A stretch of DNA of 32,282 nt, from positions 1-32,282 of the forward strand of contig CANGZW010000035.1 of assembly GCA_947458405.1 (NCBI GenBank), written 5' to 3'. The stretch is from Leptospiraceae bacterium. Lineage in GTDB: Bacteria; Spirochaetota; Leptospiria; Leptospirales; Leptospiraceae. The notes below the pieces were generated by a model. It searched no databases. It was not told where the DNA came from and saw only the letters and a list, made by a program, of their open reading frames with translations. The first letter of the stretch is position 1. Each line of letters opens with the position of its first letter. Below, one piece after another: positions 1 to 32,282 of the stretch. The position numbers and the translations under genes are program-made.

Positions 1-444
1 CCCCGTGCTACCAAAGTGATTGGAGTGGATACTTCTCACAAGATGATCGAAGAAGCCCGTATCACTCATCAAAAAAATAAAAAGATATCCTTTTTGGAAG
101 CCCGCCTTGAAGAGCTTCCAGTTAAAAATAATTCTGCCGATGCAGTTGTGGCATCTATGGTTCTGCATCACGTTTCTAATCCTCCACTTGTACTACAAGA
201 GGCATCCCGAATTCTCAAAGAAAAAGGGATTCTTTGTCTTGTGGATCTTAAAAAACATAACCAAGAATACATGAGAGACAACTATGCAGATCTTTGGCTT
301 GGGTTTGCCCCCGAGCTCTTAGCCGAATGGCTCTTGCAATCTGGATTTGAGATACAATCCAATGAAGAGTTACAAACTGATTCCGTTTTCAAAATTTTAA
401 CAATAAAAGCAGTAAAAAAAGGAGGACATCATGTCCGCACGTAA
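1..444 (+). CDS. SAM-dependent methyltransferase domain, C-terminal part of a gene cut by the window edge (probably ArsR-family regulator/methyltransferase)
   Basis: The reading frame is open from base 1, so the gene starts outside the window; the GTG at 16 is internal. The visible 147 residues are the second half of a class I (Rossmann) methyltransferase. The end of the SAM-binding region reads [10 protein letters not shown], followed by the acidic strand [14 protein letters not shown] typical of UbiE/Methyltransf_11 proteins, and then a strand near [12 protein letters not shown]. In many bacteria the gene directly before ahcY is an ArsR-type regulator fused to such a domain, and it is thought to sense or control SAM/SAH metabolism. 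The ArsR half would lie upstream and is not visible, so the fusion is inferred. The 3' end overlaps ahcY by 14 bp, which implies a shared transcript. Confidence 0.8.
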
Positions 445-1726
445 CGATTACAAAGTAAAAGACATCTCAGGAGCCGAATGGGGTCGCCAGGAGATCATTT
501 TAGCTGAAAAAGAAATGCCAGGTCTAATGGCTCTTCGCGCTGAATACAAAGGGCAAAAACCCTTAGCCGGAGCAAGAATTGCAGGGTCCTTACACATGAC
601 CATCCAAACAGCGGTTTTGATTGAAACACTGATTGAACTCGGTGCAGAAGTCAGATGGTCCTCTTGTAATATTTTCTCCACACAAGACCATGCCGCAGCG
701 GCTATTGCCAAAGCAGGAATTCCTGTATTTGCCTGGAAAGGCGAAACCGAAGAAGAATACTGGTGGTGTATTGACCAAACAGTAACTTTCCACGGAAAAG
801 GACCAAACATGATCCTCGATGATGGTGGAGATTTAACATACCACATCACAAAAAAATACCCACAATACTTATCTGAAATACGTGGTGTTTCTGAAGAAAC
901 AACTACAGGTGTAAATCAGTTAAACAAAATGCTAAAATCAGGCGAACTAAAGTTTCCTGCATTCAACGTAAATGATTCCGTAACCAAATCAAAATTTGAC
1001 AACCTCTATGGTTGTAGAGAATCCCTAACAGATGGTATCAAGCGTGCTACAGACATCATGCTAGCTGGAAAAGTAGCTATCGTTGCAGGTTATGGCGATG
1101 TAGGAAAGGGTTCAGCCGCTTCCTTACGTGCCTTTGGTTGTAGAGTAGTGGTAACTGAAATCGATCCTATTTGTGCATTACAAGCGGCTATGGAAGGATA
1201 TGAAGTATTACTTGTAGAAGATTTAATTGCAAAAGCAGACATCGTAGTCACAGCTACAGGAAACAATGATATCATCACACTCGAGCATATGCTCAAAATG
1301 AAAGATGGTGCCATTCTCTGTAACATCGGTCACTTTGATACAGAAATCCAAATGTCCAGACTCAATGCACACAAAGGTATAAAAAAAGTAGAAATCAAGC
1401 CTCAAGTGGATAAATACATCTTTGAAGATGGAAGATCTTTACTAGTGCTTGCAGAAGGTCGTCTTGTGAATTTAGGTTGTGCTACAGGTCACCCATCATT
1501 TGTAATGTCCACTTCTTTTACTAACCAAGTGTTAGCTCAAATTGAGCTTTACAACAACAAAATTGAAGTAGGAGTCTACAGATTACCTAAGAAATTAGAT
1601 GAAAAAGTAGCGGCTCTTCACTTAGACAAATTAGGTGTAAAACTCACAAAACTCAACAAAGACCAGGCTGAATACTTAGGAGTTCCCGAAGAAGGACCCT
1701 ACAAGCCAGAACATTACAGATACTAA
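431..1726 (+). CDS. ahcY: Adenosylhomocysteinase (S-adenosyl-L-homocysteine hydrolase)
   Basis: The product reversibly hydrolyses S-adenosylhomocysteine to adenosine and homocysteine in the cytoplasm. This relieves product inhibition of methyltransferases and feeds homocysteine to MetH, encoded just downstream. The 431-aa length is normal. Visible family signatures are [16 protein letters not shown] near residue 52, the NAD-binding glycine loop [17 protein letters not shown] near 220, and the conserved C-terminus ending KPEHYRY, whose Lys/Tyr contact NAD of the neighbouring subunit. A strong ribosome-binding site AAAGGAGG (417-424) precedes the ATG at 431. The gene overlaps the upstream methyltransferase gene by 14 bp and is followed by a hairpin terminator. 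Confidence 0.97.
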
Positions 1727-1733
1727 AAAAAGT

Positions 1734-1760
1734 AGCCCTGCTCTCAAGAGTAGGGCTTTT
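1734..1760 (+). terminator. Hairpin terminator after ahcY
   Basis: The inverted repeat AGCCCTGCTCT / AGAGTAGGGCT (one G-T pair) has a very tight loop, is preceded by an A-run and ends in TTTTC. It fits a rho-independent terminator, possibly bidirectional or leaky, between ahcY and the ferredoxin-metH pair. Confidence 0.7.
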
Positions 1761-1768
1761 CATTCATA

Positions 1769-1781
1769 TCCACCCGGTGGA
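1769..1781. promoter_or_regulatory. Short GC-rich palindrome before the ferredoxin gene
   Basis: TCCACC-C-GGTGGA is a 6-bp inverted repeat around one base, 24 bp before the ferredoxin ATG, in otherwise AT-rich DNA. It could be an operator or a small leader hairpin controlling ferredoxin-metH. The 79-bp gap is too small for a full cobalamin riboswitch. No function is demonstrated. Confidence 0.3.
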
Positions 1782-1805
1782 AATTTACAATAAGGATAAA
1801 AATGT

Positions 1806-2111
1806 ATGGCGTATGTAGTAACAGGTGAATGCCAGGATTGTAAATACACTTCCTGTGCAGTAGTTTGTCCCGTTCAGGCATTTCGTGAGGGACCTGATAT
1901 GTTGTTTATTGATCCCGATGAATGCATCGATTGTAATGCATGTGAATCCGAATGTCCGATAAATGCAATTTCCCTAGATAGTGATCTAAGTGGTGATAAT
2001 AGAAAGTGGATAGGGATTAACAAAACAGAAGCTCCCAAGTTCCCCATGATAGAAGAAAAAAGAAAAGCCCTCAAAGGGTCTAAGTGTGTAAATCCTAACG
2101 CAGGAAATTAA
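1806..2111 (+). CDS. fdxA: 7Fe ferredoxin (3Fe-4S / 4Fe-4S), FdxA type
   Basis: A 101-aa soluble electron carrier. The cysteine pattern matches Azotobacter ferredoxin I shifted by one residue: C9, C17 and C50 would bind the 3Fe-4S cluster, and C21, C40, C43 and C46 the 4Fe-4S cluster. The start MAYVVT and the segment EGPDMLFIDPDECIDC are typical of the FdxA family, as is the non-cluster C-terminal tail. An AAGGAT ribosome-binding site lies about 8 bp before the ATG. The gene ends 3 bp before metH, so the two are almost certainly cotranscribed. MetH needs an electron donor to reduce cob(II)alamin during reactivation, so this ferredoxin may fill that role. That is inferred from context only. 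Confidence 0.9.
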   Translation: MAYVVTGECQDCKYTSCAVVCPVQAFREGPDMLFIDPDECIDCNACESECPINAISLDSDLSGDNRKWIGINKTEAPKFPMIEEKRKALKGSKCVNPNAGN

Positions 2112-2114
2112 TAA

Positions 2115-5100
2115 ATGAATGAATATCCGGAAAATTCCAAAAAATTAGTCGAACTTTTAGAAAAAGAAATCCTCATCCTAGATGGTGCGATGGGAACTAT
2201 GATACAGACCTATCCTCTCACCGAAGAAGATTTTAGGGGAGAGAGATTTAAGTCGCACCCACATTCTCTAAAAGGCAACAATGATTTATTGTGTATTACG
2301 CGTCCGGATATAATTGAAGCAATACATATCAAGTTTTTGGAGGCGGGAGCCAATATCATAGAAACCAACTCCTTTAACTCTACCACTATTTCACAGGCAG
2401 ATTACAAGCTAGAATCAATCGTAACGGAATTAAATCTCGCAGCAGTAAAAGTAGCCAGAGAAGCAGTTCGCAAATTCAAAGAAAAAAATCCAAATTCACA
2501 CGCCTTTGTGGCGGGAGCAATAGGACCCACCAATCGTACTGCGTCCATGTCTCCCGATGTCAACAATCCAGCCTATAGAGCAGTTACGTATGACGATTTG
2601 GTCAAAGCGTACTACCAACAGGCTCTTGCTTTAGTTGAAGGTGGTGCTGATTTACTATTACCCGAGACTACGTTTGATACTTTGAACCTTAAAGCCTGTC
2701 TCTTTGCCATCGAAGAGGTGTACAAGCATGTGGGGTTTAGGCTTCCCATTTCTATCTCTGTAACCATCACTGATCTCTCCGGTAGGACACTTTCGGGGCA
2801 AACGGTATCTGCGTTTTATAACTCCATCCGACATGCCAATCCATTGAGCGTGGGTATCAATTGTGCCTTAGGTGCAAAGGATATGCGACCCTATCTCGAA
2901 GAATTGTCCAATATTTCCGAGGCTCATATCAGTTGTTACCCCAATGCGGGGCTTCCCAATGCCTTTGGTGGGTATGACGAAACTCCCGAAGAACTTGCGG
3001 TGATGCTAGAGGATTATGCTAAAAACGGTTGGTTAAATATTGTGGGAGGATGTTGTGGTACAACTCCCGAGCATATTCGTGCCATTTCAGATTCCGTTAA
3101 AAAATTAAAGCCCCGGGCTCATAAAGAGATTCCAAAAATAACGAGACTTGCAGGGCTTGAGCCTTTAAATATAACCCCCGATAAGATTTTTCAAATGGTG
3201 GGAGAAAGGGCAAATGTAACGGGGTCTCCTAAGTTTAAGAAATTAATATTAGAAAATAATTTTGAAGAAGCTGTTCAGGTTGCACTACAGCAGGTGGAAT
3301 CGGGGGCAAATATCATTGATATAAATTTTGACGAAGCCCTTCTCGATGGGGAAGCCTCTATGGTTAAGTTTTTAAACCTCATTGCCTCAGAGCCTGATAT
3401 TGTAAAAGTTCCCTTTATGTTAGACAGTTCAAAATGGTCTGTCCTGGAAGCGGGTCTGAAATGCGTGCAGGGTAAGGCAATTGTCAATTCAATCTCCTTA
3501 AAAGAGGGCGAAGAGAAGTTTCTTGAGCTTGCCGAAAAAGTGCGTCGTTATGGAGCATCTGTGATTGTGATGGCCTTTGATGAAAAAGGACAGGCGGCAA
3601 CCAAGGACGAAAAAGTACGAATTTGTAAACGTGCGTATGACTTACTTGTAGGTAAATGCAACTATGACCCTTCCGATATTATTTTTGATCCCAATATTTT
3701 GACAGTTGCTACGGGGATTGAAGAGCATAACAATTATGCAGTGGATTTCATTGAAGCCACAAGAGAAATCAAAAAGGTTTGTCCCGGTGCAAAGGTGAGC
3801 GGGGGAGTGAGTAATATTTCTTTCTCCTTTAGGGGAAACAATCCTGTCAGAGAAGCCATGCACTCTGTATTTTTGTACTACGCAATCAAAGCTGGAATGG
3901 ATATGGCGATTGTGAATGCGGGAATGCTGGAAGTTTACGAAGAAATTCCTAAAGATTTATTAGAAAGAGTAGAAGACGTGATACTAAATAGACGCTCGGA
4001 TGCTACAGAAAGAATGATTGAATTTGCGGAGTCGTACAAAAAAGACCCCGGAATTACCAAAGAAAAAGAGCTGGAATGGAGAAATAATTCCGCCGAAGAG
4101 AGATTAAAATATGCTCTTGTAAAGGGTATTGTAGAATATATAGATGGTGATACAGAAGAAGCCCGACAAAAATTCAAAAGACCCCTCGAGTTAATCGAAG
4201 GACCTCTCATGGATGGAATGAAAATTGTCGGAGACCTTTTTGGAGAAGGAAAAATGTTTCTCCCTCAGGTCGTCAAGAGTGCCCGGGTCATGAAAAAGGC
4301 AGTAGCATATCTTTTGCCGTACATGGAAGAAGAAAAGGCAAGAAACAGCGATACAAGTGCAAGACAAAAATTCTTAATAGCTACTGTAAAAGGGGACGTT
4401 CACGATATTGGTAAAAATATCGTGGGAGTTGTGCTTGCTTGTAATAACTATGATGTGATTGATTTGGGTGTTATGGTTCCTGCTGAAAAAATACTCGAAG
4501 AGGCAATCAAACAAAAAGTGGATGTAATCGGTCTTTCGGGCTTAATCACTCCTTCTCTAGATGAAATGGTGCATGTGGCAAGTGAGATGGAGAGATTGGG
4601 AATTAAAGTTCCCCTTCTTATCGGAGGTGCTACAACCAGCCCCGCCCATACAGCTGTCAAAATAGCGGAAAAATACTCCGAAGCCGTAATACACGTATTG
4701 GATGCTTCGAGGGTAGTGAATGTTGTAGGGGCACTTGTGAACCCAGAAACAAAACTTGACTATGTAAAAAAAGTGAGAACTGAGCAAGAAAGACTCAGAA
4801 ATGTTCATTTTTCTAGAAAAAGTGACCGTAAATTTTTGGGAATTGAGAAAGCCAGGGAAAATAAGTTTAAAACTGATTGGTTGTCATACAGTCCACCCCT
4901 TCCCAAATTTAGTGGAGTCAAAGTTTATGAAAATATTTCAGTAGAAACTCTCTCTAAATACATAGATTGGTCTCCTTTTTTCCATGCCTGGGAATTGCAC
5001 GGGAGATACCCTTCCATTTTAGAAGATGAGGTTGTGGGCAAGCAAGCACAAGATCTCTTTAATGATGCTAAAAAAATGCTTTCTGAGATCATTGATAAAA

Positions 5101-5801
5101 AACTCTTCAGCGGAAAAGCAGTAGTTGGATTTTTCCCCGCTAATTCCGTCGGGGATGACATTTTGGTTTATTCCGATGAAAATCGTAGTACGGTATCACA
5201 CACTTTTCATACCCTCCGCCAACAGAGTGACAAGGGAGAAGGGGAGTTTAACTATGCCCTTTCCGATTTTGTTTCTCCTGTATCGCAGAAAAAAGACTAC
5301 CTAGGGGCTTTTGCTGTCACAACCGGTCATGGAGTGGAAGAATATGCAAAAGAATACGAAAAGAATAATGATGACTACAATGCTATATTAATAAAGGCTC
5401 TCGCGGATAGACTTGCAGAAGCCTGTGCGGAGTACATGCATAAAGTCATGAGAGATGATTGGGGATATGGTACCACAGAAACTCTATCCAATGATGACTT
5501 GATTGAAGAGAAATACAGAGGAATTAGACCAGCCCCTGGGTATCCAGCCTGTCCCGATCACACCGAAAAAAAGACCCTCTTTAAATTACTAGATGTAGAA
5601 AAAAATATTGGTATCACGCTCACCGAAAATTTTGCTATGTATCCTGCCTCGAGTGTAAGTGGACTGTATTTTTCTCATGAAAATTCAAGATACTTTGCCG
5701 TTGGAAAATTGGCTAAGGATCAAATTGAAGAATACGCCAAGCGTAAAGAAATGGGAGTGACCCTAGTAGAAAAATGGCTATCTCCTTATCTCGGGTATTG
5801 A
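2115..5801 (+). CDS. metH: Cobalamin-dependent methionine synthase
   Basis: The product transfers a methyl group from 5-methyl-THF to homocysteine through methylcobalamin. The 1228-aa length equals full MetH and all four modules are visible. The homocysteine domain (about 1-330) opens with [11 protein letters not shown] and carries zinc ligands in GINCALG (C~248) and GGCCGTT (C~313/314). The folate domain (about 350-620) contains [12 protein letters not shown]. The B12 cap and Rossmann domain (about 650-890) has the DVHDIGKN motif, with the cobalt-ligand His near residue 761. The C-terminal AdoMet activation domain carries [12 protein letters not shown] near 1136. The presence of this activation domain argues for SAM-dependent reductive repair, and the adjoining ferredoxin is a plausible electron donor. 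A structured repeat begins 10 bp after the stop. Confidence 0.98.
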
Positions 5802-5810
5802 TTATTTTTA

Positions 5811-5962
5811 GGGCAGTCCCTGACGAATATTTCGTAATACGATAAAATATTTATAATTAGATAGCAAATTCGTATTACGTCAGGTCGGGCTCTTCGGGAC
5901 TCCGCTATCGCTTCGGTCTGCATTACGGATTGCAGACTAAATCCCTACCATCCCTACTGCGG
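5811..5962 (+). repeat. Structured repeat element, copy 1 (152 bp)
   Basis: First of four copies, all in the same orientation. Fixed parts are the left end GGGCAGTCCCTGAC, a middle block starting TACGTCAGGTCGGGCT and running through CTATCGCTTCGGTCTGC, and the right end GCAGACTAAATCCC...ACTGCGG, which contains two 9-bp tandem units ATCCCTACC/ATCCCTACT. Stems: CCTGAC (5819-5824) with GTCAGG (5879-5884) around a 54-nt variable loop; GTCTGC (5916-5921) with GCAGAC (5932-5937) around 10 nt; and terminal GCAGT with ACTGC. In this copy the variable loop contains its own inverted repeat, CGTAATACGA/TCGTATTACG. The copy starts 10 bp after metH, so it may also act as a transcription terminator. Confidence 0.93.
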
Positions 5963-6488
5963 GTATTTTATTACTATCTATAACATTCTCTATATTCAAA
6001 AAAGCTGTACATTGAGGCTCTCTGAGTGTCATACGATATATTTAGCTCTCAGCATCGGCACTATATAATTTAACACCTTATAATATTTACTTAAAATCTT
6101 TATAATTTTCTAAAGATGTGTCCACTTCTTTAAACTCTAAAATTACATAATCAATATCTTTTTATTTAAGTGATCTTATAATTAAATTAATTAGTAGGTT
6201 AATAATTTATTAACTAACAGATTTTTTTTATTTCCTCACTCAATGATATTTAATTCCTCTTATGATAAAGAGAAATAATCATTTTATCCCTTTAACAATC
6301 TTAGCAAAAGAATCCTTACGCCTATTTCCTCCTAATCTTTTGAACGCAATCTCATCTTTTGCCTTTTTCATGCAAACTTTTGAACAACTCTAAAGTTCAT
6401 ATATAATCGAAAATGTCTAAAAAAGTGTAATTTTCCTCAAAAAAAATTTAAAAATCGGTAAATATTTCATTTTTTCGGAAATATATAT
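5963..6488. other. AT-rich intergenic region between repeat copy 1 and the efflux operon
   Basis: About 525 bp of very AT-rich DNA without a credible open reading frame or RNA gene. The last 110 bp holds the likely promoter of the efflux operon, listed separately. At 6411-6425 it also contains AAAATGTCTAAAAAA, similar to a motif repeated inside the defence cluster near 25420-25567; in such AT-rich sequence this may be chance. I see nothing else. Confidence 0.6.
6380..6407 (+). promoter_or_regulatory. Candidate sigma-70 promoter of the efflux operon
   Basis: TTGAAC (6380-6385), a 16-bp spacer and a perfect TATAAT (6402-6407) lie about 80 bp before the first gene. It is a good match to a housekeeping promoter, but AT-rich DNA produces such matches often. 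Confidence 0.45.
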
Positions 6489-6491
6489 GTG

Positions 6492-8033
6492 ATGAAACCC
6501 GAAAAAATAAACTATATAGTTTCCAATTCTTTGGATAGGAAAAGAATAGAGAAAGAACTTAGATTTTTTTCCCCTATTATAGGGGGTAAAGTTTTAGGAT
6601 TTCTATTTCTGGCTTTTGGGATTTTTGCAGAGGATGGACACTTAAGTCATAAATCTGTATCACTTTTTGCCCTTGCAAATTATTCACAAACCCTGCCGGA
6701 AGCAGAAGTTAGGGAACTAGAAAAATTAATTTCTAGAGAGAAGTTTAGAGAATATCTACCTAAAATAGGAGTTAGTTATTTTGGACTTAAGAATAAAAAT
6801 GAAAACCAATCAGATTCCCGATACGACGAGTATCGTCTTCACTTTCAGCAACTTTTATATGATGGAGGAGAGAATGCTAGGCAAAGAGAAATTCTCCTAC
6901 TTTCAGCCAGAATGGACGGGGAAGATCGAAGATATAGACTCAATAAGTTTTTATTAGAATCACAAAAAGTATATTTTAAATGTCTTACAAATAACCTCAG
7001 GAAATTATTTAGTTATAAATCAAAAGAAAAAGCAAAATTAAATCATAGGGTTTTAGCCAAAGAGCTAGAACTCGGAACAAAAAGAAAAATTGATACCCTT
7101 GAATCAGAATTAAAATTAAGGGAATCCGAATCTCAATTATTAAAATCAAATCTAGGGTTAGAAGAATCCAATTCTGAACTCTCTCGAATTTTGGGATTGG
7201 AACGAAAAGAAATTGTCTTACGAGAAAATATCCTTTCTGATTTCATATTAATTTCTCCAGAGCCTTATTTAAATACCGAACTTTCCTCAGATTCTCCCGA
7301 AGTAAAAAAAGCAAAAATAATTTTAGAAAAGTCTAAAAATGAAAAAGAATCTTCAGAAAATTATTGGAAGCCCAAGCTCTATGTGGGGGGGTATTATGCA
7401 AAAAATTCCACTGATTCTTTAGTAACACGTCATCCTGCTTATGGAGTGGATTTTACTGTTGTACTACCACTAGGATCCTCATCCCTTCAATCTAATGGTA
7501 GATATGGAATTCAGGAAGATGGAACTGGAATACAGAGAACTCCCGGATTTGGTCCGCAATATGTTGGCTCGGGGGACAATTCCTATAATTCTTCAAACTT
7601 ACAATTATTTGATAATCTAGCTCATTCCCGTAAAATATTGGAAGGTGAAATACGAACGAATGATGCAAAACGAAATCTTCAAGAGATATCTCTAAAAACA
7701 GAATCTGAACGAATAAAAATAACCAATAAACTTATATCAAATTATGAAAATTATAAAAATAATTATCTGAGAGTTATCCTAAAAATTGAGTACTACAGAC
7801 AGTCAAATTTATCAATAAAATTAGGATTTCAAAGTAGATTGGATGTGTACAACGCCGAATGGGAAGTCTATAAATCACTGATAGAATTGGGAGAAAGTAT
7901 CGCAGAGTATATAGTCTCCGTATATGAAATTAATAGTTTTAATGGAACAGATAATTTAGATCAATATTTTCTCTATTCAAAGGGAAAGGCTCACTTGGAA
8001 TTAAAAAAAATATTAGAGGATGAAAGCAAATGA
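6492..8033 (+). CDS. TolC-family outer-membrane efflux protein
   Basis: A 513-aa protein that would form the outer-membrane channel of the tripartite pump encoded downstream. The ATG at 6492 is preferred over the adjoining GTG at 6489; GGAA at 6477-6480 is a weak ribosome-binding site. The signal sequence is unusual: a long charged N-region of about 33 residues, then a hydrophobic stretch VLGFLFLAFGIFA with a likely cut before EDG. The mature part has two long alpha-helical, heptad-rich stretches (about 110-240 and 370-490) separated by a Gly/Ser/Tyr-rich beta segment, as expected for an outer-membrane efflux (OEP) fold. Family membership is inferred from architecture and neighbours rather than a diagnostic motif. 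The TGA overlaps the next ATG by 4 bp. Confidence 0.75.
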   Translation: MKPEKINYIVSNSLDRKRIEKELRFFSPIIGGKVLGFLFLAFGIFAEDGHLSHKSVSLFALANYSQTLPEAEVRELEKLISREKFREYLPKIGVSYFGLKNKNENQSDSRYDEYRLHFQQLLYDGGENARQREILLLSARMDGEDRRYRLNKFLLESQKVYFKCLTNNLRKLFSYKSKEKAKLNHRVLAKELELGTKRKIDTLESELKLRESESQLLKSNLGLEESNSELSRILGLERKEIVLRENILSDFILISPEPYLNTELSSDSPEVKKAKIILEKSKNEKESSENYWKPKLYVGGYYAKNSTDSLVTRHPAYGVDFTVVLPLGSSSLQSNGRYGIQEDGTGIQRTPGFGPQYVGSGDNSYNSSNLQLFDNLAHSRKILEGEIRTNDAKRNLQEISLKTESERIKITNKLISNYENYKNNYLRVILKIEYYRQSNLSIKLGFQSRLDVYNAEWEVYKSLIELGESIAEYIVSVYEINSFNGTDNLDQYFLYSKGKAHLELKKILEDESK

Positions 8034-9055
8034 TTAAAATAATAATTGTAGTACTTTATTTACTTCACTGTTCAAAAATGGAAACAGAGCTGACCAAAGA
8101 TAAGCTACTTCCAGTCATATCCGATAAAAAAGATTTTAAAGTTATTTTTTCTGAGCCAAAGAATACTGAAGAGGGGATTAGTAATCAAAGGTCAATTAAG
8201 ATTAATTTTAATTCTATTCCAAAATTTGATTCGTGTTACAAAGCTTTTTCAATTGTTCCCTATGTCAGAGGCAAATTTAAAGAATATCCTCTGGGCTTGG
8301 AATTTATACCTGAATCCAGTTGGGATTCATTGACATATAGTGTTACGCTTTCTAAAACATGTGAGGATTCAGAGGGAAATGATCTATCAGATGTTCATTC
8401 TTTCTTTTTTACGGGAACTCGAATTTCGGTACTCCCTGAATCTACTCCATCAGTAACAACTTCAGAAAAAGTAATACCAATCCCTATAGTACAGGCAATC
8501 GGACTGGAAAGCCAGGGATGTAGTTCTACATATCCAGCCACAGGATCGATAACAGGAGGAGATTGGAATGCAAGCCAATGTTTTTGGGATAATTCACTAC
8601 CAGTATTACAACCAGTGAAATATTTATTTAGGGGAGGGGATAATGGTGGGGGAAGTGTAGGGAGTTCAATAGCCTGTGCGGATAGTAAGACAGATAATTT
8701 TAAGATAATTTTTTCAGAGTATATGAACCCTTCCACAGCCCAGTCCTTTCGGTTGAAGAGAAACTCTCCTCCGGCTTCCAATATTTTACTTTCATCCTGG
8801 GAATGGTTGGATTGTAAGAGCTCCGCAGGTTTTGGGTGTAGAGTCTTGGTTTTGCGCTTTTCCGAGATGGAAGCGAGTTGCAATGGGAGTCTCTTTGGGA
8901 ATTCGAGCACGGGAGGGGATTTCAATCTCCAAAGAACAGACAATGCACCTGTCGGTTATCCTACCTATACTCTCATCATGGATTCAAATTTAGCCATCTC
9001 GAGTGAGAAAAAAAAAGTGGAATCAGATTTTTATTTTTCAATGGAGGGAAAGTAA
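8030..9055 (+). CDS. Lipoprotein with two Ig-like (SbsA/Big_5-type) domains
   Basis: A 341-aa protein beginning with a short signal peptide and a lipobox, IIIVVLYLLHC-S, so lipidation at C14 is likely. Two similar beta-rich units are visible. One, at about residues 38-130, contains FKVIFSEP and ends HSFFFTGTRI. The other, at about 220-340, contains FKIIFSEYMNPST and ends SDFYFSMEG. Both resemble Ig-like domains seen in many spirochaete surface lipoproteins. A Gly/Ser-rich, cysteine-bearing linker separates them. The gene overlaps the TolC-like gene by 4 bp and its stop abuts the next ATG, so it belongs to the pump operon. A pump-associated surface protein is plausible; the true role is unknown. 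Confidence 0.7.
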   Translation: MIKIIIVVLYLLHCSKMETELTKDKLLPVISDKKDFKVIFSEPKNTEEGISNQRSIKINFNSIPKFDSCYKAFSIVPYVRGKFKEYPLGLEFIPESSWDSLTYSVTLSKTCEDSEGNDLSDVHSFFFTGTRISVLPESTPSVTTSEKVIPIPIVQAIGLESQGCSSTYPATGSITGGDWNASQCFWDNSLPVLQPVKYLFRGGDNGGGSVGSSIACADSKTDNFKIIFSEYMNPSTAQSFRLKRNSPPASNILLSSWEWLDCKSSAGFGCRVLVLRFSEMEASCNGSLFGNSSTGGDFNLQRTDNAPVGYPTYTLIMDSNLAISSEKKKVESDFYFSMEGK

Positions 9056-9703
9056 ATGAAGCTGTTACATTTTTTAAATAAGAAAAAATATATACAATGT
9101 ATAGATAAAATAGAGATATTATATAGATATAATCTTTACAATATACTACTATTATCTATCATAAATATATATAATTGTAGTATATTAGTATATAAAAATC
9201 CAATAATTAATGATAGGAATCCAATTCATATAGGATTTTTTGATTTCTCTGGTGTTAATGGTGCAAGGTATTCTAAGATACTTCGGGAAGCTATCTTCAA
9301 TCATCTGATCGAAAAAGGGTTTGCAGTGGGCATTCAAAGAGAATCTACACTGGAAAATTTGGGAAATCCAATGCCCACAAATCCGATTGAGCTTTTTGAA
9401 AAGGAAGCTAAGAGACTGCCTTTCAATAGGGGATTTGGCTCAAAAGAGGTCGGACTTTTGACTGTGGATACAACAAAAACAGTATATCTACGGGGAACAC
9501 TCTTTAGTGCCAAAGAACAGTATTCGGATGCCAATGAGATTCTTCTTTATTTGAGCCTTTGTTCCTCCTCTGGAGATGTACTACAAACAATCACTCTAAA
9601 TCAAAAAGATATTAGCCTTGCTAAATTGAACTATATTGGAAAAGAGATAGCGGATAAAATATCCATCTTTATAACTATGGAGGCTAAAAATGAAAATAAG
9701 TAA
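9056..9703 (+). CDS. Putative lipoprotein of unknown function
   Basis: A 215-aa protein whose ATG directly follows the previous stop codon. The N-terminus has about 27 polar residues, then a hydrophobic run LYNILLLSIINIYNC that could be a relaxed spirochaetal lipobox with C41 as the lipidated residue. The rest looks like a soluble alpha/beta domain: HIGFFDFSGVNG, then YSKILREAIFNHLIEKGF, later TVYLRGTLFS and ILLYLSLCSSSGDVLQT. This layout (short name-like strand, helix, final strand pair) resembles periplasmic proteins that bind envelope partners, but I do not recognise the family. The gene overlaps the next one by 14 bp. Confidence 0.6.
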   Translation: MKLLHFLNKKKYIQCIDKIEILYRYNLYNILLLSIINIYNCSILVYKNPIINDRNPIHIGFFDFSGVNGARYSKILREAIFNHLIEKGFAVGIQRESTLENLGNPMPTNPIELFEKEAKRLPFNRGFGSKEVGLLTVDTTKTVYLRGTLFSAKEQYSDANEILLYLSLCSSSGDVLQTITLNQKDISLAKLNYIGKEIADKISIFITMEAKNENK

Positions 9704-10292
9704 GATTGTACTACTAACTCCTCCTATGAAATGGAGTATTTCTGCATCCATGAAAGCCTTGAGAGAATTTTGTACCTTGTTTATTATCTATGTTGGCCTG
9801 AATTTACTTTCTTCCTATCTGCATGAAGGAAATTTATTAAGTGATACATTTAATGAAGAAATAAAAAGTTCTCTATTATATAAAATAGGAAGGTTTCCAT
9901 ATAGTAGTCTTTTGAGTATTAGTTTGATCTTTTCTTTTTTACTAATCAGTTTTATAAACAGAAAAGTAAGTATGTGGCTTTTATCGGAAAACAATTCTAA
10001 TTCTTCAAAAATATTGTCACTTGAGTTAATATCTTTTTCTTATATTCTAATATTTTTAATTGTACTACTTTTTATAAGTCTAATGATATTCTATATCAAT
10101 AGTTTAACATACCTTGAATATTTTCTTTTATTGAATATCATATTCTCGATAGGTATAATGTTAATTGGAGTACATATATATCGATATATTAAAATTTCTA
10201 AATTATGGTTTGAAGAGAGTCCCTTTAGGGCAATCTTAATTTGGTTAGCTCCTTATATTTATGTGTATTTATTTATAAAGATGGGAGTTTGA
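9690..10292 (+). CDS. Small integral membrane protein of the efflux operon
   Basis: A 200-aa protein with an amphipathic N-terminus (TPPMKWSISASMKAL) and about five hydrophobic segments near residues 25-43, 70-90, 112-135, 140-165 and 178-195. The charge pattern and length recall Yip1-like proteins, but no motif proves it. It sits between the lipoproteins and the membrane-fusion protein, overlapping the former by 14 bp and ending 1 bp before the latter, so coexpression is nearly certain. The function is unknown; an assembly or accessory role for the pump is inference. Confidence 0.6.
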   Translation: MKISKIVLLTPPMKWSISASMKALREFCTLFIIYVGLNLLSSYLHEGNLLSDTFNEEIKSSLLYKIGRFPYSSLLSISLIFSFLLISFINRKVSMWLLSENNSNSSKILSLELISFSYILIFLIVLLFISLMIFYINSLTYLEYFLLLNIIFSIGIMLIGVHIYRYIKISKLWFEESPFRAILIWLAPYIYVYLFIKMGV

Positions 10293-10293
10293 A

Positions 10294-11646
10294 ATGAAAA
10301 AGATAATAAAAAAATGGAAGCGTTATGTGTTATTAATTCTTTTTTTTGGATTTTTTGGATTTTCGAAGCTATTTCCCTATCTATCAAAATATTTTCCTGA
10401 TAAATCTTTGAGTACTAAAATTCCTAAGGTAAAAACTTTCGTCGCCCATTATGAAGAGGATAATAAGTTTATACCCATCTATGGAATTTTGGAACCAAGT
10501 GAAATTGAAGAAATCACTCCTAAATATTCGGGTGTGATTGAAAAATTTTATGTAGAGGAGGGTGATACAGTCAAAAAAGGACAGGCTTTATTTAAAATGA
10601 GCACTTCTGTTTTGAAAGCAGAGGTAGAAAAACAGAGATTTGCAACAAAAATTGCGGAATCTCAGGTTAGAATCCAAAGGGAGAAGATTAAAAAGGTTAA
10701 GAAATTATTTTTAACAAAAGTTTTGGAGTACAAAAAATATAAAAATCTAGAAGCCAGATCTATTTTAGAGAATGATAGATCGCTTTCTCTCTTATCACTA
10801 AAATCAGAGCTATTTAAAGAGGGAATTATATCTGCCGAAGACTTAAAATCAGTGAATTTCGAGAAAAAAAATAAAGAACTGCAGATGAATAACTCTGAAA
10901 TCGATTCAGAAATAGCCAGTATTCCTCTAAACGATAACTATTATCATAATTCGGAATTTTTGCATAAACTAGGTAGTACGTTTAAAGATAGTGCAATAAC
11001 AGAAGAATCGGAACTGTCCGCATCAGAGTCAAATTTAAAACTCGCAAACCAACAATTAACAATGATGGAAGAACAATTAAAATCTTCAATTATAACTTGT
11101 CCAATTGACGGAAGAGTCTTAAAGAAGAAAAAAAATCAAGGGGAATATATACCTATAAATTCAAATTCTATTATGAGTATAGGTGTGATACTAAAATTAA
11201 AAGCAGTTTTTACTTTAGGGGAATTGGACTCTTTTAAAATCAAAAAAGGAAACAAAATTACTATCCAAACAGATGTGATTGAAAATAGGGAATGGAATGG
11301 GAGAGTGCTCAATATAAATCCATTATTTGAAGAAAAAATATTTTCGAGTAAAATCAAAGCAGAAATAGAAAATATAGACTATGTACTACACCCTGGAATC
11401 TATTTCAAAGGCAAACTTTATTTAGAAGAGAGTGAGTTATCTATTTATATACCTGAGAGTGCACTCTTTTCGGGAGAATATATTTACATTTATGAAAATA
11501 ATACAGCAAAAAAAAGGAAAATTGAATATACCCTTTCAAGTGAAAATCGAATAAAAATTATCTCGGGTCTAAATGATAAAGAAGAAATTATAATACAGGG
11601 AAAAGAAGATATTCAGGATGGAATGAAGATCATAAGGGAACTATGA
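10294..11646 (+). CDS. RND efflux membrane-fusion (periplasmic adaptor) protein
   Basis: A 450-aa adaptor linking an inner-membrane RND pump to a TolC-like channel. It has an N-terminal membrane anchor (about 11-30, VLLILFFGFFGF). A first half of a lipoyl/barrel-sandwich domain follows near residues 68-105, with YSGVIEKFYVEEGDTVKKGQALFKM. A long alpha-helical hairpin spans about 105-265, and the second lipoyl half reads SSIITCPIDGRVLKKK near 268. Beta-barrel and membrane-proximal domains complete the C-terminus, including SGEYIYIYENNTA and IQDGMKIIREL. A GGGAG ribosome-binding site precedes the ATG. The stop overlaps the first pump gene in ATGA. Confidence 0.88.
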   Translation: MKKIIKKWKRYVLLILFFGFFGFSKLFPYLSKYFPDKSLSTKIPKVKTFVAHYEEDNKFIPIYGILEPSEIEEITPKYSGVIEKFYVEEGDTVKKGQALFKMSTSVLKAEVEKQRFATKIAESQVRIQREKIKKVKKLFLTKVLEYKKYKNLEARSILENDRSLSLLSLKSELFKEGIISAEDLKSVNFEKKNKELQMNNSEIDSEIASIPLNDNYYHNSEFLHKLGSTFKDSAITEESELSASESNLKLANQQLTMMEEQLKSSIITCPIDGRVLKKKKNQGEYIPINSNSIMSIGVILKLKAVFTLGELDSFKIKKGNKITIQTDVIENREWNGRVLNINPLFEEKIFSSKIKAEIENIDYVLHPGIYFKGKLYLEESELSIYIPESALFSGEYIYIYENNTAKKRKIEYTLSSENRIKIISGLNDKEEIIIQGKEDIQDGMKIIREL

Positions 11647-14456
11647 TAAAACTATTTGAATATATTAGAGATAAGAGAAAGTCGATTTTATTGATAATAT
11701 TGATTTTATGTTTGAATGGACTTATCTCCCTATATGTAAATAAAAAAGAGAATATTCCCTATCAGAAGTTTCATGGTTTCAAATTAGAGGTTTTTTATCC
11801 GGAGGGAACACCAGAGATTATTGAATCCTTAATTACTTCTAAATTAGTTGAAATTTTAATTTCCTTAGATTATGTAAAAAATATATATTCCACATCGAGT
11901 TATGGAAAATCAGAAATTGTATTTGATACAGATGAAGACGAGTTAAACACTATTCTAGAAAAAGTTGAAAGATCATGGGATCAGTTTGTTAAAGAGGTAT
12001 CACAACCAATTATTAGTTCACTGGAATTTAGCGATTCAGCATTTTTAAAAATTGCAATTTTAAATGAAAATCCGGGGGAACTCCAAGAAATTAAAAAAGA
12101 AATCCTAAGGATTGAAGGGGTTAAACATGTAACAGGAAAAGAAAATTCTCTCGAAGAAATTATAGAATATGATGATAACAAACTAGAATTAATAGGTCTT
12201 ACACATAAAACTCTATCTTCTTATTTTAGCAATGAATCAAAAAAATCATATTTAGGAAACTTAAGAGAAAAATCAAGTGATAAAGGAGTCATGAGTCGTG
12301 GTATATTTATTGAGCCTTCTCAAAATATAAATAGCATTCCTTTTTATGTTCCTTTTTCTTCCTTTTCAGAGAGAAAAATTATAGAAAGAAAAGAAAAAAC
12401 TTTTTATAATGGGAAGCCTACAACTGTTCTTTCCATTTCTTTACATACCTGGGAAAGTATATTTTCAATTTCTAATCAAATAATAAGTATTCTAGATGGT
12501 CATACAAATATCAATTATAAAGTAGTTTATAATAAAATAGACTATTCACTTAAAAATATTCATGAATTTATATACTCACTATTGATAACACTGAGTATAT
12601 GTATTATATATAATTACACTCTATACAAAAATAAAAAAATAACTTATCTTCTTATCTCTATCAGTATCATTACCCTTTTGATTACTTTTTTAGTCCATTA
12701 TTTACTAGATAAATCCCTAAATTTATACACATTTACGGGGATATCCTTAGCTGTAGGGATGTTATTTGATAATTCCAATACAATTTTTATTTTATTGAGC
12801 TCAAAAAGAAGTACGGAAAGGATGAAAATCTTTAACAATTTACAATTGAGTCTGCGATCTTCTCTTTTTTCTTTATTAACTACGATAATTGTTTTTTTAC
12901 CAATTTTTAGTTTAAAATCTCGTGTTGCCTATATATTAAAAGAGATATGTTTTTCGTTTATGATTATGCTAATCATAAATTATATTATCACGTATTTAGT
13001 AGTAGTATTATCCCTAAATGAAAAAGATTCTATTGTTTTTTTCGTGAATAAAACTATCGAAAATAGGAGTTTCCACATAAAAAATATTTATAATAAATAT
13101 ATAAAAAAATATAACATAAATATACAAACAATAATGATTCTGTTTACCATATTACTATCTATATTATTATTTAGTTTTTCTCCAAAGAGCATTTATCCAA
13201 AAAGTAAAGTTGGGGGTATATTTTTAAAATTAGAAATTGCAAATGAAAACTCCAGAAATATAAAAAATATTCCAGAAGAATTTGATAGATATTTAGGTAA
13301 GAGTCTAGATATATCAAGTTATATTCGAAAAGATTCCATAAATTTATCAGAATGGACTATTATTTTTGCTAAGCCATTATTAGAAACTGAAATCTCAGAT
13401 CTACTTCAAAAATTTGGATGTGAGGTTTGCAAAATATCTTACATCAATTTAGATTCGATTTCAAACGAAATAATATTTAGTGAAATGAATAATGAAATAT
13501 TAGTATTTCAAGATATAGATCAATTTGAATTAAAAAATCAACTCGATGAAAATAAAACCAATAAAAATATAAGTAATTATACATTTCTTTCAAATCAAAA
13601 AATTAATATACTTAGCCCTAAATTAGAAAAAATAAGTATTACAATACAAAAAGATAATAAAATCAGAGATATATTTAAAAATTCTCAGAAGATGTATATC
13701 ACAGTATTAGATAATAACACTAAAAAAGAAAATAGTATTCCCATAGTTAGTAGAGAGGATAAACACTTTAATTTAGAACAAAATATCCAAGATTATTATA
13801 AATCGACTCAAAAAGAAGCTAATGTTATACATTCAAGAGGAGGGATTTCATATTTACCAATTCGGTTTGATGGTAGCAATGAAAATTTATTGAATAATCT
13901 AGAGAAAAAATTTCCAATCAATAGATTTGAGCTACGAGAAGAACGAGCTACAAATGAAATTATATTTGAATTGATTAAATCACTAATATTATCTATTTTA
14001 CTCTTGTTCTTATTTATATACTATATATATGAATCTATATATTTTTGTATTTTAATATTGAGCTCATTGCTTTTTGTTGTTTCGATTTCAATCATAGCAA
14101 TATTTCTGTTTTGTTCAACATTCAATGTAACTTCTTACTTGGGGATTATTTTACTTTCCGGGCTTTCGGTAGATTCTATAATTCTTTTTTTAGAAAAGTT
14201 GGATACTACAAAATCAATCAATCTAAGACTAATCCTAAAAATAAAAAAAGAAATTAAACCCATCGTCAAAATCAATATTTATACTACACTTTTTGGATTA
14301 ATAAGTATAATAATCGTTTCTGGTGTATATCACTTTCAATCTGGCCTTGTGATACCAATCTTAGGCGGTTTGGCTGGATTGTATTTTTATTTTGAATATA
14401 TATTTCCCTACTTACTACTCACTATTTTTAAATTTACAAAAAAATATGAATCTTAA
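11643..14456 (+). CDS. RND-family efflux pump subunit 1 (complete)
   Basis: A 937-aa inner-membrane transporter of the AcrB/MMPL-like RND superfamily, near full length. TM1 is at about 15-32, followed by periplasmic domain 1 (SEIVFDTDEDELNT resembles the AcrB porter region). TM2-6 lie at about 310-455, TM7 at about 495-515, periplasmic domain 2 after that, and TM8-12 at about 775-930. TM4 contains LAVGMLFDNSNTIFILL: D376 is followed by N377 where typical RND pumps have Asp-Asp. TM10 reads LSVDSIILFLEKL, with D844 near the site of the AcrB lysine. The proton relay is therefore altered, and metal- or lipid-type substrates cannot be excluded. The gene is coupled to the MFP gene upstream and overlaps the second pump gene by 11 bp. 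Confidence 0.87.
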   Translation: MIKLFEYIRDKRKSILLIILILCLNGLISLYVNKKENIPYQKFHGFKLEVFYPEGTPEIIESLITSKLVEILISLDYVKNIYSTSSYGKSEIVFDTDEDELNTILEKVERSWDQFVKEVSQPIISSLEFSDSAFLKIAILNENPGELQEIKKEILRIEGVKHVTGKENSLEEIIEYDDNKLELIGLTHKTLSSYFSNESKKSYLGNLREKSSDKGVMSRGIFIEPSQNINSIPFYVPFSSFSERKIIERKEKTFYNGKPTTVLSISLHTWESIFSISNQIISILDGHTNINYKVVYNKIDYSLKNIHEFIYSLLITLSICIIYNYTLYKNKKITYLLISISIITLLITFLVHYLLDKSLNLYTFTGISLAVGMLFDNSNTIFILLSSKRSTERMKIFNNLQLSLRSSLFSLLTTIIVFLPIFSLKSRVAYILKEICFSFMIMLIINYIITYLVVVLSLNEKDSIVFFVNKTIENRSFHIKNIYNKYIKKYNINIQTIMILFTILLSILLFSFSPKSIYPKSKVGGIFLKLEIANENSRNIKNIPEEFDRYLGKSLDISSYIRKDSINLSEWTIIFAKPLLETEISDLLQKFGCEVCKISYINLDSISNEIIFSEMNNEILVFQDIDQFELKNQLDENKTNKNISNYTFLSNQKINILSPKLEKISITIQKDNKIRDIFKNSQKMYITVLDNNTKKENSIPIVSREDKHFNLEQNIQDYYKSTQKEANVIHSRGGISYLPIRFDGSNENLLNNLEKKFPINRFELREERATNEIIFELIKSLILSILLLFLFIYYIYESIYFCILILSSLLFVVSISIIAIFLFCSTFNVTSYLGIILLSGLSVDSIILFLEKLDTTKSINLRLILKIKKEIKPIVKINIYTTLFGLISIIIVSGVYHFQSGLVIPILGGLAGLYFYFEYIFPYLLLTIFKFTKKYES

Positions 14457-16929
14457 AATATTTAGAATAGTATTAGTAATCTCCAAAAAAATGAAAATTC
14501 TCTCTATAATTTTGTGGATATTACTCTTATATCTCCTACCTGAATACAAATTCAATATCTTTCCAATGGACAAAAACAATGATATTATCATTGAAAGCTC
14601 TACTCCCATGATCAGTCAGACAGTTATAGAAGATGTAATTACAAACCCTCTAGAATCAATACTTTCAACAAAAAATTACATTCAGTCTTATGAAACAATG
14701 ATTGAAAATGGTAGGTTTAGGATAAAAGTCACTCTTCATGATAAAATTGAGCCTTTGACTGTAATCCAAAATTTAAAAAGAGAAATAGTTACTTTAGAGA
14801 AAAATCTACCATCTGAATATTCTAGAATCCGAATATTTAAACATTCATCTGAAGATGAACCCGACCTTATTTTTGCCTTTGATAGTGATACGCTTTCAAA
14901 ATCTTATATTCTATCACACTTAAAAGTTAATTTAATAAAAGCAATTTTAAATCATAATGGAGTTAAACAGGTAAAAATATATGGAAATGAAAAGTACAAT
15001 TATTCTTTAAATTATGATTCTAAAAAAATATTTCTCCAAAAAGTAAATACTTCTCAACTATTATTAGATTTATCGAATATAACTAGTCAAATGCTTGATA
15101 AAGACAATACAAATAGAGTAGAGGGATGGAATCCTCTCTTAGATTATAAGGATAAAATTCAACTAACTAGAAATATAGTAATGTCTTCTGATTCATTTGC
15201 TATTAAAAAAGAAAAGAGTATAAGCACGGGAATTCATAGAATTAATTCAAAAGAGTTAGCAGTTATTTGTATATACTCAGATAATTTTTTAACCTCCACC
15301 TATTTATATAATTTGATTCAATTTAATACTTTTTTAAATTTCTATTCTCTCTCGGAAGATGTAAAAATTATTCCAATATATTTTTCTTTTTATCAAAATA
15401 TTAAATATACAATTGAAAATGTAATATTTATACTAGTGCCTGTTTTATTTATTTTATTAAAATATATTCATAAAAAAAAATATTTTCTCATTCAATTTAT
15501 TCGCTCCACTCTAAATTCATTACCGATTTTATTTTTTTCTATATATTTAATGGATAAAAATATAGATATCAGTTTGGTATATTCTTTAATTTATTCATTT
15601 TTATTTATTTATTTTAACTTATCTAAATTGAATTCTATTCAAAATCCAAAAAAATATTTTAAAATATATCTAGAGTTATTCATTAAATTAATTATAAATA
15701 GTATAATAATCTATTTAATTATAAAAATACTTAAGGAAAATGGAACTTTAGTTTTTAAGATATTAATCCAATACATTAGTTTTACTTTGTACTTCATATT
15801 TCATTACTTATTATTTAAACCAGAAAAAAAGTACAGTTACTCAATTAGATTTATTTCATTTCAAATATTCAAAATTATTTCTTTCATTTTGAATCACTTA
15901 GTAAAACTCAATAATCATATCAATTCAATTTTTAATAATAAATTTAGTAAATTAAAGATATATACAGAAAGATTTAATGAATTACATAAAAAATATCAAA
16001 ATAGAATTCCAAATTATAGCTATTCCCTAATCATATTTTTACTTTTTTTGAGTATTTGTAAATTAATTTCTATCGATTTTCCTTCCCAAAAAGGAGAGGT
16101 AATTATGGGAATTTTAGAAATGCCTTCCGGATATAATCTAAGTAATACAGAATCCATCTCGAGAATTATAGAATCCAATCTCCTATCCACAAGAAAAGTA
16201 TTTCAAATATATTCTCATATTCAAAATGAACATGTAAAATACTACTTAAAATTGAATGAAAATGAGGAACTATCAAAAGCGGAATTAAAACAAATCTCCA
16301 AATTAGCAAATCCCGGTTATTTTTATATATCTTCGCAAAACAACAAAAATAATACCCAAGAGATTCAATTCATTGCTAATAATTATAACACTATCCAAAA
16401 ATCTATATCACTCTTCACAAAAAAAATATTACAATCCAATCCAGAAGTGGAAGTGATACTAAAGTACAAGCCTCCCTTTCAGAATCTACTCATGACACCC
16501 GATTCACAAAAATTATCCTTTGCTAATATACCACCATCTTCTTTTTCATATAATACGAAAATTCAACTTTCTGGAGCAATTTTTACTAGAATATTTGAGA
16601 AAGATGAAATAGTAGACTTTCGACTACAAGATAAAAATAAACCAATCGCAATAAATCACTGGAATAATGATTTTCAAACTCATAATCAAAGTATACTATA
16701 TAATAACAATTACTCTGACTTTCAATACATTGAAGAATTTTCTATTTATAGAAAAAAAAATGGAAAGAAAATTCTTTCTCTCCTATTGAAAGATTTTAAA
16801 GATCAAGATTTCTTAACCGAAGTAATAAATGAATTAGAAAAATCAAATGAAGTAGTGATACAAATTATAAATTCTCAAGTCAAAGATTCGTATTTATATT
16901 TATTTATACTGTCAATTTTATTACTTTAA
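14446..16929 (+). pseudogene. RND-family pump subunit 2, lacking TM8-TM12 (3'-truncated)
   Basis: 827 aa from the ATG at 14446, which overlaps the previous gene by 11 bp; a TTG further upstream is unlikely. The protein follows RND topology: TM1 near 16-30, a porter domain, TM2-6 at about 315-450, TM7 near 530-550 (YSLIIFLLFLSICKLI), then a second periplasmic domain. It stops just after entering TM8 (YLYLFILSILLL), so about 190 residues with five helices are missing. The following 100 bp does not encode them in any frame, and repeat copy 2 begins at 17030. The TM4 region (YSLIYSFLFIYFNLSKL) has no acidic residue. Even intact, it would be a non-proton-translocating partner in a heteromeric pump. 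It is AT-rich even for this window. Confidence 0.7.
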
Positions 16930-17029
16930 AAAAGGAGTGCTAGAAAGAAAAGTCAGTCAATTTGATTTATGAGAAAAGGGAAGAAGTAAGAAAACGCCAT
17001 TTGTGGCTTGATCTTTTTAAATAACCCTT

Positions 17030-17177
17030 GGGCAGTCCCTGACAATCAATAGTATACATAAGTTCACTATTGTTATAATTACATAATCGTAGTACGTCAG
17101 GTCGGGCTCTTCGGGACTCCGCTATCGCTTCGGTCTGCGGAAGAGTGCAGACTAAATCCCTACCATCCCTACTGCGG
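17030..17177 (+). repeat. Structured repeat element, copy 2 (148 bp)
   Basis: Same fixed blocks and orientation as the copy after metH. CCTGAC (17038-17043) pairs with GTCAGG (17096-17101) around a 52-nt loop that contains its own inverted repeat CAATAGT/ACTATTG. The GTCTGC/GCAGAC hairpin has an 8-nt loop. A truncated pump gene lies 100 bp to the left and a broken Uma2-family gene about 100 bp to the right. Confidence 0.93.
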
Positions 17178-17280
17178 TACTCATATTTACCCATGTGTTT
17201 TATCATGGAGAAAAAAGATGGGATCTAGGAGAGAACTTTCTGGATAACTTTCCAGTAGAGACCATTAATCTCCCAGACAT

Positions 17281-17700
17281 GCTACCTTAGTTCTCCTTCT
17301 TTCTCAAATATTTTTTCAAAAGCTTCCCATTACTTTTCATGTAAGAACAGAACAACCCATTACCCTCTCCCATTCAGAGCCAGAACCAGACCTAGCAATA
17401 GTGCGTGGACAAATTAGGGAGTATTCACAGAGTCATCCAGTATCTGCAGAACTTGTGATTGAAGTATCTCTAAGCACCCTAGCAGAAGATCGTGAGATGG
17501 CAAATATATATGCAGAGGCTACTATTCCAGAGTACTGGCTTTTTAACTTGAATACCAATACAGTGGAAGCATACTCAAAACCCATAGGCGGAAGATACTC
17601 TGAGATGAAAACCTTTCAAAAAAGTGAAATAATTTTCCCCCTTAATTTTCCTCAAACTAAACTAAACTTATCTTATCTGAAATATTTTAAGATTACATAA
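17281..17700 (+). pseudogene. Uma2-family (PD-(D/E)XK-like) endonuclease, 5'-truncated
   Basis: Codons in one frame from about 17281 give a recognisable Uma2 core. QPITLSHSEPEPDLAIVRG carries the family PD motif, HPVSAELVIEVSLSTLAEDR carries the second acidic strand, and NIYAEATIPEYWLFNL and VEAYSKPI complete the domain to the stop at 17700. The N-terminal third, including the usual ELIDGE segment with the first catalytic Glu, is missing. In-frame stops occur at 17245 and 17263, and no start codon with a ribosome-binding site is in position. The GTG at 17401 lies inside the domain. The gene is probably a remnant left beside repeat copy 2. Uma2 proteins are mostly uncharacterised. Confidence 0.7.
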
Positions 17701-17782
17701 CAAATTTAATCAATTTCTGTTCGATAAAATTTGTCCCCAATGCAATGTATAAATTTAAAAAAATATTTCCATAAATCCATAA

Positions 17783-17811
17783 ATATGGGAATATGGGAAT
17801 ATGGAAATATG
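17783..17811 (+). repeat. Short AATATGGG-type tandem repeat at the antitoxin start
   Basis: Units of about 8 bp (AAATATGGG, AATATGGG, AATATGG, AAATATG) lead into the antitoxin ATG at 17809 and contain the G-rich bases that would serve as ribosome-binding site. Several units also offer in-frame or out-of-frame ATGs. Slippage here could change translation of the antitoxin. Confidence 0.55.
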
Positions 17812-18063
17812 AAAACTACAGTTGAAATAAAAGATCATCTTTATCAAACCCTCAAGTTAAAGTCGGTGCAAGAAAATCGTAAAATAAATGAGTTGATGAA
17901 TGAATCTCTCTCTCTTTATTTAGGGATTTCGTTTCCAAAAAAAGTACAGAAACAACACCCCGTTCAGCATCCTATTCTTTCTTCTAAATCTAAAAAGGTC
18001 TTATTTGGGGGTATCTCGTCAGAAGAGATGCATACTTTAATTTCGAAAGAGAGTTTACCTTGA
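17809..18063 (+). CDS. vapB: Antitoxin of a VapBC-type module (ribbon-helix-helix-like)
   Basis: 84 aa from the ATG at 17809. An upstream in-frame ATG (17731) would add 26 residues translated from repetitive DNA and is less likely. The N-terminus MKTTVEIKDHLYQTLKLKSVQENRKI followed by NELMNESLSLYLG looks like a beta strand and two helices of an RHH DNA-binding domain. The C-terminal half, rich in Lys/Gln/Pro, would wrap around the toxin. The stop codon overlaps the TTG start of the PIN-domain toxin (TTGA), which is classic toxin-antitoxin coupling. The protein is expected to neutralise the VapC RNase and repress its own operon. Confidence 0.75.
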   Translation: MKTTVEIKDHLYQTLKLKSVQENRKINELMNESLSLYLGISFPKKVQKQHPVQHPILSSKSKKVLFGGISSEEMHTLISKESLP

Positions 18064-18497
18064 AGCACTTCCTCATAGATACAAATGTACTACTTGCAGA
18101 TGTGCTAGATTTTCATGTTCATCATATCCTAGCTAGGGAATGGTTTTTCAACCAGGATAGTGATACAATATTCTATTTGCCTAGGGTTGTTCAAATCTCT
18201 TTCTTGAGACTCCTAAACTCAGAATCTGTTCTAAAAGAAGACGCGGTTACTAACCAAAGAGCAATAGAAGTATGGGAAAAACTTTTGTTGGATACAAGGT
18301 TTCAATATTTACCTGATAAAAATTATACACTTCAAAAATGGCCTTTTTTAGGAAATAAACAAAAAAAGGATCCCAAACTTTGGATGGACGGATACTTAGC
18401 AGGACTTGCCATAGAAAATTCCCTGGTTCTGGTTAGCCTTGATAAAGGATTTAAAAAAATGAAACAGGATGGATTAGTCCTTAAATGCTTATTGTGA
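18060..18497 (+). CDS. vapC: VapC-type PIN-domain ribonuclease toxin
   Basis: A 145-aa PIN-domain protein. The first acidic site is in MKHFLIDTNVLL (D7, with T8/N9). Later conserved acids occur in the TNQRAIEVWEKLL helix region, in KLWMDGYLAGLA, and in VSLDKGFKK near the C-terminus. PIN toxins are Mg-dependent RNases that cut tRNA or rRNA when freed from antitoxin. Translation starts at TTG (18060), overlapping the antitoxin stop, so synthesis depends on antitoxin translation. All catalytic acids appear present, so the module looks intact. Confidence 0.88.
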   Translation: MKHFLIDTNVLLADVLDFHVHHILAREWFFNQDSDTIFYLPRVVQISFLRLLNSESVLKEDAVTNQRAIEVWEKLLLDTRFQYLPDKNYTLQKWPFLGNKQKKDPKLWMDGYLAGLAIENSLVLVSLDKGFKKMKQDGLVLKCLL

Positions 18498-18712
18498 GAA
18501 ATACCCATCATTTACCAAAATCGATCTCAAGCATCTAATCTCGCTATAAATATAGAGAAATGGAATTACCATTCAGCTAATGAAAGAAGGTGTTAATAAC
18601 TTAGGTAATAACTCAGCGTGTTCGTAAATAATTCAAAAAATTATTTTTTTTAATTTCAATTCTTCTTTAATCTTAGGATCTCTTTGTTACTTTTTTCTTC
18701 TCTTTATGAAAA

Positions 18713-18901
18713 GAGAAGAAGAAAGTAAACAATCTTGCACTAGAAGAGAAAAGGAAGCTCGCCAATAGAATCATTGCAGACCTTTCCAGACAAAAAATTG
18801 ATGTAGATGTACTTTTGAAAAACATGGATGACGTACTAAAGGTTTACCAGAAACCCTTTAGCATCGTTAAATCTGCTATAGAGACAGGATTACTTATATA
18901 A
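18713..18901 (+). pseudogene. MNT-type nucleotidyltransferase, C-terminal remnant
   Basis: An open frame of about 62 codons without a start codon (a TGA lies directly upstream). The segment KLANRIIADLSRQKIDVDVL...PFSIVKSAIETGLLI matches the last third of the minimal nucleotidyltransferase at 19172-19522 (shared K-L, V-D-V, P, I-E-T and final L positions). The GSR...DSDYDL catalytic half is gone. The stop is followed one base later by the ATG of a HEPN-like reading frame, as in intact MNT/HEPN modules. This points to a degraded toxin-antitoxin pair. Confidence 0.6.
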
Positions 18902-18902
18902 A

Positions 18903-18957
18903 ATGGATCATTACTTAAAAAACTGGATTTTTAAGGCAACTGAAGATTTGAGCCCTC
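18903..18957 (+). pseudogene. HEPN-domain toxin, N-terminal stub cut by repeat copy 3
   Basis: ATG at 18903 starts MDHYLKNWIFKATEDLS, which fits the first helix of a HEPN domain (the usual pattern is LxxWLxKAxxDL). The frame then runs straight into the repeat element at 18958 and stops at about 18980. It follows an MNT remnant, so the two are the leftover of an MNT/HEPN module. The identification rests on one helix plus context. Confidence 0.5.
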
Positions 18958-19107
18958 GGGCAGTCCCTGACAACTTATAAATACAAATAAATTTACTATT
19001 AAATAGAATGCTATTCTTAGTACGTCAGGTCGGGCTGTTCGGGACTCCGCTATCGCTTCGGTCTGCGATACAGATTGCAGACTAAATCCCTACCATCCCT
19101 ACTGCGG
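18958..19107 (+). repeat. Structured repeat element, copy 3 (150 bp)
   Basis: Same fixed blocks and orientation as the other copies. CCTGAC (18966-18971) pairs with GTCAGG (19024-19029) around a 52-nt loop that holds a different small hairpin, AGAAT/ATTCT. The GTCTGC/GCAGAC hairpin has a 10-nt loop. Its left end follows directly on the HEPN stub. Its right edge takes part in a 9-bp inverted repeat, GGGAGTTTT (19106-19114) / AAAACTCCC (19150-19158), that could terminate the converging MNT gene. Confidence 0.93.
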
Positions 19108-19171
19108 GAGTTTTTTCTGATATTTTAAAGTATTACAAAACTATTTCCTAAAACTCCCAAAAATCCGGCAT

Positions 19172-19522
19172 TCACTTGCTAGATCGTTGTTTATCATAAA
19201 GTATAAAACCCTTTGTTTCAATTTGTTGGTAGACCAAATACGGATTATCCTTTAGCTCTAGAAATTTTTCAGGAGTTTCTACAATTACATCCACACAGAG
19301 TCCAGAGCCATACAGCAATCTATAAATCTCTTGTGTTAACTTTCTTCGATGTACCACATCTTTTTTGAGGACGCACAAATCGTAATCACTATCCTTGTGA
19401 AAAAAATCTGTTGCCCTTGATCCAAATAAAATAATTTTATCGGGATCAATCTTTGTAACGATGATTGTAATTAACTTTTGAATCGCTTCTTGTTCTATTA
19501 CTTTTTGATCTGCGACTGTCAT
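19172..19522 (-). CDS. MNT-type nucleotidyltransferase (antitoxin of a MNT/HEPN module), orphan
   Basis: A 116-aa minimal nucleotidyltransferase of the DNA polymerase beta superfamily. The signature ILFGSRATDFFHKDSDYDL (about 31-49) carries the Gly-Ser loop and metal ligands D46 and D48, and a third acidic position is offered by D77 in CVDVIVE. MNT antitoxins AMPylate or otherwise silence a HEPN RNase partner that is normally encoded next door. Here the downstream side leads to repeat copy 3 after 64 bp and no HEPN gene follows, so the partner is missing. The start ATG overlaps the TGA of a 33-codon frame (ATGA), which implies coupled translation. Confidence 0.85.
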   Translation of the reverse strand: MTVADQKVIEQEAIQKLITIIVTKIDPDKIILFGSRATDFFHKDSDYDLCVLKKDVVHRRKLTQEIYRLLYGSGLCVDVIVETPEKFLELKDNPYLVYQQIETKGFILYDKQRSSK

Positions 19523-19620
19523 AAACTCACACCTTCTACTATTTTTATCTCTTCCTCGGTTAATCCATAGAGGTGTCTGCCGACGGCTTTAAGGCTTCGC
19601 CTTAAAAATCCATATTTCAT
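19519..19620 (-). other. 33-codon reading frame coupled to the MNT gene (gene tail or small leader)
   Basis: ATG at 19620, preceded by AGAGGG, opens a 33-residue frame ending in KAVGRHLYGLTEEEIKIVEGVSL. The ending resembles the last residues of many N6-adenine DNA methylases or other large proteins (LYGLTEEE-I-IVE). It may therefore be an internally deleted gene whose start and end remain, or a coincidental small leader. The TGA overlaps the MNT start. Inside it, TTTAAGGC-TTC-GCCTTAAA (19588-19606) is a perfect 8-bp hairpin with a 3-nt loop. Confidence 0.4.
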
Positions 19621-19759
19621 TTTACATTACCCTCTATTATTTGTTATGCGGATCGGAGCGCATATACAAGAAAGGCTACTTTCTATACCCAATTCTACTG
19701 TGGATCAATTCTTTATAGTTTATTACCTATCAAGATTTCCAGCAATACTATAATTATGT

Positions 19760-19836
19760 ATATAATCATAAAACTAGATGGATTTTTGTTTTAAAGTAAG
19801 ATTCACTATCATTGGTTACACAGACTATTTTCCACT
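19760..19836 (+). repeat. 77-bp direct repeat, left copy (flanks HicAB)
   Basis: Begins ATATAATCATAAA and ends GACTATTTTCCACT, with an identical 28-bp core containing AAAGTAAGATTCACTATC. It matches 20705-20780 with only a handful of differences and one length change. The two copies are direct and lie on either side of the HicAB pair. Confidence 0.88.
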
Positions 19837-20090
19837 ATTCTAAGTATTTCTAAAATAAAGTAAAAAAGTTTTACAATTCATAAAAGTCCCAATGCTGAAT
19901 AAAGTATCCTTAAAAAGTTAGTCTCAAAAATCCTGATAGCTAGTTCTGTTTTTGGAAATCTTTTTTTAGATAACTTGTCATGCGTGATTAAGGGATAATC
20001 TTTCGTAAATTAAAAACCTAAATAAAAAAAAGAAAGTTTAGCTCTTCACGGTGAGTGTCAAATCCAGAAAAAAATGGGATGTTAATAGAT

Positions 20091-20131
20091 ATTTGATCAA
20101 ATTTTTCTTGCAATCTATTTATTAAATAGAT
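20091..20131. promoter_or_regulatory. Two palindromes upstream of hicA, candidate operator
   Basis: ATTTGATCAAAT (20091-20102) is a perfect 12-bp palindrome. ATCTATTTATTAAATAGAT (20113-20131) is a 9-bp inverted repeat around one base. Both lie within 90 bp of the hicA start and are placed as expected for autoregulation of a toxin-antitoxin operon. AT-rich DNA makes chance palindromes common, but the 19-bp one is notable. Confidence 0.45.
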
Positions 20132-20176
20132 ACTTTTAATAAGTATTCAAATTACATTTGTTAATAGGTTTAAAAA

Positions 20177-20437
20177 TTGAGTAAGTTTAATAAAATACTC
20201 TTAAAAGTACTATCAGGCAATTCAGATTCAAATATTTCATTTGATGATTTAAAGTCTATTTTAAATCATCTTGGTTTTGATGAAAGAATCAAGAGTAGTC
20301 ATCATATTTACAGTAAAGAAAATATTGATGAAATTATAAATTTGCAACCAAGTGGTTCTAAGGCAAAGTCTTACCAGGTTAAACAAGTAAGGAATATAAT
20401 ACTTAAATATCGTTTAGGAGAATTTTTAGATGAATAA
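20177..20437 (+). CDS. hicA: HicA-type mRNA interferase toxin
   Basis: An 86-aa HicA-like protein with a dsRBD-like fold. The segment ISFDDLKSILNHLGFDER leads to SSHHIYSK, which contains the catalytic His of the family, and the tail is QVKQVRNIILKYRLGEFL. The start is a TTG at 20177 with a weak AGG upstream. HicA toxins cleave mRNA and tmRNA when not bound by HicB. The gene overlaps hicB by 8 bp. Confidence 0.85.
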   Translation: MSKFNKILLKVLSGNSDSNISFDDLKSILNHLGFDERIKSSHHIYSKENIDEIINLQPSGSKAKSYQVKQVRNIILKYRLGEFLDE

Positions 20438-20645
20438 TGTCAAATATGAAATCATAATCTATTGGAGTGAAGAAGATAATTCCTATATTGCTGAAGTTCC
20501 CGAACTACCTGGATGTATGGCTGATGGAAATACTTATTATGAAGTCATTGAAAATATTCAAGTTGTAATGAATGAATGGATCGAAACAGCCAAATCACTT
20601 GGTAGGAAAATTCCTGAACCAAAAGGTAAATTAATGTATGCTTAA
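20430..20645 (+). CDS. hicB: HicB-type antitoxin (short form)
   Basis: A 71-aa antitoxin with the HicB partial RNase H-like fold: YEIIIYWSEEDNSYIAEVPELPGCMADGNTYYEVIENIQVVMNEWIETAK is the family hallmark. AGGAGA (20416-20421) precedes the ATG. The protein ends at PEPKGKLMYA and has no C-terminal HTH or RHH domain, unlike longer HicB proteins. DNA binding and autoregulation are therefore not evident from its sequence. Confidence 0.88.
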   Translation: MNNVKYEIIIYWSEEDNSYIAEVPELPGCMADGNTYYEVIENIQVVMNEWIETAKSLGRKIPEPKGKLMYA

Positions 20646-21044
20646 GTAATCACAAGTAATATCATTGTCTTTTAATATCTTGAGGATAAATATTATATAT
20701 TTTTATATAATCATAAACTAAACAGATTTTTATCTTAAAGTAAGATTCACTATCATTGGTTATACAGACTATTTTCCACTTCAGTTTTTGAAACTTTATC
20801 TGAACTTTTTCTAAAGCAATGAGTAAGAACGATAAAGTCTTTATAAATGAAAAAATATAAAATTCTGATTTGTTCTCCTGATAATTTTATTCTTAGCTCA
20901 TGTATCTCTGCTATCGATAAATTCCATCACTGAGCAATCGCCAGCAGATGTCTCATAGTAAACAATTTCAATTTTACGTCATATATGATGTATATAAATT
21001 AAAAAAATAATAAAAAAATCACTTTTAACGGAGGCTTAAAAACT
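20646..21044. other. Intergenic region after HicAB
   Basis: About 400 bp with no credible gene. It holds the right copy of the 77-bp direct repeat (20705-20780); the remainder is AT-rich and without clear features up to the attC-like site. Confidence 0.6.
20705..20780 (+). repeat. 77-bp direct repeat, right copy (flanks HicAB)
   Basis: Second copy of the repeat found at 19760-19836, same orientation, sharing the core AAAGTAAGATTCACTATC and the end GACTATTTTCCACT. The spacing between the copies is about 870 bp and includes exactly the HicAB genes with their upstream palindromes. Confidence 0.88.
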
Positions 21045-21150
21045 GGCATCTAACGTTCCTTGGCTAAACGATGTTGGTTGGAGTGTACTCGCGGAAGCCA
21101 ATGTGCCGCAGGCCGAAAGCGTAGCGGAGCGTTTAGCCAATATTAAGTGA
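21045..21150 (+). repeat. attC-like inverted-repeat site (possibly degenerate integron cassette end)
   Basis: A GC-richer island of about 105 bp. A perfect 11-bp inverted repeat, TTGGCTAAACG (21060-21070) / CGTTTAGCCAA (21130-21140), encloses a partly palindromic middle containing GGAAGCC and GGCCGAAAGCG. To the left, ATCTAAC (21048-21054) fits the integron R'' consensus RYYYAAC. To the right, ATTAAGT (21142-21148) fits GTTRRRY except for the first base, which is the crossover G. The spacing to the right arm is shorter than usual. It lies 3' of hicAB in the orientation expected of a cassette end. No integrase gene is in the window, so attC identity is tentative. Confidence 0.45.
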
Positions 21151-21308
21151 CGTGTTCATTTTTAACATGATGTACGTTTCATTAGATTCAGCAAATATTT
21201 TGAAGTTATATTTCAAATATAAATTAACTGCTCGATTTGATTTATGAAGTGCATTACCAGCGAAAGTCCATCCCGAAACGGTAATACAATACTATATATC
21301 ATTCTTGC

Positions 21309-21614
21309 CTAAGTAGGTTGAAGCTCAGTTCGGCATCTAATTTCTTTCAGTTCAGCCTTTATTTCTTGCCTCTTCAATTCTAAATCATAATGAGCCTGTA
21401 TCGATAACCAAAATTCAGATGAATTTCCGAAATATTTAGAAAACCTTAAAGCTGTATCAGCGGTAATAGAGCGTTTTCCATGAATAATCTCACTAATTCT
21501 TTTTTGATCTATCAATGTCTCTTGGGCTAGTTTATAAGCAGTGATTTCCATAGGTTTTAGAAAATCCTCTAAAAGAATTTCACCGGGATGAATATTTTTT
21601 AATTCCTTGTTCAT
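21309..21614 (-). CDS. higA: HigA-family antitoxin (XRE helix-turn-helix)
   Basis: A 101-aa HigA. HPGEILLEDFLKPMEITAYKLA is the family opening, followed by a HTH (LIDQKRISEIIHGKRSITADTALRFSKYF) and the typical FWLSIQAHYDLELKR. It binds and neutralises HigB and represses the operon. It follows the toxin gene by 9 bp, which is the usual toxin-first order of HigBA. Confidence 0.93.
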   Translation of the reverse strand: MNKELKNIHPGEILLEDFLKPMEITAYKLAQETLIDQKRISEIIHGKRSITADTALRFSKYFGNSSEFWLSIQAHYDLELKRQEIKAELKEIRCRTELQPT

Positions 21615-21623
21615 AAATCCTCT

Positions 21624-21905
21624 TTAATGATAATCTACAATTTCAACATCAGTTATAGAAGCATTGGTCCACACAAAACAAATACGAAACTTCATATTTA
21701 TACTTATAGAGTGTTGCCCTTCTCGATTTCCAGATAGCTGGTGTAGCCTATTTCCAGGAGGTATTCTTAGATCCTCTAGGCTTTTCGCACTATCAATATG
21801 AATCAATTTTCTTCTGGCTGTCCTTTGAATTTCTTTGGGAAACTTCTTAGAGAGTGTACCCACCCACACAGCTTCAGTATCCTTGTCTTTGAAGGAGACA
21901 ATCAC
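21624..21905 (-). CDS. higB: HigB-family (RelE superfamily) mRNA interferase toxin
   Basis: About 93 aa from the GTG at 21905 (protein MIVSFKDKDTEAVWVG), the normal HigB start. A longer frame from an ATG at 21941 would add 12 atypical residues. The core RTARRKLIHIDSAKSLEDLRIPPGNRLHQLSGNREGQHSISINMKFRICFVW matches the HigB/Killer family, with the C-terminal Arg and aromatic residues of the RNase site. The toxin cuts mRNA on the ribosome. The operon looks intact. Confidence 0.9.
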   Translation of the reverse strand: MIVSFKDKDTEAVWVGTLSKKFPKEIQRTARRKLIHIDSAKSLEDLRIPPGNRLHQLSGNREGQHSISINMKFRICFVWTNASITDVEIVDYH

Positions 21906-22020
21906 ACAATAGTAATAGCGGATAACTAATACTGGTGTCAAGCACTATTATTTCTATATTTTTCTTTATGCAGAACCACTTCTTTCGGGAATCTTAAAAG
22001 CCTTATTAAAGGCTAAGATT

Positions 22021-22095
22021 TCAAAATAAGGACCCCCCATCCCTAACATAAAATCTCCGAAATACAACCAACCCAATTGGAGACACAGCCAATAT
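22021..22095 (-). pseudogene. C-terminal remnant of an MFS transporter beside repeat copy 4
   Basis: On the minus strand one frame reads AVSPIGLVVFRRFYVRDGGSLF then stop (TGA at 22023-22021). It matches the C-terminus of the intact MFS transporter ending at 30015 (SPLGLVVFRGFYVRERG). The DNA at 22040-22085 and 30025-30070 differs by about 8 of 46 bases. Homology ends upstream at about 22095, just before repeat copy 4. The rest of the gene is lost. Confidence 0.7.
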
Positions 22096-22107
22096 TTAAT
22101 AATATAC

Positions 22108-22257
22108 GGGCAGTCCCTGACAATCAATAGTAAACAATATATAACTATTATTAACAATACATAATCATAATACGTCAGGTCGGGCTGTTCGGGACTCCGC
22201 TATCGCTTCGGTCTGCTGTAAAGAGTGCAGACTAAATCCCTACCATCCCTACTGCGG
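22108..22257 (+). repeat. Structured repeat element, copy 4 (150 bp)
   Basis: Same fixed blocks and orientation as the other three. CCTGAC (22116-22121) pairs with GTCAGG (22174-22179) around a 52-nt loop containing AATAGT/ACTATT. The GTCTGC/GCAGAC hairpin has a 10-nt loop. It lies between an MFS remnant and the 3' end of the GIY-YIG gene, 35 bp away, and could act as that operon's terminator. Confidence 0.93.
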
Positions 22258-22292
22258 TATTGGAGTATTTTTTATATACTATGAGGACATTT

Positions 22293-23486
22293 CTATATAG
22301 GAATGATACATTCATTATTCGAATCATATTTATAATTTACAATCTCCCCAGAAATGATAAATTGAATAGCCTTTTCAATCACATCCAAGGGAGCTATGAA
22401 CCATTCACGAGGTGTATACCGATGTCCCTTAGAGTCATAAATATCCATTTGAAGGCAAGCATTCCCGAAGAAAGTATGCAATAGATGTTCTAATTTTTGA
22501 GGATTCATATTAAAACATTTATAAGTCATCACAATATGAACGTCTGCGAGTAAATATGTGGTCTCCTGACTGGCATTTTTTATTCTTTCCTTAACATCTG
22601 TTGTAGTATATCCTATCTTATATAGATTCTGAATTTCTTTAATTTCCTTCTTACTACTTTTTGACTTTAGAATGTAAATCCATCCAGAAGCCTTATCTTC
22701 CTCTGTTATATTCTTAAAAGATTCTTGGAGTATCTCATTGACTTTTTCAATATTTTCAGAAACAGTAAATCCATTCGCTAAGAGAATTTTATAGAGAGAG
22801 CGATACAACATATTCGACTGTGTTCCATTCTCAAAGATTACACGGGTTCTTCCATCCTTCCGTACTCTCGCTCCACTTTTAAATTCCTGCTTTATTTCTT
22901 GCGATTGAATCGATTCCAAATACAGCAAAATTCCATTGTGTACATAAAGTTCTTTTTCCCTTAAATTATCTTGAGAAAATTTCAAAAGTTTTCTTTTTTT
23001 ATTCTTGATATCTTCCTGGCAATTTTTAAATAACTCTTCATATTTTTTGAAATCTTTACAGGTTTTGCGTTTGGCTACAAAGTCGGTCTCTGCTCTATCT
23101 TCCTGTTTTTTAATGTGCTTTAAAGTATAGATACTATCCACGTCATCGTCTAACATTCCAAATGTATCATCATTCAATATATCATCTATCGAATGGAATT
23201 CTTTGGACTTTTTAGATAATAAATTATTCGTATCACTTTTTTTTAGAGCTTCTATCTTGGTTGAATTTTCTCTGATTCCTTTGAGTCTAGCATAGAGTTG
23301 GTGTTCCTGAGTACTCAGAGACGGGTTTGGTTCTCGTTTGTTCTTTTTATAAAATTCATTGATTTCATCAAAAGACGCTATAAGTCTTTCCTCTTCATTG
23401 CGAGTAGGGGAACTCGTCGGCTTTATATCCAAAATACCAAACGGATCATTGGCAAATATTTCATCCAGTATTTTAGTTTTGTCCAT
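22293..23486 (-). CDS. GIY-YIG nuclease (T5orf172/DUF4357-like), last gene of the defence-like cluster
   Basis: A 397-aa protein. The C-terminal domain starts at about residue 266 with GWIYILKSKS, continues NLYKIGYTTTDVKERIKNASQET, then HIVMTYKCFNMNPQKLEHLLHTFF and ends around TPREWFIAPLDVIEKAI. This is the GIY-YIG-like layout of T5orf172 proteins, with the catalytic tyrosines, Arg (KERI) and Glu (LEHLLH). The first 250 residues are charged and helical, with a possible coiled coil (KKRKLLKFSQDNLREKELY), and probably bind partners or DNA. The start overlaps the helicase gene by 14 bp, so the two are translationally coupled. GIY-YIG enzymes are single-strand or double-strand DNA endonucleases, and this is a likely effector of the cluster. 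Confidence 0.82.
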   Translation of the reverse strand: MDKTKILDEIFANDPFGILDIKPTSSPTRNEEERLIASFDEINEFYKKNKREPNPSLSTQEHQLYARLKGIRENSTKIEALKKSDTNNLLSKKSKEFHSIDDILNDDTFGMLDDDVDSIYTLKHIKKQEDRAETDFVAKRKTCKDFKKYEELFKNCQEDIKNKKRKLLKFSQDNLREKELYVHNGILLYLESIQSQEIKQEFKSGARVRKDGRTRVIFENGTQSNMLYRSLYKILLANGFTVSENIEKVNEILQESFKNITEEDKASGWIYILKSKSSKKEIKEIQNLYKIGYTTTDVKERIKNASQETTYLLADVHIVMTYKCFNMNPQKLEHLLHTFFGNACLQMDIYDSKGHRYTPREWFIAPLDVIEKAIQFIISGEIVNYKYDSNNECIIPI

Positions 23487-25404
23487 TGGCTCTTTTTCTT
23501 TTTTCTTCTTTCAGATAGATAATACACTCTGCCATTCGTCGTTCAAGGGGCTCGGAGGATTCCATACGCGGCTCTCGTGAAAATGTTTTTTGAAACTCTA
23601 AAATCTTAGGCCAGAGAATTTTTGCTTCTTCAAAATCCATACTAATTCTAGTGGCTTGGATAGCTTCTTGTATTACTTTTAATACACCAGCAGTCACTGA
23701 TCGAGATAATATTTCAAAGGCTTTCTGGAATGGGTTGATTTGGTCAATTAAGTCTATATGTAGATCATCTATGTTTACAAAACTATCCGCCATACGAATA
23801 AATCTCTTATCACCCTCTAGTTTAGTTTCTCCATTTTTAATCACCGAATCCAAAACTACATGTTGCCTAACTTCCTCGACTTCCTCATCTGAAAGCTCCG
23901 GGTATTTTATCTGAATAATCTTGGGGATCAAAACCTTATTGATAACCTCAGGATCCACGTTTCCCGGCATTGCCTTGAGCATTGTATCATCTTGTAGAAT
24001 TGTGGCTTTTAAATCATTTAAATCAGACTCAATGATATTTCGAACTTTCTCAGTAGAAGGAGTCTTAAATCCTCGAATTTTGATTTCTCCCGCTTGAGGC
24101 TTATCTTCCTCTGAAAGTTTTGTTTTGAATTTAAAGTTTGGCGCAAGCACCTGTTCCATTAAAAGGGATGCAGTGATAGCTTTTAGCATATTATTTACAG
24201 CAATCTTTACCGTATCATCATCTGCATCGGGCTGAGCAATTAAGTTTGTAAATTGAGCATGTGTTTTATTACTGCTATCTCTCGTACAACGTCCTATGAT
24301 CTGAATGATCTCAGTCAAAGAGCCCCTGTACCCCACAGTTAAAGCATGTTCGCAATAAGGCCAGTCAAACCCTTCTTTTGCCATACCCAATGCAATGATT
24401 AAATCCATATCATCCACAGTACTCATATTCCGTAAATAAGTTTGGATTTTTTCTCTGGATTTTGGATCATCATTTACTAAATCTGCTATCTTCAGTCGTT
24501 TCCCATCTTTTTGTTTTACATGTATTACGCCTGTTGTAGAATCTACTTTTTCTACTTTTCCAATGCTATCAATAATTGAGTCAACTTCATTATGCTTATC
24601 TTTAGTGGATTCTCCCGAATTTACATTAGGAATATGTAATATAGTTTTTTTGTTGGTATCTAAAACTTCATGGATGGCAGAGGTGTACTTCCCCTGATAA
24701 AAGTGATACCCTATCCCCAAAGTCTTTAAGTAAGTATATCCGTTTAGTTGTTCATAATAATTATAGCTCACCTTTGTAAATAAAGCTTCCTGTTCTGGCT
24801 TCAATACGGGTTTGCTGTCTCCCCGAAAGTAGGAACCTGTCATAGCAATGATATGAGCATTCGATTTTTCCATAATAGAGCGCAATAATTCACCTAAACG
24901 ACTCTCCTCATCAGCAGAGACATGATGAAATTCATCAATCGCCAAAAGGGTTTGGTTGAATTTGGATTCATCCAGCTCTTCAAATGCAAATCGTAGAGTC
25001 GCATGTGTGCAAATGAGAATCTTCTCTTTAGAATCTAAAAAATTTTTAAATGCTTGTACCTTGCTCTTACTTCCATCCTGCCCGGGAGTACATAGATTGT
25101 ACTCATCTCTTGGCTCCCAATTGGTAAAAAACCCAAACTTCATTAAGTTGGTTTTTCCAAAAGACCCACCAATTGACTTTTCTGGAACTGCTACGATTAC
25201 TTTCCTTACTCCCTGGTTGGCTAATTTATCCAGAGCTATGTACATCAATGCTCTGGATTTACCTGAAGCGGGAGGAGCCTTAATCAGTAGATATTTGGCA
25301 TCTCTGGCTTGGTAGGCTTTCTCCTGCATTTCTCGCATACCCATGGGATTTGTCTTAGAGCTCTGACCTGTTTGTCCGTAAGTTACGTGTACTATATCTG
25401 GCAT
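23473..25404 (-). CDS. DEAD/DEAH-box SF2 helicase of the defence-like cluster
   Basis: A 643-aa superfamily 2 helicase/translocase. Motif I is KAPPASGKSRAL (about 42-53), motif Ia lies near VIVAVPEKS, and motif II is DEFHH (about 155-159), a DExH box. Motif III is MTGSYF, motif V is GMAKEGFDWP, and motif VI is QIIGRCTRDSS (about 367-377), so both RecA-like cores are present. The C-terminal 250 residues have no clear motif and could dock partners. The gene is coupled to the GIY-YIG gene and follows a 162-bp spacer with repeated TGTCTAAA motifs. Such helicases in defence loci translocate on DNA to bring nucleases to unmodified sites; that role is inferred. Confidence 0.9.
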   Translation of the reverse strand: MPDIVHVTYGQTGQSSKTNPMGMREMQEKAYQARDAKYLLIKAPPASGKSRALMYIALDKLANQGVRKVIVAVPEKSIGGSFGKTNLMKFGFFTNWEPRDEYNLCTPGQDGSKSKVQAFKNFLDSKEKILICTHATLRFAFEELDESKFNQTLLAIDEFHHVSADEESRLGELLRSIMEKSNAHIIAMTGSYFRGDSKPVLKPEQEALFTKVSYNYYEQLNGYTYLKTLGIGYHFYQGKYTSAIHEVLDTNKKTILHIPNVNSGESTKDKHNEVDSIIDSIGKVEKVDSTTGVIHVKQKDGKRLKIADLVNDDPKSREKIQTYLRNMSTVDDMDLIIALGMAKEGFDWPYCEHALTVGYRGSLTEIIQIIGRCTRDSSNKTHAQFTNLIAQPDADDDTVKIAVNNMLKAITASLLMEQVLAPNFKFKTKLSEEDKPQAGEIKIRGFKTPSTEKVRNIIESDLNDLKATILQDDTMLKAMPGNVDPEVINKVLIPKIIQIKYPELSDEEVEEVRQHVVLDSVIKNGETKLEGDKRFIRMADSFVNIDDLHIDLIDQINPFQKAFEILSRSVTAGVLKVIQEAIQATRISMDFEEAKILWPKILEFQKTFSREPRMESSEPLERRMAECIIYLKEEKRKRANGQN

Positions 25405-25418
25405 ATCGCTTGTCCTCG

Positions 25419-25567
25419 AATGTCTAAAAAATGTCTAAAAATATCTATCTATCCTATTTAGACATTTTCCAAATCTTCCCTTTTACATTGATTTTTCCTT
25501 GTTTTTTAAGGGTTTGTAAGTGGTTCTTGATCTTATTTTTCTTTTGAAAAATGTCTAAAAAATGTCT
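25419..25567. repeat. 18-bp direct repeat pair and 12-bp inverted repeat between helicase and upstream gene
   Basis: AATGTCTAAAAAATGTCT occurs identically at 25419-25436 and 25550-25567. An inverted pair AAAATGTCTAAA (25428-25439) / TTTAGACATTTT (25457-25468) can fold into a 12-bp hairpin just before the helicase ribosome-binding region. These may be operator sites for a repressor, a slippage product, or the edges of a small insertion. Confidence 0.65.
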
Positions 25568-25582
25568 TATGGTGAAATATAG
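25454..25582 (-). pseudogene. Winged-helix tail remnant in the 162-bp spacer
   Basis: A start-less frame of about 42 codons reads HFLDIFQKKNKIKNHLQTL then KKQGKINVKGKIWKMSK and stop. The pattern of a recognition helix, a hydrophobic Leu-x-x-Leu-Lys-x-x-Gly-x-Ile wing and a Trp fits the C-terminus of winged-helix DNA-binding proteins. Without a start codon it is probably a leftover. It lies largely between the two 18-bp direct repeats. Confidence 0.4.
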
Positions 25583-26700
25583 TCAAAAGTGGATATAGTA
25601 TCAAGAAGTCTTGTTTGGCTACCCGGATGTAAAATACCTTTGAGCTTTATATAAGAACCACTTGTCATGTGGGCTTTATCTGCTATTATATACTGCTCAG
25701 GGTTCACGTAAGCCTTTGCTTTTATGACCTCATCCCCTTGGTAAAGGTTTAAGATCACTTCCCCCTGACGTTTCCCATCATCTCCAATTTCGCCATTTAA
25801 TTTTTCAACAGAACAAAGAAAAGAGCCTTCCTTTTTACCTTCTGTGTTTCTTAGCTCTATTCTTAGATCATCTATTCTTGAAAAATAATCCTTCTCAATT
25901 TTTATAATACCTTGAACAGGGAAATCTTTCGGTATTTTTAATTCTCCCGCCCATTTGAATGAAAGAACCAAATCATAGTTTTCGTTTTCCTCTTGAAAAT
26001 TCAAAATCGCCTTACACAAATTGGAAGAGATCAGAGGTGCTGGATCATTTTTCATATCTAGTAGAAGTGTTTCCATTGAATCAGTTTTGATCGACTCAGT
26101 TATCTTCATCAGTGCTTTGTTGATTGCGAGATTTGTCTGTCTTGTAAATGGGATATCTTCCCCAAAAAGCTTGGGATGCAAATCCATTGCTTTAATGGGT
26201 GTGGTTACTTTCAAAGAAAAGCTACCCTTCTCTGTATGACGAAATCTAGATTTAGATAATAATTCGGTTGCTTCACTTCTGGAAAGTCTGAGGTGATGAA
26301 GTTGTGGTTTTAGAACGGTACAGGCTCCCGAAAGCAATACTTCCTTTGCTCCATTGATTGCTGATACAGCATAATTCAGTGGAAGGGAGGCATGTTCATT
26401 TCTGGAATTGCTGATTCTAAAGACTATAGAATCATCATGTAATTCTTGAATATAAGAAACAATTGTTGAGACTGGAATCTTTTGAATTTTCGATAATTTT
26501 TCCAATACCAGTTGGAGAGAATCTAAATACCCCGGTGCATTGGAATCGGAAGGAAAAATGATCTGTCTTTTTTTATTTTCAGAGTGATTGAGCACATAAA
26601 GTTCATCCTGAATAGCTTCTTTTACCAAAATCCATCCAGATGCTTTTGCAAAGTCTCTTAACTCATTCGGAGTGATTGATTTTACGTCTTCTTGAATCAT
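25567..26700 (-). CDS. Unrecognised 377-aa protein of the defence-like cluster
   Basis: I do not recognise the family. There is no signal peptide or membrane segment. The N-terminal ~100 residues look helical, starting ITPNELRDFAKASGWILVKE with an aromatic/basic patch, then a segment ending VSTIVSYIQELH. The middle (about 105-250) is mixed alpha/beta with RLSRSEATELL and GEDIPFTRQTNLAINKAL. The last 110 residues (about 265-377) are beta-rich, with PVQGIIKIEKDYFSRIDDLRIEL, GEVILNLYQGDEVIKAKAY and SYIKLKGIL, a pattern that would suit an OB-like or beta-barrel nucleic-acid-binding domain. The start overlaps the DUF4365 gene by 4 bp (ATGA). It may be a specificity or adaptor subunit; this is inferred from location only. 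Confidence 0.75.
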   Translation of the reverse strand: MIQEDVKSITPNELRDFAKASGWILVKEAIQDELYVLNHSENKKRQIIFPSDSNAPGYLDSLQLVLEKLSKIQKIPVSTIVSYIQELHDDSIVFRISNSRNEHASLPLNYAVSAINGAKEVLLSGACTVLKPQLHHLRLSRSEATELLSKSRFRHTEKGSFSLKVTTPIKAMDLHPKLFGEDIPFTRQTNLAINKALMKITESIKTDSMETLLLDMKNDPAPLISSNLCKAILNFQEENENYDLVLSFKWAGELKIPKDFPVQGIIKIEKDYFSRIDDLRIELRNTEGKKEGSFLCSVEKLNGEIGDDGKRQGEVILNLYQGDEVIKAKAYVNPEQYIIADKAHMTSGSYIKLKGILHPGSQTRLLDTISTFDYISP

Positions 26701-27236
26701 AGATTAAACTCCTGAATATTCTTTGCTTTAGAAATCCTATTAAAAATATCGGATAAACTCTCGGGAGTCAAAAGCTGTGTTTTGGGCAAATAGACAGTTT
26801 CTCCTGTCTTATTTATTGACTTATCTTTTCCTGAAAGGCTAACCCAATAAGCTGATTTTTTCAAAATGAGTTCTTCTTGTGATACATTTAGCCATTCACT
26901 AGGAGAATCGGGAAGAAAGAGAACAACTAAAATTCTTTTTATAGGATAGCGAACCTCTGTAAGTTCATTGTATCTCTCAAGCCCGGAAAAGAAATAAGAA
27001 TAGAAACCATCTGCCTCTTTTGGAGTAGCTTTGGTGGCTTTTAACTGTACTTTCAAATCAAGTTCCTGGAGATACGTTCCAGAGAATGGTCCCCAGCTTG
27101 TTAAGACAGCATCAATTCCATTATTATCTTCATGACGAGTTCCTATCCTGCAATTTACTCCTATACTGGAAGCAACTGCATGTAAGTAAGCATAACTCAA
27201 TTCACTCTCGATATTCAAATCTGAAATGGGTTTCAT
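26697..27236 (-). CDS. DUF4365 protein (PD-(D/E)XK-like) of the defence-like cluster
   Basis: A 179-aa protein. The start ISDLNIESELSYAYLHAVAS with IGVNCRIGTRHEDNNGIDAVL and LDLKVQLKAT is typical of DUF4365. D42 (GID) and the Q64-x-K66 pair lie on adjacent strands as in PD-(D/E)XK nucleases with a Gln variant, and E12 is a possible fourth residue. The domain is common next to restriction genes. It starts 2 bp after the methylase stop and overlaps the following gene by 4 bp, so it is cotranscribed. A DNA-cleavage role is plausible, but catalysis is not proven from sequence. Confidence 0.82.
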   Translation of the reverse strand: MKPISDLNIESELSYAYLHAVASSIGVNCRIGTRHEDNNGIDAVLTSWGPFSGTYLQELDLKVQLKATKATPKEADGFYSYFFSGLERYNELTEVRYPIKRILVVLFLPDSPSEWLNVSQEELILKKSAYWVSLSGKDKSINKTGETVYLPKTQLLTPESLSDIFNRISKAKNIQEFNL

Positions 27237-27238
27237 CT

Positions 27239-29929
27239 CTACTTCCCCTTTTTCTTCTTTTTAGGAATTGCTTCAAACATGGTATCTTTGTTTTTTTCTT
27301 CCTCAATCATTTTTTCGTACAACGCAAAGAGATATTCCAATCTCTCTTCGTCGGAGCTAAAGGGTTTGCTTCTATAGATTCGTTCAATTGCTAGGTCGTT
27401 TTGGCGGTGGGCCTCTCGGAGACCCTCTGGCATTTTTTCTGGGTCATACAACTGGGCAAGAGTCTTCTCGGAATGTTTCTCCCGCTCTTCTAGGATGCGA
27501 TACACATGGACTTCTAAGTCTTTTTTTTGGGAGTCGGAAATATTGGGGAAGGGAAAGGTGTTGTAGCAAATAGCAGATGTATACCTAATTCGGTTTTCTA
27601 ATTTACCTGCAATTGTTTTTACCCATATCATGTGTATTTTTGAAGTAATTATACCAAAGACATAAGGATCAGGATCATGTACTATACTAGCAGAATTTAT
27701 TACTACAATATCAGTGTTTAAATAACTTATTGGAATATATACCCTTCGTTCAGAAGAAACAGTAGGGATAATGATTTGTGAACTACTTGGCTGATTTATC
27801 CATGCAAATCTATGAGGTGTAGTCAAACAATTTTTTCCACGAGTTCCGCCGTTCTCCCGTGCTTTTCTGACTGCATCAATTCTTTGTTTAATAGGCTGAA
27901 TTTTTCTAGCGTTTTGTAAATCTTTGTCCTCAATCCATAGACACCATCTTAAGATATTATTAATTAACTCTTCTGATCCCATTAATCTTCGGATATATTT
28001 TGAAGAATCAGAATTAGTTCGAATAAGTTCATTTTTCTCGCTATCAGACATTACTAAATTTCCACCATCAAGAGCACCACTACCATCAGATATCTTGGGT
28101 AGGGTTGATAGAGAATATTTACGTTTAGAAACAATGATATTTGGATAATCTATTAAGTAGGCATTGATATTGGATGCATTTCTCTTATGTTTATTAGCAA
28201 ATAGAAATTTCGCCTTACTAGATTTCTTTCTCAATCCAATTATAGAAACTGTAACTCCTGCATTATGCTTTGCATTGTTAGACCAAAGAAATGATTCGTA
28301 TGCAAAGAAGATTTCGATATTTAGTTGAAACAAATGTGGCCATAACATTGGAACTTGAGAGCCTTGACAAATAGAATTAGTTGTTACAAAGGCAACCTTT
28401 GTACTCTCATTCACATATACGCTAGCTTTATAAAACCAGCAAGATATATAATCTAATGATTTATAATCTTCTATTCCTTCAAAAAGCAAGTCCATATCCT
28501 TTTTTTGATCTGTGTTTTGCATTTTAAAACCAGAGTACGGAGGATTCCCCAATATATAAATCTCATCTTCCTTGCCCTTGGGACACACCAATTCCCAATC
28601 CAAACGACAGGCATTGCCCTGAACAATATTACCTGTGCTAGTCAGGGGCAGTGCTGGTTTTACGTTTCCAAATTCGCTCAAGAAAAGTTGGTTCATTTGG
28701 TGTTCTGCGAGCCAAAGAGAAAGGATAGCTACTTCGTGGGCGAAATCATCCAGTTCAATTCCATAGAAATTACTCAAACGAATTTGAGAAAATCCAAAGT
28801 AGTCTACAGATTTTTTTCTGAGTTCTTTGAAGATTTCCATTTCTAATTTGCGTAGTTCTCTATAGGCGATGATTAAAAAGTTACCGCTACCGCAGGCTGG
28901 GTCAAAGATTTTGATATTCCAAATTCGATGGAGGAGTGCGTTTAGCTTTTTGATGTTGCCTTTTGCCAATTCAAATTCTTCATAGAGCTCGGTTAGAAAG
29001 AGTGGTTCAATTACTTTCATTATGTTTGGCACACTGGTGTAGTGCATTCCCAAACCACCCCTATGCTCGGGTGTGACCACTGCTTGGATCATAGAGCCAA
29101 AAATATCGGGATTGATAGCACTCCAGTCCAGCTCTCCACACTCTATAATTGTAGTACGACTTTTTTTTGTAAAACGGGGAGCTTTATACACATCCCGAAA
29201 GAGCCCTCCATTTACATAGGGAAACCCATCCAGATAAGTGGGGAGTTTCCCCCGCTTTTGTGTGTTCATGACTTCAAATAGTTTATCTAAATAGGTATGT
29301 AAATCGCTTCCATCTATTTGTGTATGACTGCTGATTGCATTTGTAAATTGACTCGGTTCAAAGATTCTAGTATCTTCTGCAAAAAAACAAAACAGGAGAC
29401 GGGAAAGAAATACATTGAGACCATGAACTTGCTCAGGGGTTTTAGTGGGATTGTCCTTTTTTAATTCATCGTAGAGCTTAGCCATTTTTTCGGCGGCTTT
29501 TACATCGGCAGGATTTTCACTTTGGTGCTGTGCTTTCTCCATTCCCGCCCAGGGTAAAAAGAAATCAAAGTGTCTTACGATTTCTTCGATGGGAATTTCC
29601 ATTGTTTCGATTGTCTTACGATCAAAGGCAAGAAGAGTTGTAAAATTGGTGAGGAGAATAAATCGGGGCTCGTGTCGTACAATTCGGGAATCCGTTTTGA
29701 ATGTTTCGAGGAGAGTTCCTAAGTCCTCAGATTTCACAGACTTAAAGAATACATTTTTTTTCCAGAGAACTTCCCCTTCTTCTTTGGAGAGATTGAGACC
29801 TCCAATCTGAAGCCGTTTTATAGATGCCTTGGGATGCCCATACGCCAAGAGCAGATCATAAAGAAAGTTTTTCTTAGAAAGGGTCTTTACGAGTTTCTGT
29901 AAATTCGTCTCAATTTGGGCTAAATTCAT
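27239..29929 (-). CDS. N6-adenine DNA methyltransferase, first gene of the defence-like cluster
   Basis: An 896-aa class I SAM-dependent DNA methylase of the Eco57I/type IIG-like group. Motif I is FDPACGSGNF (about 343-352), binding SAM. Motif IV is NPPYSGF (about 460-466), the catalytic NPPY for adenine N6 methylation. The N-terminal ~330 residues are the helical domain shared by these large methylases (RFILLTNFTTLLAF, FDFFLPWAGMEKA), without an obvious PD-(D/E)XK nuclease. The C-terminal 300 residues probably form the target recognition domain, ending in a Lys-rich tail. Cutting would then have to be done by neighbours. No good ribosome-binding site precedes the ATG, but a palindrome overlaps it. 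Confidence 0.9.
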   Translation of the reverse strand: MNLAQIETNLQKLVKTLSKKNFLYDLLLAYGHPKASIKRLQIGGLNLSKEEGEVLWKKNVFFKSVKSEDLGTLLETFKTDSRIVRHEPRFILLTNFTTLLAFDRKTIETMEIPIEEIVRHFDFFLPWAGMEKAQHQSENPADVKAAEKMAKLYDELKKDNPTKTPEQVHGLNVFLSRLLFCFFAEDTRIFEPSQFTNAISSHTQIDGSDLHTYLDKLFEVMNTQKRGKLPTYLDGFPYVNGGLFRDVYKAPRFTKKSRTTIIECGELDWSAINPDIFGSMIQAVVTPEHRGGLGMHYTSVPNIMKVIEPLFLTELYEEFELAKGNIKKLNALLHRIWNIKIFDPACGSGNFLIIAYRELRKLEMEIFKELRKKSVDYFGFSQIRLSNFYGIELDDFAHEVAILSLWLAEHQMNQLFLSEFGNVKPALPLTSTGNIVQGNACRLDWELVCPKGKEDEIYILGNPPYSGFKMQNTDQKKDMDLLFEGIEDYKSLDYISCWFYKASVYVNESTKVAFVTTNSICQGSQVPMLWPHLFQLNIEIFFAYESFLWSNNAKHNAGVTVSIIGLRKKSSKAKFLFANKHKRNASNINAYLIDYPNIIVSKRKYSLSTLPKISDGSGALDGGNLVMSDSEKNELIRTNSDSSKYIRRLMGSEELINNILRWCLWIEDKDLQNARKIQPIKQRIDAVRKARENGGTRGKNCLTTPHRFAWINQPSSSQIIIPTVSSERRVYIPISYLNTDIVVINSASIVHDPDPYVFGIITSKIHMIWVKTIAGKLENRIRYTSAICYNTFPFPNISDSQKKDLEVHVYRILEEREKHSEKTLAQLYDPEKMPEGLREAHRQNDLAIERIYRSKPFSSDEERLEYLFALYEKMIEEEKNKDTMFEAIPKKKKKGK

Positions 29930-29946
29930 AGTATAATGAATACTAT
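29928..29946. promoter_or_regulatory. Palindrome over the methylase start codon, candidate operator
   Basis: ATAGTAT-AATGA-ATACTAT is a perfect 7-bp inverted repeat that includes part of the start codon (CAT on the plus strand, 27-29). A TTGACA-type -35 lies on the minus strand at 29973-29968, but the -10 is poor. An operator over the start is common in restriction-modification and toxin operons that control timing. No repressor gene is visible in the cluster, except possibly the HTH remnant. Confidence 0.4.
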
Positions 29947-30014
29947 TTGGGCATTTATCTCTATTATTGTCAATTTTTAATCATCTTTTTTTAGGAATTT
30001 CCACCCAAACCTTT

Positions 30015-31514
30015 TCACCCCCTCTCCCTCACATAAAACCCACGAAATACAACCAAGCCCAATGGCGACAAAACAGACATTCCCCCAATCCAAATCCAGA
30101 CCATGTAATGCAAAGGATAAAAACTCTGATCGGGTGGAGTGTATGTCGCGAGTAACCAGCCCGAGAGTGGTCCTGCGATCATTTTTGCTAGAAAGTAGGG
30201 TAAGTATGACAGAGCAATATAGGTTCCTTCTCTGTTTTTGGGGGCAATTTCAGCGGCTAATTGTAAGAGTCTCGGTGACCAGATGGCTTCGCCTATACTG
30301 AATAGTATCACAAAGGATAAAATTCCGAATAGGAGGGGATTTTGTTGGTTTGGTTTTAGGTCGAGCCAATCTACTAATAAAAAATTACTTATACTTGTGT
30401 TTAGTAAGGGAATCCAGAAGTCTCCCGGTACTGCACATAAGAAGATAGACAGTGCGGATATGCTTGTTCCCACGAGAAGCATGGAGTAGGATTTCACGTT
30501 TTTTGTGAAGTGGGCGATAAGGGGAACCAAAAAGATGATGATGACTGGATTCATGATTCCATAGAGATTACCGACTTTGGCTCCCTCTCCCAAAACCCGA
30601 ATCCCATACTTAGGAAATGTATAGTGAAAATGATAGAAAACCAATTTGATAAACACGAGTATTCCCAACATAAATAGATAAACCCAAAACGATTTTTCCA
30701 GAAATACACTTTTCATTATACTAAAAGTATCACGGGAAGATTCTATTATAGAATTTGCAATATTTGAAAAAGTGAAATTGTGTTTAGTTGTAGTACTTTG
30801 TAATTCATACTCACCGTCTTCTTTTAGGTTAATTCCTTCCCGTATAAAGAGCACGAGTAGGAGGGAGGGAATTGTCAATATAAAACTCACTAAAAAAATA
30901 AATTGATAGGTCGAAAGCACCAAATTCGTATGAGGTATCACATTCATAGTGTGTTCCCCCAGGATTTGTCTTACCTTATCAAATATATACCCTCCCAATG
31001 CAAACCCCACATTCATCATTGTATAAAATAATCCAAACCCCAGAGCAGTGCTTGCTCCCGTGGTGTATTTCTTGATGCCCACAGAGAGAACGGGTCCCAG
31101 GAGGGCATTTCCAATTGCAATCGGGATAAAAGAAAATAGACTTACAAAAAATAAGTGATTGGTAAAAGGCATGACCATTCTCCCCAATAAAAGGGCTCCA
31201 ATTCCAATGAGGAGAGTTTTCTTGATACCAATGGCATCTACGATGGAGCCCACAAATATACTCGACAGGGTCATAAACATAGACCATGTTCCAATATACG
31301 ACCCCGCAGAAATATCTCCCAATCCACAGTCAGATGATAAATACAAAACAAATGCCATATTGGAAGCACCGTAGGCGGCATACTCAATGAGTTTGGCGAG
31401 AAATAAAATCCAAATCTCCCGGGGAGATTTTTTCAGTCCTTTGGCATAGTTCCAAATTATGATTCCAAAACAAAAGATTAAGAAGGTTAAAAGTATATAT
31501 AAATAAATATTCAT
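30015..31514 (-). CDS. MFS transporter (POT/peptide-transporter-like)
   Basis: About 499 aa, with roughly 12 membrane helices and an extra N-terminal one. I use the ATG at 31514 because it overlaps the stop of the upstream gene as TAATG. A TTG at 31568 would add 18 residues but its AAAGGA is only 3 bp away. Family-type signs are EYAAYGASNMAFVLYL in the first core helix, IVDAIGIKKTLLIGIGALLLGR after TM2, and a large middle loop (INLKEDGEYELQ). The sequence most resembles proton-coupled oligopeptide-type MFS proteins, but the substrate is uncertain. It is downstream of and coupled to a glutamine amidotransferase. Its 3' end has a diverged homologous fragment near repeat copy 4. Confidence 0.82.
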   Translation of the reverse strand: MNIYLYILLTFLIFCFGIIIWNYAKGLKKSPREIWILFLAKLIEYAAYGASNMAFVLYLSSDCGLGDISAGSYIGTWSMFMTLSSIFVGSIVDAIGIKKTLLIGIGALLLGRMVMPFTNHLFFVSLFSFIPIAIGNALLGPVLSVGIKKYTTGASTALGFGLFYTMMNVGFALGGYIFDKVRQILGEHTMNVIPHTNLVLSTYQFIFLVSFILTIPSLLLVLFIREGINLKEDGEYELQSTTTKHNFTFSNIANSIIESSRDTFSIMKSVFLEKSFWVYLFMLGILVFIKLVFYHFHYTFPKYGIRVLGEGAKVGNLYGIMNPVIIIFLVPLIAHFTKNVKSYSMLLVGTSISALSIFLCAVPGDFWIPLLNTSISNFLLVDWLDLKPNQQNPLLFGILSFVILFSIGEAIWSPRLLQLAAEIAPKNREGTYIALSYLPYFLAKMIAGPLSGWLLATYTPPDQSFYPLHYMVWIWIGGMSVLSPLGLVVFRGFYVRERG

Positions 31515-32200
31515 TATATATTGTGATACGTATGGAAAAATAATAAAAAGCTTTTCAATAATTTCCAACCATCCTTTGACTCATGAAAATCTTCTGGATG
31601 GGATTGAAATGAGAAAGCCGGGTAATCTATATGAACCAATCCCTCTATATTACAATTTTCGGAAGAACAGGTGATTTCTAAGGGAGAAAAACAATTTTTC
31701 ACTTCCTGTTCATGCTTTGCCATACTGATAAATTTATCATAAGTAATGATAGTTTTTAAACGGGGGTGAGTGATTGTTATTTCTCTAAATTCATTGTATT
31801 TTTGATTTGGTAATGAATCTCTTCCTTCTACAAAATCTATCTTTAAATTATATATATGAGCCATCAATTGATGCGAAAAACAAATTCCTAAAAAAGGAAT
31901 ACTTTTTTCAATGATCAATTCTTTCAAATCACTCCTCAGTTCGTTTACCCATTCCAGATCATCTGTGATATTCGCATAACTACCCAGTGAGATTACACCA
32001 ATCAAATCATTGTAAAGTTCAGAATTATTAAAAAAACTACGCAAGGACTTTTTACCTGAGAGAGGAAAGAAAAATTCTAGATGGGAAGAGGAAATTTTAT
32101 TTTCAATGTGTACTACGCGTAAGAGTCTAGAGAGAGTGTTTAAGGCAAACTCAGCGGGTTCTTTTAAAAATGGGTCAATGACCAGTATGGTATTTTTCAT
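31514..32200 (-). CDS. Class I glutamine amidotransferase (GATase1)
   Basis: A 228-aa protein of the GMP synthase-like GATase group. The nucleophile elbow is LGICFSHQLMA (Cys ~107) and the His-Glu pair is FQSHPED (about 197-203). GVISLGSYANI supports the fold near the oxyanion region. Stand-alone members hydrolyse glutamine or gamma-glutamyl amides to supply ammonia or degrade gamma-glutamyl compounds. The 1-bp TAATG overlap with the MFS gene suggests a linked function, such as uptake or export of a gamma-glutamyl or peptide substrate; that is inference. No Shine-Dalgarno sequence is obvious upstream (the bases preceding the ATG are TTTCCCCCT). Confidence 0.85.
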   Translation of the reverse strand: MKNTILVIDPFLKEPAEFALNTLSRLLRVVHIENKISSSHLEFFFPLSGKKSLRSFFNNSELYNDLIGVISLGSYANITDDLEWVNELRSDLKELIIEKSIPFLGICFSHQLMAHIYNLKIDFVEGRDSLPNQKYNEFREITITHPRLKTIITYDKFISMAKHEQEVKNCFSPLEITCSSENCNIEGLVHIDYPAFSFQSHPEDFHESKDGWKLLKSFLLFFHTYHNI

Positions 32201-32282
32201 AGGGGGAAATTAAAAAACTTTATTTTGAATGGGTGCAATAGATTTTCTCATCAAAAATTTTTCACTCCCAGGATCCTTATAA

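Follow-up and report, generated by a model that had tools for sequence, protein, structure and literature searches.

Tandem RND permease genes in which one subunit is without the proton relay and without the end of its membrane domain raise the question of whether the pump is dead, whether the other subunit works alone, or whether such an uneven pair is itself a form of the pump. A pair of this kind is located in the window, the whole stretch of 32,282 nucleotides from a Leptospiraceae bacterium that was analysed here. The asymmetry of the pair is inherited and shared by seven relatives, and among the genomes compared the truncation was seen only in this one. On balance, and with moderate confidence, the pair is regarded as a strongly diverged example of an asymmetric RND type that some members of one spirochaete order have conserved, a derived two-subunit pump whose passive subunit has lost a part that is free of constraint. 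Early decay competes strongly with this reading.

The operon and its two permease genes

The operon contains two adjacent permease genes and one adaptor (Table 1), and both permease reading frames were confirmed at the positions given in the initial annotation. Both permeases belong to the RND superfamily, as ACR_tran scored 104.4 bits for subunit 1 and 54.7 bits for subunit 2 against the curated cut-off of 28. They are not heavy-metal RND proteins, as TIGR00914 gave 14.5 and 16.3 bits for the two subunits against a cut-off of 701. The TolC-like gene matched the TolC gene of the Leptospiraceae MS012 operon (phmmer E 7e-91). In the stretches fetched around the seven related pumps described below, Big_5 homologues were found near four (G002, G011, G012, and G016), and an adaptor homologue was found immediately 5' of subunit 1 in six, the contig of the seventh being cut.

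Table 1 Features of the pump operon and its flanks, positions counted from the first letter of the window.
Feature	Positions	Strand	Basis
Dispersed repeat of ~150 nt, upstream flank of operon	5811..5962	+	Repeat search
TolC-like outer-membrane channel, first gene of operon	6489..8033	+	Pfam OEP E 6e-12
Big_5 (Ig-like) lipoprotein-type gene	8030..9055	+	Pfam Big_5 E 7e-8
Small lipoprotein-like gene	9056..9703	+	Sequence without Pfam or NCBIfam match
Hydrophobic, probably membrane, protein of 200 aa	9690..10292	+	Sequence; no Pfam or NCBIfam match
RND periplasmic adaptor (membrane fusion protein)	10294..11646	+	TIGR01730 182.7 bits, cut-off 94.9
RND subunit 1, energised, 937 aa	11643..14456	+	ACR_tran E 5e-30; relay residues kept
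Codons of D376-N377, TM4 (AcrB D407-D408 positions)	12768..12773	+	Alignment with references
Codon of D844, TM10 (AcrB K940 position)	14172..14174	+	Alignment with references
RND subunit 2, non-energised, truncated in TM8, 827 aa	14446..16929	+	ACR_tran E 5e-15; groups with asymmetric second subunits, SH-aLRT 100
TM4 of subunit 2, core without acidic residue	15562..15630	+	Sequence and alignment
Unique spacer from truncation point to repeat	16930..17029	+	No second copy in genome
Dispersed repeat of ~150 nt, downstream flank, same orientation	17030..17180	+	Repeat search

Subunit 1 was aligned with E. coli AcrB, MdtB, MdtC, and CusA. D376, N377, and D844 fell in the columns of AcrB D407, D408, and K940, which confirmed the Asp-Asn pair in TM4 and the Asp near the usual TM10 Lys reported in the initial annotation. 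At AcrB positions 407/408/940/978 subunit 1 reads D/N/D/N, and its six aligned relatives read D/E, N/S, D, and N. The Asp-Asn pair had been interpreted as an altered relay; it is instead the norm here, as an alignment of 77 RND proteins, drawn entirely from this phylum, has DN in 34 and DD in 2 (DS 10, DG 9, DA 5, DC 4).

The likely start of subunit 2 is ATG 14446, with an 11-base overlap with subunit 1. The profile match begins at this ATG and spans 14446-16926; TTG 14392 is only the start of the longest open reading frame, which gives the 845-aa numbering. The relay columns are occupied by Tyr-Phe. As first described, the core of TM4 is free of acidic residues; D392 (845-aa numbering) lies only where the helix begins, some 14 residues ahead of the relay position. 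The C-terminus lies within TM8 (...FILSILLL-stop), and the full set of 12 TM helices in two halves is not present. The earlier claim that TM8-12 are missing thus holds for TM9-12 and most of TM8, with the protein ending inside TM8. No in-frame stop occurs over the 827 codons, whereas 500 base shuffles gave 72.7 on average and at least 45; the open frame is therefore not a product of chance. Structure prediction had been proposed, and the models of both subunits were weak (pLDDT 56 and 48). Foldseek matched the subunit-2 model to RND pumps (best E 1e-25, TM 0.53), which serves as confirmation of the fold only.

A search of the whole window with Rfam at gathering thresholds gave no match. The predicted fold of the ~150-nt repeat showed little covariation (1 of 28 pairs) and a z-score of -1.8. 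An integron origin of the repeat was rejected because no integrase scored above the cut-off; the same search gave below-cut-off matches in all 14 control genomes, and these weak matches are probably ordinary tyrosine recombinases.

Asymmetric pairs in related genomes

The resemblance to a heteromeric pump with one energised subunit was borne out by seven other genomes of the order (G002, G007, G008, G011, G012, G013, and G016), which contain the same asymmetry. A first contig search with subunit 1 alone as the query found no relative. A second, with seven aligned subunits, found 10 loci, seven of which were these genomes; the remaining three were two Bacillota-type loci (27% identity) and one gammaproteobacterial locus (22%). 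Some searches scored two candidates per genome only, and the order-wide search scored nearly all. The records of the order are titled Leptospirales, Leptospiraceae, Spirochaetales, and the like. With this genome included, an asymmetric pair is present in at least 8 of the 30 genomes from the order; the count is a lower bound, as TM4 was unread in the best matches (4e-104 or weaker) of G001, G003, G006, G010, G014, G015, and G019-G022, and likewise for G009, which had no match.

In all eight asymmetric pairs, subunit 1 has the TM10 Asp together with a TM4 acid and subunit 2 has no TM4 acid. The same alignment holds 26 tandem pairs besides these, and only one of their first subunits has the TM10 Asp. 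Nine further pairs outside the order have a TM4 Asp in 9/9 second subunits and a TM10 Asp in 0/9 first subunits. A count of eight independent events was dropped, as the eight pairs are one lineage and the coupling of the traits therefore represents one event. Outside the order, subunit 2 of G202 is without a TM4 acid, with Ser-Ser at that place in an otherwise intact motif, and its partner has Asn in TM10; G202 was not counted as asymmetric.

The second subunits of the seven relatives are all of full length (951-1083 aa). They do not end naturally at 16929, as had been considered, and they are also without the TM4 acid, which removes this loss from the damage to subunit 2 with which it had been grouped.

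In the full-length tree of 26 sequences, subunit 2 has a long branch and clusters with the second subunits of the other asymmetric pairs (SH-aLRT 100). Subunit 1 has a very long branch in this tree and is placed apart from the asymmetric first subunits; a placement inside them is not rejected (p-AU 0.336). The domain trees, of 29 and 30 sequences, divided subunit 1. Its TM2-7 grouped with six first subunits (SH-aLRT 99) with the five nearest rows asymmetric, and its seven best TM2-7 matches are the seven asymmetric first subunits. Its N-porter leans to the second subunits (alternative not rejected, p-AU 0.43), scores 39.8 bits with the subunit-2 profile versus 13.6 with the subunit-1 profile, and has seven second subunits and one unpaired protein among its eight best matches. 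The best single match of the whole subunit 1 is the second subunit of G102.

Domain-wise constraint and the truncation

Constraint on subunit 2 of the seven relatives is divided by domain. In the porter part 73 of 563 columns are invariant (porterN 40/294, porterC 33/269); in the membrane part the counts are 1/172 for TM2-7 (1-3 by alignment mode) and 0/117 for TM8-12. For comparison, TM8-12 has 62 invariant columns of 161 in six asymmetric first subunits and 29 of 152 in seven symmetric second subunits; the subunit-1 domain counts are without G007, where the contig begins inside the gene. Because the membrane domain of the relatives is almost unconstrained and the porter is conserved, subunit 2 is probably a passive, substrate-handling partner. 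The TM8-12 region lost in this genome is the one without any invariant column among the relatives.

In this genome, conservation is higher in the relay motifs of subunit 1 and the porter domains of subunit 2 than elsewhere in the two proteins. The TM4 and TM10 motifs of subunit 1 keep 13 of 16 invariants versus 41 of 158 elsewhere (Fisher 2e-5), with motif limits fixed after the residues of interest were known. Subunit 1 is alignable through TM12, and profiles of the relatives detect its TM2-7 (3e-16) and TM8-12 (4e-11), as well as porterN (1.5e-11) and porterC (9e-24) of subunit 2. The C-porter of subunit 1 is beyond recognition and 51 residues shorter, and it retains 6/33 invariants (8 under one alignment mode) versus 16/33 in subunit 2.

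The truncation lies near gene relics and the repeat. The three frames downstream of 16929 were read and contained no C-terminal continuation. The C-termini of six relatives (all but G008) were compared by tblastn with the whole window, and only chance-level matches were found, the best at 25451-25540 (E 0.067). With no TM8-12 homology downstream, the stop at 16929 is therefore no point error, and the suggested frameshift or stop error is ruled out.

Explanations of the pair and comparison with known pumps

In the preferred reading, the proton engine would reside in subunit 1, with one TM4 carboxylate and a second in TM10 at the AcrB Lys940 position. Subunit 2, without a relay, would be a substrate-handling protomer moved by subunit 1 in a mixed trimer that works with a single adaptor and a single TolC channel. 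A rearrangement near the dispersed repeat may have removed TM8-12 of subunit 2, and the pump of this genome may still work in some form. This reading is supported by the 8/8 coupling of traits, the kept relay motifs, the domain-wise constraint, and the open frames. Several data argue against it. The terminal branches are extremely long (4.8 and 6.5 changes per column versus a median of 0.58), subunit 1 keeps only 54 of 174 invariants (31%), and its branch excess extends to all four domains, with 4.4 for TM2-7 and 9.0 for TM8-12 in the membrane halves. Its unrecognisable C-porter, a one-residue insertion in TM11, the change of a conserved Arg (AcrB 973) to Lys, its second-subunit-like N-porter, and its full-length tree placement point the same way. 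G202 has lost the subunit-2 TM4 acid with no TM10 Asp in its subunit 1. Loss of TM8-12 would normally be expected to wreck an RND fold, and the structure models are poor.

These same branches and lost invariants are expected if the pump is dead or dying. Constraint would have been lost in the lineage, the subunits would have drifted, a rearrangement would then have cut subunit 2, and the open frames would be recent survivors. We consider this decay a serious possibility, though less probable than the preferred reading. Relative to G002, the branch of subunit 1 is 6.9x as long, that of subunit 2 2.6x, and those of TolC, Big_5, and the adaptor 1.9-2.3x, so that subunit 1 evolved about 3-fold faster than the accessory genes, in all four domains. 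The two RND genes have a low GC of 0.25/0.24 and GC1 of 0.30/0.29, against 0.33-0.37 and 0.44-0.50 in five other RND genes of the genome; however, the pair of the same-family G002 is also low in GC (0.27/0.27). The closeness of the truncation to the gene relics and the repeat also fits decay. On the other side, 937+827 codons have remained without a stop despite more than 2 changes per site, the five upstream genes are open, the relay motifs are kept far above the rest, and the subunit-2 porter profiles still match.

In a more extreme version of the derived asymmetric pump, the subunits would be complementary half-machines that work only when mixed. Subunit 1 would be the engine without a recognisable C-porter, its second-subunit-like N-porter perhaps acquired by recombination between the two genes, and subunit 2 would supply both porter lobes without the C-terminal membrane half. 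This form is doubtful.

It is unlikely that the truncation is an assembly error, with the contig misjoined after subunit 2 and the true gene of full length. The genome is a draft of 198 contigs with a multicopy repeat 100 bases downstream; however, the cut lies in single-copy sequence 100 bases before the repeat, and therefore a join at the repeat alone would not remove the gene end. A profile of the seven C-termini gave six matches in the genome at E <= 1, with no orphan C-terminus evident: the best four lie in long open frames (1010-1148 aa) of other RND-sized genes, and the remaining two had E of 0.035 and 0.35. A C-terminal piece so diverged could escape this search.

That subunit 1 works as a lone homotrimer, with subunit 2 a dispensable remnant in this genome, is quite unlikely. 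Subunit 1 is the sole subunit with a relay, which is kept, and its N-porter is second-subunit-like as if that part had been taken over; but it has lost a recognisable C-porter and subunit 2 has kept its own, the reverse of the pattern expected if subunit 1 were self-sufficient. It is very unlikely that the operon was acquired horizontally from a low-GC lineage outside the sample, instead of having accelerated in place: the operon is lower in GC than its flanks and has direct repeats on both sides, but Big_5 and TolC match the same-family G002 moderately (53% over 191 aa; 38%) while the RND genes are extreme, and the same-family G002 and G007 are also AT-rich there (0.29, 0.32).

The derived asymmetric pump was then compared with known systems. 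MdtBC, MuxBC, and SmeJK (HAE-1 Clade B) likewise have tandem permease genes and one adaptor. MdtBC is reported to divide the labour, with one subunit mainly energising (PMC4338810, PMC10872679), and relay mutations are more harmful in MdtB than in MdtC (PMC4338810). MdtB and MdtC, however, both keep D407, D408, and K940, whereas here one subunit is without a relay and its membrane domain is almost unconstrained in the relatives. Subunit 2 appears to be a passive partner, and the arrangement a more extreme version of that in MdtBC. In a quick tree of the relatives that used 13 of the symmetric pairs (without the subunits of this genome and the G013 pair), MdtB and MdtC formed one group (SH-aLRT 100), separate from the clades of first (98) and second (100) spirochaete subunits. 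The spirochaete tandem pairs appear to derive from a duplication distinct from that of MdtB/MdtC, whereas a survey of 6205 RND proteins assigned every tandem permease in its set to a single HAE-1 clade (PMC10872679). The standard model treats the three protomers of a homotrimeric RND pump as equivalent in function, and work sharing in mixed trimers is described as still unclear (PMC4338810, PMC12802153). A conserved natural pump with a relay-less, porter-keeping partner, whose membrane domain has lost nearly all constraint, would make such work sharing testable without engineered mutants.

CusA shares with subunit 1 a single TM4 acid at the D407 position and a TM10 acid at K940 (E in CusA, D here). 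CusA-type pumps, however, have a single permease gene, and the relatives of this pump are far from CusA in the tree, without descent from the HME clade. The symmetric tandem pairs of other spirochaetes belong to the same first and second subunit lineages, with a similar operon in G102. Unlike the asymmetric pairs, their second subunits keep the TM4 Asp (G202 being the exception) and a conserved membrane domain, and their TM10 residue is nearly always Asn.

Relay residues of the paired permeases

The window represents one entire contig of a 3.94-Mb draft genome, and the genes from the TolC-like channel to subunit 2 look like a single operon (Table). The frames are open throughout, with 937 codons in subunit 1 and 827 codons in subunit 2; the likely start of the latter is ATG 14446, overlapping subunit 1. 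When subunit 1 was aligned with E. coli AcrB, D376 corresponded to D407, N377 to D408, and D844 to K940, which confirmed the relay residues (D376-N377 and the TM10 Asp) named in the initial annotation. The TM4 relay columns of subunit 2 are Tyr-Phe, and its stop falls within TM8.

Asp-Asn had also been regarded as an altered TM4 relay. This was not borne out when TM4 and TM10 were tallied in an alignment of 77 RND proteins drawn exclusively from the same phylum. Because Asp-Asn was present in 34/77 versus Asp-Asp in 2/77, TM4 of subunit 1 is considered unaltered. TM10 Asp was found in 9/77. The uncommon feature of subunit 1 is the TM10 acid, not the TM4 Asp-Asn.

Table. Coordinates of features in the window and in loci of relatives
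Feature	Location	Strand	Content
Operon (putative)	6489-16929		TolC-like channel, Big_5 lipoprotein, small lipoprotein-like protein, small hydrophobic protein, RND adaptor, two RND permeases
Subunit 1	11643-14456		
N-porter of subunit 1	11742-12542		residues 34-300
Subunit 2	14446-16929		
~150-nt dispersed repeat	5811-5962, 17030-17180, 18953-19107, 22108-22259		four copies, one orientation
Different short repeat	about 17182-17260		
Defence or toxin-antitoxin row	17401-22290		5'-truncated Uma2, RH3/PIN, nucleotidyltransferase, HicA/HicB, HTH/HigB
Restriction island	22293-29929	-	MmeI-like type IIG enzyme, PDC-M02A/M02B (PADLOC candidate pair), DEAD helicase, T5orf172 (GIY-YIG-like)
First subunit, genome G012	L121:8119-11310	-	TM10 motif VVDS
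Second subunit, genome G202	L059:9256-12276	+	TM4 Ser-Ser
Second subunit, genome G204	L075:5829-9060	+	two overlapping ORFs (519 + 659 aa)

Asymmetric pairs among relatives

Tandem pairs were found by subunit-2 profile searches, and the residues were then read in the fetched loci. Tandem permeases are present in many spirochaetes. At least 8 genomes of the order (30 searched, 11 of them without a TM4 reading) carry a second subunit without TM4 acid: the window's genome, G002 and G007 of its family, and G008, G011, G012, G013, and G016 of the sister family. The first subunit carries TM10 Asp in 8/8 asymmetric pairs and in 1/26 other first subunits of tandem pairs. In nine further pairs, from genomes outside the order, the second subunit always retains its TM4 Asp (9/9), and TM10 Asp is absent from the first subunits, one of which is cut before TM4. 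Judged from these sequences, the asymmetry is inherited, and it is counted as one evolutionary event because all eight pairs form one lineage.

The single exception, in G012, is a symmetric-type first subunit whose partner keeps the TM4 Asp, the sole such case among those read. One pair outside the order, in G202, has a second subunit without TM4 acid, yet the partner's TM10 residue is Asn. The motif is normal apart from the replaced Asp, and this second subunit may represent relay loss that arose independently and is at an earlier stage. The split second subunit of G204 is possibly a frameshift or an assembly fault.

A quick tree of the relatives and E. coli RND proteins was built with the window rows left out. 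The first subunits cluster together (19/19, SH-aLRT 98), as do the second subunits (19/19, SH-aLRT 100), while MdtB and MdtC pair together (SH-aLRT 100), adjoining AcrB. The spirochaete groups stand apart from MdtB and MdtC; therefore the pair appears to come from a duplication other than that of MdtBC. In an RND survey, all of its 203 tandem permease pairs lie within one HAE-1 clade, and the stem "spirochaet" is absent from its main text (PMC10872679).

The TM4 and TM10 carboxylates of subunit 1 resemble the arrangement in CusA, with D in TM4 and E in TM10 at the same columns. These two residues form the CusA relay. In MdtBC, relay mutations in MdtB are described as more harmful than those in MdtC, with substrate binding attributed mainly to MdtC (PMC4338810). 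By alignment, both MdtB and MdtC hold a full relay, whereas the spirochaete pair has relay acids in subunit 1 only. The simplest reading is an MdtBC-like division of labour, fixed by evolution in the spirochaete pair. Subunits 1 and 2 would assemble in a mixed trimer, protons would pass via the TM4 and TM10 carboxylates of subunit 1, and its movements would drive the porter of subunit 2. Among the papers listed from the open-licence literature on RND, spirochaetes, Leptospira, and heteromeric or degenerate subunits, none has a title describing an asymmetric spirochaete RND pump.

Constraint and divergence of the two subunits

Invariant columns were defined as identical in all seven relatives with a full-length second subunit (951-1083 aa). 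The N-porter holds 40/294 and the C-porter 33/269, TM2-7 holds 1/172 (1-3 depending on alignment mode), and TM8-12 holds 0/117. For TM8-12, the values are 62/161 in six asymmetric first subunits and 29/152 in seven symmetric second subunits. TM8 of the second subunits is moderately alike among relatives (mean identity 34%). These counts indicate that asymmetric second subunits, with the relay lost, have lost most membrane-domain selection too, and that the periplasmic part is still selected. Subunit 2 is, on this evidence, a porter on an unconstrained anchor. Since TM8-12 has no invariant column in relatives, the segment missing from the window copy is where the protein is under least constraint.

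The window copy is extremely divergent, with end branches of 4.8 and 6.5 versus a median of 0.58. The ratio of the window branch to the G002 branch in a fixed five-taxon tree is 2.2 for TolC, 2.3 for Big_5, 1.9 for the adaptor, 2.6 for subunit 2, and 6.9 for subunit 1. Split by domain, subunit 1 has ratios of 4.8 (N-porter), 4.4 (TM2-7), and 9.0 (TM8-12); the C-porter ratio is not usefully measurable, the G002 branch being 0.05. The seven other first subunits share 174 invariant columns, of which subunit 1 keeps 54; in a leave-one-out control each relative in turn keeps 73-100%. The TM4 and TM10 motifs of subunit 1 keep 13/16 versus 41/158 elsewhere (Fisher 2e-5), or 16/26 versus 38/148 with wider motif limits (p 5e-4). 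The TM11 Asn typical of the asymmetric group is also present. Relatives' domain profiles match both membrane halves of subunit 1 (3e-16, 4e-11) and both porters of subunit 2 (1.5e-11, 9e-24); they gave no match in place for the subunit-1 C-porter and none for subunit-2 TM2-7.

For subunit 1 TM2-7, the seven best matches among 75 proteins are the seven asymmetric first subunits. For its N-porter, the best eight matches are seven second subunits and one unpaired protein. The trees place TM2-7 with first subunits and the N-porter with second subunits; the alternatives are not rejected (p-AU 0.13 and 0.43). An exchange between the two RND genes, giving a mosaic subunit 1, is possible and would account for the split domain affinities and part of the long branch. 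Together with the missing subunit-1 C-porter and subunit-2 TM8-12, this possible mosaic suggests an extreme division of labour. The sober alternative is that these RND genes are decaying, with frames still unbroken.

The break after subunit 2 and its surroundings

No credible subunit-2 C-terminus was detected downstream of the stop by reading three frames and searching the window, and none was recognised elsewhere in the genome. The break lies 100 bases upstream of a ~150-nt repeat, and those 100 bases are single-copy in the genome. A rearrangement likely lies behind the break; an assembly error is possible. A natural end of subunit 2 at this point, raised initially, was seen in 0/7 relatives with asymmetric pairs.

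Two of the four window copies of the repeat flank the operon. Other contigs contribute four more that are near-complete and two that are partial, for a genome total of 8 near-complete and 2 partial copies. Seven of the 17 repeat-search matches belong to the different short repeat beside the 17030 copy. The ends of the ~150-nt repeat, GGGCAGTCCCTGAC ... CATCCCTACTGC, are constant, and it also contains an AT-rich stretch that is variable. It has no Rfam match, and a fold is predicted with scant covariation support. Between the repeats lies a row of small genes and gene relics of defence or toxin-antitoxin type, and the restriction island follows.
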